In this document: piece after piece, positions 1 to 64,000 of the stretch
Layout of the letters: every line of letters starts with the position of its first letter
How positions within the stretch are numbered: the first letter of the stretch is position 1
Origin: Corallococcus sp. NCRR
GTDB taxonomy: Bacteria > Myxococcota > Myxococcia > Myxococcales > Myxococcaceae
Assembly (NCBI RefSeq): GCF_026965535.1
Contig: NZ_CP114039.1
Location: 8,849,461 to 8,913,460 of the forward strand
Direction: 5' to 3'
DNA length: 64,000 nt
Translations under genes and position numbers: made by a program
Notes under the pieces: generated by a model
Database searches by the model: none
Seen by the model: the letters and a program-made list of their open reading frames with translations, nothing else
Told to the model about the DNA's origin: nothing

Positions 1-1
1 G

Positions 2-541
2 CTGGCCCGCACGCTGGCGCGGATCACGAAGGGCGCGGTGGAGCTGGCGTCCGAGTGGGCGGGCGTGGAGGCGCAGCTGGAGGAGCGCGCCGCCGCGGAG
101 TTGCTGGAGGAGCGCGACAGCCTGGAGCGCAGCGCTCGCGCGAGCACGGACGTGGTGGCGCGCCGGCAGTTGGAGGCCGCGGCGGCGTCGCTGGCGGAGG
201 AGGTGGAGCGGCTGGGAGACATGCGCCAGCGACGTGAGCGCATCCTCGCGAGGCTGCGCGCGGAGGTGGCCCTGCTGGAGCGTGCGCGCGTGGCGCTCCT
301 GTCCCTGCGCAGCGGTCAGGCCCAGCTGAAGGCGGCGGAGCTGGCCTCGCTGGCCCGCCGGTTCCGTGCCCTCTCGACCGCCCAGGGAGAGGAGGGCCAG
401 GCGATGGACGCGGTCGCGGCCCAGGTCACGCTGACCCAGGTGGCGGCGGCGAGCGTGGCCCCGGTGACCCCGGTGGATCCGTCACCAGCAGAATCCGAGG
501 GCGCCAAGGTGGCGGAAATCCAGCGGATTCAGGGGGAATAG
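2..541 (+). CDS. C-terminal part of a coiled-coil protein (5' end outside window)
   Basis: The reading frame is open from the left edge of the window and stops at 541, so the beginning of the gene is missing. A GTG at 38 could serve as a start, but the coding pattern continues upstream of it. The visible 179 residues are almost entirely charged and helical (Glu, Arg, Ala, Leu), with repeated Glu/Arg heptad-like segments over about the first 120 residues. This suggests a long coiled coil. A Val/Ala/Pro-rich tail of about 40 residues follows. There is no signal peptide or catalytic motif in the visible part. I do not recognise the family. It is followed by a 116-base gap before the next gene on the same strand. 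Confidence 0.6.
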   Translation: MARTLARITKGAVELASEWAGVEAQLEERAAAELLEERDSLERSARASTDVVARRQLEAAAASLAEEVERLGDMRQRRERILARLRAEVALLERARVALLSLRSGQAQLKAAELASLARRFRALSTAQGEEGQAMDAVAAQVTLTQVAAASVAPVTPVDPSPAESEGAKVAEIQRIQGE

Positions 542-657
542 GACCTGGGGAGGCCTGAGGGGGACTCCCGTGGCAAGCGTCCGTTTTCGATGCTGGCCCT
601 GCCGAGTGGTCGGGGGGGACTGAAGCTTGCCCCGGAGCGCGGTACATTTCGGGAGCC

Positions 658-2436
658 ATGAGCCTGCCCTCCCCCAGCAAGCCCGCACCACCACCGCCCT
701 GGCTCTGGAACGGTGATGAGCCGAGGGTCGCCACCGTCTTCCAGCCCATCGTCGATCTTCTCAGCGGCGAAGTCCTCGGCCACGAGGTGCTGTCGCGAGG
801 CCTGGGCCCGGTGGAGTCCCCCAATGAGTTGTTCAACCGCGCGCGGGTGGAGGGTTTCACCTACGAGTTGGAGCGCGCGTGCTGGACCGCGGCGGTGCGG
901 CGCATCGCCACGCTGCCGGAGGCACAGCGGCGCGGGCCGTTCTTCTTCAACGTCAGCCCGGACGTGCTGAGCGACGAGCGCTTTGGCGGCGCGTCCACGC
1001 TGGAGCTGCTCCGTCAGCACGGCCTGAGTCCCCAGCAGCTGGTGCTGGAGATCACCGAGCGCAGCACGTTCGAGGACACGGAGCAGCTGCGCATGCTCGC
1101 GCGGCGGTACGCGGAGCAGGGCTTCGGCATCGCGCTGGACGACTTCGGCGCGGGGCACTCGGGCCTGGTGACGCTGGTGCACAGCGCGCCGGACTTCATC
1201 AAGTTGGACCAGGCGCTGGTGCGGGACATCCACCTGCACACGTACCGGCAGCACCTGGTGAAGTCGCTGGTGGCGTTCGCGCAGCGCGTGGACGCGGTGC
1301 TCATCGCCGAGGGCGTGGAGACGTGGAACGAGCTGGCGGTCCTGCTGCGCCTGGGCATCCGGCACGCGCAGGGCTACCTGCTGGCGCGGCCGGTGAGCTC
1401 GCCGCAGCGGCCGGGCGCGGACTTCGCGGAGCGTTGCCGCGAGGCCATCCGCGCGCTGCACCACCGAGAGCACGAGGATGACGAGACGGTGGGCAGCATG
1501 ATCATCCGCCCGCCGTGCGCGCCGGTGACGGCGCAGGCGGTGGAGTTGGATCGGCTCTTCCGCCGCACGCCGGGCGAGGACCACGTCGTGTTGCTGGAAG
1601 GCGAGCAGCCGCGGGCGGTGGTGACGCGGCGCAACTTCTACGCGCGCTTCGGGGGAAGCGCCGCCAGCACGGAGTCAGCGCTTCCGGACGCGCCGCGCGA
1701 GGCGCTGATGGTGGTGGAGGACGCGACGGCCATCACGGCGCTGGCGCGCATGGCGATGCGCCGTCCGCCCGAAACGGTCTACGACCCGGTGGTGGTGACG
1801 GACGCGAAGGGCCACTTCCTGGGCACGGTGACGATGAAGCAGCTCATCGCGCGGGCCTCGGACCTGGAGCAGCACGCGGCGACGGGCGCGCATCCTCTGA
1901 CGGACCTGCCCGGCAGCCGGATGATCGAGCGGTGGATCCGCGCGGCGCTCCAGGGCAGCGCGTTCACGGTCATCTACGCGGACCTGGACCACTTCGAGGC
2001 GTACAACGACCGCTACGGCTTCCTCCAGGGCGACCGCGTCATCCGCTACACGGCGAGCGTGCTGTCGGAGTGTCTGCACCTGCTGCCGGAGGGCTCCAAC
2101 CTGGGCCACGTGGGCGGCGACGACTTCGTGCTGGTGTGTCCGGACGCGGTGGCGCCGGACGTGTTGCGCACGCTCTGCCAGCGCTTCGACGCGGAGAAGG
2201 TCCCGCTCTACGGGCCCGAGGACCTGCGGCGCGGCGGCTTCACTGCCAAGGACGCGGCGGGCAACACGGTGCCGGTGACGTTGAGCCTCGCGGCGGTGGA
2301 CCACCAGGGCCTGTCCGCCCATCCCCACCCGGCGGAGCTGTCCGCCGTCGCCGCGTCCCTGCGAAAGCGCGTGAAGGCCGTCTCCGCGCAGACGCACACC
2401 AGCACGTTCCTCTTCCAGCCCGGCGCGGTGAAGTAG
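658..2436 (+). CDS. EAL-CBS-GGDEF cyclic-di-GMP signalling protein
   Basis: A 592-residue soluble protein with an N-terminal EAL domain (about 22-255), a CBS-pair region (about 280-410) and a C-terminal GGDEF domain (about 415-590). EAL domains hydrolyse cyclic-di-GMP. The residues expected for activity are present: E43 in an EVL variant of the signature, N98, E131 (EITE), D161-D162, K182, E218 and Q238. The GGDEF signature reads GGDDF (486-490), with Asp in place of the catalytic Glu, and there is no RxxD inhibitory site upstream of it. The likely net role is therefore a phosphodiesterase with a regulatory or weak cyclase domain. The CBS pair may bind an adenine nucleotide. No membrane segments are seen. 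The start ATG at 658 follows a gggag ribosome site. Confidence 0.88.
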   Translation: MSLPSPSKPAPPPPWLWNGDEPRVATVFQPIVDLLSGEVLGHEVLSRGLGPVESPNELFNRARVEGFTYELERACWTAAVRRIATLPEAQRRGPFFFNVSPDVLSDERFGGASTLELLRQHGLSPQQLVLEITERSTFEDTEQLRMLARRYAEQGFGIALDDFGAGHSGLVTLVHSAPDFIKLDQALVRDIHLHTYRQHLVKSLVAFAQRVDAVLIAEGVETWNELAVLLRLGIRHAQGYLLARPVSSPQRPGADFAERCREAIRALHHREHEDDETVGSMIIRPPCAPVTAQAVELDRLFRRTPGEDHVVLLEGEQPRAVVTRRNFYARFGGSAASTESALPDAPREALMVVEDATAITALARMAMRRPPETVYDPVVVTDAKGHFLGTVTMKQLIARASDLEQHAATGAHPLTDLPGSRMIERWIRAALQGSAFTVIYADLDHFEAYNDRYGFLQGDRVIRYTASVLSECLHLLPEGSNLGHVGGDDFVLVCPDAVAPDVLRTLCQRFDAEKVPLYGPEDLRRGGFTAKDAAGNTVPVTLSLAAVDHQGLSAHPHPAELSAVAASLRKRVKAVSAQTHTSTFLFQPGAVK

Positions 2437-2443
2437 CGCCGCG

Positions 2444-2997
<554 letters not shown>

Positions 2998-3001
<4 letters not shown>

Positions 3002-3402
3002 GACGGGTGCTGGGGATGCAGGGGCTTGTTGAGCAGCTTCTCGGTCAGCTCGGAGCCCAGGCTGTCCGACATGAGCCGCTCCACCAGCGTCTCGAAGTCC
3101 ACGCGCTGGGACTCGCTGCTGTAGATGAAGCGGATGCCCATGCCGGGCTCCTCCGCGTCGGCCTTGGACCAGACGACTTCGCCCAACAACTCGAAGGGTG
3201 CCTCGCGGTGCGGCACCGTCAACTTGAAGAGGAAGCGCGTGCCGATGGGCAGCGGCTTCTTCGTCTTGATGAACGTGCCGCCCTTGCTGATGTTCTTCGT
3301 GTAGTCAGCGAAGAACGAATTGAGCTTCTTGTAGTCGACCTTCAGCTCGATGGGCGCACGACCGTGGGTGCGCAGTTCGGATCCGCTCTTCTGTTCGGAC
3401 AT
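2998..3402 (-). CDS. PilZ-domain protein (TIGR02266-like)
   Basis: A 134-residue single-domain protein beginning MSEQK at 3402. An in-frame extension upstream is proline/arginine-rich and antisense to the next gene, so I reject it. The PilZ cyclic-di-GMP-binding signature is complete: RTHGR (RxxxR) near residue 11 and NISKGG (NxSxGG) near residue 38. The rest follows the small PilZ family that is expanded in myxobacteria. PilZ proteins sense cyclic-di-GMP and pass the signal to a partner. A cyclic-di-GMP phosphodiesterase-type gene lies just beyond the downstream DUF192 gene. Only 25 bases separate this start from the divergent protease gene, so their promoters must overlap each other or the coding regions. 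Confidence 0.9.
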
Positions 3403-3427
3403 GCGGCCGGGGAGTATAGGGGACGCC

Positions 3428-5791
3428 ATGCGGCAAGTCCTCCCCCGTGCCCGTGCACTGTTGGGCCGTCCAGCCGTCCTGGCCACCGTGCTGCTGCTTG
3501 GCGGTGGGGGGTCGGCCCTCGTCCTCCTCCCCCTCTTCGGGGTCCCGGGCTTCGAACTGGGCCTGGCCCTGTCCATCGCCGTCGGCCTGCTCGGAGGTGG
3601 GACAGGCATCGCCGCCGCCGCCCAGGAGCGCCGCATCCTCACCGGCGCCGGGGCCCTGCCCGCCCGGGTGGAAGCATCCGCCCTGCCCGGAACCGCCGTG
3701 GGCCGCGCCCTGGGCGCCAGCGTCGTCCTGAACCTGGGGGTGCTCGTCCCCCCCTTCGTGTGCGCCCTGCTCTTCGCCCGGCTTCGCACCGCGTGCGACC
3801 CCTTCGAGCTGGCGGGCTTCTACCCCCTGCTCACCGTCCCCTCCGCCCTGGTGGCCTCCGCGGCGGGCGTACTCCTGGGCTTCACGACGGCCCGGCCCCG
3901 GGGCGCGGCGGGCCTGTACGCCCTGCTGCTGCTCGCCTCACTGGCGGTGACGGTGTGGCCCATCGTCTTCGGGCCCCAGGTGTTCGCCTTCAACCTCTTC
4001 CTGGGCCACCTGCCCGGCCCCCTCTACGACGAAGCCCTCCAGATGACGGCCGCGCTGGGCTGGTTCCGTTTGGAGACGCTCTTGTGGGTGGGCGTCTTCG
4101 CGGGGCTCGCCATCGCGCTCCTGGACGTGCGCACCGGGCGCCTGGCGCTGAAGGGCGCGCGCGTGGGTGGCCTGCTGGGCCTGGTGCTCCCCTGCGCCCT
4201 GGGCATCCTCTGGCTGGAGTCCCGCGCGCCGCAACTGGGCCTGCGGATGAGCGACGCGTACCTCGCGGAGCAGCTGGGCGGCGTGCGGGAGACGGAGCAC
4301 TTCGTCCTGCACTACCCGCGCGGCAAGGCGCGCCAGGACGTGGACCGCATGGCCCGCGACCTGGAGTTCCGCTTCACCCAGACGTCCCTCTTCCTGGGCA
4401 CGGCCCCCACCGAGCGCGTGCGCGTGTGGCTCTACCGCTCCGAGGACGAGAAGCAGCGGCTGGTGGGCGCCGGCCGCACCCAGTTCGCCAAGCCCTGGCG
4501 CACGGAGCTGCACATCCAGGACAAGCCCTTCCCCCACTCCACGCTGCACCATGAATTGGCGCACGTGATGGCGGGTCCCGCGGGCTCCGGCTTCTTCCGC
4601 GTCACCACCCGGCTGGGCGTGTGGCCGCTGATGGGCGTGATTGAAGGGCTCGCGGTGGCCGCGGACGACCCCGTCCAGGGCGAGCTCACCCTGCACCAGT
4701 GGGCCGCGGGCATGCGCCGTCAGGGGCTGGCCCCGGACATGCGCGACCTCATGGGGCCCAAGGGCTTCTACCAGTCCGCCCCGGCGCGCGCGTACACCGT
4801 GGCGGGGTCGTTCCTGCGCTACCTGGCGGACACCTACGGCGCCGAGAAGCTGCGCACCGTCTACGCGCACGCGGACTTCAACGAGGCCTACGGCCGGCCC
4901 CTGAACGAGCTCGTCACCGAGTGGGAGCGCACCCTGGACGCGCTGCCCCTGGACGCGTCCGCGCTCGCGCGCGCCTTCGCCCGCTTCCGCACCGGCAGCC
5001 TCTTCACCCGCGCCTGCGCCCGCGAGGTGGCCCGCCTGTCGGACTCCGCCCGCGAGTCGCTCGCCAGCGACCCGCAGGACGCGCTCGAGCGCTACCAGCG
5101 CGCCGCGAAACTCCAGCCGGAGGAGCCGTCCTTCCAACTGGGCCAGGCCGTGGCCCTGGACGCCCTGGAGCGCGGGCCCGACGCGGCGAAGGTGCTGGCC
5201 AGGCTCGCGGAGCAGGTGAAGGACCGGCCCGCGCTCGCCGCGGAGGTGGCCGTGGCCCGCGCCGACGTGGCCCTCCACCAGGAGGACGTGGAGGGTTCGC
5301 GCGCCTTCCTCCAGGCCGCGCTCGCGTTGGATCCGGGACCGGAGCTCACGCGCACCGCCCAGGTGAAGCTGGCCGCGCTGGAGACGCCGTCGCGCCGGGC
5401 GCCCATCGAGGCGTACTTCCGCGCGCCCCAGGAGGAGCTGCGCCTCCTGCTCCTGGACCGCGCCCTGCTCGCGGCGCCCATGGACCCCTGGCTGCACTAC
5501 CTGCTGGGGCGGCGGCTGCACCAGGTGGGGGCCCCGGCGCTCGCGGGCGAGCAGCTCCAGCGCGCCCTGTCGGACACCACCCTCCCGGAGGCCATCCGCC
5601 GGGAGGCCACGCGGCTGCGAATCGAGGCCGCCTACCTGGCGGGCGACTGCGGCGCCGTGCGGCATGAGGTGGGGGCGCTGCCGGACTACGGGGCCGCCTT
5701 CCGTGCGGCGGCCTCCGAGTGGCAGGCCCGTTGTGACTTCGAGCAAACGGCCTATCGCGGGCCGCTGGTGCCGCGTCAGGCTTTCCGCTAG
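3428..5791 (+). CDS. Membrane-anchored gluzincin-type metalloprotease with TPR region
   Basis: A 787-residue protein starting at the ATG at 3428, behind a gggga site. Residues 1 to about 285 hold several hydrophobic segments and form an integral membrane domain. After it comes a peptidase MA-like domain with HELAH at 375-379 and a downstream GVIEGLA whose Glu406 fits the third zinc ligand of a gluzincin. Residues from about 540 on are helical, Ala-rich and resemble TPR repeats. Family knowledge supports a zinc metallopeptidase; the substrate and the side of the membrane are unknown. It diverges from the PilZ gene and is followed by a START-like gene 54 bases on. Confidence 0.78.
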   Translation: MRQVLPRARALLGRPAVLATVLLLGGGGSALVLLPLFGVPGFELGLALSIAVGLLGGGTGIAAAAQERRILTGAGALPARVEASALPGTAVGRALGASVVLNLGVLVPPFVCALLFARLRTACDPFELAGFYPLLTVPSALVASAAGVLLGFTTARPRGAAGLYALLLLASLAVTVWPIVFGPQVFAFNLFLGHLPGPLYDEALQMTAALGWFRLETLLWVGVFAGLAIALLDVRTGRLALKGARVGGLLGLVLPCALGILWLESRAPQLGLRMSDAYLAEQLGGVRETEHFVLHYPRGKARQDVDRMARDLEFRFTQTSLFLGTAPTERVRVWLYRSEDEKQRLVGAGRTQFAKPWRTELHIQDKPFPHSTLHHELAHVMAGPAGSGFFRVTTRLGVWPLMGVIEGLAVAADDPVQGELTLHQWAAGMRRQGLAPDMRDLMGPKGFYQSAPARAYTVAGSFLRYLADTYGAEKLRTVYAHADFNEAYGRPLNELVTEWERTLDALPLDASALARAFARFRTGSLFTRACAREVARLSDSARESLASDPQDALERYQRAAKLQPEEPSFQLGQAVALDALERGPDAAKVLARLAEQVKDRPALAAEVAVARADVALHQEDVEGSRAFLQAALALDPGPELTRTAQVKLAALETPSRRAPIEAYFRAPQEELRLLLLDRALLAAPMDPWLHYLLGRRLHQVGAPALAGEQLQRALSDTTLPEAIRREATRLRIEAAYLAGDCGAVRHEVGALPDYGAAFRAAASEWQARCDFEQTAYRGPLVPRQAFR

Positions 5792-5845
5792 ACGCGGGCC
5801 CCTGCGCAGAGACGACTCACGCATCGACGGAAAGGTGGATGGGGC

Positions 5846-6373
5846 ATGCACTTCGAGAAGACGCAGTACATCCAGGGGACGGTGGACGAGGTGGAGCGTG
5901 CGCTCCTCGACGAGCGCTACTTCCCGTACCTCCTCCAGCACCACGGCGTGCTGTTGGAGCTGCAGCCCCAGGAGGTGCGCGTGGACGGTGACCGCGTGCA
6001 CCGCAAGGTGCGCTACCGCCCCAAGCCCGTCATCTCCTCCGTGGGTCCCAAGAAGGTGTCACCGGAGTGGTTCGCCTTCATCGAGACGTCCACCTACGAC
6101 AAGCGCACCAAGCAGCTCACGTTCACCAACACGCCCACGTCCCACACCATCTCCAAGATGCTGGTGAACACGGGCGTGCTGAAGCTGCGCGACCTGGGCA
6201 ATGGCCAGACGGAGCGCAAGATGGAGGGCGAGCTGTCGCTCAAGGTGCCCTTCCTGCTCAAGCCCGTGGCGATGATCGCGGAGCCGCTCATCAAGACGGA
6301 GGGTCTGAAGATCCTCGACGGCGAGCTGCCCGTGCTCAACCGCTTCATCGCTGAAGTCATCCGCGCCAAATAG
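5846..6373 (+). CDS. START/Bet v1-like protein, DUF2505-type
   Basis: A 175-residue soluble protein with no signal peptide. The opening MHFEK, the acidic stretch about residues 10-25, and the central beta-strand pattern with an EWFAF-like tract match the DUF2505 branch of the START/SRPBCC fold, which has a hydrophobic cavity for lipid-like ligands. A hydrophobic helix near residue 140 (LLKPVAMIAEPL) fits the long C-terminal helix of this fold. No function is known for the family. It lies 54 bases after the membrane protease on the same strand, with a weak aaaggtgga ribosome site, and could be read from the same transcript. Confidence 0.65.
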   Translation: MHFEKTQYIQGTVDEVERALLDERYFPYLLQHHGVLLELQPQEVRVDGDRVHRKVRYRPKPVISSVGPKKVSPEWFAFIETSTYDKRTKQLTFTNTPTSHTISKMLVNTGVLKLRDLGNGQTERKMEGELSLKVPFLLKPVAMIAEPLIKTEGLKILDGELPVLNRFIAEVIRAK

Positions 6374-6410
6374 TCAAAGCGCACGGAGGGCGGCGGGGCC
6401 TGGGAATGGG

Positions 6411-6438
6411 TTGACACAAATGCGGTTGAACCCATAAG
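6411..6438 (+). promoter_or_regulatory. Candidate sigma-70 promoter, possibly leaderless
   Basis: A perfect TTGACA (6411-6416), 16 bases, then CATAAG (6433-6438), which matches TATAAT at four of six positions. Transcription would start about 6445, only one or two bases before the ATG of the next gene at 6447. Either the mRNA is leaderless or this is a chance match; an AAGG inside the -10 region could also act as a ribosome site. Confidence 0.35.
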
Positions 6439-6446
6439 GCCCCGCC

Positions 6447-6917
6447 ATGCACAACCGCTTCCTCGCCCTCTGCGCCGTCTTCTTCCTGGCCGCATGCGCC
6501 CCGAAGCGCATCCCCGGCACGGAGCTGGAAGACACCGGTGAAACCCGCGCCATCCTCTCCGTGATGGAGAAGTACCGCGCCGCCCTGGAGGCCCGCGACG
6601 CGAAGGCCATCCAGGCGATGGTGTCCCCGAAGTTCCGCGACGACGCTGGCACCCCGGACGACCCGGCGGACGACCTCACCGCGGACAACCTGCAGGCCCA
6701 CCTCCAGGCCCTCTTCCAGAAGGTGCAGAACCCCAAGGTGGACTTCAACGTCCGCCGCGTGGAGTTCCGCGAGGACGACGTCGCGCTCGCCATCTACTAC
6801 TGGAACGCGTCCTGGCGCATGCCCGGCCTCAACGCCCGGCCCCAGTCGGACTCGGAGCTGGAGCAGATGGTGTTCCAGAAGGTCGACGGCGAGTGGAAGA
6901 TCCTCTCCGGCATCTAG
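6447..6917 (+). CDS. Small lipoprotein with NTF2/SnoaL-like domain
   Basis: A 156-residue predicted lipoprotein. A short signal peptide ends in the lipobox LAAC near residue 17. The mature part begins with an acidic spacer and then follows an NTF2-like layout: a first helix (ILSVMEKYRAALEARDAKAIQAMV), a second helix, and beta strands ending VFQKVDGEWKILSGI. The terminal strand pattern is typical of SnoaL/DUF4440-type folds. Catalytic residues cannot be assigned. It converges on the homoserine kinase gene, with 18 bases between the stops. Its function is unknown. Confidence 0.7.
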   Translation: MHNRFLALCAVFFLAACAPKRIPGTELEDTGETRAILSVMEKYRAALEARDAKAIQAMVSPKFRDDAGTPDDPADDLTADNLQAHLQALFQKVQNPKVDFNVRRVEFREDDVALAIYYWNASWRMPGLNARPQSDSELEQMVFQKVDGEWKILSGI

Positions 6918-6935
6918 CCGCCGGAGCCTTCCCCG

Positions 6936-7904
6936 TCACACGCCCACGAGCGCCCGCAGCCCGTCCGGGCCCATGCCGTCCAGGGCCCGCGCGCGGGACA
7001 GGTAGGTGCGGAAGTCCTTGGGCGCGAGCTTGTCCGTGCCCAGCGGGGACAGGTGGTAGTCGCGGATGCGGCTGGTGGTGAAGCGCACCGCGCCGTAGAG
7101 GGCGTGGCCGTACAGCGCCCGCTTCTCCACGTCCGACAGCGGCCGCGCGTCCTGGTAGCCCCGCAGGAGCGCCTGGCACCGCTCGGGCTGGTAGGCCCCC
7201 TCGAAGCACCACGCGTTGAGGGTGATGGCCACGTCCAGCGCGTACGCGTCCACGCAGGCCATCTCGAAGTCGAAGAAGGCGCCCACGCGGTCGCCCAGCC
7301 ACTTCACGTTGTCCAGGAAGAGGTCCGCGTGGATGACGCCCCGGGGCTCCAGGCCCTGGCGCTCGGCTTCCGCGCGCGCGAGGTAGCGCTCCAGCTCCTC
7401 CGCCACCGAGACGAGCTCCGGCTCCGGCCGCTGGGACAGACTGTTGAGCCAGCCCTTCACCAGGCCGGGGCCGTAGGGGTTCGCGCGCGTGCCTCCGAAG
7501 GACTGCGTCACGGTGTGCAGCTTGCCCAGCTCGGCCCCCAGGCGCTCCAGCACCTCCGGCGTGAGGCGGTCGCGGGTGTACTCCTCGCCGGCCAGCCACT
7601 TGAAGACGCTGATCCGCCCGCCTTGCAGCTCCAGGAAGGGAGAAGGCCCCGGCGGCACCAGCAACACGGGCGCGGGGAAGCGCGCGCGGGAGAGGTGCTC
7701 CAGCAGGGACGCCTCGAAGCGCAGATCCTCCGGCGAGCGCACCGTCGTGTGGCGCACGAAGACGCGGCCTGAGTCCGTCTCCAGCCGGTGGTTGGTGTTG
7801 ATGGAGCCCTGCGGAATCGGCGTGATGGAGCGCACCGCCCCCAGGCCCCAGACCTCCGCCACGTGGGTGAAGGCCTCGGGGGGAAGTGTCGTGTAGACGG
7901 CCAT
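6936..7904 (-). CDS. thrB: Homoserine kinase, type II (APH fold)
   Basis: A 322-residue kinase of the aminoglycoside-phosphotransferase fold. Type II ThrB phosphorylates homoserine with ATP on the route to threonine. The start MAVYT and the segment IPQGSINTNHRLET match the ThrB family. The catalytic loop reads HADLFLDN (near residue 194), followed by DFEMAC with the magnesium-binding Asp. Length is typical. A GGAGG sits seven bases before the ATG. The gene stands alone on the minus strand, with a 144-base divergent region to the TPR gene. Other APH-fold kinases acting on small alcohols are an alternative, but the N-terminus favours ThrB. Confidence 0.85.
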   Translation of the reverse strand: MAVYTTLPPEAFTHVAEVWGLGAVRSITPIPQGSINTNHRLETDSGRVFVRHTTVRSPEDLRFEASLLEHLSRARFPAPVLLVPPGPSPFLELQGGRISVFKWLAGEEYTRDRLTPEVLERLGAELGKLHTVTQSFGGTRANPYGPGLVKGWLNSLSQRPEPELVSVAEELERYLARAEAERQGLEPRGVIHADLFLDNVKWLGDRVGAFFDFEMACVDAYALDVAITLNAWCFEGAYQPERCQALLRGYQDARPLSDVEKRALYGHALYGAVRFTTSRIRDYHLSPLGTDKLAPKDFRTYLSRARALDGMGPDGLRALVGV

Positions 7905-7953
7905 GGCGTGCCTCCGGGGCGTGCCGCGCCCACGTGCGTGCTGCCCCCACCCG

Positions 7954-7982
7954 TTGACACCCCGGGGGGCCGGACCTATCTG
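7954..7982 (+). promoter_or_regulatory. Candidate sigma-70 promoter for the TPR gene
   Basis: TTGACA at 7954-7959, a 17-base spacer, then TATCTG at 7977-7982. The -35 is perfect and the -10 matches at its first three positions. Transcription would begin near 7989, giving a leader of about 60 bases before the ATG at 8049. It lies in the divergent region with thrB. Confidence 0.4.
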
Positions 7983-8048
7983 TCCATGCCCGTCCTACTT
8001 CGCATAACTGTCTGAAAATCTTCAATCTTTGCGCGTGAGGCCACCCCC

Positions 8049-9659
8049 ATGGAAACGTCGGGCCGCGGTGACTGGAAGCGTCGCGAGGGACTGGGCAGCG
8101 CCCTGGCCCAGGTGGGTATCGTCGCCGTGCTGCTGGCGGCCGGGGTCGCCTGGTACGTGCACCGGGGACAGGTGCGCCAGGAGGTGGACGCCCACCTGCG
8201 CACGGCGCGCTCCGCGGTGCTGAAGGGCAACCCCAGCGACCTGGCCATGGCGCAGCAGAACCTGGAGGCCCTCTTCGCGCTCGCGCCGGATTCGCGCGAC
8301 GCGCGGGCGCTGGCCGCGGATCTCCAGGCGGAGCTGTGGCTCACCCACCACCAGCCCGGCGCGGAGGCGAAGGCGCGCGAGCAGTTGGAGCGCGCGGAGG
8401 CGCTGGGCTCGCGCTCCGGTGAGCGCTACGGCGCCCGGGCCCTGCTGCTCGTGGGCGCGGGACAGACGGCGGAGGCGAACAAGCTGCTGGAAGAACTCAA
8501 GGCCCAGGGCGCCAACAGCCCCCGGCTGACGCTGGCCCAGGCGCGGCTGCTGCAGAAGGAGGGGCGCCTCTCCGAGGCCCGTCAGGCCTTCGCGCGCGCG
8601 GCGGAGGGGGCCTGGAAGGATCCACGCTTCTCCTCGGCCTATGGAGAAGCGCTGCTCGACGAGGGCATGTTCCCCCAGGCGGTGGAGGCCTTCGGACGCG
8701 CCACCACCGCGAACCCGGACCACCTGCTGTCGCGGGTGACGTCCACCCTGGCGCAGCTGTACGCGGGGCGGCCTTCGGACGGGGCGGCGGCGTTGATGGA
8801 GGAGGTGCGCTCGCGCGGCAAGGAGCTGACGCCCGCGCTCCAGGCCCGCGTGGCGGTGGTCCAGGCGGAGGTCGCCCTGGCGAAGGGCGCTCCCGACGAA
8901 GCGCTCACCCACGTGGACGCGGCGCTGAAGGCCTGGCCGGAGGACCACTACGCCCTCTTCACCCGGGGCCGTGCGCTCGCGGTGAAGCGCGCCCCGGAGG
9001 CCCGCCAGGCCTTCGAGGCGGCGGTGGCGAAGCGGCCCACCGCGCCGCTGCTGACGCTGGAGGGCGCGCGGATGCTCCAGGCCCAGGGCGACGGCGAGGG
9101 CGCGCTGGCCATGCTGGACGCCTACGAGAAGACCTTCCACGCGGTGAAGACGCGGACGGCGGACGGCAAGGAGCTGCCCGCGCTGGACCGGGACGACCGG
9201 TACTGGCTCGCGCGCGGCGGCGTGATGGAGGCGGCCGGCCGTCAGGACGACGCGCTCGCGGCCTACGACAAGGCGCTCTCGGCGCGCGGCGTGGGGCTGG
9301 CGCGGGCGCAGTACGCCAAGGGCGCGCTGCTGCTCGCGCGCAAGGACTTCGACGGCGCGAAGTCGCTGCTCACCGCCGTGGCCCCGGAGACGGGCGCGGG
9401 CAGCATGCCGGAGGCGTACGCGGCGCTGGGGGAGCTGCTCTTCGCCCAGGGCGAGTTCGCCGCCGGGTGCCAGCAGCACTACTTCTCACTCGTGCGCGCC
9501 CGCGCCCAGGGCGCGCCCGTGGAGCAGCTGGCCACGCGCGCCAACGACATCAAGAAGCGCCTGGAAACCAGCGGCCAGCCCGCCATGGCCAAGGCCTGGC
9601 TCACGGAGGCAGGGCCGCTCTTCAGCGGCGGCAACGACGCTGGCGCGGTGACGCGCTAG
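8049..9659 (+). CDS. Membrane-anchored TPR protein
   Basis: A 536-residue protein with one N-terminal membrane segment (about residues 21-38, ALAQVGIVAVLLAAGVAWYV) and a long TPR array from about 45 to 510. The array shows recurring TPR residues such as Ala8, Gly and Pro32-like positions: LFALAPDSRDA, AFGRATTANPDH, ALDAYEKTF. Such proteins are scaffolds and carry no catalytic motif. A GTGAGG lies eight bases before the ATG. The stop overlaps the stop of the convergent gene in a shared CTAG. The partner is unknown. Confidence 0.82.
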   Translation: METSGRGDWKRREGLGSALAQVGIVAVLLAAGVAWYVHRGQVRQEVDAHLRTARSAVLKGNPSDLAMAQQNLEALFALAPDSRDARALAADLQAELWLTHHQPGAEAKAREQLERAEALGSRSGERYGARALLLVGAGQTAEANKLLEELKAQGANSPRLTLAQARLLQKEGRLSEARQAFARAAEGAWKDPRFSSAYGEALLDEGMFPQAVEAFGRATTANPDHLLSRVTSTLAQLYAGRPSDGAAALMEEVRSRGKELTPALQARVAVVQAEVALAKGAPDEALTHVDAALKAWPEDHYALFTRGRALAVKRAPEARQAFEAAVAKRPTAPLLTLEGARMLQAQGDGEGALAMLDAYEKTFHAVKTRTADGKELPALDRDDRYWLARGGVMEAAGRQDDALAAYDKALSARGVGLARAQYAKGALLLARKDFDGAKSLLTAVAPETGAGSMPEAYAALGELLFAQGEFAAGCQQHYFSLVRARAQGAPVEQLATRANDIKKRLETSGQPAMAKAWLTEAGPLFSGGNDAGAVTR

Positions 9660-10147
9660 AGCAGCTCCGAGGGGTCCAACTGGCGCTGCGTCGCCTTCAC
9701 CACGCGCCACTCGCCATCATCCTCCTTCTCGAAGGTGCCCTCGATGGCGTAGGCGTTGAGGACGCTGTCCTTCGCCAGGTCCTCCAGCTTGTCCGCCTCC
9801 GAGCGGCCGAAGATGAAGCGCGCCTGGAAGTCGCCCTGCGTGGGTGACACCTCGTGCACGTCGATGTCGGTGGTGAAGATGCGGACCCACTGGCCGCGCA
9901 GCACCTGCGCGGTCAGGATGCCGCGCACGTCCTGCTTGCTCCAGCCGTCCTTCGTCTTGAAGCGCTCGGACACGCCCTCCATCACCCCGCCCACGTCCTT
10001 CTCCTCCGCCGAGCGCGTCATCGCGATGATGCGCCGGGTGACGGCGTCCTTCACGCCCGGCTCCTCGCGCGGCCAGAAGAACAGCACGAGCGCCGCGGCG
10101 GCCACCGCCGCCATGCCGCTCACCACCCGGGTTCGAGTCAGCACCAT
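9656..10147 (-). CDS. Membrane-anchored NTF2-like hypothetical protein
   Basis: A 163-residue protein with one N-terminal hydrophobic anchor (about residues 8-24) and a soluble part with an NTF2-like pattern: a helix with MTRSAEEKDVGGVMEGVSERF, strands, then a final GEWRVVKATQRQL. I do not recognise a specific family. It starts one base after the stop codon of the cyclic-nucleotide-binding gene upstream on the minus strand, so both sit on one transcript. It may therefore share that gene's signal. Its stop overlaps the convergent TPR gene at CTAG. Confidence 0.65.
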   Translation of the reverse strand: MVLTRTRVVSGMAAVAAAALVLFFWPREEPGVKDAVTRRIIAMTRSAEEKDVGGVMEGVSERFKTKDGWSKQDVRGILTAQVLRGQWVRIFTTDIDVHEVSPTQGDFQARFIFGRSEADKLEDLAKDSVLNAYAIEGTFEKEDDGEWRVVKATQRQLDPSELL

Positions 10148-10148
10148 C

Positions 10149-11486
10149 TCAGGCGGCCCCGGTCTCCGGCTCCAGCATCATGTCGTCCGCGTCGATGATC
10201 TCCAGCGGGCGCAGCGCTTCGCCAATCTGCTTCAGGCGGCGGTCGGACAGCTGCTCCAGGTACGTGCGGATGTTGGGGAAGGTCCTCACCAGCTCCTGGA
10301 AGGCCTCGCGCTTGAGCCACCCCGCCGCCGTCTTGCGCGTCACGGACACCGTGGCCGTGGCCCTCAGGCCCGTGAGGAGGGAAATCTCCCCCGCCACGTC
10401 GCCCTCGCGCAGCACGCCCAGCGTCACCATGCCGCCCGCCGGGTCCTCCTTCTGCACCGTCAGCTCGCCGGCCAGCACCAGGAAGAGGCCCTGGGAGTAC
10501 TCGCCCTCCACCAGGACCTTCTCGCCGGGCTGCAGCGCGCGGAAGGTGAAGCGCTGGAAGAACGCGCCCCGCTCCGACTCCGGCAGCTGCTGGAACAGGG
10601 GCGAGTTCGCCATCAGGTTGCGCATCATGCGCTGCTGCGCGAAGTCCGCCAGCAGCTGCGGCACCGCCGGGTGGCTCTTGGCCACCGCGTTGAGGTGCTC
10701 GCGGCGGATCTCGAAGACCTCCGAGTCCGACACCGCCGTCACCGACGCGGTGGGCGGCGCGCCCGTGAGCAGCGCCAGCTCCCCGAAGATGGAGCCGCCG
10801 CCCAGGAAGCCCAGCGTGCGGTCCTCGCCGTCCGTCTTGCGCGTCACCTCCGCCTTGCCGGCGACGATGACGTGCAGGTGGTCGTCCGGCTCGCCCTCGC
10901 GGCTGATGACCTCCTCCGGCTTGATGGTGCGCCACACCATGCGCCCCACCAGGTCGAAGAACGCGTCCCGGTCCAGGTCCGCGAACAGCGGCAGGGGCGG
11001 ACGGCTCTGCGGATCCGCGGTGCCGCCGGTGTCCGGCGCGGCCAGCACTTCGATGGCGCGGTTGGACAGCTCCTCGCCCACCAGGCCCATCAGGTCCGTG
11101 TCCACCTTGCCGTCGTACAGGTGCTCCGGCGGCAGGGGCGGCGGCACGGCGGCGCGGCCCGGGGCGCTGCGCGCGGCGCGCGAGTGCACGCGGTAGAGCG
11201 TCTCCTTCAGGCGGCGCTCGTTCGGCGACAGCTCCAGGGCCAGCTTGCACGCGGCCATGGCGCTCAGGAGGTAGTCGCGGCGCAAGAGCCCCTCCGCGCA
11301 CGCGTGGTACGCGGTGACGGCGCGCTCGCGCTCCCCCAGCTCCGCCAGACACCGGGACGCCAGCATGCGCGAGCGGTGGTCGGCGGGCACGCGGCGAACG
11401 GCCTCCGCGAAGACGGCGAGGGCGCGCTCGAACTGGCGCTCCTCGAACAGGTCCATGCCCAGCTCACGCAACGACGACTCGTTCAT
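10149..11486 (-). CDS. TPR protein with two cyclic-nucleotide-binding domains
   Basis: A 445-residue cytoplasmic protein: TPR-like helices (about 1-95), a Pro/Ala linker, then two CRP-type cyclic-nucleotide-binding domains (about 165-285 and 295-410). There is no DNA-binding helix-turn-helix, so it is a sensor or scaffold and not a CRP-type regulator. In the phosphate-binding cassette the second domain keeps both the acidic and the arginine residue (AGEISLL and LRATATV). The first keeps Glu in FGELALL but has PPTASV where Arg is expected. The second domain is thus the better candidate to bind cAMP or cGMP. It is followed one base later by the membrane-anchored NTF2-like gene. Confidence 0.85.
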   Translation of the reverse strand: MNESSLRELGMDLFEERQFERALAVFAEAVRRVPADHRSRMLASRCLAELGERERAVTAYHACAEGLLRRDYLLSAMAACKLALELSPNERRLKETLYRVHSRAARSAPGRAAVPPPLPPEHLYDGKVDTDLMGLVGEELSNRAIEVLAAPDTGGTADPQSRPPLPLFADLDRDAFFDLVGRMVWRTIKPEEVISREGEPDDHLHVIVAGKAEVTRKTDGEDRTLGFLGGGSIFGELALLTGAPPTASVTAVSDSEVFEIRREHLNAVAKSHPAVPQLLADFAQQRMMRNLMANSPLFQQLPESERGAFFQRFTFRALQPGEKVLVEGEYSQGLFLVLAGELTVQKEDPAGGMVTLGVLREGDVAGEISLLTGLRATATVSVTRKTAAGWLKREAFQELVRTFPNIRTYLEQLSDRRLKQIGEALRPLEIIDADDMMLEPETGAA

Positions 11487-11535
11487 CCAGTGTCTCCAGA
11501 CCGCTCAACGACGACAGGGGTGACAGGAATCCATG

Positions 11536-11572
11536 AAAAGAGGCCGCCTACCCCATGGCACGGGCGGCGGCC
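11536..11572 (-). terminator. Rho-independent terminator after the FHA-TPR gene
   Basis: On the minus strand GGCCGCC (11572-11566) pairs with GGCGGCC (11548-11542) and is followed by TCTTTT (11541-11536). The 17-base loop can fold further (GCCC with GGGG). It lies 20 bases after the FHA gene stop and before the cyclic-nucleotide gene, which suggests separate transcription units. Confidence 0.6.
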
Positions 11573-11592
11573 CCTGACGCAAGAGCTTCGCG

Positions 11593-13653
11593 CTACGAAC
11601 CGCCAGCCTTCTGCAGCTCGCTCAGCGCCATCTCCGCCTTGCGCTTCACGTCCGCGCCCTCCGCGGAGGATTCGATGACGATCTTGAACTGCTCCGTCGC
11701 CAGGGCGGGGTCGCGGTCGCGCGAGATGTACGCCGACAGGTACAGCTCCTCCACCTTCTTCTGGAGCTCATCCAGGCCGTCGCGGGCGCGCGAGTCGCCC
11801 GGGTTGAGGCGCAGCGCCTCGCGGAAGCTGCGGCCCGCCAGCGGGTACTCCTTGCGCTTGAAGGCCGCCTTCCCCGCCGCCACCGACGCGGAGGCCAGCT
11901 CGTTGTCCAGCGTGTCGCCCAGCGAGCCCGCGAAGCCGATCTGCCGGTACACCTCCGCCGCGCGGCGCAGCGGCTTCACGGAGGCCTCCAGCGCGTTGTT
12001 CTCATACTTCTTCTGGCCCTCCTCGAAGGCGGAGCGGAACTGGGGGATGAGCTTCTTCAGGTTGCGCGCGCGGGCCTGGATGTCCGCCTCGCCGCGGAAC
12101 TTGTCCATCACCCGGTCCACCTCCAGCGACGCGCGCTGGAAGTCCCCGCCGTTGAAGCGGCGCTCCACGTCCTGGAAGGCCTCCGCCACGAACTCCGCGC
12201 GGCGCTGCTTGGCGTTCTCCGCGGCCACCGCCTGACGGATGCCGGCCTGCCGCGCGGCCTGCTGCGCCTCCTTGGCCAGCTGGTTCACCAGGTCCGTGAG
12301 CTTCTCCTCGTAGAGCGAGCGCGTGCCCTGCGGCAGCTCCGCGATGAGGGTGCGCGCGTCGTCCGGCCGGCGCTCGTTCAGCGCCGCCTCCACGAGGCTC
12401 AGCGTGTACGCCTGCTCCCTGGCGTCCAGCTCCTCCTCCAGCTTCTTGCGCGCCTCGTCCGTGCGCGCCGTACCCTGCGGCGTGCCGGTCAGCTTCTGGC
12501 GCGCCTCCGGGTAGCGGTTCTCCGCCATCAGGTCCCGGGTCGCCTGGAAGGCGTCCATGATGTCCTGGAGCTGCTGCGCCGCCTTGGCCACGCCGTCCAC
12601 GTCGATGCCCACGCGCAGCTTCTCCGCCTCCTGGGCGAAGCGCACCGCGTCCGTGTATTCGCCGTCGCGCACCTTGTCGCGCGCGCGCTGCATCAGCTCC
12701 TGGGCGCGCGCCTGGTTGGGGTCCACCACCGGCTTGGGCGGCGGCTTGTTCCCGCCGGACATGGCCAGGCCGGCGATCAGCATCAGGAGCAAAAGGCCGC
12801 CCACCGCCGCGCCCACCTTCATCTTGAAGGTGGGCTTGAAGCCCTCGCGCGCCGACGAGCGCACCGGACGCGGCCGGGGCACGCCCGTCTTGCGCGCCTT
12901 CTCGTCGCGCATCAGGTCCGCGAGCTTGTAGTTCGCGTTGGTCTTCTCATCCAGGCGCGGGTCCTTCTTCTCCTCCTTCTTTTCCTCCTTCTTCTCCTCC
13001 GACTCGCCGGACTCGGCCTTGGCGCGCATCTCCTTGATGAGCTCGCCCTCGTCCACGAAGCGCAGGCGCGTCTTGCCCACGGAGATTTCATCCCCGTGCT
13101 TGAGGATGCACTCGTCGACCTTCTGGTCGTTCACCTGGGTGCCGGAGATGCCGCCCAGGTCGCGCATCACCACGCCGCTCTCGCCGTAGACGAGCTCCAG
13201 GTGGCGCCGGGACACGGTCTGGTCGCCCAGGGCGAAGTCGCAGTCCTTGCTGCGCCCCACCACCATGCGCACGCCCTTGAAGCGCTTCTTGCGCCCCTTG
13301 TCCGGGCCATCCAGCACCAGCATCAGCACCGGGGGGCCGGCGCGCGTCGTCTCGGAGTTGTCCTCCTCCTCGGCGGGCTCCTCCGCCTCCGGCCGCACGT
13401 CTTCAATGGAGGCCACCCGCGTCTCGCCCGTGCGCGAACGCACGGGCTCCGCGTCGCCGTACAGCTCCGGGTCCCCGCCCTCCTGGCTGTCGTCCTCGCC
13501 GGAGAGCGGCGCGGACCAGTCTTCATCCGGCACGGCGGAGACGCGGCGCGAGCCACCCCCCGCGGGAGCTTTGGGTCGGCGGTCCGCCGTCGCGCCCCCG
13601 GCCGAACGGCCGGTGCCCGAACGCGATGACGGTGATGGACGGCGAGGAGGCAT
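11593..13653 (-). CDS. FHA-domain membrane protein with TPR region
   Basis: A 686-residue protein starting MPPRRPS at 13653; a longer frame upstream looks non-coding. Layout: a disordered Ser/Arg/acidic N-terminus (1-105), an FHA domain (about 107-200), a Lys/Glu tract near 217-231, one membrane segment (about 278-299), then about 385 residues of TPR-like helices outside the cytoplasm. FHA domains bind phosphothreonine. The binding residues are intact: GRS (133-135), SRRH (148-151) and Asn175. The topology implies a cytoplasmic phosphopeptide sensor joined to an outer scaffold, which may be read by the Ser/Thr kinases common in myxobacteria. The kinase partner is not in the window. Confidence 0.82.
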   Translation of the reverse strand: MPPRRPSPSSRSGTGRSAGGATADRRPKAPAGGGSRRVSAVPDEDWSAPLSGEDDSQEGGDPELYGDAEPVRSRTGETRVASIEDVRPEAEEPAEEEDNSETTRAGPPVLMLVLDGPDKGRKKRFKGVRMVVGRSKDCDFALGDQTVSRRHLELVYGESGVVMRDLGGISGTQVNDQKVDECILKHGDEISVGKTRLRFVDEGELIKEMRAKAESGESEEKKEEKKEEKKDPRLDEKTNANYKLADLMRDEKARKTGVPRPRPVRSSAREGFKPTFKMKVGAAVGGLLLLMLIAGLAMSGGNKPPPKPVVDPNQARAQELMQRARDKVRDGEYTDAVRFAQEAEKLRVGIDVDGVAKAAQQLQDIMDAFQATRDLMAENRYPEARQKLTGTPQGTARTDEARKKLEEELDAREQAYTLSLVEAALNERRPDDARTLIAELPQGTRSLYEEKLTDLVNQLAKEAQQAARQAGIRQAVAAENAKQRRAEFVAEAFQDVERRFNGGDFQRASLEVDRVMDKFRGEADIQARARNLKKLIPQFRSAFEEGQKKYENNALEASVKPLRRAAEVYRQIGFAGSLGDTLDNELASASVAAGKAAFKRKEYPLAGRSFREALRLNPGDSRARDGLDELQKKVEELYLSAYISRDRDPALATEQFKIVIESSAEGADVKRKAEMALSELQKAGGS

Positions 13654-13690
13654 GGTGGGTCCAGGTTGAAGCGGCGGACATCTTAGAGCG

Positions 13691-13706
13691 CCCACCGCAC
13701 GGTGGG
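13691..13706. promoter_or_regulatory. 16-base inverted repeat between divergent genes
   Basis: CCCACCG, two bases, CGGTGGG: a perfect 7-base dyad, 38 bases upstream of the FHA gene and 124 bases upstream of tldD. It is placed as an operator for either gene, most simply the FHA gene. No regulator can be named. Confidence 0.35.
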
Positions 13707-13829
13707 AATGCGCTCCCAGCGTTCCTTTCAGGGAAGACGGGCTCATTCCGGTTCGTTGGCCCGCACGGCGTCCCGTCTCCGATGTAGGTTTCCTCCATTC
13801 CCGCTTCCCCAAGAGCCACGAGCCCCTCC

Positions 13830-15311
13830 ATGCCCCGAGCCCTCGCGTCCTCCCGGCGCGCCCGTCCCGCCCAGCTCGCCCCCCCGGCCGCGCGGCGGGC
13901 GGCCGCCTCCCCGCTCCTGCCCCCCGGTCTGCTGGAACGTCTGCTGGCGGAAGCCATGGGCAAGGGCGCGGACTTCGCGGAGGTGTACGTGGAGCGCACG
14001 TCCACCACCGCCGTGGTGCTGGAGGAGCAGCGCATCCGCAGCGCGCAGGTGGGCCTGGTCCAGGGCGTGGGCGTGCGCGTGATTGCCGGGGCCAAGGTGG
14101 GCTACGCCTACTCCGACGACTGGGACGAGGCCGCGCTCGTGCGCGCCGCGCGCACCGCCGCGATGATCGCCCAGGGCGGCGGCTCCGAGCGCGCCTACCC
14201 CGTCAAGCGCGTGCCGGTGCCCAGCCATTACCGGATCGGCCAGCCGCTGGAGGACGTGGCGGTGGCGCGCAAGACGGCGCTGCTCACCCGCGCGGACAAG
14301 GCGGCCCGCGCCTTCGACTCGCGCATCCAGCAGGTGAACGCGTCCTACGTGGATCAGACGCGCAGGATCGCCGTGGCCAACACCACCGGCCGCTTCAGCG
14401 AGGACACGCAGGACCAGTCCCGCATGAGCGTGCACGTGGTGGCGCTGGGGAAGAACGGCGAGCGGCGAACCGGCATGTACGGCAGCGGCGGCCGGGTGTC
14501 CTTCAGCTACTGGGACGGCGTGACGCCGGAGTCCGTGGCGGAGGAGGCCGCGCGCCAGGCCATCGCCACGCTGGGCGCCGTGGACTGCGTGGCGGGGCCG
14601 CAGACGGTGGTGCTGGCGCCGGGCTGGAGCGGCATCCTGCTGCACGAGGCGGTGGGCCACGGCCTGGAGGCGGACTTCATCCGCAAGGGCACGTCGCTGT
14701 TCGCGGGTAAGCTGGGGGAGAAGGTGGCCTCCGACCTGGTGACCGTCATCGACGACGGCACGGTGTCCAGCGCGCGCGGCTCCATCAACATCGACGATGA
14801 GGGCGTCCCGGGCGAGCGCAAGGTCCTCATCGAGAACGGCGTCCTCAAGGGCTACCTCTATGATCAGCTCAACGCGAAGCTGATGAACCAGCGCTCCACG
14901 GGCTCGGGGAGGCGCGAGTCGTTCAAGAGCCTGCCCCTGCCGCGCATGACGAACACCTTCCTGGCGCCCGGGGACCACGCGCCGGAGGACATCCTCAAGG
15001 AGGTGAAGCGCGGGCTGTACTGCGCCACCTTCGGCGGGGGCCAGGTGGACATCAGCAACGGCAACTTCGTCTTCGAGGTCAGCGAGGCCTACCAGATTGA
15101 AGACGGCAAGCTGGGGCGCCCGGTGAAGAACGCCATCCTGATTGGCGTGGGGCCGGAGGCGCTGAAGAACATCAGCCGCGTGGGCTGCGACCCGATGCCG
15201 GACCCCGGCATGGGCGTCTGCGTGAAGGACGGGCAGATGATGCCCGTGGGGGTGGGCCTGCCCACCGTGCGCATCGACAACGTCACCGTGGGCGGAACGA
15301 AGGTCGGCTGA
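13830..15311 (+). CDS. tldD: TldD metalloprotease subunit
   Basis: A 493-residue TldD protein. TldD forms the catalytic half of the TldD/TldE zinc protease that degrades unfolded peptides; in other bacteria it matures microcins and helps degrade CcdA. The zinc motif HEAVGHGLE (HExxxH) is present near residue 272, and the glycine-rich C-terminus (MPVGVGLPTVRIDNVTVGG) is typical. The first about 30 residues are an Ala/Arg-rich extension that is longer than in enterobacterial TldD. They contain a paired Arg but no clear hydrophobic core. The tldE partner starts nine bases downstream, so the complex is made from one operon. Confidence 0.93.
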   Translation: MPRALASSRRARPAQLAPPAARRAAASPLLPPGLLERLLAEAMGKGADFAEVYVERTSTTAVVLEEQRIRSAQVGLVQGVGVRVIAGAKVGYAYSDDWDEAALVRAARTAAMIAQGGGSERAYPVKRVPVPSHYRIGQPLEDVAVARKTALLTRADKAARAFDSRIQQVNASYVDQTRRIAVANTTGRFSEDTQDQSRMSVHVVALGKNGERRTGMYGSGGRVSFSYWDGVTPESVAEEAARQAIATLGAVDCVAGPQTVVLAPGWSGILLHEAVGHGLEADFIRKGTSLFAGKLGEKVASDLVTVIDDGTVSSARGSINIDDEGVPGERKVLIENGVLKGYLYDQLNAKLMNQRSTGSGRRESFKSLPLPRMTNTFLAPGDHAPEDILKEVKRGLYCATFGGGQVDISNGNFVFEVSEAYQIEDGKLGRPVKNAILIGVGPEALKNISRVGCDPMPDPGMGVCVKDGQMMPVGVGLPTVRIDNVTVGGTKVG

Positions 15312-15319
15312 GGACACCC

Positions 15320-16666
15320 GTGAACTACGAACAGCTCGCGAAGAAAGTGGTCCAGCGCGCCGTGAAGAAGGGCGCGAAGCAGGCGGAGGCGTACCTGGAG
15401 GTGGGCCGCCAGAGCAGCGTGCGCGTCCGCGAAGGGCAGATTGAGGACCTCACGGAGGCCACCAGCAAGGGCCTGGGCCTCCGGGTCATCGTGAAGGACC
15501 GGCTGGGCTTCGCGTACACGTCCGACTTCACGCCCTCGGGGCTGGAGCGCGTGGCGGACCTGGCCGTGCAATTGGCGGAGGCCGCCGCGCCCAACAAGCT
15601 CAACGGCCTGCCCGCCGCGAAGGACCTGGGCAAGCGCGGCGACACCGGCATCCTCTTCGACCCCAAGGTCGCGAACCTGCCCGGGGACTGGAAGATACAA
15701 GCGGCCCTGGAGGCGGAGCGCGCGGGCCGGGCGCAGGACACGCGCGTCGTCACCTTCGACTCCGTGTCCGCGGGCGACTTCGTGGCGGAGGTGTACCTCG
15801 CGTCCAGCGAGGGCGCGTCCGGCGGCTACTCCGGCACGTACGTGTACCTGGTCGCGGTGCCGGTGGCGTCGCAGGACGGGCAGCTCCAGACGGGCTACTG
15901 GCTGGACTACAAGCGCTTCCTGGACGACCTGGAGTCCCCGGAGTCCATCGGCCGCGAGGCCACGAAGCGCGCCGTGCGCATGCTGGGCGCGAAGCCGGTG
16001 AAGACGCAGCAGGTGCCGGTGGTGTTCGACCCGCTGGTGGCCGCGAGCTTCGTGAACAACCTGTCCCAGGCCGCCAACGGCAACGCCGTGTACCAGCAGT
16101 CCAGCGTGCTCGCGCCCCACCTGGGCAAGCGGCTCGCGGGCAAGCACGTCACGCTGGTGGATGACGGCCTGCTCCCCCGGGGCCTGGCCACCGCGCCCTT
16201 CGACGGCGAGGGCGTCCCCACCCGCCGCACGCCCATCCTGGATGAAGGCGTGCTGTCCGGCTTCCTCTACGACGCCTTCACCGCGCGCAAGGCGAAGGCG
16301 CGCACCACGGGCAACGCGTCGCGCGGCTACAGCGCGCTGCCGGGCATCGGCACCACCAACCTCTACCTGGAGAAGGGCACGAAGACGCCGGAGGAGCTGA
16401 TCCGCGAGGTGCCCCAGGGCCTCTACGTCACCGCCCTCCTGGGCCACGGCGCGGATCCGGTGTCCGGGGACATGTCCTGCGGGGCCAACGGCCTTTGGAT
16501 TGAAAACGGTGAGCTGACCCACCCGGTGCAGGAGGTGACGGTCGCGGGCCACCTGCTCCAGATGTTGAAGGACGTGGACGCGGTGGGCAGCGACCTCCAG
16601 TTCCGGGGCGGCAGCGTGGGCGCGCCCACTGTCCGCTTCCGACAGCTCACCGTGTCCGGCGCGTAG
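15320..16666 (+). CDS. tldE: TldE/PmbA protease subunit
   Basis: A 448-residue partner of TldD with the same fold but without the HExxxH zinc site, as expected for TldE/PmbA. It has the N-terminal helix MNYEQLAKKVVQRAVKKGAK, the VRVREGQIEDL strand and the ending SVGAPTVRFRQLTVSGA. The start is GTG at 15320, eight bases after the tldD stop. Co-translation with tldD is likely. The pair forms a ring-like heterodimer in E. coli; the substrate in this organism is not evident from the neighbours. Confidence 0.92.
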   Translation: MNYEQLAKKVVQRAVKKGAKQAEAYLEVGRQSSVRVREGQIEDLTEATSKGLGLRVIVKDRLGFAYTSDFTPSGLERVADLAVQLAEAAAPNKLNGLPAAKDLGKRGDTGILFDPKVANLPGDWKIQAALEAERAGRAQDTRVVTFDSVSAGDFVAEVYLASSEGASGGYSGTYVYLVAVPVASQDGQLQTGYWLDYKRFLDDLESPESIGREATKRAVRMLGAKPVKTQQVPVVFDPLVAASFVNNLSQAANGNAVYQQSSVLAPHLGKRLAGKHVTLVDDGLLPRGLATAPFDGEGVPTRRTPILDEGVLSGFLYDAFTARKAKARTTGNASRGYSALPGIGTTNLYLEKGTKTPEELIREVPQGLYVTALLGHGADPVSGDMSCGANGLWIENGELTHPVQEVTVAGHLLQMLKDVDAVGSDLQFRGGSVGAPTVRFRQLTVSGA

Positions 16667-16729
16667 CCAGCGCCACGCGGTCGCCTACGCTCGCGGACCT
16701 CATTTCCACCGGCACGAGGTGAAGTCCGC

Positions 16730-17740
16730 ATGGCCGCGAAGTCCGCCCGCAAGTCCGCCCCCGCTAAGTCGAAGTCGGCCACGCCGCGCAAGCCGCGGCG
16801 CAAGAAGGCCGAACCGAAGTCGCGGGGCCTGAGCGCGGCCGAAGTCGCGAGCGAAGCCGTGGCCTTCCCCGACGCCCTCCTCCAGGCCGTGCGCGAGGAC
16901 GGCGGCGAGGTGCTGTCCGTCTACCGCGATCCGCTGGGCGGACACCCCGTCGTCTTCGCCGTGCTGCCCATCGACAAGGTGGAGCCCACGCCCTACCAGC
17001 GCGACCTGTCCGAGCCCCACGTCAAGCGGCTCGCCACCGCCATGGAGCGCCTGGACCGCTTCCTCGACCCCGTCATCGCGGTGCGCGTGGAGGGCCGCTA
17101 CTGGACGCCCAACGGCAACCACCGCCTCAACGCCAGCAAGCTGCTGGGCGCGAAGTCCATCGTCGCGCTGCTCTTGCCGGACGAGGACGTGGCCTATCAA
17201 ATCCTCGCCCTCAACACGGAGAAGGCCCACAACCTGAAGGAGCGCTCGCTGGAGGTCATCCGCATGGCGCGGGGCCTCGTTGGAGCGAACCGCCCGGGCA
17301 AGGAGTCCGCCTTCGCGCACCTCTTCGAGGAGCCCTCCTTCCTCACGATGGGCGCCGCCTACGAGAAGCGCCCCCGCTTCTCCGCGGGCGCCTACCACCC
17401 CTTCGTCAAGGTGGTGGACGGCTTCCAGGACGTGCCGCTGGAGAAGGCCCTGGCCATTCGCGACGCCCAGGCGGACCAGCTGCTGGAGCTGGACGACGCG
17501 GTGGTCGCCATCGTCAGCGCCCTCAAGGAGCGCGGCCTCCAGAGCCCCTACCTCAAGAACTTCGTCGTCGCCCGGCTCAACTTCCTGCGCTTCCGCAAGG
17601 ACGGCCCGCCTCCCACCTTCGACTCCACCGTCAGCCGCATGCTGGCCAGCGCCCGGCGCTTCAACGTGGACAAGGTGAAGCGCGAGGACATTGGCCGCAT
17701 GGGCGGCGGCCCCATGGAGCCGGACGAGGAGCAGGCCTGA
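16730..17740 (+). CDS. Stand-alone ParB/Srx-fold protein with basic tail
   Basis: A 336-residue protein. Residues 1-32 are a Lys/Arg/Ala/Ser-rich tail (for example TPRKPRRKK) reminiscent of histone-H1-like tails. A ParB N-terminal-type domain follows (about 70-170): a DKVEPTPYQR strand, a helix with KRLATAMERL, DPVIAVRV and a GNHRL motif in the position of the ParB nucleotide-binding box. There is no ParB-type helix-turn-helix or dimer domain, and parA is not adjacent, so this is not the chromosome-partition ParB. The C-terminal half is helical and unrecognised. It may be a CTP- or ATP-binding domain protein; that is inference. It lies between tldE and the NtrC-type regulator, 62 bases from each. 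Confidence 0.75.
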   Translation: MAAKSARKSAPAKSKSATPRKPRRKKAEPKSRGLSAAEVASEAVAFPDALLQAVREDGGEVLSVYRDPLGGHPVVFAVLPIDKVEPTPYQRDLSEPHVKRLATAMERLDRFLDPVIAVRVEGRYWTPNGNHRLNASKLLGAKSIVALLLPDEDVAYQILALNTEKAHNLKERSLEVIRMARGLVGANRPGKESAFAHLFEEPSFLTMGAAYEKRPRFSAGAYHPFVKVVDGFQDVPLEKALAIRDAQADQLLELDDAVVAIVSALKERGLQSPYLKNFVVARLNFLRFRKDGPPPTFDSTVSRMLASARRFNVDKVKREDIGRMGGGPMEPDEEQA

Positions 17741-17802
17741 GAAGTCCAGGCCTGACGGGAATGGGGATTGCAGGGCTGTGTTGAGAGAGGCCCCGTACCC
17801 CC

Positions 17803-19209
<1,407 letters not shown>

Positions 19210-19240
19210 CAGGCCGTCACACCGGCCCCCGCCTGCTTTT

Positions 19241-19264
19241 GACAATTTGTCCCGACGACATGTC
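19241..19264. promoter_or_regulatory. Paired GACA/TGTC dyads, candidate enhancer of the gsp promoter
   Basis: GACAATTTGTC (19241-19251) and GACATGTC (19257-19264) are both perfect dyads with the same GACA/TGTC half-sites, and TGTCCCG follows in the same position in each. They lie roughly 120-140 bases upstream of the start site predicted from the sigma-54 promoter at 19355, the usual distance for activator sites. The NtrC-type gene ends 31 bases before. Confidence 0.45.
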
Positions 19265-19285
19265 CCGGCCGCCTCCCTGGCCGGG
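19264..19285 (+). terminator. Hairpin after the NtrC-type gene
   Basis: CCCGGCC, an 8-base loop, GGCCGGG form a perfect 7-base stem 54 bases after the regulator stop. There is no T-run after it, so it may slow or end transcription only with help, or may be unrelated to termination. Confidence 0.3.
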
Positions 19286-19300
19286 GCCCCGTCCTATTCC

Positions 19301-19311
19301 GAAATAATTTC
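19301..19311. promoter_or_regulatory. AT-rich dyad GAAATAATTTC
   Basis: A perfect 5-base dyad in an AT-rich island, which stands out in this GC-rich sequence. It lies between the candidate enhancer dyads and the sigma-54 promoter, where a DNA-bending protein or a further activator site could sit. Confidence 0.3.
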
Positions 19312-19354
19312 AAGGACTTGGCCGTAAGTCGTGGGTTTGACGCCCGCCCAACGA

Positions 19355-19370
19355 TGGCACCTGCCTTGCT
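19355..19370 (+). promoter_or_regulatory. Sigma-54 (-24/-12) promoter of the gsp operon
   Basis: The sequence TGGCACCTGCCTTGCT matches the sigma-54 consensus TGGCACG-N4-TTGCW at every fixed position except the seventh. The GG and GC elements have the required 10-base spacing. Transcription would start near 19381, about 29 bases before the gspC ATG. Such promoters are silent without an enhancer-bound AAA+ activator, and one is encoded immediately upstream. Confidence 0.75.
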
Positions 19371-19409
19371 CAAGGTCCCAGCTGGGGCTGGCTTTCTCCC
19401 GGAAGCGTG

Positions 19410-20321
19410 ATGGAACTCTTCTTTCGCAAGTACTTCTGGAGCGTGAACCTGTTGTTCATCCTGCTCGTCGCCCTTCTGGCGGCGCGCACGGTGAACCTGT
19501 TCATCGAATCCTCCATCTCCCCCGCGCCCGCGTCCGAGGCGCCCGCCCGCGTCGCGCAGCGCACTCACGCCGCGGACAGCGGCCTGGCCACCATCGACGC
19601 GGAGCGCCTGTCGCGCCTCACCGGCGTGAAGCTGCCGGAGCCGGAGGTCGCGGTGAAGGAGCCCACGGCGCCGGAGTTCGACGCCAACGCCCCGCCGGCC
19701 AAGAGCGGCCTGCGCGTGAAGCTCCTGGGCACGCTCGTCGCGGCCAACCCGGACTGGTCCTTCGCGTCCATCCAGGACATGAACACGCAGCGTTCGCAGA
19801 CCTACATGATCGGCAACAACCTGATGGGCGCCACCGTCATGGAGATCGAACGCGAGCGCGTGATCATCAACAACAACGGCCGCCGCGAGTTCATCGACGG
19901 GCAGCCCGGTGACGGCGCCGTCGCCGCCTACACCCCGCCCCCCGCCACGCCCGCCGCCACGCCGACGAACAGCCTGGGCAACGGCATCAAGTCCACGGGT
20001 GAGAACGAGTACGAAGTCCCCAAGGCCGAGATCGACAAGACGTTGAGCAACCTCAACGACGTGGCGATGCAGGCGCGCATCGTGCCGGCCTTCAAGGACG
20101 GCCAGGCGGTGGGCTTCAAGCTGTTCTCCATCCGCCCGGACAGCATCTATTCGAAGATCGGCGTCCAGAACGGTGACGTCATCCGCCGCATCAACGGCTT
20201 CGACATGAACAGCCCCGAGAAGGCGCTGGAGATCTACTCGAAGCTGAAGGACTCCTCCCGCATCGAGATCGAGATCGAGCGCAACGGCGCGCCGATCCGC
20301 AAATCCTACAACGTCCGTTAA
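19410..20321 (+). CDS. gspC: Type II secretion inner-membrane protein GspC
   Basis: A 303-residue protein linking the inner-membrane platform to the secretin. One N-terminal membrane helix (about residues 10-30), a Pro/Ala-rich linker, an HR domain (about 95-160; GLRVKLLGTLVA) and a C-terminal PDZ domain (about 210-300; NGDVIRRINGFDM). A GTG three bases earlier (19407) is an alternative start. It is the first gene of the operon, with a short leader from the sigma-54 promoter. GspC contacts the N0 domain of GspD, encoded 28 bases downstream. Confidence 0.9.
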   Translation: MELFFRKYFWSVNLLFILLVALLAARTVNLFIESSISPAPASEAPARVAQRTHAADSGLATIDAERLSRLTGVKLPEPEVAVKEPTAPEFDANAPPAKSGLRVKLLGTLVAANPDWSFASIQDMNTQRSQTYMIGNNLMGATVMEIERERVIINNNGRREFIDGQPGDGAVAAYTPPPATPAATPTNSLGNGIKSTGENEYEVPKAEIDKTLSNLNDVAMQARIVPAFKDGQAVGFKLFSIRPDSIYSKIGVQNGDVIRRINGFDMNSPEKALEIYSKLKDSSRIEIEIERNGAPIRKSYNVR

Positions 20322-20349
20322 ACACCCCCGTCAAAGCGCCCGCTCCTCC

Positions 20350-22950
20350 ATGAAGACGACGCTCCCGTCCTGGATGCTCTGCCTGTGCCTCGCGCTCTCC
20401 GTTCCCGCGTGGGCCCAGCGCCGTCCTACACAGCCCGCCAACCCGGCCCCTGCTCGCGAGGCTCCGGGTGACCGTGACCGGACCATCACCCCGCAGAACG
20501 GCAGCGCCGCGCCCGCCGAGAACCAGGGGCCCCGCCAGACGCCCACGTGCGAGCAGGCCCGTCGCAACGCGCGCTACGGCATCTACTTCGACAAGGTGGA
20601 CATCGAGAAGCTCGTCCAGACCGTGTCGGACGCCACCTGCCGCACCTTCATCCTCCCGGAGAACGTGCGCGGGAAGATCTCCATCATCGGTCCGGAGAAC
20701 GGCCGCGTGGAGGTGGACGCGGACTCGTTCTACTCCGCGTTCCTCGCCGCGCTCGACGCGAACGGCCTGGCCGTCTACCCGTACGGCCGCTTCCTGAAGA
20801 TCGTCGACAAGCGCTCGGCGAAGCAGAACCCCATCCCGACCATCGTGGACGAGGACACCCCGTACACGACGAACGAGCAGATGGTCACCAAGCTGTTCAA
20901 GATCAAGTACGTGGAGGTGGAGCCGCTGCGCGGCGTCCTCCAGCAGCTCGTGTCCAAGGACGGCGACACCATCCCGTACCCGCCGGACACCATCATCGTC
21001 AACGACGTGGGCTCCAACATCCACCGCCTGGAGCGCCTCATCAAGCAGTTGGACAGCCGCTCCTCCAGCGACGAGATGCGCATCATCCAGGTGCAGTACG
21101 CCACCGCGCAGGACGTGGCCAGCACCATCCAGAAGCTCTTTGAAGCCAAGGCCGGCGCGGGCGGCCGCACGGGCCAGCGCCCCGGCAACTTCACGCAGGG
21201 CCAGCCCGGCCAGCCCCCTCCGGGCTCGGAGGGCGTCTCCGGCACGGAGTCCGGCGGCGCCGTGACGCTGTCGCAGATCATCCCGGACGAGCGCACCAAC
21301 AAGCTCATCGTCGTGGCCAGCCCCGCCGCCTTCGGCCGCATCGAGGACCTGGTGCGGGAGATCGACATCCCGTCCGGCAGCGGCAACAAGATCAACGTCT
21401 ACCCGCTGGAGAACGCCAACTCCGAGGAGCTGGCCAGCACGCTCCAGTCGCTCGCGCAGGGCACCGCCAACCGCCCCCAGCGCGGCCCCATCCCCGCCCA
21501 GCCGCAGGGCCTGCCGCGCGCGCCCGCCCAGGCCGCGGAGCTGTTCAGCGGCGAGGTGAAGATTTCGGCGGACAAGGGCACCAACTCGCTGGTCATCGTC
21601 GCCAGCCAGGCGGACTACAAGAACATCGTCCAGATCATCCAGCAGCTGGATCAGCCGCGCCGCCAGGTGTTCGTGGAGGCGGTGATCATGGAAGTGAACC
21701 TGGACCGCAACAGCGAGTTCGGCATCAACTTCCACCAGGGCTTCAGCCTCAAGACGGATGACGGCGCCATCCCCGGCATCCTCGGCACCAACTACTCCGG
21801 CGGCTCCATCCCGCCGTCCTTCTCGCTGGCGAACCTGGCCAGCATGGGCGGCTTCCTCGCCGGCATCCAGGGCCCCGTCCTGCCGGAGCTCAAGAACCTG
21901 GGCATCGACATCCCGGCCTTCGGCGTGGTGCTCAACGCCATGCAGCAGTCGTCCGACGTGAACGTGCTCTCCACGCCGCACCTGCTCACCAGCGACAACG
22001 AGGAGGCCGAGATCACGGTGGGCCAGAACGTGCCCTTCCAGTCTGGCTTCACCCCGTCCGCGCTGGGCGCGTCGCTCGGCGGCACCGGCACCAACGGCGG
22101 CGTCAACCCGTCGCTGCTGGGCTCGCTGGGCGGCCTGGGTTCGCTGTACGCGCCCATCACCCGCCAGAACGTGGAGCTCAAGCTCACCGTCAAGCCGCAG
22201 ATCAACGAGAGCGACTACATCCGCCTGGTCATCACCGAGCAGACGGAGGAGATCGCCTCCACGGATCCCGTCCTGGGCCCCACCACGTCGAAGCGCAGCG
22301 CGAAGACGACGGTCATCGCCAAGGACATGGAGACCGTGGTGATTGGCGGCATCATGCAGGACCGCACGCTGGAGTCCGTCTCCAAGGTGCCGGTGCTGGG
22401 TGACATCCCCCTCCTGGGCCACCTGTTCCGCGACACCACGCGCCGCAAGACGAAGACGAACCTGCTGCTCTTCCTGACGCCCTACATCATCCGCGGCCAG
22501 GAGGACTTCCGCCGCATCTTCGAGCGCAAGATGAAGGAGCGGCAGCAGTTCGTGGAGCAGTTCTACGGCCAGGTCCCCGGCTACGACGTCGCGGTGGACT
22601 TCAGCCGCAAGCCCGGCCCCCTGTCGCGCATGAACCAGTCCGTCATCAAGGAAGAGCAGCGGGTGGAGAACGGCGGCAGCGGCACGCCCAACGAGCGGGT
22701 CATCCGCCCGAACGGCGCCCAGGCCCCCGCCAGCGCCCCCTCCCCGTCCCCCGCGCGGCCGGGCGGGGAAGCGCCTGCCGGGCAGGAAGGTGCCGCGCCC
22801 TCCCCCGAGGGCGACCAGGCGCCGCGAAATTTCGAGGCGCCTCCGGAGGGTTCGGAGAGATCAGTCCCCGCGCCACAGCCCGAGGTGATCGCGCCCAGCC
22901 CGGACGCGGACGCCGAGCGGCTGCGCATCCAGCCGGGAGACGGGGAGTAA
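20350..22950 (+). CDS. gspD: Type II secretion outer-membrane secretin GspD
   Basis: An 866-residue secretin with a signal peptide (about 1-22, ending AWAQ). A disordered spacer is followed by the periplasmic N0 domain (about 70-150, with two Cys near its ends), N1-N3 (about 165-430; N2-N3 joined by a Gly/Gln/Pro loop), and the secretin core (about 440-740; QVFVEAVIMEV and the signature VPVLGDIPLLGHLFR). The last about 100 residues are Pro/Ala/Glu-rich and probably disordered. It forms the multimeric outer-membrane channel. No pilotin gene is seen next to it. The stop lies five bases before gspE. Confidence 0.95.
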   Translation: MKTTLPSWMLCLCLALSVPAWAQRRPTQPANPAPAREAPGDRDRTITPQNGSAAPAENQGPRQTPTCEQARRNARYGIYFDKVDIEKLVQTVSDATCRTFILPENVRGKISIIGPENGRVEVDADSFYSAFLAALDANGLAVYPYGRFLKIVDKRSAKQNPIPTIVDEDTPYTTNEQMVTKLFKIKYVEVEPLRGVLQQLVSKDGDTIPYPPDTIIVNDVGSNIHRLERLIKQLDSRSSSDEMRIIQVQYATAQDVASTIQKLFEAKAGAGGRTGQRPGNFTQGQPGQPPPGSEGVSGTESGGAVTLSQIIPDERTNKLIVVASPAAFGRIEDLVREIDIPSGSGNKINVYPLENANSEELASTLQSLAQGTANRPQRGPIPAQPQGLPRAPAQAAELFSGEVKISADKGTNSLVIVASQADYKNIVQIIQQLDQPRRQVFVEAVIMEVNLDRNSEFGINFHQGFSLKTDDGAIPGILGTNYSGGSIPPSFSLANLASMGGFLAGIQGPVLPELKNLGIDIPAFGVVLNAMQQSSDVNVLSTPHLLTSDNEEAEITVGQNVPFQSGFTPSALGASLGGTGTNGGVNPSLLGSLGGLGSLYAPITRQNVELKLTVKPQINESDYIRLVITEQTEEIASTDPVLGPTTSKRSAKTTVIAKDMETVVIGGIMQDRTLESVSKVPVLGDIPLLGHLFRDTTRRKTKTNLLLFLTPYIIRGQEDFRRIFERKMKERQQFVEQFYGQVPGYDVAVDFSRKPGPLSRMNQSVIKEEQRVENGGSGTPNERVIRPNGAQAPASAPSPSPARPGGEAPAGQEGAAPSPEGDQAPRNFEAPPEGSERSVPAPQPEVIAPSPDADAERLRIQPGDGE

Positions 22951-22955
22951 CGACC

Positions 22956-24782
22956 ATGGACCTGACCGCCGACACCACCACCTCTCAAGGCTCCACCGCG
23001 ACGCCCGACGTGTCCGGCGGCCGCAACGACGCCACCCAGGTCGTGGGCCACGGGCTGGCGTACCTCTGTGGCCGGCCGCTCGGGGAGATCCTCCGCGCGC
23101 TCGTGCCCGGCCTCACCCCGGAGAAGATTCAGGAGGCGCTCGCCGCCCAGCAGGAGAAGGGCGGGCGCCTGGGTGAAATCCTGGTGGGCATGAAGGCGGT
23201 CAGCGAGGAGGACGTCGCTCGCGCCCTGGGCCACCAGCTGGACCTGCCCTACCTCCAGCGCATCTTCGTGGAGGAGGTGGACGCGGAGCTGGTCAAGCGC
23301 ATCCCCATCAACTTCGCCCGCCAGACGCAGCTGCTCCCCATCTCCCAGGAGGGCGACGAGGTGGTGCTCGCGGTGGCGGATCCGCTGGACACGACCGCAT
23401 TGGATCACGCGCGCCTGCTCCTGGGTCAGGGCATCCAGCCGCGCATCGCGCTCGCCTCCACCATCGTGGACGCCATCAACAGCGTGTACGACCGCTCCGT
23501 CAACGAGGCCGAGGCGCTCGTGGACGAGATGGAGACCACGGAGGACCTGGACTCGCTGGCCCATGAGCTGGAGGAGCCGAAGGACCTCCTGGACGCGGAC
23601 GACGAAGCGCCCGTCATCCGGCTGGTGAACTCCGTGCTCTTCCGCGCCGCCAAGGAGCGCGCGAGCGATATCCACATCGAGCCCATGGAGCGCGAGCTCC
23701 TGGTGCGCTTCCGCATCGACGGTGTGCTCCAGGAGGTCATCAAGCCTCCCAAGCGCTACCAGAACTCCATCATCGCGCGCGTGAAGGTGATGGGGCAGCT
23801 CAACATCGCGGAGAAGCGCCTGCCGCAGGACGGCCGCATCCGCATCAAGCTCGCGGGCCGCGACATCGACATCCGTCTGTCCACCACGCCCACGTCCTTC
23901 GGCGAGCGCATCGTCATGCGTCTGTTGGACAAGACGGCGACGCTCCTGGACCTGGCGGAGATCGGCATGAGCCCGCAGGTGCTGGGCAACATGGAGTCCG
24001 TCATCAAGCGCTCGCACGGCATCGTCCTGGTGACGGGCCCCACGGGCTCCGGCAAGACGACCACGCTCTACGGCGCGCTCTCCAAGATCAACACGCCCGA
24101 CCTCAACATCCTCACCGTCGAGGACCCGGTCGAGTACCAGCTCAAGGGCATTGGCCAGATGGCCATCGCCCCGAAGATCGGCCTCACGTTCGCGCAGGGC
24201 CTGCGCTCCTTCCTCCGCCAGGACCCCGACGTCATCATGGTCGGTGAGATCCGCGACAAGGAGACGGCGGAGATCGCCATCCAGGCGTCCCTCACGGGCC
24301 ACCTGGTGCTCTCCACGGTGCACACCAACGACGCGGCCGGCGCCGTGACGCGACTCGTGGACATGGGCGTGCAGCCCTTCCTCGTGGCGTCGTCGCTGAC
24401 GGGCATCCTCGCCCAGCGCCTCGTGCGCCGGGTGTGCCCGGACTGCCGGCAGCAGTACACGCCCACGGACGCGGAGCTGAAGGAGCTGGGCTTCACGCTC
24501 GCCAGCTTCAAGGCGAAGTACAACACCGACCGCATCTACCGCGCGGTGGGCTGCCCGTCCTGCAACCGCAACGGCTACCGCGGCCGCTCCGGCATCTACG
24601 AGTTCCTCTTCGTGGACGACGACGTGCGCCAGCTGGTGCTCAAGAACGTGGACGCGTCCACCATCAAGAAGTCCGCCCTGGCCAAGGGCATGACGACGCT
24701 CCTGGACGACGGCGTGCGGAAGATCGCCCTGGGTGAGACGACCATCGCCGAAGTGCTGAGCATCACGCAGGAGGACATCTAG
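22956..24782 (+). CDS. gspE: Type II secretion ATPase GspE
   Basis: A 608-residue cytoplasmic motor ATPase. It has the N-terminal GspE/MshEN domain (about 25-190), a linker, and the RecA-like core with Walker A GPTGSGKT (361-368), an Asp box (LTVEDPVEYQL), Walker B and a His box. A zinc-binding pair CPDC...CPSC with about 30 residues between follows near residues 494-530. The N-terminal part should dock to GspL. Length is slightly above E. coli GspE because of the longer N-terminal region. It is followed seven bases later by gspF. Confidence 0.95.
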   Translation: MDLTADTTTSQGSTATPDVSGGRNDATQVVGHGLAYLCGRPLGEILRALVPGLTPEKIQEALAAQQEKGGRLGEILVGMKAVSEEDVARALGHQLDLPYLQRIFVEEVDAELVKRIPINFARQTQLLPISQEGDEVVLAVADPLDTTALDHARLLLGQGIQPRIALASTIVDAINSVYDRSVNEAEALVDEMETTEDLDSLAHELEEPKDLLDADDEAPVIRLVNSVLFRAAKERASDIHIEPMERELLVRFRIDGVLQEVIKPPKRYQNSIIARVKVMGQLNIAEKRLPQDGRIRIKLAGRDIDIRLSTTPTSFGERIVMRLLDKTATLLDLAEIGMSPQVLGNMESVIKRSHGIVLVTGPTGSGKTTTLYGALSKINTPDLNILTVEDPVEYQLKGIGQMAIAPKIGLTFAQGLRSFLRQDPDVIMVGEIRDKETAEIAIQASLTGHLVLSTVHTNDAAGAVTRLVDMGVQPFLVASSLTGILAQRLVRRVCPDCRQQYTPTDAELKELGFTLASFKAKYNTDRIYRAVGCPSCNRNGYRGRSGIYEFLFVDDDVRQLVLKNVDASTIKKSALAKGMTTLLDDGVRKIALGETTIAEVLSITQEDI

Positions 24783-24789
24783 GTCCGCC

Positions 24790-26046
24790 ATGCCCGTCTT
24801 CGAATACAGAGGCCTTGATTCCCAGGGCAGGCAGAAGAAGGGCCTGCTGGAGGCGGACTCGCCCAAGACGCTGCGCTCCAAGCTGCGCGCGGACGGCATC
24901 TTCCTCACGGACGTGCTGGGCCAGGCGGAGGGCAGCCGCGCGGGCGTCTCCAAGGGCGCCAACGCGAACCTGCTCGCGCGCGACGTGGACCTGCGCAAGC
25001 TGGGCCGCGGCCGCGTGTCCACGGAGGACGTCGCCATCCTCACCCGGCAGCTGGCCACGCTCCTGGGCGCGGGCGTCACCATCGTGGATTCGCTCAACGC
25101 ACTGGTGGACCAGGCGGAGAAGGAGCGCCTCAAGCGCGCCCTGTCCGACATCAAGCAGCGCGTGAACGAGGGCTCGTCCCTGGCGGACGCGTTCAGCCAG
25201 CACCCGAAGATCTTCCCCAGCATCTACATCAACATGGTGCGCGCGGGTGAGGCCTCCGGCGCGCTGGATCAGGTGCTCCTGCGGCTGGCGGACTTCACGG
25301 AGAACCAGGCCAAGCTGCAGCAGAAGATCATCGGCACGATGATCTACCCCATCATCATGCTGGCGGTGGGCGGCGGCATCCTGGTGCTGCTGATGGTGTT
25401 CGTCGTCCCGAAGGTCACGAAGATCTTCGAGACGATGAAGGCCACCCTGCCGCTCAACACGCGCATCCTCATCGCCGCGTCCAACCTGATGCAGGGGTGG
25501 TGGTTCATCATCATCCCGGCCTTCATCGCCGGCGTGGTGCTCTTCATGCGCTGGACCAAGAGCCCCAAGGGCAAGCCCAAGTGGGACCGCTTCACGCTGA
25601 AGGCCCCCATCTTCGGCAGCCTCGTGCGCCTGCTGGCCATCTCGCGCTTCGCGCGCACGCTGGCCACGCTGCTCAAGAGCGGCGTGCCCATGCTGGCCGC
25701 GCTGGACATCGTCAAGGCGGTGATGACGAACTCGGTGCTCGCGGACGCGGTGGAGAACGCCCGCGAATCCATCCGCGAGGGCGAAAGCATCGCCAACCCG
25801 CTCAAGCGCTCCGGCCAGTTCCCGCCGCTCGTGTACCACATGGTCGCCATCGGTGAGAAATCAGGGCAGCTGGAGGACATGCTCCTGTCGGTGGCGGACT
25901 CCTATGAGACGCAGGTGAACGTGCGCATCGGCGCGCTCACCAGCCTCCTGGAGCCCATGCTCATCGTGGTGATGGGCGTGATGATTGCATTCGTCGCCCT
26001 CAGCATCCTGATGCCGATTCTGCAGGTGAACACGGCCATCCATTAG
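24790..26046 (+). CDS. gspF: Type II secretion inner-membrane platform protein GspF
   Basis: A 418-residue polytopic protein with two copies of the GspF cytoplasmic helical domain (about 70-195 and 270-395). Membrane segments lie near 180-210, 225-250 and at the C-terminus (MLIVVMGVMIAFVALSILM). It opens with the usual MPVFEYRGLDSQGRQKKG. GspF transmits the ATPase movement to the pseudopilus. Length and layout are standard. A small membrane ORF follows 15 bases later. Confidence 0.95.
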   Translation: MPVFEYRGLDSQGRQKKGLLEADSPKTLRSKLRADGIFLTDVLGQAEGSRAGVSKGANANLLARDVDLRKLGRGRVSTEDVAILTRQLATLLGAGVTIVDSLNALVDQAEKERLKRALSDIKQRVNEGSSLADAFSQHPKIFPSIYINMVRAGEASGALDQVLLRLADFTENQAKLQQKIIGTMIYPIIMLAVGGGILVLLMVFVVPKVTKIFETMKATLPLNTRILIAASNLMQGWWFIIIPAFIAGVVLFMRWTKSPKGKPKWDRFTLKAPIFGSLVRLLAISRFARTLATLLKSGVPMLAALDIVKAVMTNSVLADAVENARESIREGESIANPLKRSGQFPPLVYHMVAIGEKSGQLEDMLLSVADSYETQVNVRIGALTSLLEPMLIVVMGVMIAFVALSILMPILQVNTAIH

Positions 26047-26061
26047 GAGCAGGGGCGCACG

Positions 26062-26205
26062 ATGAACGACACGCTCGACCGGTGGATCCAGCGCGCCACG
26101 CTGATGGGCCTGTTGGCCCTGGCCGCCACGTTGGCGACGGTGGGGGCCTCCCTCTACGCCCACCGGGACCCGCCCGCGGCCTCCAGCCCGGGCACGAAGC
26201 CCTGA
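26062..26205 (+). CDS. 47-residue single-pass membrane protein inside the gsp operon
   Basis: A short ORF between gspF and gspG: ATG at 26062, TGA at 26203-26205. An AGGAGC ribosome site lies 12 bases before the start. The product has a polar/basic start (MNDTLDRWIQRA), one hydrophobic helix (about residues 14-33, LMGLLALAATLATVGASLY) and a Pro/Ser tail. I recognise no family. The reasons for calling it real are the operon position, the ribosome site, the in-frame membrane helix and the third-base G/C bias. It could be an accessory subunit of the secretion platform; that is inference. Confidence 0.5.
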   Translation: MNDTLDRWIQRATLMGLLALAATLATVGASLYAHRDPPAASSPGTKP

Positions 26206-26275
26206 CCCTTCTGACATCCCGACACACCCATGGCGCGGTGGCTTGCCAGAAAGTCACCCGAAGGTGAGTGAAGAC

Positions 26276-26695
26276 ATGCACACGACGAACGCGAAGAAGC
26301 AGCAGCGCCGCAAGAACCGCGGCATGACCCTCATCGAGATCATGGTGGTCATCACCATCCTCGGGCTCATCGCGGCGGCGGTGGGCGTGGCCGTCATTCC
26401 CAAGCTGGAAGAGGCCAAGCAGGACACGGCGCGCCTGGACATCCGCAACATCCAGAGCGCCATGAAGCTCTACTACACGAAGAAGGGCTCCTACCCGGAC
26501 ACCGCCACGGGCCTCAAGGCGCTGGTGGACACCAACAACCTGGAGCGCATGCCCATGGACCCCTGGGGCCGTGAGTACGTGTACATGAACGAGGGCGGCA
26601 AGCCGGTCATCACCAGCTACGGCGCCGACGGCAACCCGGGCGGCGAGGGCTCCGACGCCGACATCTCCTCCAAGGACCAGAACGCCAAGCCGTAA
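26276..26695 (+). CDS. gspG: Major pseudopilin GspG
   Basis: A 139-residue major pseudopilin starting MHTTNAKK at 26276. The prepilin-peptidase site is RG followed by MTLIEIMVV (Met at +1, Glu at +5). A hydrophobic stalk helix and the globular domain follow, including the PMDPWGREY turn and the calcium-loop region GADGNPGGEGSDADI. Length is typical. It polymerises into the pseudopilus after processing by a prepilin peptidase, which is not in the window and is probably PilD elsewhere. A divergent GspG-like gene follows. Confidence 0.95.
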   Translation: MHTTNAKKQQRRKNRGMTLIEIMVVITILGLIAAAVGVAVIPKLEEAKQDTARLDIRNIQSAMKLYYTKKGSYPDTATGLKALVDTNNLERMPMDPWGREYVYMNEGGKPVITSYGADGNPGGEGSDADISSKDQNAKP

Positions 26696-26753
26696 CGGGC
26701 GTTTTCCTGAAGCAAAGCCGCGCCTCCCGCGTGTTGTCGTAGGAATGCCCGTG

Positions 26754-27221
26754 ATGACTCCCGAGCACACTTCCTCACCGACGTCCGCGCGCGAGGCGCG
26801 CGCCGTTCCCAGCGGGCAGGCCCGCGCCCGTTCCCCGCGCACGGGCCGCCTGCTGCTGCTGGGCGTCTTCGTGGTCGCCACCCTGCTTGCGTTCACGCTG
26901 GTGTGGGTGACCGAGGACAACACCCTCACCCCGACACAGCGCCAGGCGCGCGAGCAGATCCGCCGGCTGGAGGGCTTCTTCAAGGCCTACCACCGGCTGA
27001 TGGGCTCCTTCCCCACGCAGGCGGAGGGCTTCGCGCCGCTCATCGCCTCCAAGGTGCTGGACAGCACGCCTATCGACCCGTGGGGCCACCCGTACATCTA
27101 CCGCATGGAGGGCAAGACGGGCGCCGTGCTGTCGCTGGGCTCCGACGGCAAGCCCGGCGGCACCGGCGACGCCGCGGACATCTTCTCAGGCGGCATCGTG
27201 GCACAGGAGGTGCAGCCTTGA
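26754..27221 (+). CDS. GspG-like protein without a prepilin processing site
   Basis: A 155-residue protein (start at ATG 26754, nine bases after AGGA; an ATG at 26745 abuts that site and is less likely). The C-terminal half matches the GspG globular domain: a long helix (QAREQIRRLEGFFKAY), SFPTQAEGF, PIDPWGHPYIY and the calcium-loop region GSDGKPGGTGDAADI. The N-terminus is instead a basic leader of about 30 residues and an ordinary membrane helix (LLLLGVFVVATLLAFTLVWV), with no G-(F/M/L)-TLIE site and no Glu at +5. It cannot be processed or assembled like a pseudopilin and is probably a membrane-anchored paralogue. Its stop overlaps the TTG start of gspH. Confidence 0.75.
   Translation: MTPEHTSSPTSAREARAVPSGQARARSPRTGRLLLLGVFVVATLLAFTLVWVTEDNTLTPTQRQAREQIRRLEGFFKAYHRLMGSFPTQAEGFAPLIASKVLDSTPIDPWGHPYIYRMEGKTGAVLSLGSDGKPGGTGDAADIFSGGIVAQEVQP
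27205..27220 (+). promoter_or_regulatory. AGGAGG and TTG that set the gspH start
   Basis: A perfect AGGAGG (27205-27210) lies seven bases before TTG (27218-27220). The next in-frame ATG at 27230 is 19 bases away. The TTG overlaps the stop of the preceding gene (TTGA), the same coupling as the ATGA overlaps further on. Confidence 0.6.
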
Positions 27222-27952
27222 AGCCGGCCATGTCCCCTGCTCCCGCCCGCCGCCGTCGCGCCCAGCGCGGCCTCACGCTGATTGAAATCTCCATCGCGCT
27301 GGCCATCGCGGCGGTGATGTTCGCCGCGGTGACCATTGGCATCGGCGCCATCACCGGCGCGAAGGCGAAGGGCAGCGCCACGGAGCTCGCGGGCGTCATC
27401 CGCTCGCTCTACGACTCGGCGGCGCTCAGCGGCAGGACGTGCCGGCTGGTGTTCGAGATCCCCGACCCGAAGCGCGAGGAGGCCACGAAGTACCACGCCG
27501 AATGCGCCGCGGGCGGCGTCACCACCTCGCGCGACCGGGACGCGGCGCTGCGCGACGAAGCGCGCGACCGCGAGCGCGCCCGGAAGGAAGGCAACAGCGG
27601 TGGGGACTCGCGCAAGAACTACACGCGCTCGGAGGGCTCGCAGCCGTCCGCGCAGGAGCTGATGGACGAGGAGAAGAACCGCATCGAGTCCCAGTCCACC
27701 TTCTCCGCGTACACCGCGGAGGAGATCTCCCCCAAGACGCTCCCGGCGGGCGTGGCGGTGTCGGTGTGGACGCGGCAGCAGCGGGAGCCGGTGGAGAGCG
27801 GCGTGGCCTATCTCTACTTCTTCCCGCAGGGCTACACGGAGAAGGCCATGGTCTTCCTGCGCCAGGGTGACAACGCCTGGACGCTGGACGTGTCACCCCT
27901 GACGGGCAAGGTGTTCATCGCATCCGAGGCCCTGGAGGTGCCCCGCTCATGA
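27218..27952 (+). CDS. gspH: Minor pseudopilin GspH
   Basis: A 244-residue minor pseudopilin with a TTG start chosen by its ribosome site. The prepilin site is RG followed by LTLIEISIA, with Glu at +5. GspH is usually about 170-190 residues; here a charged insertion of about 60 residues (roughly 100-165, rich in Arg, Asp, Glu, Ser) interrupts the globular domain. The C-terminal part (GVAYLYFFPQG, then DVSPLTGKVFI) is typical of the FimT/GspH fold. Minor pseudopilins start and cap the pseudopilus. The stop overlaps the gspI ATG (ATGA). Confidence 0.88.
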   Translation: MKPAMSPAPARRRRAQRGLTLIEISIALAIAAVMFAAVTIGIGAITGAKAKGSATELAGVIRSLYDSAALSGRTCRLVFEIPDPKREEATKYHAECAAGGVTTSRDRDAALRDEARDRERARKEGNSGGDSRKNYTRSEGSQPSAQELMDEEKNRIESQSTFSAYTAEEISPKTLPAGVAVSVWTRQQREPVESGVAYLYFFPQGYTEKAMVFLRQGDNAWTLDVSPLTGKVFIASEALEVPRS

Positions 27953-28881
27953 CGACCCCAACGCGCAGGCGCTCGGGCTTCACCCTGCTGGAGACGATGG
28001 TGGCCATGGCCATCCTCAGCGTCGCGCTGATGGCCATCTTCGACCTCAACTCCGGGGCGGTGGCGAACCACGTCTACACCAAGCGGCTCACCGTGGCGTC
28101 GCTCCTGTCCCGCTCGAAGATGACGGACCTGGAGCAGAAGCTCTACGACGACGGCTTCGAGCAGGACGACGATGAGCAGTCCGGCGACTTCTCCGACGAG
28201 GGCTGGCCCCAGTTCAAGTGGCGCGCCCGCATCATCGCGCCCAAGACGGACGGCGTGACGCCGGACCAGCTCATCGGCGCCATCTTCAACCTGCCCATGG
28301 GCGGCGGTGACTCCGGCGACCCGCTGGGCGGCCTGGCCGGCCTCTTTGGCGGCGGTGGCGGCGACAGCAAGGGCGGCACGCCCCCGGGCGGCACCACCAC
28401 GGCCAGCCCCCTGGGCGCGTCCGCCATGAGCATGGCGCAGCCCATGTTCACGCAGATGGTGGACCAGCTCACCAAGTCCGTCCGCGAGGTGCACCTCACC
28501 GTGTACTGGAAGGAAGGCACCCAGGTGGAGAGCGTGGACGTGGTGACGCACGTCGTGTCCCTGGGGCCTGGCGGCGACCGCAACGGCGGCTTCACGCCCA
28601 ACGCGGGCAGCACGCCGGGCGCGGAGAACCAGTGGGTGAACCCGCGCACGGGCCAAGTGGTGGACAACCCCATCCCCGGCCCCAACGGGCAGATGCTGGA
28701 CCCGAACACGCGCGAGCCGCTGGTGAACCGGAAGGCCCAGCTTGATCAGCTCAACAGGAACATGGGCGGCGGCAACGGCAACCCCGGCACCAACCCGCGC
28801 GCGCCGGGCGGTGGCATCTTCGGCGGCCGCGGTGGCCTGCCCAACCTGCCGAGCCTGCCTCGCGGAGGGAGCATCCGATGA
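27949..28881 (+). CDS. gspI: Minor pseudopilin GspI with large insert and tail
   Basis: A 310-residue protein with the prepilin site SG followed by FTLLETMVAM. GspI is normally about 125 residues. Here the core (1-112 and about 175-204, ending VYWKEGTQVESVDVVTHVV) is split by a Gly/Ser-rich loop (118-152), and a further about 105 residues form a Gly/Asn/Pro-rich tail. GspI forms the pseudopilus tip with GspJ and GspK. The additions would project from the tip. They may be disordered and, by inference, could touch cargo or the secretin. Overlaps gspH and gspJ by four bases each. Confidence 0.88.
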   Translation: MTTPTRRRSGFTLLETMVAMAILSVALMAIFDLNSGAVANHVYTKRLTVASLLSRSKMTDLEQKLYDDGFEQDDDEQSGDFSDEGWPQFKWRARIIAPKTDGVTPDQLIGAIFNLPMGGGDSGDPLGGLAGLFGGGGGDSKGGTPPGGTTTASPLGASAMSMAQPMFTQMVDQLTKSVREVHLTVYWKEGTQVESVDVVTHVVSLGPGGDRNGGFTPNAGSTPGAENQWVNPRTGQVVDNPIPGPNGQMLDPNTREPLVNRKAQLDQLNRNMGGGNGNPGTNPRAPGGGIFGGRGGLPNLPSLPRGGSIR

Positions 28882-29552
28882 AGCGGCGCATGCGTGGCTT
28901 CACCCTCATGGAGGTCATGGTCGCGGTGGGCATCACCGCCCTCATGGGCACCGTCGTGGCCCTGGCCTTCCAGACGGGCATCAACGCCAAGGAGGTCGTG
29001 GAGGGCGAGGCGGAGCGCTACCGCATGGTGCGCGTGTCGCTCAACCGCATGGCGCGCGAGGTCGGCTCCGCGTTCGTGAGCGACCGCTATGATTTGCGCC
29101 GCTTCCGCGACCAGAACGACCGGCCCACCAACTTCATTGGCGAGCGCGACAAGCTGACCTTCACGACGTTCGCGCACCAGCGCCTGTACACGGACGTGAA
29201 GGAGTCCGACCAGGCGGTGGTGGAGTACTTCGTGGAGAACTCCTCCGAGCGCGGCGCCCGGCAGCGCCAGGACCTGAAGCGGCGGGTGAACCCCAACGTG
29301 GGGGACCGCATGGACCGGGGCGGCACCACGGACGTCCTCTTCGAGGGCGTCAAGAGCGTGGAGTTCGCCTACTGGGATTCGGACAAGAAGGAGTGGGACG
29401 ACGAATGGGACACGCGGCGCACGGAGAAGAAGGACATCCTCCCCTCGCGCGTGCGCATCACCGTCATCGCCCTGGATGAGTCGGGCAAGGAGGCGCGCTA
29501 CACCACGCAGGCGCGCATCCTGCTCAACACCACCCTGCCGAGGTTCAACTGA
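28878..29552 (+). CDS. gspJ: Minor pseudopilin GspJ
   Basis: A 224-residue minor pseudopilin with the prepilin site RG followed by FTLMEVMVAV. The globular domain has the YRMVRVSLNRMAREVGSAF helix and the FEGVKSVEFAYWD strand typical of GspJ, and a basic C-terminus. Length is within the family range. A ggaggg ribosome site precedes the ATG, which overlaps the gspI stop. The gspK ATG overlaps the gspJ stop by one base (TGATG). Confidence 0.92.
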   Translation: MKRRMRGFTLMEVMVAVGITALMGTVVALAFQTGINAKEVVEGEAERYRMVRVSLNRMAREVGSAFVSDRYDLRRFRDQNDRPTNFIGERDKLTFTTFAHQRLYTDVKESDQAVVEYFVENSSERGARQRQDLKRRVNPNVGDRMDRGGTTDVLFEGVKSVEFAYWDSDKKEWDDEWDTRRTEKKDILPSRVRITVIALDESGKEARYTTQARILLNTTLPRFN

Positions 29553-30985
29553 TGGCCTTCCCCTACTTCCAGCAGGCGTCCCGCCGGCGCGGCAAGGCGC
29601 GGACGGCCGTCCCCCAGGCGCTGGCGCCGCGGCGCTCCCCGGCGGAGCGCAAGCACCGGCGCTCGCGCGGCGTGGCGCTCATCATCGCGCTCGTGTCCAT
29701 CACGCTGCTCACGGTGGTGGCCACGGAGTTCGCCTACAACAGCCGCGTGGACCTGCAGCTCGCCGCCAACCAGCGCGACGAAGTGCGCGCCTACTACATG
29801 GCCCGCTCCGGCATCTCCCTGGGGCGGCTGCTCCTGCGCTTCCAGAAGCAGGTGGACCAGACGCCCATCCCCAACCCCGCGAGCCTCCTGAGCGGTCTCA
29901 TGGGCGGGGCACTGGGCGGCGGCGCCCCCGGCGGCACCGGCGCGAACGCGTTCCAGCCGCAGTCGCTCAACCTCCAGCTCTGGAAGCTGGCGCGGGTGGA
30001 CTGCCACATGCTCAAGGGGCTGGTGAAGAGCGACGGCGCGCAAGGCGAGGACGGCCGCCCCGTGGAGACGGAGCCCGTGCAGGTGGACTCCAACTTCCAG
30101 ATGGAGGGCGAGGACGGGGAGGGCGCGGGCGCGCCGATGGCGGCGCAGATGCCGCGGCGCTCCTTCGGCGGCTTCGAGGGCTGCTTCCTCGCGACCATCA
30201 GCGACGAGGAGGAGAAGCTCAACGTCATGCGCCTGAACACCGGCGGCGCGGAGGCGCAGGCCACCGCCCTGCGCATGGCGGACATGTTCGCGGACAAGCG
30301 CTTCGAGTTCCTCTGGCAGCAGGACGACGCCAACCACGTGCGCTCCACGCCGCAGGACGCCGTCATCGCGCTGAAGGACTGGTCGGACGAGGACACCACC
30401 CAGTCCACCTTCAACCGCAACGACCCCACCAACCCCTTCGTCGCGGGCTTCGCGGACGAGGGTTCCCCGTACAGCCGCTACGAACCGCGCTATGACGTCA
30501 AGAACGCGCGCTTCGACAGCCTGGATGAGCTGTACCGCGTGCATGGCGTCAACGACCGCTTCATGGCGGCCTTCCGCGACCGGCTCACGGTGTACCCGGA
30601 CATCAACTCCAAGCCGAACATCAACACCGACGACCCCATCATGCTGGGGCTGGCCATCATGTCCGCCGCGGACCCCAACCGTCCGGACCCGCGCCTGACG
30701 GACCCGGTGTTCCTCAACGAGCTCATCAGCCGCATCCGCGCCGCGCGCATGTTCAACTTCTTCGGCATGTCGGTGGCGGACTTCCTGGGCGTGGTGGAGC
30801 AGGCGGGCATCGCGGTCAACCCCCTCATCAAGGGCAACGTCCAGCAGAACCGCTACCTGGGCGACAAGAGCAAGACGTTCACCATCAAGTCCGTGGGAGA
30901 AGCGGGCAGCGTCCAGAAGACGCTCACCGCCGTCATCCGCCTGGACGACGGGCTGGGCAAGCTCGTGTATTACAGAGAGGAATAG
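29552..30985 (+). CDS. gspK: Pseudopilus tip protein GspK
   Basis: A 477-residue protein. Its prepilin-like start is preceded by an unusually long basic leader of about 45 residues, and the processed end is RG followed by VALIIALVS. It lacks the +5 Glu, as GspK normally does, which places it at the tip. The NSRVDLQLAANQRDEVRAYYMARSG-type helix and the central domain with paired SAM-like helices follow. An acidic, Gly/Ala-rich insert lies near 115-200. It is somewhat longer than enteric GspK (about 330). It should cap the pseudopilus with GspI/J. Confidence 0.92.
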   Translation: MAFPYFQQASRRRGKARTAVPQALAPRRSPAERKHRRSRGVALIIALVSITLLTVVATEFAYNSRVDLQLAANQRDEVRAYYMARSGISLGRLLLRFQKQVDQTPIPNPASLLSGLMGGALGGGAPGGTGANAFQPQSLNLQLWKLARVDCHMLKGLVKSDGAQGEDGRPVETEPVQVDSNFQMEGEDGEGAGAPMAAQMPRRSFGGFEGCFLATISDEEEKLNVMRLNTGGAEAQATALRMADMFADKRFEFLWQQDDANHVRSTPQDAVIALKDWSDEDTTQSTFNRNDPTNPFVAGFADEGSPYSRYEPRYDVKNARFDSLDELYRVHGVNDRFMAAFRDRLTVYPDINSKPNINTDDPIMLGLAIMSAADPNRPDPRLTDPVFLNELISRIRAARMFNFFGMSVADFLGVVEQAGIAVNPLIKGNVQQNRYLGDKSKTFTIKSVGEAGSVQKTLTAVIRLDDGLGKLVYYREE

Positions 30986-30986
30986 C

Positions 30987-32594
30987 ATGGCCCGCATTCT
31001 TGGCCTGGACCTGGGCAGCCACTCCGTGAAGGGGGTGGTCCTCACCTCCGGGACGAAAAGCAACACCACCCAGGCCTACGCGGAGGTGCGCCGCGCGCAG
31101 GAAGGCGACCGCGCGGACACGCTGCGCGCCGCCGTGGAGGAGCTGCTCGGGAAGATGCCGCAGGGGCACGTGGACCAGGTCGTCATCGCCCTGCCCGGCC
31201 CGTCCCTCACCACGCACGCGGTGAGCCTGCCCTTCTCCGACAGCAAGCGCGTGGAGGCGACGCTGCCCTTCGAGGTCGGCAGCCAGCTGCCGTTCGACAT
31301 CTCGGAGGTCGTCTACGACTACCAGGTGGTCGGCCAGAAGGACACCGGCGGCAAGGAGAAGGCCGCGGACCTGCTGGTGGGCGTGGTGAAGAAGGAGGAG
31401 CTCCAGTCGCTGCTGGCGCTCCTGGGCGGACTCCAGGTGGATCCGCGCGTCATCACACACCCGGCGCTCGCGTACCAGAACCTCCTCACCCAGCTGCCCG
31501 GGCTCTTCGAGGGCATGAGCGAAGGCGGCCCGGTGGCGGTGGTGGACATCGGCCACGAGCGCACGGCGGTGGCCATTGGCCAGCCGGGCAAGGGCGTGGA
31601 GTTCGCGCGCGCCTTCGCGGGCGGCGGGCGCGACCTGACGCGCGCCCTGGCCACGGAGTTCCAGACGACGGTGCCGGAGGCCCACGCGTGGAAGGAAGCG
31701 CACGGCGCCATGGCCAGCGCCGCGCAGGGGCCGGACGCCGAGCGCGCCGCGAACGCCTTCGTGCGCGGCCTGCAGCCGGTGCTGCGCGAGCTGCGCCCGT
31801 CCTTCAAGTCCTTCGCCGCGCGCACCCGCCAGCAGGTCTCCGCGGTGGTGCTGTGTGGCGGCACCGCGCGGATGCCGGGCCTGGCCGAGCAGCTGTCCAA
31901 GGACCTGAACCTGCCGGTGCGCGTGCTGGCGCTGCCGGTGGACGCGACGGAGAAGATTGGCCCCCGGGAGGCGCCGTCCGCGGCGCAGGCGTACGCGCTG
32001 GCCATGCGCGGCAACGCGGCCGGGGTGAAGGCGCCGCGCTTCAACCTGCGCCGGGGTGAGTTCGCCTTCAAGGGCGGCTACGACTACGTGAAGGACCGGC
32101 TGGGCCTCCTGGCCTCCTTCGCGGTGACGCTGCTCCTGCTGCTCATCGCCTTCGGCGTCGTGCGCAACACCGTCCTGTCGCGACGCGAGGCGGAGGTGGA
32201 CGCGGTGCTCTGCAAGACGACCCAGCGCATCCTGGGCACCTGCGAGACGAACTACGACCGCGCGCTGAACATGCTCAAGGGCGTGGAGAGCCCCGCCGCC
32301 GCGCTGCCCGCGATGTCCGCGGTGAACCTGCTGGCGGAGGTCACGCAGCGCATCCCGCCGGAGGTGCCGGTGAAGTTCGACCGCATCCAGGTGGACCTGG
32401 ACCGCATCATGCTCCAGGGAGAGACGGACAGCTCCAAGCAGATCGACACGCTCTCCGCCGCCTTGAAGGGCCACCGCTGCTTCAAGGACGTGAAGGAGGG
32501 CAAGGTGGAGAAGACACGCGACGGGCAGAAGGTGACCTTCCGCCTGGACGTGCAGGTGCAGTGCCCCGGCGAGCCGCCGGCGGGAGAGACGTGA
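30987..32594 (+). CDS. gspL: Type II secretion platform protein GspL
   Basis: A 535-residue bitopic protein. The cytoplasmic actin-like (PilM/GspL) domain spans about 1-350, opening ILGLDLGSHSVKGVVL and containing VVDIGHERTAVAIG and LCGGTARMPGL. One membrane helix follows near 370-392 (GLLASFAVTLLLLLIAFGVV), then a periplasmic ferredoxin-like part with two or three Cys. It recruits GspE to the membrane and pairs with GspM, encoded one base after its stop. The near-complete PilM-like nucleotide motif is better kept than in enteric GspL. Confidence 0.92.
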   Translation: MARILGLDLGSHSVKGVVLTSGTKSNTTQAYAEVRRAQEGDRADTLRAAVEELLGKMPQGHVDQVVIALPGPSLTTHAVSLPFSDSKRVEATLPFEVGSQLPFDISEVVYDYQVVGQKDTGGKEKAADLLVGVVKKEELQSLLALLGGLQVDPRVITHPALAYQNLLTQLPGLFEGMSEGGPVAVVDIGHERTAVAIGQPGKGVEFARAFAGGGRDLTRALATEFQTTVPEAHAWKEAHGAMASAAQGPDAERAANAFVRGLQPVLRELRPSFKSFAARTRQQVSAVVLCGGTARMPGLAEQLSKDLNLPVRVLALPVDATEKIGPREAPSAAQAYALAMRGNAAGVKAPRFNLRRGEFAFKGGYDYVKDRLGLLASFAVTLLLLLIAFGVVRNTVLSRREAEVDAVLCKTTQRILGTCETNYDRALNMLKGVESPAAALPAMSAVNLLAEVTQRIPPEVPVKFDRIQVDLDRIMLQGETDSSKQIDTLSAALKGHRCFKDVKEGKVEKTRDGQKVTFRLDVQVQCPGEPPAGET

Positions 32595-32595
32595 C

Positions 32596-33153
32596 ATGGG
32601 AAAGCTCAAGGAACTCTTCGCGCCCCTCCAGACGTGGTTCGAGCGGCTCTCCGACCGCGAGCGCAAGCTCGTGGCGCTGGCCAGCTCCGCGGTGCTGGTG
32701 TTCGTGCTCTTCGTCACCCTCTTCAGCTTCGCCAACAGCGCGCAGGGCTACCGCCGGCGCACGCAGGACAAGCTGGCGAAGCTGCAGGAGGTCCAGGCGC
32801 TGGCCATCAGCTACGGCCAGGCGCAGGCGGAGCGGCAGAACGTGGAGCAGCAGCTCACCCAGAGCAACGTGCGGCTGATTACGTACATTGAAGACAAGGC
32901 CACCGCCGCGGGCCTCACCGTCCCCAACATGACGCCCAAGGGCGACGTGGGAGTGGGGGACGGGAAGATCATCGAAAGCTCCGTGGAGCTGACCTTCACG
33001 GACGTGGACCTGCGCAAGCTGACGGACTTCCTGCGCACGGTGGAGACGGGCCCGGGCATCGTGAAGGTGAAGTACCTGCGCGTGGAGCCCCGGCCCGCCA
33101 CGGACACCCTGACGGCGTGGACAACCGTCGCCACCTACCGGATGAAGCAATAG
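32596..33153 (+). CDS. gspM: Type II secretion platform protein GspM
   Basis: A 185-residue bitopic protein: short cytoplasmic start with FERLSDRERKL, one membrane helix (about 25-45), a helical stretch (QDKLAKLQEVQALAISYGQAQAERQ) and a ferredoxin-like periplasmic domain (about 95-185). GspM partners GspL. Layout and size are standard. It follows gspL with one base between and precedes gspN by three bases. Confidence 0.9.
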   Translation: MGKLKELFAPLQTWFERLSDRERKLVALASSAVLVFVLFVTLFSFANSAQGYRRRTQDKLAKLQEVQALAISYGQAQAERQNVEQQLTQSNVRLITYIEDKATAAGLTVPNMTPKGDVGVGDGKIIESSVELTFTDVDLRKLTDFLRTVETGPGIVKVKYLRVEPRPATDTLTAWTTVATYRMKQ

Positions 33154-33156
33154 CCC

Positions 33157-34137
33157 ATGGCCACTGAAACCAAGACCGCCCGCTGGAAGCTCGTCCTGGG
33201 CTACGCCGCCTTCGCGGTGGTGGCGTTCATCCTCTGCCTGCTGCTCACGTTTCCCTATGACGCGGTCCGCTCGCGGCTGGTGACGGAGGCCGCGGCCCAC
33301 GGGATGGCGGTGCGCATGGACAGCCTGCGTCCCGGCCTGTCCGGCGTCACCGCCACCAACGTGCGGCTGAGCAAGCCGCCCACGCCGCTGGGCGCGGAGT
33401 CCGTCGCGGCGCTCGCCCGGGGCGAGTCCGGCGGGCTGGGCAAGGACGAGTTGGGCGAGGCGCTCATCTTCGACAGCGTGGCCCTGCGCCCGGCCCTCTT
33501 CCCGCCCGGCCTGGTGATGAAGCTGAAGGGCATGGGCGGCACGGTGAACATCCACGTGGGCGGCCTGAGCGGCACGTCGCTGAACGTGGACGTGGACGGC
33601 GTGCAGGCCGGCGGCGGCAACCTGCCGGCGTACACCGGCGTGGACATGGAGGGCACCCTCAACGCGAAGCTCGCGCTCAGCGCGCCGGGCACCCTGATTC
33701 GCGGCCAGCCGGTGGACTGGTCCCAGGCCTCCGGCACGGTGGCGCTGGACACCCAGGGGCTCACCATCAAGGGTGGCAAGGCAGCCATCCCCATGGGCGG
33801 CGGCCCGGCCATGCCCATGGAGCTGCCGCGCGTGGCGCTGGGCGAGCTCAAGGGCGACCTCCAGTTCGACAAGGGCATGGGCACGGTGCGCGACCTGAAC
33901 CTCAAGAGCGAGGACCTGGAGGGCTCCGGCACCGGCACGCTGAAGCTGGGCCGCCGGCTGGAGTACAGCGAGCTGGGGCTGGACGTGCGGCTGAAGTTCG
34001 AGCAGGCCTTCCAGCAGCGGCTGGGCCCCCTGGCGCTCGCCGTGAACATGCTGCCGCAGGACCGGGACAACCCGGGTTGGCGCGGCGGCCGGCTCACCGG
34101 CATGGTGAGCAGCCCCCGCTTCGGTCCCAAGCGGTAG
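33157..34137 (+). CDS. gspN: Type II secretion protein GspN
   Basis: A 326-residue protein with one N-terminal membrane helix (about 14-34, LGYAAFAVVAFILCLLLTF). A long beta-rich periplasmic domain follows, with repeated strands such as TVNIHVGGLSGTSLNVDVDGV and GLTIKGGKAAIPM, typical of GspN (AsmA-related). GspN is present in only part of the type II systems and its exact role is unsettled. It is the last gene of the operon; 82 bases separate it from the FHA activator. Confidence 0.87.
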   Translation: MATETKTARWKLVLGYAAFAVVAFILCLLLTFPYDAVRSRLVTEAAAHGMAVRMDSLRPGLSGVTATNVRLSKPPTPLGAESVAALARGESGGLGKDELGEALIFDSVALRPALFPPGLVMKLKGMGGTVNIHVGGLSGTSLNVDVDGVQAGGGNLPAYTGVDMEGTLNAKLALSAPGTLIRGQPVDWSQASGTVALDTQGLTIKGGKAAIPMGGGPAMPMELPRVALGELKGDLQFDKGMGTVRDLNLKSEDLEGSGTGTLKLGRRLEYSELGLDVRLKFEQAFQQRLGPLALAVNMLPQDRDNPGWRGGRLTGMVSSPRFGPKR

Positions 34138-34219
34138 GCCCCCGGTTGATGCCCGCGCACGCGCCGTGTAAAGCGCTGCGCGCGGCCCCGGGGTGTCCGG
34201 GCTTGGGAGAGAGTTCGTA

Positions 34220-35851
34220 ATGCCGGAGCTGGTGTTCTTCCGTCGAGGCGAGGAAGTGCTGCGGGTGGCGGTGGACCGGGCGCGGGTGGTGCTCGGCCGG
34301 GGCGACTCCAGCGACGTGGCCATTCCGGATCCGGAGGTGAGCCGCCAGCAGGTGGCCCTCCTGTGGGATGGCCAGCAGTGCCGCGTGGAGGACCTCTCCG
34401 GCAAGGGCACGAAGGTCGCGGGCGCGGTGGTGGAGCGCGCGGACCTGCCGGACGGCGCGGACATTGAATTGGGCCAGTGGCGCGCGGTGTTCCGCCAGCA
34501 CGGCGCCAGCGACGACGCGGACGCGGCCACGGAGGCCGGCAGCGCCACCGCCGTGCAGGGCCGGGACTCGCAGCGCTGGCAGCCCGCGCAGCTGCGCGTG
34601 AGGCAGGGCGGCACGGAGGCCGTGCACCGGCTCACCGGCGACAGCTTCACGGTGGGCAAGGACGCGGGCAACGACCTGGTGCTCCAGGACCGGTTCATCT
34701 CCGGCCGGCACCTGAAGGTGACTCGCCGCGACGGCGTCTTCCACGTCGTGGACCTGCGCTCCACCAACGGCACGTGGCTGGGCCCGGTGCGCCTCTTCGA
34801 GGCGGAGGTGACGCTGCCCACCACGCTGCGCGTGGGCGAGGCGGAGCTCGTCCTGGAGACCGTGCCCGCGGCCAAGAAGGAGGCGCAGGCCTTCCACGGC
34901 ATCCTCGGCGGCGACCCGTCCGTGCGGCAGCTCACGGACCTGATCCAACGCGTGGCACCGTCCACCGCGGCCGTCACCATCCTGGGCGAGTCCGGCACGG
35001 GCAAGGAGCTGGTGGCGAACGCGCTGCACGCGTGCTCGCCGCGCGCGAACCGGCCGCTCATCCCGGTCAACTGCGCCGCCATCTCCAAGGAGCTGATTGA
35101 GAGCGAGCTGTTCGGCCACGAGAAGGGCGCGTTCACCGGCTCCGTGGGCGCGCGCAAGGGCGCCTTCGAGGAGGCGGACGGCGGCACGCTGTTCCTGGAC
35201 GAGATTGGCGAGCTGCCCCTGGACCTCCAGGCGAAGCTCCTGCGCGCGCTGGAGAGCGGCGAAATCAAGCGCGTGGGCGCGAGCCGCCCCCTGCACGTGG
35301 ACGTGCGCGTGGTGGCGGCCACCAACCGCGACCTGCTGGCGGCGGCGCGCGAGGGCCGCTTCCGCGAGGACCTGTACTACCGCCTGTGCGTCGTGCCCCT
35401 GCACCTGCCGCCCCTGCGCAACCGCCGGGGGGACGTGGTGGCGCTGGCGGAGCACTTCGTGCGCGCGTTCGCCCCGCGCGGACAGACGGTGCGCTTCACG
35501 CCGGCCGCGCTGGAGCGGCTCCAGCAGCACGCGTGGCCGGGCAACATCCGCGAGCTGCGCAACGTGGTGCACCGCGCGCTGCTGCTGCGCAAGGGCCCGT
35601 CCATCGACGCGAGCGACCTCTCCTTCGACCAGGAGGTCAACCGCGAGACGGGCATCACCGTGCCGGAGCTGCCGCCGGGCATGACGCTGGAGCAGATGCT
35701 GGAGAAGCTGGAGCGGCAGATCATCGAAACCGCGCTGCGCCGCTTCAACAACAACCGCGAGCGCGTGGCGCGCGAGCTGGGCCTCGCGCGCTCCACCCTC
35801 TTCAAGCGCCTGAAGGACTGGGGCCTGACGAAGCAGGACGAGCAGGAGTGA
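34220..35851 (+). CDS. Sigma-54 activator with two FHA domains
   Basis: A 543-residue regulator starting at ATG 34220 behind gggagagag. It has two FHA domains (about 20-92 and 128-208), an AAA+ sigma-54 domain (about 225-455; GESGTGKE) and a Fis-type helix-turn-helix (about 500-535). FHA2 keeps SGRH and STNG but has GK in place of GR. FHA1 keeps GR but has SRQQ and no NG, so it probably does not bind phosphothreonine. The sigma-54 loop reads GAFTGS (303-308) in place of GAFTGA. FHA-type activators are controlled by Ser/Thr kinases, a myxobacterial speciality. Its position after gspN suggests a role in the same secretion regulon. Confidence 0.92.
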
Positions 35852-35870
35852 CGTCGAAGGCGCTTCCGCC

Positions 35871-37856
35871 CTACCCGTTGTCTCCAGGGTGGGCGGAGTC
35901 GCCCCACGCGGAGTGCGGCGCCGGGTGCGCGCGCGTGCGCAGGTACCAGGGCACGCTGACCACCACCAGGCGCCGCTCGCCGGACAACAGCAGCGCGCTG
36001 CGCAGCAGCTCCGAGCGGCGGCCGTAGAACATGGCCCGGTACCAGCGCGTCTCCAGCAGCTCTGGCAGCACCATGGCCACGGTGCCGCCCGGCACCTCCT
36101 CCAGCAGCGCGTCCACGTAGTCCCTCAGCGGCCACACCAGCGCGCGATACGGCGACCCCACGTGCACGAGCGGCGGGGGCCTCCGTCCACGCTCCTGGAG
36201 CGGCGCCTGGACGAAGTGTTGCCACTGCGAGTCCAGCGCCGCCTCGTCGGTGTCACCGCTGCAGATGTGCACCGCGCGCACGTCGTCGCTCAGCGTCAGC
36301 GCGAAGCGCAGCGCCGTCTCCGACGCGTGGGACCAGCGGTCCACGGGCACCACGGCGACAATCGGAGACGGGGCCGACAGACGCACGGGCCGCTTCAGCT
36401 CCGTCGCCCGCCGCGTGCGCGTGTACGCGGCGTGGACGCGGGAGAGCACCAGCAGGCCCACGGGCACGAGGACGAACGCGGCCCAGCCGCCGTGCATGAA
36501 CTTGGACACGCCCACGATGCACAGCGTGAGCGCCGTCATCACCGCGCCCGCGCCATTGAGGGCCCGGCGCCACCGCCAGCCCTCCTCCCGGTGCCGGCTC
36601 CAGTGCACCACCATGCCCGCCTGGGACAGGGTGAAGGCCATCAGCGCGCCAATGGCGAACAGGGGAATCAGCCGGTCCGTGATGCCCTTGCACACGATGA
36701 GCAGCACGGCCGCGAGCCCGGACAGGGTGAGGATGCCTCGCGACAGGGCGAGCCTGCGACCCCGGTGGGCGAAGCCCGGCGGCAGGTAGCGCTCGCGCGC
36801 CAGCACCTGGCAGACGAGCGGGAAGCCCGCGTAGCTGGTGTTCGCGGACAGCGCGAGCACGCAGAGGATGGCGGCCATGGCCACGTAGTAGAAGACGCCG
36901 CGCCCCATCACCGCCGCGATGAGCTGCGAGAGCACCGTCTGGTAGTTCGCGCCGTCCGGGTCCGTGGCGCCCACGCCGTACGCCCGGCACAGGAGCGCGA
37001 TGCCCAGGAGCATCGTCACCAGGATGCCCACGATGACGCCCAGCGTGACGCGCGCGCGGCGGATGGAGGGGTCGCGGAAGATGGGCACGGCGTTGCTGAT
37101 GGCCTCCACGCCCGTCATCGCCGTGCACCCGCTGGCGAAGGCGCGAATCACCAGCCACGCCCCCAGGGACGCGGTGGGCACCGCCAGGGGCGGCGGCTGC
37201 TGCACGGGCGTTGCCTCACCCATGGCCAGCTTGAAGAGGCCCACGGCCAGCACCACGCTCAACGACGTGATGAAGAACCAGGTGGGCACGACGAACACGG
37301 CGCCCGCCTCGCTGACGCCGCGCAGGTTCACCAGGGTGAGCAGCGCCAGGAGGCCCAGGGTGATGGGCAGCGTGTGCGGCCGCAGGGCGGGGACCGCGGA
37401 CACCAGCGCGCCCGTGCCCGCGGAGATGCCCACCGCCACGTTGAGCAGGTAGTCCAGCATCAGCGCCGTCGCCGCGAGCAGCCCCGCGCCCCGCCCCAGG
37501 TTCTGCTTCGCCACGGTGTACGCGCCGCCGCCGCTCGGGTACGCGGCGATGGTCTGCGCGTACGAGCTCGCGACAATCAGCAGGAGCCCGACGATGGCGG
37601 CGGTGATGGGGAAGAGCAGCCACACGCCCGTGGCCCCCAGCGGGCGCAGCACGGTGAGCGCGGCCTCCGGGCCGTACGCGGCGGACGACAGCGCATCCAG
37701 CCCCAGGAGCGCCACGCCGGTGAGGACGCCCGTCTTCTCCTGCATCGCCTGGGCGCTGGTGAGCGGGCGGCCCAGGAGCAGGTCCATGATGCCGTTGCCC
37801 TGCCGCCGCCGGGGCATGAACGGCCTCCTGCGTCCGTACTCGGCCAGCTGAGCCAT
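35871..37856 (-). CDS. KimA-like APC-fold potassium importer
   Basis: A 661-residue membrane protein: about 12 helices of the APC fold (about 40-460), then a soluble C-terminal domain (about 490-640) with an alternating alpha/beta pattern resembling a universal-stress domain. The first membrane region (ALLGLDALSSAAYGPEA, AYPSGGGAY), the central SGCTAMTGVEAISNAVP and LALSANTSYAGFP closely follow Bacillus KimA (YdaO), a proton/potassium symporter. An amino-acid permease is the alternative. A ggggagg site lies seven bases before the ATG. No ydaO-type leader riboswitch can fit in the 140-base gap to the divergent ECF sigma gene. Confidence 0.8.
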   Translation of the reverse strand: MAQLAEYGRRRPFMPRRRQGNGIMDLLLGRPLTSAQAMQEKTGVLTGVALLGLDALSSAAYGPEAALTVLRPLGATGVWLLFPITAAIVGLLLIVASSYAQTIAAYPSGGGAYTVAKQNLGRGAGLLAATALMLDYLLNVAVGISAGTGALVSAVPALRPHTLPITLGLLALLTLVNLRGVSEAGAVFVVPTWFFITSLSVVLAVGLFKLAMGEATPVQQPPPLAVPTASLGAWLVIRAFASGCTAMTGVEAISNAVPIFRDPSIRRARVTLGVIVGILVTMLLGIALLCRAYGVGATDPDGANYQTVLSQLIAAVMGRGVFYYVAMAAILCVLALSANTSYAGFPLVCQVLARERYLPPGFAHRGRRLALSRGILTLSGLAAVLLIVCKGITDRLIPLFAIGALMAFTLSQAGMVVHWSRHREEGWRWRRALNGAGAVMTALTLCIVGVSKFMHGGWAAFVLVPVGLLVLSRVHAAYTRTRRATELKRPVRLSAPSPIVAVVPVDRWSHASETALRFALTLSDDVRAVHICSGDTDEAALDSQWQHFVQAPLQERGRRPPPLVHVGSPYRALVWPLRDYVDALLEEVPGGTVAMVLPELLETRWYRAMFYGRRSELLRSALLLSGERRLVVVSVPWYLRTRAHPAPHSAWGDSAHPGDNG

Positions 37857-37996
37857 GTGGCGGCCTCCCCCTGGCCCGGAAGGTGCGCACCGGCTGTCCG
37901 GGCGGAAACACGGCCCTTCAGTCGCATGCCCTCCAGGGCCATAGACCCTTTCGCGGGCCCGTTCGTTTCACGGGAAGACACAGGAGACCGTCCGCC

Positions 37997-38512
37997 ATGG
38001 GCCCGCACGCCGCCGTCCTCCCCTTCCCCACCCTGGATGATTTGTACGCCCTGCACCGCCCCCGGGCGCTGGCCATCGCCCGGCGCATCGTGGGGGACAC
38101 CGACGACGCGGAGGACGTGGTGCAGGACGTGTTCCTGCGCCTGTCGCGGCAGCCCCCGGGACTGGATGGACGCGCGACGTGGACGACCTGGCTGCACCGG
38201 GTGATGGTCAACAGCAGCATCAACTGGCTGCGCGCGCGCAGGCGCCGGGAGCGGCTGACGCACGCGCCCCAGGAGGCCGTGTCGCCGGAGGCCCACGCCA
38301 TGGGCACGCAGATGCAGCAGCACTTCCACGAAGCGCTGGAGGAGGTGAACCCCCAGCAGCGGCAGGTGCTCTACCTGCGCGAGGTGCGCGGCCTGGGCTC
38401 CGCGGAAATCGCCCGGCTGCTGCGCATCCCGGAGGGCACCGTGAAGAGCGCCCTGCACCGCGGCCGCCAGCGCGCCCTCACCGTGATGGAGGAGCGCGGC
38501 CAGCGGCCGTGA
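37997..38512 (+). CDS. ECF-type RNA polymerase sigma factor
   Basis: A 171-residue sigma factor from the ATG at 37997 (AGGAG ten bases before). Region 2 (about 15-80) carries DDAEDVVQDVFLRL and the WLHRVMVNSSINWLR helix. Region 4 (about 110-160) has LREVRGLGSAEIARLLRIPEGTVKS and a helix-turn-helix followed by ALHRGRQRAL. There is no sigma-3 domain. ECF factors are usually held by an anti-sigma encoded next door, but neither neighbour looks like one: the upstream gene is the divergent transporter and the downstream gene is convergent. Its control is therefore open. Confidence 0.92.
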   Translation: MGPHAAVLPFPTLDDLYALHRPRALAIARRIVGDTDDAEDVVQDVFLRLSRQPPGLDGRATWTTWLHRVMVNSSINWLRARRRRERLTHAPQEAVSPEAHAMGTQMQQHFHEALEEVNPQQRQVLYLREVRGLGSAEIARLLRIPEGTVKSALHRGRQRALTVMEERGQRP

Positions 38513-38524
38513 GGTCCGGGGGCG

Positions 38525-39178
38525 TTACTCCTCGCCCTTGCTGCCCACGAACTGGTCGCCCTTCTCCTTGAAGAGGAGGTTGAAGCTGGTGAGCGAACCG
38601 TAGACGCGGGTGATGTAGCCCTGCATCTCCGCCTTCTCCGCGTCCGAGAGCTTGGGGTGGGCGTTGAGCTTCTGCTCCAACACGCGGATGCGGTCGCGCA
38701 CCATCGTCACCTTGTGGAACAGGCTGTCGATGGGCATGTCCTTCGCCTGGAGCTCCGGGTTGCCCGGCACCAGCCGCACCGTGCCGCCCTCCCACTTGCC
38801 CGCGAGCGGCGGATCGCTCAGGCCCGCCGCCTCCCGGAAGATGTCCATCAGCTCTTCGCGCGTCATGTTCAGCCCTTCCAGGTCCACCACTTCGTGCGGA
38901 TCCGCGCGGTGGCGCACCACCACGGGCGCCACGCTGCGCGGAGCGCGGGTCCGCGTGCTCGAAACCACGGGCGCCGGGGCCGCGGAGCCCCGGGGCGCGT
39001 ACTTGTCACAGATGGGCGCGGAGGGTGGGAACAGGCCGCGCGACGTGTACACGCGGCACGGCCCCACCCAGCCGCGGTGATCCTCGGAGTGCGGACTCCA
39101 GAGCTTGCAGTTGCCGCACACCCGTTCGTCGGGGCGGAAGGTGGGAAGAGGCCTGGGTCCCGCTCCCGCGTCCGACAT
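38525..39178 (-). CDS. Four-cysteine protein of unknown function
   Basis: A 217-residue soluble protein from the ATG at 39178. The N-terminal 60 residues carry four cysteines (21, 24, 41, 57; C-x2-C-x16-C-x15-C) around GNCKLW, PCRVY and ICDKY, which suggests a metal or iron-sulfur site. A Pro/Ala/Arg linker follows. The C-terminal part (about 115-217) is helical (TREELMDIFREAAGL, VTMVRDRIRVLEQKL). I recognise no family. It begins one base after the stop of the S46 peptidase gene and is in its operon. Confidence 0.65.
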   Translation of the reverse strand: MSDAGAGPRPLPTFRPDERVCGNCKLWSPHSEDHRGWVGPCRVYTSRGLFPPSAPICDKYAPRGSAAPAPVVSSTRTRAPRSVAPVVVRHRADPHEVVDLEGLNMTREELMDIFREAAGLSDPPLAGKWEGGTVRLVPGNPELQAKDMPIDSLFHKVTMVRDRIRVLEQKLNAHPKLSDAEKAEMQGYITRVYGSLTSFNLLFKEKGDQFVGSKGEE

Positions 39179-39179
39179 G

Positions 39180-41357
39180 TCAGCGCGCCTCCTTGGCCAC
39201 CGGCTTGCCCTTGCGGATGTTGAGCTCACGCAGGAGCGCGTCCGCGTCCTCGACCTGGTCGAGCTGCCACAGCAGGTAGCGCACGTCCACGTTGACGTTC
39301 CGGGCCACGTCCGGATTGTAGCCGAAGTCGTTCGCGACGTTCTCCCACACGCGGTCGAAGTTCACGCCGACGAGCTGCCCCTTGCCGTTCACCGTGGGGC
39401 TGCCGGAGTTGCCGCCCGTGGTGTCCGCGTCCGCCAGGAAGTCCACCGGCACGTCCTTCAGCCGCGGGTCCACCCACTGCCCGAACTTCTTCGCCGCCGC
39501 GGCCGCGCGCACCTTCTCCGGCGCGTTGAAGGGCTCCTCGCCGGTGTGCTTCTGGATCATCCCCGACAGCGTCGTCTGCGGCAGGTACAGCGCGCCGTCG
39601 CGCGGCGTGTAGCCCTGCACCTTGGCGAACGACACGCGCAGCGTGCTGTTGGCGTCCGGAGCAATGGGCTTGCCCGCCTGCGCCATCACCGCCTTGCGCC
39701 ACGCCGGCCGCAGCCGGGAGGACGCGCCCTGACGGCGGTCGCGTGTGTCATCCAGCGCGGCCTGCTCCTTCGCCAGCTCCATGCCGAACGCCAGCAGGGG
39801 GTCGCGGCGCGCGGCGAGCTGCCCCACGGACTCGTCCGCCATCTTCAGGCGCTCCGCCAGGGTGAGCACCTTGGAGCCCGCGTAGAGCGAGTCGATCTTC
39901 GCGGAGACGTCCTTCTGCGAGTACGTCTTGCCGAACGTGGCATCCACGGCCGCGATGCGCGCGTCCTGGGGCAGCGCCTGCGCGCGCTTCACGAACGCGT
40001 GCAGGAGCGCCTTGTCCGAGGGGATGAAGAGGTTCTTCTGCTCGCGCTCCAGGCGGTCCTTGATGCGCGGCAGCTCGCGGTCCATGTACTCCGGGCGGCG
40101 CTCCAGGTCCGGCTTCGCGCGCTCCATGGCCAGCCGGGACACGGACGTGGCCAGCGCGGGCCCACGCGCCAGGCGGCCGGACAGGTTCAGGAGGAACTCG
40201 CGGTCGAAGGTCTTGTTGGACTCCTGCTGCTCCGCGAGCAGCGCCTCGCGGGCCTTCAGCGCCTCGCCCCACTTCGCGCTGTCCTTCTGGGCCCAGGCCA
40301 CGGTGGCGGCTTCCGCGTCGCGCTGCTTCTCCACGATGTGGCCGCGCTTGAGGCCCGCCAGCTGCCCGCCCGCGTTCTTGTAGACGTTGTGCAGGCCCTT
40401 GAGCTGCGAGGCCACGGCGATCTTCCCGGCCGGGTCCTTCTCCCCTTCGGCCTCCAGGATGCGGATGGCCTCGCCCAGCACGTCCCGGATGGCCGGGTAG
40501 TAGCGCGCCTGGCGCTCCGCCATCTCGTCCGCGAGCAGCGTGCGGAAGGTGGTGCCCGGGTAGCCCAGCACCATCACGAAGTCGCCCGGCTTCACGCCTT
40601 GCGTGGACAGCGGGAAGAAGAACTCCGCCTTGTAGGGCACGTTCTTGTCGCTGAACGCCGCGGAGGCGCCGTCCGGCGCGGTGTACGCGCGGATGATGGC
40701 GAAGTCGCCGGTGTGGCGCGGCCACATCCAGTTGTCCTCTTCCCCGCCGTACTCACCCACGGCGCGCGGCGGCGCGTAGACCAGGCGCACGTCCTGCAAC
40801 TCCACCGCGTCCACCAGCGTGTAGTTCACGCCGCCATCGAAGGTGGCCACCTGGCAGCGGGTGGCGGGGCGCTTCTCGCACTCGGCCACCAGCTCCTTCT
40901 GCTTGCGGTCGATGGCCTTGTAGCGCGCGAGGTCGTCCGCGCCCTGCGGCACGGCGGCGTTCACCTCCGCCGTCACGTCCTTGAAGCCGCGCGGCACCTG
41001 CACGCGCGAGCCCTTGCCCGGGAGCTCCTCCGCCTGGCTCTTCGCGAGGAAGCCGTCGGAGATGAGGTCCTTCTGCGGGGAGCTGTGCTCCTGGATGATG
41101 GAGAAGGCGCAGTGGTGGTTGGTGATGATGAGGCCGGAGGCGGAGATGAACGACCCGGAGCAGCCGCCGGTGTTCACCGTGCCCGCGAGCAGGCCCGTGC
41201 CCCGCTTGGGGTCCCAGAGCTTGCTGGGCGGCAGCTGGAGGCCCTGGGCCTTGAGCCAGGCGGGGCTCAGTTCCAGCACCTGCTGGGGGGTCCACTTCCC
41301 TTCCCCGGCGAAGGCCGGGGCAGCCACGAGCGAGAGGAGAAGGAGCGTCTTCTTCAT
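39180..41357 (-). CDS. S46-family dipeptidyl-peptidase, DPP11 type
   Basis: A 725-residue exported serine peptidase with a signal peptide (about 1-18, PAFAGEG). S46 enzymes remove dipeptides from the N-terminus of peptides. The triad is visible: His in TNHHC (H81), Asp in HTGD (D218) and Ser651 in GNSGSP. Eighteen residues after the Ser is Arg669 in FDRVW; in Porphyromonas DPP11 the matching Arg673 selects Asp/Glu at P1, whereas DPP7 has Gly there. The enzyme is thus predicted to cleave after acidic residues. It probably acts in the periplasm on peptides from digested prey or protein. Operon with the four-cysteine gene downstream. Confidence 0.9.
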   Translation of the reverse strand: MKKTLLLLSLVAAPAFAGEGKWTPQQVLELSPAWLKAQGLQLPPSKLWDPKRGTGLLAGTVNTGGCSGSFISASGLIITNHHCAFSIIQEHSSPQKDLISDGFLAKSQAEELPGKGSRVQVPRGFKDVTAEVNAAVPQGADDLARYKAIDRKQKELVAECEKRPATRCQVATFDGGVNYTLVDAVELQDVRLVYAPPRAVGEYGGEEDNWMWPRHTGDFAIIRAYTAPDGASAAFSDKNVPYKAEFFFPLSTQGVKPGDFVMVLGYPGTTFRTLLADEMAERQARYYPAIRDVLGEAIRILEAEGEKDPAGKIAVASQLKGLHNVYKNAGGQLAGLKRGHIVEKQRDAEAATVAWAQKDSAKWGEALKAREALLAEQQESNKTFDREFLLNLSGRLARGPALATSVSRLAMERAKPDLERRPEYMDRELPRIKDRLEREQKNLFIPSDKALLHAFVKRAQALPQDARIAAVDATFGKTYSQKDVSAKIDSLYAGSKVLTLAERLKMADESVGQLAARRDPLLAFGMELAKEQAALDDTRDRRQGASSRLRPAWRKAVMAQAGKPIAPDANSTLRVSFAKVQGYTPRDGALYLPQTTLSGMIQKHTGEEPFNAPEKVRAAAAAKKFGQWVDPRLKDVPVDFLADADTTGGNSGSPTVNGKGQLVGVNFDRVWENVANDFGYNPDVARNVNVDVRYLLWQLDQVEDADALLRELNIRKGKPVAKEAR

Positions 41358-41397
41358 GGTGCCCCATCCCTACCCCGTCCGCCGCCCCGGCGCGACC

Positions 41398-41460
41398 GTT
41401 CCGGTGTCCGGGGCGCGCGTTTTCGCGGAAGATGGAACGCGCTTGGATGTTCCGGTGTCC
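41398..41460. repeat. 12-base direct repeat flanking a dyad in a divergent promoter region
   Basis: GTTCCGGTGTCC occurs at 41398-41409 and exactly again at 41449-41460, 51 bases apart (about five helix turns). Between them GCGCGTT (41415-41421) and AACGCGC (41436-41442) form an inverted repeat. The region separates the S46 peptidase from the M50B-like gene and looks like a regulator-binding site. Confidence 0.4.
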
Positions 41461-41479
41461 AGGCAGGAGGGGACCCACG

Positions 41480-42217
41480 ATGCGGACCGCGAGCGGGGCG
41501 ACACTGGATTTCGGAAGGCTGGCGCTGCTCGTCCTCCTGATGGGGGCGTCCTGGTACTTCTGGTATTCGCCGGTGCTGTGGCCGGTGAAGGTGCTGGTGG
41601 TGATGATGCATGAGAGCGGGCATGCGCTCGCCGCGCTGCTCGTGGGGGGCTCGGTGGACCGGGTCCACCTCCAGGTGAACGAGGGCGGAAGCTGCTTCTC
41701 CCGCCTGCCGCCCGGCGTCTTCAACCGCATCGTCGTGTCGTCGGCGGGGTACCTGGGCAGCGCGGTGGCGGGCGCGGGGCTGATGCTGGCCACCTTCCGC
41801 TTCCGGCTGGGCCGCGCGGTGATGGGCGCGGCGTCCGTGTGGCTGGCGATGATGGGCTTCTTCTACGCGGGGGACCTCTTCACCCTGGCCTTCTGCCTGG
41901 GCATGGCGCTGGCCATGGGGCTGGGCGCGCGCTTCCTGCCCACGGGGCTGGTGGACGCGCTCAACCTGTTCCTCGCGGCCTTCACGGCGCTCTACGTCCT
42001 CTTCGACCTGAGGGACGACCTGTGGAACAGCGCGGTGCGCGCGCAGAGCGACGCGGCCATCCTCGCCAGCGAGACGTGGGTGCCGTCCATCATCTGGGCG
42101 GCCCTGTGGACGCTCCTGTCGGTGGCCCTGCTGGGCGTGTCCGCGTACTGGGCCCTGCACGCGAAGCCGGGAGGCGGCGTGAAGATGCCGCCCATGGCCC
42201 GCGCGCGGCGGGTGTGA
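41480..42217 (+). CDS. M50B-like membrane metalloprotease
   Basis: A 245-residue polytopic protein from the ATG at 41480 (AGGAGG nine bases before). A first membrane helix (about 13-30) is followed by a second containing HESGH (44-48), the HExxH zinc motif inside the membrane as in site-2-type proteases. At least four more hydrophobic helices follow. It matches the peptidase M50B-like family (PF13398), whose members are mostly uncharacterised. A second zinc ligand cannot be placed with certainty; DALNLF near 160 (the NPDG-like place) is a candidate. It diverges from the S46 peptidase gene. Confidence 0.82.
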   Translation: MRTASGATLDFGRLALLVLLMGASWYFWYSPVLWPVKVLVVMMHESGHALAALLVGGSVDRVHLQVNEGGSCFSRLPPGVFNRIVVSSAGYLGSAVAGAGLMLATFRFRLGRAVMGAASVWLAMMGFFYAGDLFTLAFCLGMALAMGLGARFLPTGLVDALNLFLAAFTALYVLFDLRDDLWNSAVRAQSDAAILASETWVPSIIWAALWTLLSVALLGVSAYWALHAKPGGGVKMPPMARARRV

Positions 42218-42230
42218 ACGGCGCGAGCGC

Positions 42231-43508
42231 TCAGGTCCGCAGCCAGGCGCTCACGTCGTCGTACGTGAAGGGGTGCTCGTAGATGTCATCGAGGTAGTCC
42301 TGCGCCGGGTCCATCACCTCGTGGTAGGTGTGCACCGGCGTGAGGCTCTTGGGGTAGCCGCCCACGGACTGGTCCGCGTTCCAGTATCCGAAGATGCCGA
42401 AGGCCATGGCCTTCATCCGTGCCGCGAAGAGCGCGTGCGCATCATCGTTCGCGTCGTCTCCGGGCCGCAGCAGGCTGACCATCTCGAACAGGCGGGCCGC
42501 CGTGTGCGAGCGCCCGGTCTCGATGGGCATGTGGTGCTCTCGCGCCGTCTCCGTGTCCGGCGAGTCCTCGTTGCGCGTGCCCGCGCCCTTGCGCCCCTGA
42601 TCCCAGCTCACCTGCCGGCGGTCCTGGTGCGGATCGCCGAGGTAGCGCGAGAGGTCCTTCTTCAGCACATCCACGCGGGACCTGCCGTCCGTCGCCCAAC
42701 GCCGGGGCCGGTCCGGGCTCGTCGCCCCCTGGTACGGATGCGGGACCAGCTCCTTGTGCACGGAGATCAGGGCCCGGCTGTTGCCAACGGGGCTGAACAG
42801 CTCCTTCAGGTCGTGGAGGATGGCCACGTTCTCCGCGACGGAGAAGTCCCGCCTGTCGTAGCTCAGGCTCACCCGGTCCTTGCTGCGCACGCTGTAGTCG
42901 TACAGCGGCTGCACCGTCAGGTTCATCACCAGGTTGAGGGGGTTGAGGTTGCCGCCCAGCTTCTCCCACGAGCGGCGCTCGTAGGACGGGTACGAGTTGG
43001 CTTCGTTGTAGCTGCCCGTCATGTTGGGCAGCAGGTTGAAGGGCGAGTACGTCGTCACGACGTGGCTGATGGCGCCGCCCCAACTGTCGTGGTCCCAGAG
43101 GTACTGCCCCAGCGCCCTGCGCAGGTCATTCAGCGTCTGGCGGGTCCGGGCATGCTCCAGGACGTCCTCCGCCAGCTCCTGCTCCAGCTCGCGGTTGCGC
43201 TGGCAGCGGGCGTCGGCCTCGTACATCAGGTGCATGTAGAACTCGCCCTTGCTGGCGAAGGCCTTCCAGTAGGCCTTGGGCGCGGTGTTCGTCATGCCGA
43301 ACGTGGTCTCGAAGGAGCCCAGCTTCGTGCCCTTCGGAAACGACCACGGCTTGGAGGCGATCCACGACCGGAGCGTGTTGCGCAGCCCCACCTTCGTCAG
43401 ATGATTCAGCCGGGTGCGGTCCGTCGACCGCGCGTACGCGTAGGCGCCGTCCGCCCACGTCTTCGCGTCCCCGTCCTTCAAGGCGACCGAGTTGATCTCC
43501 ACGGGCAT
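42231..43508 (-). CDS. Hypothetical protein, unrecognised
   Basis: A 425-residue protein from the ATG at 43508. There is no signal peptide, membrane helix or known motif. It is mixed helical, rich in Tyr, Trp, His and Asn for this genome. Its segments include WKAFASKGEFYMHLMYEADARC (about 80-100), a charged helix (ELEQELAEDVLEHART), NLLPNMTGSYNEAN, HHMPIETGRSHTAARLFEMV (about 325-345) and a C-terminal FGYWNADQSVGGYPKSL / HTYHEVMDPAQDYLDDIY. The last two histidine-rich parts look conserved enough to be functional, but I will not name an activity. It stands alone, 130 bases after the MBL-fold gene on the same strand, with a dyad in between. Confidence 0.65.
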   Translation of the reverse strand: MPVEINSVALKDGDAKTWADGAYAYARSTDRTRLNHLTKVGLRNTLRSWIASKPWSFPKGTKLGSFETTFGMTNTAPKAYWKAFASKGEFYMHLMYEADARCQRNRELEQELAEDVLEHARTRQTLNDLRRALGQYLWDHDSWGGAISHVVTTYSPFNLLPNMTGSYNEANSYPSYERRSWEKLGGNLNPLNLVMNLTVQPLYDYSVRSKDRVSLSYDRRDFSVAENVAILHDLKELFSPVGNSRALISVHKELVPHPYQGATSPDRPRRWATDGRSRVDVLKKDLSRYLGDPHQDRRQVSWDQGRKGAGTRNEDSPDTETAREHHMPIETGRSHTAARLFEMVSLLRPGDDANDDAHALFAARMKAMAFGIFGYWNADQSVGGYPKSLTPVHTYHEVMDPAQDYLDDIYEHPFTYDDVSAWLRT

Positions 43509-43558
43509 CGCGCGTCCCCTCAAGGCAAGTGGGAGCCCTTTCCCGAGCTTCCCTGGCT

Positions 43559-43572
43559 TGAAGTCTACTTCA
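43559..43572. promoter_or_regulatory. 14-base inverted repeat upstream of the unknown gene
   Basis: TGAAGT, two bases, ACTTCA: a perfect 6-base dyad, 51 bases before the ATG of the unrecognised minus-strand gene, in the place of an operator. It is AT-richer than its surroundings. Confidence 0.35.
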
Positions 43573-43638
43573 GGACTGTCGCGAATGTGCCCGTGCGCGA
43601 AATCTCCGCGGGTGTCAGAAAGGCCCGGACGTGTTGGG

Positions 43639-44298
43639 TCACCGTCGCGGGCGCATCCGGAAGGCCACGAACGACGCCATGTCCGGGAAGCCGAAGTACG
43701 GGTTCTTCTGGCGGATGGCCTCCATCTGGGCCACCGGCACGTCCGCGTAGTCGTGCCCTGGGTACAGCCGCGCGGTGTCCGGCACCTTCGCCAGCACCTG
43801 CGACAGCGAGCGGTACATGTCCTCCGGGTTGCCTCCCGGGAAGTCGCACCGGCCGCACCCGTTGATGAAGACCGTGTCCCCGGACACGAGCGCGTCCTCC
43901 GCCAGCAGGCAGTGCGACCCCGGCGTGTGCCCGGGCGTGTGCAGCGCGTGGAACGTGCGCGCGCCCACCGGCACCGCGTCGCCCGCCTTCAGGAGCTTGA
44001 GCGCGTCCCCACCCCGCTTGCGCAGGTCGCTGGAGAAGGCAACCTCCTCCGCCTGCGCGTACACCGGCACGTCGTGGCGTGACAGCAGCTCCTCCAGGCC
44101 GTTGATGTGGTCCCCGTGGCAGTGCGACACGAACGCGCCCACCACGCGCTTGCCGTCCCGCGCCACCGCCGCCTCGATGGCCGGCACGTCCCACGCCGGA
44201 TCCACCACCACCACCTCCGGGCCGTCCTGGGGACCCACGAGGTAGACGAAGTTGTCCATCGGTCCGAGCTTGAGCTGGCGTACGTACGGCGTGGGCAT
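43639..44298 (-). CDS. MBL-fold metallohydrolase (glyoxalase II-like)
   Basis: A 219-residue metallo-beta-lactamase-fold enzyme from the ATG at 44298, with GGAGG six bases before it. The metal motifs are complete: SHCHGDH (H59, H61, D63, H64), the HTPGHTPGS loop (about 125), and SGDTVF (about 147), with a later YPGHDY that supplies the final His. The SDRL-like substrate and the RCDFPGG loop are typical of the glyoxalase II / persulfide dioxygenase group. The exact substrate cannot be decided from sequence alone. It diverges from the secreted-protein gene. Confidence 0.85.
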   Translation of the reverse strand: MPTPYVRQLKLGPMDNFVYLVGPQDGPEVVVVDPAWDVPAIEAAVARDGKRVVGAFVSHCHGDHINGLEELLSRHDVPVYAQAEEVAFSSDLRKRGGDALKLLKAGDAVPVGARTFHALHTPGHTPGSHCLLAEDALVSGDTVFINGCGRCDFPGGNPEDMYRSLSQVLAKVPDTARLYPGHDYADVPVAQMEAIRQKNPYFGFPDMASFVAFRMRPRR

Positions 44299-44405
44299 GG
44301 TTGTCCTCCAGACGGCCACTCTACGCCCCAGGCTTGCCGCCCCGGGGGCAGTTCCCTTTGAATGCCACTTTTTTGATGCCCCACGCCGTCAGGAGGTCTC
44401 CGTCC

Positions 44406-45119
44406 GTGAAGCGCCTGCCCACCCTGCTCGCCTGCTCGCTGCTGGTCAGCGCGACCGTCTCCGCCGCGGGGCGGACCTCCTCCACGTTCCGCTACAAGCC
44501 ATCACCGGACGACGAGCGTCCCGTCATCGTGGACGCCACCATCGGGCCCCAGGGCAGCGACTTCGCCATGCGCCTGAAGTTCAACAAGGACCCGTTCGGC
44601 GAGGAGTGCAAGCAGCGCTGCGCCAACGTCACCCTCTTCCTGGACACCGACTCCAGCGTCCAGTCCGGCCTCCACCTGCCCACCAGCAAGGCCCCGGAGA
44701 ACGGCGCGGACCTGGCGATCGTCATCCAGGGCGTGCGGGAGTACAAACGCCAGGACGCCCCCCCGGAGACGGCCCTGCGCGTGAAGATCCGCCAGCTGGG
44801 CTCGGACGCCACCAGCGCGGACTCGGGCGAGCTGCTCGCGGACCTCAACAACCGGCAGGACCCGGAGCGCATCCAGACGGACGGCGCCACGGTCTACCTG
44901 CTGGTGGACGCCACCAGCGCGCTGTTGCCCTCCGCCCGCAAGGTGCGCGTCATCTACCACCCGCCGGGGAGCAAGGCCCTCACCGCCACCATCAACGGGA
45001 TGGCCGGTGGCGGCTCCGGCCGGGGCGTGCAGATCTTCAAGCGCGGCAGCGGCTGGGGCCGCGCCCCTGACGCGGAGGGCAAGAAGCCCCGCGCCAACCC
45101 CAACGGCGACAACGGCTAG
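44406..45119 (+). CDS. Secreted protein of unknown function
   Basis: A 237-residue protein with GTG start at 44406, chosen because a perfect AGGAGG (44391-44396) lies nine bases before. An ATG at 44376 would add ten residues and has no ribosome site. A signal peptide (about 1-20, LLACSLLVSATVSAA) is followed by a beta-rich domain with VIVDATIGPQG, a Cys pair (EECKQRC), LFLDTDSSVQSGLHLP and a final Arg/Lys/Gly-rich basic tail. I know no family. The LDTD...G pattern resembles extracellular beta-sandwich proteins, but this is not enough for a name. Confidence 0.65.
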   Translation: MKRLPTLLACSLLVSATVSAAGRTSSTFRYKPSPDDERPVIVDATIGPQGSDFAMRLKFNKDPFGEECKQRCANVTLFLDTDSSVQSGLHLPTSKAPENGADLAIVIQGVREYKRQDAPPETALRVKIRQLGSDATSADSGELLADLNNRQDPERIQTDGATVYLLVDATSALLPSARKVRVIYHPPGSKALTATINGMAGGGSGRGVQIFKRGSGWGRAPDAEGKKPRANPNGDNG

Positions 45120-45155
45120 TCCCAGCAGGCCGCCAGTCAGGCCCGGGCCCCACTC

Positions 45156-45175
45156 CCCTCGGAATTCCGGGGGGT
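45156..45175 (+). terminator. Weak hairpin after the secreted-protein gene
   Basis: CCCC-t-CGG, loop AATT, CCG-GGGG: a 7-base stem with one bulge, 36 bases after the stop. No T-run follows. The rest of the 282-base gap before parC shows no gene; it must carry the parC promoter, which I cannot place with confidence. Confidence 0.25.
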
Positions 45176-45401
45176 TGGCGGTGGGTTTCAAGCAGGCACA
45201 GGACTGCACGGGCGTGCAGAAGTTCCGGGCTGGAGCCGACGCAACCACCCGAATTCGTTCTCAATGTCAGAGGCCCATGGTAGTCCCGCCCATCTGACGT
45301 CGAGGGTCCGACCCGACTGGTAGTCGCAACGCGCACGGCGGCACGCCCGCGCGCCGCGTTACGCCCGGCCGGCCGGCCCGTGTGAAAAACATCTGGATTC
45401 C

Positions 45402-47786
<2,385 letters not shown>

Positions 47787-47796
47787 CGGGAAGGCC

Positions 47797-49728
<1,932 letters not shown>

Positions 49729-49747
49729 AAAAACGGGAGTCCCCGCA

Positions 49748-49779
49748 CACCCGGGACGGGCGCTTTTCCGTCCCGGGTG
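49748..49779 (+). terminator. Strong hairpin closing parC-parE
   Basis: CACCCGGGACGG (49748-49759), an 8-base loop containing TTTT, and CCGTCCCGGGTG (49768-49779): a perfect 12-base stem, 20 bases after the parE stop. No T-run follows in either direction, so it may act as an intrinsic terminator of the GC type or protect the 3' end. Confidence 0.5.
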
Positions 49780-49824
49780 GGCATTGGTCTTCCGCCCCGC
49801 CGGTCGGCTAGCATCCGCCGAATC

Positions 49825-51288
49825 GTGAACACCACCCGCCTTGCCCTGACTGTCGCGCTCGCCTGTGTGCTGAGCGCTCCCGCCGCCGACGCCGCCACCA
49901 AGCGCAAGTCCGCCGCGAAGAAGAAGCGCCCCGCCGCCACCAAGAAGGTCCCCGCGGCCGTCCCCGAGGACACCTTCACGCCTCCGGATGACGCGGCCCC
50001 CGTGTCGGACGCGCCGGTGGCGCCCAAGGCGGCCACCCAGGCCCCGCTCGCGCCCGTCACCCCCGCCGCCCCGAAGAAGGTGGTGGATGCGCCAGCCCCG
50101 GCGGTGCGCCCGGCGCAGTCCAACGCGGTGGCCGTCTTCGGCGTGGCCCGCCAGTCGGCCGCGACGGACGCCGCGGCGAAGTTGGAGGACACCATCACCC
50201 GGCGGCTGGGCAGCGCGGGCGACGTGCGGTTCGTGGACCTGGCGACCGCCTTCCCGCCCCCGGAGCCCCAGGGCAACCCCAAGGCGGACGCCCTCTTCGA
50301 AGAGGGCCGCGCGGCGTACGACAACCTGGACCCGGACGCCGCGGCGGTGAAGTTCAAGGCGGCCGCGGAGGCCTACGTGCAGCGCCCCGGCGACCTGCGC
50401 CCGGAGAAGCTGGGGGAGACGTACCTCTTCCACGGCGCGTCCCTGCTCCTCAACGGCGACGTGGCGGGCGCGAAGGCGTCCTTCACGAACGCGCTGCTCG
50501 CGGAGCCGTCGCTGCGCCCGGACGCGGGCCTCTTCGGCCAGGACGTGCAGCGGGTGTTCACGGAGGCGCAGAGCGAATTGAACGCGCAGCCGCAGGGCAC
50601 GCTGGTGGTGAACACCCAGCCCCAGGGCGCGCGCGTGCTGGTGCGCGGCCGCGACGTGGGCACGACGCCGCTGGCCGGCGCGAAGCTGTCCCCGGGCCGC
50701 TACCCCGTGCAGGTGGTGCTGCCGGGCTACGCCCCGTTCGCGACGTACGTGGAGGTGAAGCCGTCCACCCCCACGGAGGTGAAGACGAAGCTGGGCTCCG
50801 CGCCGGGGCTGTCCGCGCTGCGTGACGCGGCGACGAAGGCCGGCACGGAGGCCGCCTTCGACGCGGACGGCACGCCGCCGGAGGTGGGCGCCATCGCCGA
50901 GCGGCTCAACGCGCGCTACGTGGTGCTGGCCGCCACGTTCCAGGACAAGAAGGGCCGGCTGCACGGCGAGGTGCAGGCGTGGGACGTGCGCACCAAGAAC
51001 CGCCTGCGCGGCGTGGAGGTGGACTTCGGCAAGCGCGACGGCAAGAACAGCGCGGACTTCGCCGCGGACCAGGTGCACACCTTCCTCACCGGCGCCGCCC
51101 TGCCCCAGGGCCGCGAGGACTCCAAGGAGCCGCTCGTGTCCAGCGACTCCGTGCTGCGCAAGCCCTGGTTCTGGGCCGCGGCGGCGGGCGTGGCGGCCGT
51201 GACGGCGGGCGTGGTGTACGTGGCCACCACGGACCGCGGCCCCGGCTTCAACCCGGTGAACGGGCTGCCCGGTGGAATTTCCTTCTAG
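49825..51288 (+). CDS. PEGA-domain envelope protein
   Basis: A 487-residue protein with GTG start at 49825. A signal peptide (about 1-22, ending ADAA) precedes a Lys/Pro/Ala-rich spacer, a first alpha/beta part (about 95-130), TPR-like helices (about 150-250; ALFEEGRAAYDNLDPDAA), a PEGA domain (about 258-316; TLVVNTQPQGARVLVRG, PLAGAKLSPGRYPV) and a last part with ARYVVLAATF. A C-terminal hydrophobic helix (about 450-470) anchors it. PEGA domains are surface beta-folds of unknown ligand. It is paralogous in layout to the next gene, 28 bases downstream. Confidence 0.78.
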   Translation: MNTTRLALTVALACVLSAPAADAATKRKSAAKKKRPAATKKVPAAVPEDTFTPPDDAAPVSDAPVAPKAATQAPLAPVTPAAPKKVVDAPAPAVRPAQSNAVAVFGVARQSAATDAAAKLEDTITRRLGSAGDVRFVDLATAFPPPEPQGNPKADALFEEGRAAYDNLDPDAAAVKFKAAAEAYVQRPGDLRPEKLGETYLFHGASLLLNGDVAGAKASFTNALLAEPSLRPDAGLFGQDVQRVFTEAQSELNAQPQGTLVVNTQPQGARVLVRGRDVGTTPLAGAKLSPGRYPVQVVLPGYAPFATYVEVKPSTPTEVKTKLGSAPGLSALRDAATKAGTEAAFDADGTPPEVGAIAERLNARYVVLAATFQDKKGRLHGEVQAWDVRTKNRLRGVEVDFGKRDGKNSADFAADQVHTFLTGAALPQGREDSKEPLVSSDSVLRKPWFWAAAAGVAAVTAGVVYVATTDRGPGFNPVNGLPGGISF

Positions 51289-51316
51289 CTTGGGCGTCAA
51301 GCGCACAGGACTCCTC

Positions 51317-52528
51317 ATGAAAGCCCTTCCGCTCGCGCTCGTGCTGCTGCCCGCCCTGGCGCTGTCCGCCTCGTCGTCCCAACCGGGCCGCATCTCCGCG
51401 CTGCTCATCCCCATGGACCCGTCGTCCGAGTCCTCGGGGGTGCAGATGGAGAGCTACATGAACGACGCGCTCGGCAACTTCGCCAGCTACTCCGTGCGAA
51501 AGCCGCGCGACCTCTTCGGTCTGCCGGACGACCCGGCCGCGCAGGCGTCCTTCCAGCGCGCGAAGAAGGGCTACGAGGAGAGCGTCAAGGCCTTCGAGGC
51601 GCGCGAGTACGAGGACGCGGAGCGCAAGGTGCGCGCCACCCTCAAGGAGCTGGACGGCTCCGTCGCGGCGATGACGTCCTGCTTCCCGCTGTGCGACGCG
51701 ATCGCGCTGCACGGCGCCATTCTCCAGCTTCGCGGCGACGTGGAGGAGGCGAAGCTGCTGCTCATCGACCTGATGGCGCTCAACCCCACGTTCGAATTGA
51801 ACCCCAAGCGCTTCAGCCGGGAGTTCATCAGCCTGCGCGTCCAGGTGGCGACGAGCCGTCCCTCGCAGCTGCGTGGCAGCGCCACCTTCAAGTCCCGGCC
51901 CGCGGGCGCCCGCGTGTACGTGGACGGCGAGCCGGTGGGCTACACGCCGCTGACGCTGCCCACGCTGCCGGTGGGCAAGCACCTGGTGCGCATGGAGCGG
52001 CCGGGCTTCCGCCAGTTCGGGCAGATCGCCGAGGTGACGCCGGACGACGTGGACGTCGTCGCCTCGCTGGTGCCCACGGCCACCTACAAGTCCTACGACG
52101 CGCAGCTGGACAAGGTGATTCCGGACGTGTCGCGCGGCAGCGACAAGCCGGCCAACGCCGTCGTCTCGCTGGGCAAGTCGCTGAGCCTGGACCGGGCCAT
52201 GGTGGGCACCGTGCGCGTCATCCCGGAGCGGGGCACGGAGCTCTCCGTGGGCCTCTTCGACGTGAAGAGCGGCAAGCGCCTGGGCTCGCGCAAGCTGGTG
52301 CTCCAGGGCGACGAGTACGGCCAGCTCAAGTCGGAGATGGAGCGCATCGTCAACCAGCTCATCAACAGCGAGGGCGAACAGGTCCAGCGCAAGCGGGACC
52401 CGCTGGACAACCGCAGCGGCTCGGAGGACTGGGGTTCGGAGGACCGGGGTGGCAACTCCCGACAGTCCGTCAAGAAGCACTCCGGGGATGATCCGCTGGA
52501 CGACGTGTCGGGTACCGAGGACTGGTGA
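51317..52528 (+). CDS. PEGA-domain envelope protein, second copy
   Basis: A 403-residue protein from the ATG at 51317 with a signal peptide (about 1-19). TPR-like helices (about 70-160; GYEESVKAFEAREYEDAERKV) and a PEGA domain (about 186-248; PAGARVYVDGEPVGYTPLTL) follow the same order as the preceding gene, so the two are an old tandem duplication. The C-terminus is polar with a repeated short motif, DPLDxxSGxEDW, once near 360 and once at the very end. No C-terminal membrane helix is seen, unlike its neighbour. The ligand is unknown. Confidence 0.75.
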   Translation: MKALPLALVLLPALALSASSSQPGRISALLIPMDPSSESSGVQMESYMNDALGNFASYSVRKPRDLFGLPDDPAAQASFQRAKKGYEESVKAFEAREYEDAERKVRATLKELDGSVAAMTSCFPLCDAIALHGAILQLRGDVEEAKLLLIDLMALNPTFELNPKRFSREFISLRVQVATSRPSQLRGSATFKSRPAGARVYVDGEPVGYTPLTLPTLPVGKHLVRMERPGFRQFGQIAEVTPDDVDVVASLVPTATYKSYDAQLDKVIPDVSRGSDKPANAVVSLGKSLSLDRAMVGTVRVIPERGTELSVGLFDVKSGKRLGSRKLVLQGDEYGQLKSEMERIVNQLINSEGEQVQRKRDPLDNRSGSEDWGSEDRGGNSRQSVKKHSGDDPLDDVSGTEDW

Positions 52529-52576
52529 CACGCGGCGCTTGTCCCGGGACGGCTCGCACCTAGAGTCCCGGGCCGT

Positions 52577-55063
52577 ATGCGCCACCTGCCGCTGCTCGCC
52601 CTCCTCCCCAGCCTCGCGCTTGCCCAGACGGGCGCCGTCGACAGCACCCCCGTCCCGCCCCTGGGCGTCACCCTGCCCCCCACCAACGCGGCGCTCATTG
52701 ACGAAGCGCCCGCCCTGTCCCTCAACCCCGCCGGCCTGGGCTTCCAGGACGCGGGGCAGCTCTTCTACCTCCACGAACGCAACCTCCAGTCCGACTCCGT
52801 GGGCGACGCCGTGTTCCTGGGCACGCGCCTGTTGGGCCTGGGCGCGGGCTTCTCCCTGGAGTGGATCCGCGGCGAGAACACGCCGGACTACCGCAGGACG
52901 TCCTTCGGCCTGTCGCTGGGGCCCCGCACGCTGCAGTTGGGCGCCGCGCTGCACGACTTCAGCAGCTCGGATGACTCCCGCATCAGCGGGCTGACGAGCT
53001 GGGACGTGGGCCTCACCGCCCGCCCGTTCCGCTTCCTGTCGCTGGCCGCGGTGGCCAGGGACATCAACGCGCCGGAGCAGGACGGCCTCAAGCTGTCGCG
53101 CCGCTACAACTTCGGCCTGGGCCTGCGCCCCTTGGGTGAGCGCTACACGCTGGGCGTGGACTGGCTCTTCGCGGAAGGAGGCTTCCGGGAGGGCCTGGCC
53201 ACGTACACGCTCCAGGCGGAGGTGGTGCGCGGCCTGAGGCTGGGCGGCGGCCTGTCCCACGGCTTCGTCAGCGGCATCCCCCTGGCGCTCCAGTTCTCGG
53301 CCACGGTGGACCTGGGCCACGCGGGCCTGACGTACGCGGCGGGCGGCGCGGGCGAAGGCCTGGACCACGTGCTGCAGGTGCGCCTGTCCTCGGAGCGCTA
53401 CCGCTCCGTGCACGGCGGCGGCGGCGTGGTGGCGCTGCTGGATTTGGACGACATGCTCGCGGGCGGCGTGAGCCCCGCGCTGGCCATCCTGGGCGTGAGT
53501 GAAGTGGATCCGTACCTGCGCCTGATGAAGTTCCTGGACCTGGCCACGCGCGACGAGCGGCTCAAGGGCGTGGTGGTGAAGATGGAGGGCCTGCCCGGCG
53601 TGGGCTGGGGCACGGCGGAGGAGCTGCGCCAGTCGCTGCTCAAGCTGCGCGAGTCGGGCAAGAAGGTCGTGGTGGTGATGCTGTCCGGGGATGACCGCAG
53701 CTACCTGGTGGCGTCCGCGGCGGACAGCGTCTACGCGCTGACGGAGGCGTCGCTGCCCATCAACGGCCTGTCCGCCACGGTGACGTCGCTGGGCGGCACC
53801 ATGGAGAAGCTGGGCGTGACGTGGGACGTGGCGCGCGTGGGTGAGTACAAGACGGCCATGGAGCAGTTCACCCGCTCCGACATGAGCCCCGCGGAGCGCG
53901 AGACGCTGGACGCGTACCTGGACTCCCAGGTGACCCACTACGAGAAGGCCGTGGAGGCCGGTCGCAAGCTGCCTCCGGAGCGGCTGCGCGCCGCGTGGGC
54001 CCAGGGCATCCTGTCCTCCAAGCGGGCGCAGGCGGCGGGCCTGCTGGACGGAGTGGTGTCCGCGACGGAGCTGGACGCGCGCGTGGCGGAGTGGTTCCCG
54101 GGCATGCGCTTCCACCCGGCCTACTCGCCGCGCGACGAGCGCGAGGACCGCTGGGGCCTGCGCCGCCGCATCGCGGTGGTGCCGGTGCTCGGTGACATCA
54201 CCGGAGGCCGCAGTCGCGAGGACCCGCTGGGCTTCGCGCAACTGGCGGGCGCGGAGACGGTGGTGCGCGCGCTGCAGGAGGCGCAGGACGACCCGTCCGT
54301 GGTGGCCATCATCCTGCGCGTGGACTCCGGCGGCGGCGACGTGCTGGCGTCCGACCTGATGTACCGCGCGGTGCTGGAGGCGAAGAAGCACAAGCCCGTC
54401 ATCGCCTCCATGGGCGACGCGGCGGCGTCCGGCGGCTACTACGCGGCGGTGGCCGCGGATGAAGTCCTGGCGGAGCCCACCACGCTGACGGGCAGCATCG
54501 GCGTCTTCTACCCGAAGCCCGCGCTGGAGGGCCTGGGCATGAAGCTGGGGGTGAACCAGGAGACGCTCAAGCGCGGCGACATGGCGGACCTGCTGGAGTG
54601 GTGGAAGCCGTGGACGCCCGAGCAGCTGGCCGCGGTGCAGACCTGGGTGGACGACTCCTACGACACGTTCATCACGGAGGTCGCCCGCAACCGGAAGATG
54701 GACAAGGCGAAGGTGGACGCCGTGGCACGCGGCCGGGTGTGGAGCGGCAAGGACGCGCTCGCCCGGGGGCTGGTGGACGGGCTGGGCGGCATGCCGGAGG
54801 CCGTGGCGTCCGCGCGCAAGCGCGCGAAGGTGGCCCCTTCGGAGGAGCTGGACCTGGACGTCATGGGGGACGCGCGCGGCTTCCTCTCCGGGCTGGGCGG
54901 AGAGCCCGGCGTGCACGCGCTGGCGGGGGTGCTGCTGCCCGCGCTGCCCGCGCGCCCGCCGGAGGCCCTGTCCGTGCTCGCCCGGGAGGTGGGGCTGGGT
55001 TCGCCCGAGCTCCTGCGCCCCGGCCTGAAGGCCATGATGCCCTTCCGCGTGCGCATCCGCTGA
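52577..55063 (+). CDS. sppA: SppA (S49) protease fused to an outer-membrane barrel-like domain
   Basis: An 828-residue protein with a cleavable signal peptide (about 1-16, LALAQ). Residues about 17-275 form alternating amphipathic strands with LNPAGLG near the start, as in FadL/PorV-type barrels. After it come two S49 domains as in E. coli SppA: Lys425 in GEYKTAMEQF in the first and Ser618 in AASGGYY in the second make the Ser/Lys dyad. Normal SppA is an inner-membrane enzyme with an N-terminal helix that cuts leftover signal peptides. Here the enzyme is predicted to hang from, or sit under, the outer membrane. It follows the PEGA pair by 48 bases. Confidence 0.85.
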   Translation: MRHLPLLALLPSLALAQTGAVDSTPVPPLGVTLPPTNAALIDEAPALSLNPAGLGFQDAGQLFYLHERNLQSDSVGDAVFLGTRLLGLGAGFSLEWIRGENTPDYRRTSFGLSLGPRTLQLGAALHDFSSSDDSRISGLTSWDVGLTARPFRFLSLAAVARDINAPEQDGLKLSRRYNFGLGLRPLGERYTLGVDWLFAEGGFREGLATYTLQAEVVRGLRLGGGLSHGFVSGIPLALQFSATVDLGHAGLTYAAGGAGEGLDHVLQVRLSSERYRSVHGGGGVVALLDLDDMLAGGVSPALAILGVSEVDPYLRLMKFLDLATRDERLKGVVVKMEGLPGVGWGTAEELRQSLLKLRESGKKVVVVMLSGDDRSYLVASAADSVYALTEASLPINGLSATVTSLGGTMEKLGVTWDVARVGEYKTAMEQFTRSDMSPAERETLDAYLDSQVTHYEKAVEAGRKLPPERLRAAWAQGILSSKRAQAAGLLDGVVSATELDARVAEWFPGMRFHPAYSPRDEREDRWGLRRRIAVVPVLGDITGGRSREDPLGFAQLAGAETVVRALQEAQDDPSVVAIILRVDSGGGDVLASDLMYRAVLEAKKHKPVIASMGDAAASGGYYAAVAADEVLAEPTTLTGSIGVFYPKPALEGLGMKLGVNQETLKRGDMADLLEWWKPWTPEQLAAVQTWVDDSYDTFITEVARNRKMDKAKVDAVARGRVWSGKDALARGLVDGLGGMPEAVASARKRAKVAPSEELDLDVMGDARGFLSGLGGEPGVHALAGVLLPALPARPPEALSVLAREVGLGSPELLRPGLKAMMPFRVRIR

Positions 55064-55115
55064 AGGGCCCCCAGGAGGTCGCCCGGTGGACAACCCACGC
55101 ACACGGGCGGCGAAA

Positions 55116-55138
55116 ATCCGGGCGCCCCATCCGGGCGC
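55116..55138 (+). repeat. Tandem 10-base repeat in the rho leader
   Basis: ATCCGGGCGC occurs at 55116-55125 and 55129-55138, three bases apart (13-base period), 184 bases before the rho ATG. It could be a regulator site at the rho promoter. Confidence 0.35.
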
Positions 55139-55157
55139 TCTGTTAGGGTGGTGAGTG

Positions 55158-55191
55158 CCTCCCGGCCGGCGCTAGGGCCGTCGGGGGGTTT
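55158..55191 (+). promoter_or_regulatory. Hairpin in the rho leader
   Basis: CCTCCCGGCC, a 7-base loop, then GGCCG-tc-GGGGG can form a 10-base stem with a 2-base bulge, followed by GGTTT. It lies about 130 bases before rho, where other bacteria control rho by attenuation. It is suggestive only. Confidence 0.3.
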
Positions 55192-55321
55192 CAGGAACCG
55201 GCGGTTTCGGCCTTCTCGCAGGCCCCGCGTCCGGCTTCCTGTCCCAAAACCTGCTTCCTGACGTCCCCGGCGGGCCCGCTCACGGCCGCCGACCTCAAAG
55301 GGCCGTCACGCGTGGAGCCCC

Positions 55322-56917
55322 ATGAGCGAGAATTCCGACAACCCCGAGACCCGCAACCCGCCGCCGCCGCCCGCGGCCGCCCGTCCTCCCCCGCCCCCCG
55401 AGGCGGACGACGACGGCGGTGACGACGAGGGCGACGAGGGCCCCGACGAGGGTGATGCCTCCGCGGGTGGCGCTGCCCAGAACGGAGCCCCCGGAGCCCC
55501 CGGCCAGGGCGGCCGCCGCCGCCGCCGCCGCCGTCGTCGTCGTGGCGCGCAGGTGCACTTCACCCCGGAAGGCCAGGCCTACCGCATGACGGCGGGCCCG
55601 GACGGGCAGCAGGTCCAGGTCTTCCTGACGCCGCAGGAGCTGGAGCAGTACCGCCAGCGTCAGGCGCAGCAGCAACAGCAGCAGCCCCAGGGCGGCGGCC
55701 AGCCGCAGGGCCAGGAGAACCGCCCGCAGGACGGCGGGCCGCAGCCGCAGCCGCAGCGGCACGAGCACCCGCGTCAGCAGCAGCAGCGCGGCGGCCACGC
55801 CCAGGGCGCGCCGCAGCAGAACCTGGCGCCCGTGGAGGGCGTGCTGGACACGGAGGCCAAGGGCCCCAACGCGTTCCTGCGTCAGGTGAAGCGCAACCTG
55901 CTGGCGTCGCCGGACGACCCGGAGCTGCCGAAGAACCTGGTGCAGAAGCTGCGCCTGCGGCAGGGCCAGTACCTCACCGCGTTCGCGCAGATGCGCGGCC
56001 ACAAGGGCGTCATCCAGAAGGTGGACACGGTGGACGGCCGCCCGCTGGACGGCGCGCCCCGGCTGCCGCACTTCGCGGACCTCACCTCCGTGGACCCCAC
56101 CGAGCGGCTGAAGCTGGAGAACGGCCACAAGGAGATGGTCACGCGCGTGCTGGACCTCATCGCGCCCATCGGCAAGGGTCAGCGCGCGCTCATCGTCGCC
56201 CCGCCCAAGACGGGCAAGACGATCATGCTCCAGCGCATCGCGCAGGCCATCATCCAGAACCACCCGGAGTGCCACGTCATGGTGGTGCTCATCGACGAGC
56301 GCCCGGAAGAAGTGACGGACATGCGCCGGAGCATCAAGGCGGAGGTCATCGCCTCCAGCTCCGACCGGCCCACGGGCGACCACCTCAAGGTCGCGGAGCT
56401 CGCGCTGGAGCGCGCCCGCCGGCTGGTGGAATCCGGCAAGGACGTGGTCATCCTCCTGGACTCCATCACCCGCCTGGCGCGCGCCTACAACAAGGAGGTC
56501 GACAGCTCCGGCCGCACCATGACGGGCGGCGTGGACAGCCGCGCCCTGGAGCGCCCCAAGCGCATCTTCGGCGCCGCGCGCGCCACGGAAGAAGCGGGCT
56601 CGCTCACCATCATCGGCACGGCGCTCATCGACACCGGCAGCCGCATGGACGAGGTGATTTTCGAGGAGTTCAAGGGCACGGGTAACTCCGAAGTGACCCT
56701 GGACCGCCTGCTCGCGGAGAAGCGCGTCTTCCCGGCCATCAACATCGCCCAGTCCGGCACGCGCAAGGAGGAGAAGCTCTTCACCCTGCGCGAGTACGAG
56801 AAGGTGAAGAAGCTGCGGCAGATGCTCTTCGCCGTGAAGCCGGTGGAGGCCATGGAGGCGCTCGTCAAACGGCTCGGCCGGTACACCTACAACGACGAGT
56901 TCTTCGACGAGATGTAG
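55322..56917 (+). CDS. rho: Transcription termination factor Rho with disordered N-terminus
   Basis: A 531-residue hexameric RNA helicase; E. coli Rho has 419. The N-terminal 170 residues are disordered: Pro and Asp/Glu-rich (1-60), ten arginines (65-74), then Gln/Gly/Pro-rich. A shortened, diverged primary RNA-binding domain (about 171-250) starts VEGVLDTEAKGPNAFLR; the usual GFGFLR aromatic motif is lost. The motor is intact: Walker A APPKTGKT (293-300), Walker B VVILLDSITRLARAYN, and the R-loop GSRMDEVIFEEFKGTGN. It terminates untranslated transcripts. A 258-base leader precedes it. Confidence 0.93.
   Translation: MSENSDNPETRNPPPPPAAARPPPPPEADDDGGDDEGDEGPDEGDASAGGAAQNGAPGAPGQGGRRRRRRRRRRGAQVHFTPEGQAYRMTAGPDGQQVQVFLTPQELEQYRQRQAQQQQQQPQGGGQPQGQENRPQDGGPQPQPQRHEHPRQQQQRGGHAQGAPQQNLAPVEGVLDTEAKGPNAFLRQVKRNLLASPDDPELPKNLVQKLRLRQGQYLTAFAQMRGHKGVIQKVDTVDGRPLDGAPRLPHFADLTSVDPTERLKLENGHKEMVTRVLDLIAPIGKGQRALIVAPPKTGKTIMLQRIAQAIIQNHPECHVMVVLIDERPEEVTDMRRSIKAEVIASSSDRPTGDHLKVAELALERARRLVESGKDVVILLDSITRLARAYNKEVDSSGRTMTGGVDSRALERPKRIFGAARATEEAGSLTIIGTALIDTGSRMDEVIFEEFKGTGNSEVTLDRLLAEKRVFPAINIAQSGTRKEEKLFTLREYEKVKKLRQMLFAVKPVEAMEALVKRLGRYTYNDEFFDEM
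55514..55543 (+). repeat. (CGC)6(CGT)4 tract encoding ten arginines
   Basis: A trinucleotide run inside rho, six CGC then four CGT codons. It could expand or contract by slippage without a frameshift, changing the basic patch length. Confidence 0.85.
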
Positions 56918-56975
56918 GCCGCACCCGCCCGCGCGGGGGTGGTGTGGCGAGCCCTGGATTGCGTAAGGTGAGCGC

Positions 56976-57242
56976 ATGATTCAGGGCTCGGGCCGCTGCC
57001 ACTACCACCCGGACCGCGCGGGCCTGGGCGTCTGCGTGGAGTGCCGGCGCGTCATCTGCCGCGAGTGCACCACGCAGTTCGAGGGCATCAACCGCTGCGC
57101 CAGTTGCCTCGAGAAGCGCCGCCAGGCGCTGGAGGGGCCGCCGCCCCGGCGCGAGTGGAGCGTGGCGCACGTGGTGCTGGCGCTCCTGGGCGTCGTGCTC
57201 GTGTGGGGCGGCGTCCTGTTGGCGGCGCACGCGGTGGGCTGA
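56976..57242 (+). CDS. Small zinc-finger membrane protein (B-box-like)
   Basis: An 88-residue protein: an N-terminal cysteine/histidine cluster (CHYHP, CVEC, CREC, CASC within residues 8-46) of B-box type that should bind zinc, a Pro/Arg hinge, and one C-terminal membrane helix (about 65-85, VVLALLGVVLVWGGVLLAA). An aaggtgag ribosome site precedes the ATG. It lies four bases before the DUF4129 gene and opens that operon. The finger is on the cytoplasmic side if the basic hinge follows the positive-inside rule. Such fingers may bind protein partners; the role is unknown. Confidence 0.75.
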   Translation: MIQGSGRCHYHPDRAGLGVCVECRRVICRECTTQFEGINRCASCLEKRRQALEGPPPRREWSVAHVVLALLGVVLVWGGVLLAAHAVG

Positions 57243-57246
57243 CGCG

Positions 57247-59127
57247 ATGGCCGTCTCCGCATTGGAACTGCGCCCCCGGGGTCCGGTGGCCTTGATGGAC
57301 GCGGCGCTGCGCCTGTGCGCGCGCGACGCGGGCGTGTGGGCGCTCACGCTGCCGGGTGGCGCGGCGGTGGTGGCCGCGCTGCTGCACCTCTTGGACGCCG
57401 TGGACCACGGCCGCTCCCCCACCCTGCCCGCGCTGTATGTGACGCTCGCGTGGTTCCTGCGGGGCGTGGGACAGGGCGCGGCGTGCCACTACGTGCAGGA
57501 GCTGCTGCTGGGCGCGAAGGCGGAGCCCTCCGTGCGCCAATCCCTGCGCGCGGCGCTGGAGAAGCTGCCCAGCCTGTTCATCGCCGTGGCGTACCTGGCG
57601 CTCTTCAACGTGCTGACGTTGACGTTCTCGCTGGGCATCGCGCTGTTCCTCCTCTCCGCGCAGGGCGTGGGCTACGCGGCGACGATGCAGGGCCGGGGCA
57701 GCCCGCTGAAGCTGTACGCGGTGGGCTCACGGCTCTTGGGTCCGTCTCGAGGCACGGCCACCGCGGTGCGCTGGTTGATGGGCGTGCAGGTGCTGGTGTT
57801 CCTCAACCTGCACGTGGGGCTCAACTTCCTCTTGTACCTCGGGCGGAAGCTGGTGGGCGTCGACCTGACGTTCGCGGAGCGGTTCGCGTCGTTGGACAAC
57901 CCGCCGTGGCTCGTGTTCCTCGCCGCGACGACGTTCGCCCTCTTCGAGCCCCTGCGCGCGGCGACCGCCACGCTGCTGCTGGTGGACGGGCGCGTGCGGC
58001 AGGAGGGTCTGGACCTGCTGGCCGCCGTGCAGCAGCTCCCGGAGCGGAGCACGCAGCGCGGGGGGCTCGCGTCGAAGGGCGTGGCCGCGGCGTTGTTGCT
58101 GGCCACGGGCCTCCTCCTCGCGGCGCCCGCACCGGTGGAAGCCGCCGCGCCCGTGGAACGCCAGGCGCTGCGCGAGCGGCTGGAGAAGGTCGCGACGGAG
58201 TGCGAGCTGCCGGAGCAGGTGGAGGGCACGGCGCTCCGGGACTTCGATGCGCTGAACGCGCGGGAGACGGTCAAGCTCGAGCGCTTCGTGCGCCGCCTGG
58301 AGCAGCAGGCCTTCGACGACGAGGACTGCGAGACGGCGGCGGTGACGCTGGAGAATGGGCTCGCGCAGGTGACGGCCACGGCCGAGGCGCAGGCGCGCGC
58401 GGACGCCCGTGCGGCCACGGACCGGGCGCGGGCCATCCTCGCGCGGCCGGAGTTCCAGGAGCGCCCGGAGAAGGCCCCCGGCGAGCCAAAGGAGGAAGAG
58501 GTCCCGCCTCCGGAATCGAGCTGGTGGCGACGCTTCATCGACAAGCTGGGCGAATGGCTCCGGGACTTCTTCAAGCGCAACAACCCGCGGCCCCAGTCGC
58601 GGGAGACGGCACTTCCCGTGAGCGGCGGCGCGGCGGCGAATGTCCTCGTCGTGATGCTGGTCGCGCTGACGCTGGCGGTGCTGGGCGTGGTGCTCGTCAG
58701 CGTGCTGCGGCGCAAGCGCGGGGACTCCGGTCCGGCACTGGAGGTGAGCACCGTGGACGCCGCGGCGCTCGCGGGCAATCCGGACCACGCGCTGTCGCGT
58801 CCGCCGGAAGGCTGGGCGCACCTGGCCGACGCGCTGGCCGCGAAGGGCGAGTACCGCGAGGCGGTGCGCAACCTGTACCTCGCGCTCCTGTCACGCCTGC
58901 ACCGCGACGGCGCCATCCACTACGACGAGACGCTGTCCAACTGGGACTACCTGCGCGCGTTCCGGGGCCGCCCTGAAGTGAAGGCCCCGTTCCGCGAGCT
59001 GACGCGCCGCTTCGACTTCGCGTGGTACGGCAACGTGCCCGTCAGCGCGGACGGCTACACCGAGTTCCGCGCCATCACCGCCCCGCTGCTCGCCGCGCCT
59101 CCCGCGCAGGAGGCCGCCGGTGCGTGA
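57247..59127 (+). CDS. DUF4129-domain membrane protein
   Basis: A 626-residue protein. The N-terminal half has five or six membrane helices (about 25-310). A helical Glu/Arg-rich part (about 310-430) then precedes one further membrane helix (about 460-480, VLVVMLVALTLAVLGVVLVSVL). The C-terminal DUF4129 domain (about 505-620) has YREAVRNLYLALLSRL, DGAIHYDETLSNWDYLRAF and RFDFAWYG. DUF4129 is often coupled to MoxR and DUF58 genes, as it is here. Its stop overlaps the DUF4350 start by eight bases. Confidence 0.85.
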   Translation: MAVSALELRPRGPVALMDAALRLCARDAGVWALTLPGGAAVVAALLHLLDAVDHGRSPTLPALYVTLAWFLRGVGQGAACHYVQELLLGAKAEPSVRQSLRAALEKLPSLFIAVAYLALFNVLTLTFSLGIALFLLSAQGVGYAATMQGRGSPLKLYAVGSRLLGPSRGTATAVRWLMGVQVLVFLNLHVGLNFLLYLGRKLVGVDLTFAERFASLDNPPWLVFLAATTFALFEPLRAATATLLLVDGRVRQEGLDLLAAVQQLPERSTQRGGLASKGVAAALLLATGLLLAAPAPVEAAAPVERQALRERLEKVATECELPEQVEGTALRDFDALNARETVKLERFVRRLEQQAFDDEDCETAAVTLENGLAQVTATAEAQARADARAATDRARAILARPEFQERPEKAPGEPKEEEVPPPESSWWRRFIDKLGEWLRDFFKRNNPRPQSRETALPVSGGAAANVLVVMLVALTLAVLGVVLVSVLRRKRGDSGPALEVSTVDAAALAGNPDHALSRPPEGWAHLADALAAKGEYREAVRNLYLALLSRLHRDGAIHYDETLSNWDYLRAFRGRPEVKAPFRELTRRFDFAWYGNVPVSADGYTEFRAITAPLLAAPPAQEAAGA

Positions 59128-60397
59128 CCGTTTCCCGCTGCTCGTGCTGGGGAGCCTGCTGCTCGCGGGCGTGCTCGGGACGTTCCTGGTGCGCGGCGCC
59201 CAGCGCGGCGGCTTCGCGGATCCGCTGTCCACCTTCCGCGCGGAGCCGGACGGCGCGCGCGTCCTGTACCTGCTCGCGCAGGAGAGCGGCCTGCCGGTGA
59301 CGCGCAACATGGCGGACCTGCGCCTGCTCACCGGCAAGGAGGCGCTGGTGCTGCTCGCCGTGGAGGTCCAGGACTCGCACGAGGAGGATCCGGATCAGAC
59401 GCGGCTCGCCTCGGATCCGGACGCGGGCGTGGACGACGAGGAGGCGCCGCACACGGGCTTCAACGCCCTGCGCGCGCAGCAACTGGACGACGAAGAGGTG
59501 GAGCGCGTGCTGTCGCATGTCCGCGCTGGCGCCTCGCTCGTGTACGTGCCCTGGGGCTCGCGGGAGAACGCGCTCCTGGATGCGCTGGGCGTGAAGCTGG
59601 ACAAGGCGGACGTGACGCTGCCCATGCGCACGCTGGTGCCGCCGCTGCCCACGCCGTACACGCTGGGCGTGGAGCGCGTGGAGGCGAAGGTCCAGGCCTA
59701 CCTCCGGCTGCCGGAGGGCGCCGTCACGGTGCTGGAAGATGAACGCATGGGCTTCCCGGTGGCGGCGGTGATTCAAGCGGGCCAGGGCCGGGTGCTGGTG
59801 GTGGGCGCCCCCGAGCTCGCGATGAACCCGGCGCTCGCGAGGGCGGACAACGCGCAGTTCTGGCTGAGCGCGCTGGAGGCCCTGGGCCCCGGCCCCTTCG
59901 CCTTCGACGAGTTCCACCACGGCTTCACCAACGAGCGCTCGCTCGTGGACTTCGCGCGCCGCTACGGCCTGCACTTCGCCGTCGCGCAGCTGCTCCTGGG
60001 CGTCGTGCTGTGGGCGGGCGCGCTGAAGCGCTTCGGCCGTCCGCTCCCTCCGCCGGAGTCCATGCGCGTGGGCGCCACGGACGCCCTCTTCGCCATGAGC
60101 CGCCTGTACCGCGAGGGCCGGCACCACGGCTTCGCGGCGGGGCTCATCTCGCGCGGCCTCACGCAGCAACTGGCGCCGCTCGCGGGCCTGCCTTCGCACG
60201 CCACCGCCGCCGCCGTCGCGGAAGGTCTGCGCACGCGCGGACGCCAGGACCTGGCGGACGGGCTGCTCGACGTAACCCGCAGGTCCGAGACCGTCCAGAC
60301 GGACGCCGACATGCAGGCCCTCGCCACTTCCGCCGCGCACGTGCGCGAGCGCATCCACCCCGCCGGCACCGGCCGGCCCCGCCCCGGAACCCCATGA
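59120..60397 (+). CDS. DUF4350-domain protein
   Basis: A 425-residue protein with GTG start at 59120. An N-terminal membrane helix (about 5-25), a DUF4350 alpha/beta domain (about 35-240, with STFRAEPDGARVLYLLAQE and VGAPELAMNPALARADNAQFW), a helix near 290-310 (FAVAQLLLGVVLWAGAL) and a cytoplasmic helical tail. DUF4350 resembles a glutamine-amidotransferase-like fold without its catalytic Cys. It is a regular member of MoxR/DUF58 operons. Overlaps DUF4129 upstream by eight bases and moxR downstream by four. Confidence 0.82.
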   Translation: MRDRFPLLVLGSLLLAGVLGTFLVRGAQRGGFADPLSTFRAEPDGARVLYLLAQESGLPVTRNMADLRLLTGKEALVLLAVEVQDSHEEDPDQTRLASDPDAGVDDEEAPHTGFNALRAQQLDDEEVERVLSHVRAGASLVYVPWGSRENALLDALGVKLDKADVTLPMRTLVPPLPTPYTLGVERVEAKVQAYLRLPEGAVTVLEDERMGFPVAAVIQAGQGRVLVVGAPELAMNPALARADNAQFWLSALEALGPGPFAFDEFHHGFTNERSLVDFARRYGLHFAVAQLLLGVVLWAGALKRFGRPLPPPESMRVGATDALFAMSRLYREGRHHGFAAGLISRGLTQQLAPLAGLPSHATAAAVAEGLRTRGRQDLADGLLDVTRRSETVQTDADMQALATSAAHVRERIHPAGTGRPRPGTP

Positions 60398-61392
60398 ACG
60401 CGCCCTTCTCCCCTCCTCCCTTCCCGGACACCGGCAACGCCGTGCGGTCCGCGAACGCCATCCGCGAGGGCGTCCTCGCGGAGGTGCGCAAGGCCGTGGT
60501 CGGGCAGGACGAACCGCTGGAGCTGATGCTCTGCGGGCTCGTGGCCGGCGGACACATCCTCCTGGAGGGCGTGCCCGGCGTGGCCAAGACGCTGATGGCC
60601 AAGGCGCTGTCGCGCAGCGTGGGCGCGGACTTCAAGCGCATCCAGTTCACACCGGACCTGATGCCCGCGGACATCCTGGGCACCAGCGTCTTCGACCTGA
60701 AGTCCCAGGCCTTCGTGCTCGCGCGAGGCCCCATCTTCACGGACCTGCTGCTGGCGGACGAAATCAACCGCGCCCCGGCGAAGACGCAGTCCGCGCTGCT
60801 GGAGGCCATGCAGGAGCGCGCCGTGTCGCTGGAGGGCAAGAACCTCCAGCTGTCGCCCATGTTCACGGTGTTCGCCACGCAGAACCCCGTGGAGTCGGAG
60901 GGCACGTACCCGCTCCCCGAGGCGCAGCTGGACCGCTTCCTCCTGAAGATCGACGTGGGCTACCCCGCGCCGGAGGAGGAGGACGCCATCCTCGAGTCCG
61001 TGCACCGGGGCTTCGACGCGGGCGACCTGGCGCGCGCGGGCGTGAACGCGGCGGTGACGAAGGACGACCTGCTCCAGGCGCGCGTGGCGCTCAACACGGT
61101 GAACGTGGAGCCGCCGGTCCTCGGGTACATCCGCAAGCTGGTGGCCGCGACGCGAAGCTCGCCCAACATCCGTCTGGGCGCGGGGCCGCGCGCGGGCGTG
61201 CACCTGCTGCTCGCGTCGAAGGCGCTGGCGGCGCTCAGGGGCCGCGACTTCGTGACGCCGGACGACGTGCGCTTCCTGGTGGGCCCGGTGCTGCGGCACC
61301 GCCTGCTCCTGTCGCCGGACGCGGAGCTGGACGGGGCCACGGCCGCGGACGTGCTGCGCGAGGTGGTCCAGGGCGTCGAGGTCCCCCGGTGA
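60394..61392 (+). CDS. MoxR-family AAA+ ATPase
   Basis: A 332-residue ATPase with ATG at 60394, overlapping the DUF4350 stop (ATGA). A longer upstream frame runs inside DUF4350 and is rejected. Walker A GVPGVAKT (about 62-69), Walker B LLLADEINRAPAKTQSALLEAMQE, sensor-1 FATQNP and the lid domain are typical. MoxR proteins act as chaperones that fold or insert metal into partners bearing a von Willebrand A domain; the DUF58 product next door has that fold. The four-base overlap with DUF58 suggests coupled translation. Confidence 0.93.
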   Translation: MNAPFSPPPFPDTGNAVRSANAIREGVLAEVRKAVVGQDEPLELMLCGLVAGGHILLEGVPGVAKTLMAKALSRSVGADFKRIQFTPDLMPADILGTSVFDLKSQAFVLARGPIFTDLLLADEINRAPAKTQSALLEAMQERAVSLEGKNLQLSPMFTVFATQNPVESEGTYPLPEAQLDRFLLKIDVGYPAPEEEDAILESVHRGFDAGDLARAGVNAAVTKDDLLQARVALNTVNVEPPVLGYIRKLVAATRSSPNIRLGAGPRAGVHLLLASKALAALRGRDFVTPDDVRFLVGPVLRHRLLLSPDAELDGATAADVLREVVQGVEVPR

Positions 61393-62696
61393 TTCCCTCC
61401 GAGCGCCTGTGGGGGCTGCTGGCCCTGCTCGCGCTGCCCATGGCGCTGGCGGGCTTCTTCCCGGGTCTGGGAGGCGCGGTGCTGGCGCTGGACGCGCTGG
61501 CCGTGGCGCTGGCCGCGTTCGACTTCCTCCAGGCCCGCCGCGTGCGCCTGGAGGTGGAGCGCCTGCTGCCGGAGCGCCTCAACGTGGGCGTGGCCAATCG
61601 CGTGGAGCTGCGACTGGTGCACCGGGGCGGAGGCACGGTGGAGGTGCGCGTGAAGGACGACGCGCCGCCGTCGTTCACAACGGAGCCCTCGGAGGCCACG
61701 CTGCGCCTCACGCCGGACAGCCAGACGCAGTGGGTGTACCGGGCCACGCCCGCGAAGCGCGGCAAGTTCAGCTTCGGCGCCGTGCACGTGCGAGTTCGCG
61801 GTCCGCTGGGGCTCGTCTCGCACGAGCGCACCTTCCCCGCCGAGCGCTCCGTGTCGGTGTACCCGGACCTGCGAGGAGCCCGCAGGCTGCTGTTGTCCGG
61901 CGCGGCGCTGGACCTGGTGAACCTGGGGCTGCGGCAGCTGCGGCGCGACGGCCAGGGCAGCGAGTTCGCGCGCCTGCGCGACTACGCCCAGGGCGACAGC
62001 GTGCGCGACGTGGACTGGAAGGCCACCGCGCGCCGGGGCAGGCCGGTGACGCGGGTGCTGGAGTCGGAGCGCTCGCAGGCGCTGATCATCTGCGTGGACG
62101 CGGGGCGCTCCATGGCGGCCCAGGTGGACGGCCTCACGAAGTTGGATCACGCGGTGAACGCGGCGCTGTTCCTCGCCTTCGTGGCCATCCGCAACGGGGA
62201 CCGCGTGGGCCTGGCGCTCTTCGCGGACGGAGTGAAGGCCTACCTGCCGCCCGCGGCGGGCCGGGGCCAGTACCGCAAGCTGGTGGACACGCTCTACTCC
62301 GCGACGCCCAGCCTCACGTACGTGGACTACCTGGCGCTCTTCAAGGAGCTGAACGTGCGCCTCAACCGGCGCAGCCTGCTGTGCGTCTTCACGGACTTCC
62401 TCGACGAGGAGCAGGCCGGAACGCTGGTGGCCCCGCTGCACCGGCTGGCCCGCCGCCACGTCCCGCTGTGCCTGTCCGTGAAGGACACCGCGCTCCAGAA
62501 GCTGCTGCGCACGCCGCCCTCAGGTCCGGAGGAAGCCTTCCAGCACGCGGTGGCCTCGGAGCTGCTCACGGACCGCGAGGTGCTCAAGGCGCGCGTGAGC
62601 AGGGGCGGCGTGCAGATGCTCGACGTCGCGCCGGACGAACTGAGCCTCGCGGCGGTGAACCGGTACCTCGACATCAAAGCGCGCGGCGTCCTGTAG
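61389..62696 (+). CDS. DUF58 protein with von Willebrand A-like domain
   Basis: A 435-residue protein. Two N-terminal membrane helices (about 8-50) precede a beta-rich domain (about 60-170), the DUF58 signature (GSEFARLRDYAQGDSVRDVDW about 198-218), and a von Willebrand A-like domain (about 230-400). The metal site DxSxS reads DAGRS, with Gly for the first Ser, so metal binding may be altered. The family is the usual partner of MoxR. It closes the five-gene operon that starts with the zinc-finger membrane protein. Confidence 0.9.
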   Translation: MIPSERLWGLLALLALPMALAGFFPGLGGAVLALDALAVALAAFDFLQARRVRLEVERLLPERLNVGVANRVELRLVHRGGGTVEVRVKDDAPPSFTTEPSEATLRLTPDSQTQWVYRATPAKRGKFSFGAVHVRVRGPLGLVSHERTFPAERSVSVYPDLRGARRLLLSGAALDLVNLGLRQLRRDGQGSEFARLRDYAQGDSVRDVDWKATARRGRPVTRVLESERSQALIICVDAGRSMAAQVDGLTKLDHAVNAALFLAFVAIRNGDRVGLALFADGVKAYLPPAAGRGQYRKLVDTLYSATPSLTYVDYLALFKELNVRLNRRSLLCVFTDFLDEEQAGTLVAPLHRLARRHVPLCLSVKDTALQKLLRTPPSGPEEAFQHAVASELLTDREVLKARVSRGGVQMLDVAPDELSLAAVNRYLDIKARGVL

Positions 62697-62705
62697 GAGC
62701 CCACC

Positions 62706-63221
62706 ATGGCTTTCCAGACAGAGCACTTCACGGCGGTCCCCGTCGACGACAGCGACACGCACCTCCTGCAACCGCTCCTCGACCGCTGCGAGGACTACCA
62801 CCAGATCGCCTACGGCCGTCCCGCGCTCCCGGACCAGGCCCGGAACATCCCCCGCGAGCGGCCCCCCAACCTCGCTCCCGGGCAGGGACACCTCTTCGCG
62901 CTTCGCGACGCGCAAGGCGGCCTCGCGGGGATGCTCGAAGCCCTGCGTGACTTTCCGGCGCGGGGTGAGTGGTACATCGGCCTGCTGCTCCTCGCGCCGG
63001 AGGCCCGGGGCCACGGCCGGGGCGAGGCCGTGCTGAACGCCTACGCGGACCACGCGCGCGCGAACGGCGGCCGGCTGCTGCGCGTGGCGGTGGTGGAGCA
63101 CAACGAGGTCGGCCGCCGCTTCTGGACACGCGTGGGCTTCCAGCCGGAGCAATGGGTGGGCCCCATCGAGCAGGGCCTCCGGTGGAACCGGGTCCTGAAG
63201 ATGACCAAGGCCCTCGGCTAG
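62706..63221 (+). CDS. GNAT-family N-acetyltransferase
   Basis: A 171-residue acetyltransferase, ten bases after DUF58. The acetyl-CoA site ARGHGRG (RxxGxG form) is near residue 100, with a preceding strand GEWYIGLLLLAPE and a following VEHNEVGRRFWTRVGFQP typical of GNAT motif B. The acceptor is unknown. It may be the last gene of the DUF58 transcript or independent. It ends in a CTAG shared with the convergent pyrophosphatase stop. Confidence 0.88.
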   Translation: MAFQTEHFTAVPVDDSDTHLLQPLLDRCEDYHQIAYGRPALPDQARNIPRERPPNLAPGQGHLFALRDAQGGLAGMLEALRDFPARGEWYIGLLLLAPEARGHGRGEAVLNAYADHARANGGRLLRVAVVEHNEVGRRFWTRVGFQPEQWVGPIEQGLRWNRVLKMTKALG

Positions 63222-63655
63222 GCGCCCTCGCGCAGCCAGCCCACGAAGCGCGTGTCGGGCACGTCACCGCGCACGCGGTGCAGGCCCCGCTTGAACAGGG
63301 CATAGACGCGGAAGAAGCGCTCCAGGCCCGCGCGCTCCGAGGGCGTCATCGGGTGCGTTCCGCACACCACCTTCGGGTCACCCTTCCCCGCGTCGATGAA
63401 GCCCAGCACGGCCACCACCGGCACGCGCACGCGCTGCCCCTGCTGCAACCGAGGCCCCAGCACCACCGCGTCCAGCGGGTCCCCGTCATCCGACAGCAGG
63501 CCCGGGATGGAGCCGTAGTTGTATGGGCACGGCAGCGGCGACACGAAGTCCACCGAGCCATCCGCGCGCCGCTTCACCATGGAGAAGCGCGGGCACTCGA
63601 TCAGCACCTCCGGCTCGCGCGGCAACGGAGGCACGGCCAGGTCCGGCCCGCTCAT
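63218..63655 (-). CDS. Class I inorganic pyrophosphatase
   Basis: A 145-residue protein starting at the ATG at 63655. The class I signature is recognisable: YNYGSIPG, then DGDPLDAVVL (catalytic Asp residues) and GFIDAGKGDPKVV. Length is short for the family (about 170-180), mainly at the N- and C-termini, and the usual DExxxD reads DAGKGD, with Ala for Glu. It hydrolyses pyrophosphate to phosphate if active. It overlaps the stop of the SpoIIM-like gene upstream by four bases and shares a CTAG stop with the acetyltransferase gene. Confidence 0.82.
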   Translation of the reverse strand: MSGPDLAVPPLPREPEVLIECPRFSMVKRRADGSVDFVSPLPCPYNYGSIPGLLSDDGDPLDAVVLGPRLQQGQRVRVPVVAVLGFIDAGKGDPKVVCGTHPMTPSERAGLERFFRVYALFKRGLHRVRGDVPDTRFVGWLREGA

Positions 63656-64000
63656 CCCGCCAGCTCCGCCGTGGCCCGCGCATCCCCGCGCCGGCCGCGC
63701 ATCCAGTCCGAGAGCAGGTACGCGTAGACGCCCGTCCCCACCGTGAGCGCGAAGCCAATCTTGAAGCCTACCGACAGCTTCGGCGGATGGATCTGCGACA
63801 CGGTGCCTTCGATGAAGCCCGCGAGCACGAACAGCACCAGCGTGCCGAACAGCAGCTTCACCGCCGTCACCGCCTCCTTGCGCAGCGCCTGCCCGCGAGA
63901 CAACCCGCCCGGCGCCACCATGCCCCGCGCGATGACGAGCCCCGCCGCGCCCGCGATGCAGATGGCCGAAATCTCCGGGATGCCGTGCGGCAATATCCAC
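63652..64000 (-). CDS. SpoIIM/DUF95-like membrane protein, 5' end outside window
   Basis: Frame open to the right edge, so the start is missing; 115 residues are visible. The segment HGIPEISAICIAGAAGLVIARG matches the C-terminal half of the SpoIIM (DUF95) family, and three membrane helices can be seen. Genes of this family often sit with MoxR, DUF58, DUF4129 and DUF4350, and here they lie just across the acetyltransferase gene on the other strand. Its stop overlaps the pyrophosphatase ATG by four bases. Confidence 0.8.
   Translation of the reverse strand, partial: WILPHGIPEISAICIAGAAGLVIARGMVAPGGLSRGQALRKEAVTAVKLLFGTLVLFVLAGFIEGTVSQIHPPKLSVGFKIGFALTVGTGVYAYLLSDWMRGRRGDARATAELAG

Follow-up and report, generated by a model that had tools for sequence, protein, structure and literature searches.

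A probable sigma-54 promoter and enhancer-like palindrome upstream of the type II secretion operon of a Corallococcus genome

The type II secretion (gsp) operon of this Corallococcus genome is very probably driven by a genuine sigma-54 promoter at positions 19355-19370 of the window (the whole stretch of 64,000 nucleotides that was analysed). The most likely activator is the product of the neighbouring gene, here called EBP1, which would act through an upstream palindrome and whose core regulon would comprise two operons, one for the secretion machine and one for its likely cargo.

Results

The -24/-12 element TGGCACCTGCCTTGCT is located on the + strand at 19355-19370, beginning 55 nt and ending 39 nt upstream of the gspC start codon (ATG at 19410), and predicts a transcription start at about 19381. 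A first, sequence-only reading of this DNA had claimed a match to the sigma-54 consensus at all but one position with correct spacing, and this holds: compared with TGGCACR-N4-TTGCW the sole mismatch is the R position (C at 19361), and the GG and GC dinucleotides are 10 bp apart as in sigma-54 promoters. The genome encodes one copy of rpoN, which is also present in 78 of the 79 relatives. Exact-pattern searches of the 9.79 Mb genome returned four occurrences of TGGCACNNNNNTTGCW versus five of the reversed control pattern; the string by itself may thus be due to chance, and the case for a promoter is made by its position and conservation. Two further exact TGGCACNNNNNTTGCW sites (G000:C1:577620 and 7429440; L092, L094) are followed directly 3' by genes for products with signal-peptide-like N-termini and no clear family.

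GspC was detected in 78 of 79 relatives, the closest named ones being Corallococcus species; 80 named loci were taken and the promoter statistics refer to 79 GspC loci. Within the last 120 nt upstream of gspC the strict pattern TGGCA[CT]-N5-TTGC[AT] was present in 70 of these 79 loci, from genera across Myxococcota, versus none in 100 rounds of dinucleotide shuffles. The element is positioned about 28-58 nt upstream of gspC in nearly all loci (TGGCACCTGGCTTGCT in Myxococcus xanthus, TGGCACGTCGGTTGCT in an Anaeromyxobacter example). Its 46 distinct versions drift freely at the spacer positions and are nearly invariant at positions 1, 5, 6 and 16 (T, A, C/T and T), which were not fixed by the search pattern. 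Whether the element is kept across Myxococcales, a comparison proposed by the sequence-only reading, could be answered positively for Corallococcus, Myxococcus (including M. xanthus), Archangium, Hyalangium and Anaeromyxobacter, and conservation reaches beyond the order, to over half of the loci inspected from other orders and classes of Myxococcota. An apparent loss in one family (L204, L213, L214, L228), whose leaders are longer than elsewhere, was rejected, since these loci have, about 99-107 bp past the retained palindrome described below, a weaker element of the form GG-N10-GC.

If the element were a chance or minor match, gsp would be transcribed mainly from a sigma-70 promoter or by read-through from EBP1. 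The genome-wide count given above fits such a view, and read-through is possible since a search for a terminator in the EBP1-gspC interval found none. A sigma-70-like site was sought in the same intergenic region and likewise not found, and an Rfam search found no RNA element. Given the deep conservation of the element, its pairing with an enhancer-like site and its retention where the EBP1 gene is kilobases distant or absent nearby, we regard this explanation as scarcely credible and favour a sigma-54 promoter.

Downstream of the element the genes follow in the order gspC-D-E-F-G...J-K-L-M-N on the + strand. The product of gspC (19410-20321) reaches 313 bits in NCBIfam NF041515 (GspC_delta; cut-off 150) and matches Pfam T2SSC. 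Pfam further identified the secretin gspD (20350-22950), the ATPase gspE (22956-24782), gspF (24790-26046), a second GspG-like pseudopilin (26745-27221), gspJ (28878-29552), a gspK-like gene (29552-30985) and a gspL-like gene with PilM, T2SSL and PilN domains (30987-32594), while the major pseudopilin gspG (26243-26695, start approximate) and gspN (33157-34137; TIGR04411) were assigned by NCBIfam.

Side-by-side comparison of the gspC upstream regions led to the recognition of a palindrome, TGACA-N3-TGTC, which was found in 74 of the 79 loci versus 0.34 in shuffles and takes the form TGCCA-N3-TGGC in Anaeromyxobacter. The copy in the window, TGACAATTTGTC (19240-19251), is a candidate EBP1 enhancer (UAS) and lies 115 bp before the -24 element, within the approximately 80-200 bp expected of an enhancer; elsewhere the distance is mostly 63-161 bp, with clusters at 63-65, 95-97, 105-107, 115-117 and 145 bp. 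At a period of 10.5 bp we obtained R = 0.43 for the gspC distances alone and a joint R of 0.49 (p ~2e-4) for the unique gspC and cargo distances, which stem from related and not independent loci; this moderate signal suggests that the distances may reflect helical phasing. A weaker palindrome, TGACA-GGC-CGTCA (19207-19219), precedes the main one by 33 bp, overlaps the stop codon of EBP1 and is a candidate second enhancer site; it was seen by inspection in Myxococcaceae-type loci. Anaeromyxobacter and several outgroups feature two palindromes 40 bp apart at gspC. Between enhancer and promoter of the window an A+T-rich block (TATTCCGAAATAATTTCAAGGACTTGGCCGT; 19295-19325) with a ATTCCGGAATAATT-like core is conserved by eye in Myxococcaceae-type loci and absent from distant ones; it is possibly a bend, an IHF-like site or the site of a second regulator.

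Composites of palindrome and GGC..TTGC were found 85 times at gspC and once elsewhere in 1.83 Mb of strand-sequence, and the lone exception precedes a tandem gspC copy. TGACAWWWTGTC occurs a single time in the own genome, before gspC, and most Myxococcaceae-type genomes likewise have either the gspC copy alone or very few copies. The relaxed pattern TGMCAWWWTGKC was present in exactly two places of the own genome, before gspC and before a gene of the MXAN_2561 family, and the reversed control in none. The proposal that the promoter is dedicated to secretion gains support from this near-unique enhancer site. Palindromes are numerous in genomes richer in A+T (G035 and G049, for example), and isolated TGACAWWWTGTC palindromes with no recognisable sigma-54 element nearby occur in some relatives (L299-L303, L305-L309), so that the motif alone is insufficient to define targets there.

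A 12-bp two-fold palindrome does not by itself identify its binder, and what was seen is its conservation. It might be occupied by a dimeric regulator distinct from EBP1, such as a repressor, with only the -24/-12 element under sigma-54 control. We consider this very improbable, as the palindrome is found at quantised distances from the -24 element and within enhancer range, occurs in tandems spaced by 32 or 40 bp, and in both target operons belongs to a promoter of the sigma-54 type. An enhancer that is bound by an activator of sigma-54 polymerase remains the preferred interpretation.

The NtrC-type activator gene that had been noticed immediately upstream of gspC is indeed present. EBP1 (17803-19209, + strand) combines, according to Pfam, a receiver domain, a sigma-54 AAA+ domain (Sigma54_activat) with Walker A/B motifs and a GAFTGA-type motif (GAYTGA), and a Fis-type helix-turn-helix, the features of an NtrC-type enhancer-binding protein. 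Judged by gene order, it is presumably the counterpart of M. xanthus MXAN_2516. Comparison with NCBIfam equivalogs did not support an assignment as PrsR (TIGR02915, 413.7 bits, cut-off 502.6), AtoC (473/714), NtrC (439/559) or ZraR (438/760 bits). Orthologues were found in 77 of 79 genomes of the order with 62-100% identity, the next paralogues reaching at most about 52%, and their recognition helix is nearly constant. The phosphorylation site is intact: D54, T82 and K104 of the receiver are present, together with GA[FY]TGA, in 39 of 39 orthologues.

The EBP1 gene ends 116-284 nt upstream of gspC in 41 of 78 named loci, and the palindrome is also retained in lineages in which it is kilobases away or outside the gspC flank examined. 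Elsewhere in the phylum EBP1 is present in 18 of 21 genomes, unlinked to gspC, and palindrome plus element were detected at more than half of the 27 outgroup gspC loci examined. Both are missing from the near-complete genomes that have no EBP1 (G107, G118). Outgroup loci with EBP1 and with the elements missing at gspC were also encountered (G116, G089 and one G082 locus).

The sequence-only reading had further predicted that secretion depends on a kinase signal. This is plausible because the receiver Asp, Thr and Lys residues are invariant; a kinase, however, was identified neither among the genes beside EBP1 (13830-17740 of the window) nor beside the unlinked orthologues. In six outgroup loci (L276, L279, L280, L282, L285, L290) the unlinked orthologue is directly preceded by an ORF of 178-180 amino acids, and the three products that were tested (L276, L282, L285) contain two ACT domains each. 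Such a protein could possibly provide a small-molecule input.

The second target is 48 kb away from gsp and encodes a MYXO-CTERM surface protein of the MXAN_2561 family and an MXAN_2562 outer-membrane barrel. The own-genome MXAN_2561-family gene (L348:11145-12197) scored 323 bits in NCBIfam NF045522 (cut-off 150). Its promoter element, TGGCCCCGCCCTTGCT, follows the palindrome by 97 bp and precedes the ATG by 16 nt. The same layout of palindrome and element precedes the MXAN_2561-family gene in 23 of 24 relatives, compared with 0.005 in resampled sequence, and the upstream region of the one miss is cut by a contig end. The Anaeromyxobacter promoter of this operon also features a 40-bp palindrome tandem. 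In some relatives there are extra palindromes, and those with a sigma-54 element 3' of them lie upstream of genes for exported proteins, namely the MXAN_2561 family and the MXAN_2562 barrel (NCBIfam).

Discussion

The claim that a type II secretion operon is under sigma-54 control is supported at the level of sequence by the conservation of the element and by the conserved enhancer-like palindrome. We assume the following mechanism. EBP1 would be phosphorylated by a kinase encoded elsewhere, and EBP1-phosphate would bind one or more TGACA-N3-TGTC palindromes about 115-150 bp upstream. By looping of the DNA it would then contact the sigma-54 polymerase at 19355-19370 and melt the promoter at the expense of ATP, initiating transcription of gsp. 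In the own genome the core regulon of EBP1 would consist of the gsp operon and the MXAN_2561/2562-type operon, and since both would be EBP1 targets, the machine and its likely cargo would be switched on together.

Surface receptors of the MYXO-CTERM type, among them TraA, are cargo of type II secretion in myxobacteria, and other exported proteins probably are as well. MYXO-CTERM proteins need type II secretion for export in Myxococcus xanthus (PMC11980579), and on the basis of this literature the MXAN_2561-family protein is presumably a substrate of the gsp machine. The best reading of the comparative data would be a private and ancient sigma-54 regulon that pairs a secretion machine with a cargo protein. 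We also lean towards a wider formulation, in which an orphan regulator co-switches type II secretion and a MYXO-CTERM protein with its outer-membrane partner as a largely private regulon throughout Myxococcota. If this is correct, the MXAN_2561/2562 pair may be an ancestral cargo of the secretion system or a working accessory to it.

Another sigma-54 input to the same operon has been described. For M. xanthus, PMC9765219 reports an internal Nla28/sigma-54 site with weak consensus that precedes gspG within the gsp operon (MXAN2511). The counterpart of this site is found at 25974-25989, at the end of gspF, as GGGCGTGATGATTGCA (M. xanthus version, GGGCGCGGTGATTGCA). It differs from the gspC promoter in its internal position, weak consensus, activator and half sites, and the main promoter before gspC is absent from the Nla28 targets in the main text of that report. 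This published Nla28 input to an internal gsp site counts against the mechanism assumed above.

The main activator of the gspC promoter could be another protein, with the position of EBP1 being incidental. One candidate is Nla28, for which binding to a fragment from within the M. xanthus gsp operon is reported (PMC9765219); the other is an FHA-domain enhancer-binding protein whose gene (34193-35851 of the window) lies immediately 3' of gspN, a position that it keeps throughout the Myxococcaceae/Archangiaceae-type family. The assignment of EBP1 is itself drawn from sequence comparison. However, in most of the order's other families the FHA-type gene is not linked to gsp, with its best match distant or on another contig, and palindrome and element persist there; the Nla28 half site CT(C/G)CG(C/G)AG (PMC7910581) is unlike TGACA-N3-TGTC. 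EBP1, in contrast, is the neighbour retained throughout the order, and its recognition helix is nearly constant. An activator other than EBP1 therefore appears unlikely, and EBP1 is retained as the probable activator.

Sigma-54 and NtrC-family regulators also control type IV pilin genes (the PilR-pilA type), and sigma-54 there drives an evolutionarily related pilus-type machine from a different operon. The closest analogue of the gspC promoter system is the PEP-CTERM cis-regulatory site of PrsR/PrsK, which was likewise defined by comparative genomics (Haft 2006, PMC1569441). In that system, too, an NtrC-type response regulator has its own motif upstream of -24/-12 elements before genes for proteins with a sorting tag. 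The targets of PrsR, however, are PEP-CTERM proteins and its kinase PrsK is encoded adjacently, whereas EBP1 would serve the type II secretion machine and a MYXO-CTERM protein, and no adjacent kinase was found.

No main regulator of myxobacterial type II secretion was found in the literature searched, and publications on MXAN_2515, MXAN_2516, MXAN_2561 and MXAN_2562 did not yield the main gsp promoter, which older sigma-54 surveys may list. If the proposed regulation is true, it would be a clear example of a whole type II secretion operon governed by an enhancer-dependent promoter, and it would tie two unstudied genes, those of the MXAN_2561/2562 family, to secretion. The near-unique site of a private activator would offer a direct genetic handle, one gene and one 12-bp site.

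A second type II secretion cluster (own genome, G000:C1:5833346-5836800, L079; loci L072-L090) features a conserved sigma-54-like TGGCCC-N5-TTGCT element. At 82-103 bp upstream of this element, several relatives have a GC-centred TGACA-N3-TGTC palindrome, which is degenerate in the own genome.
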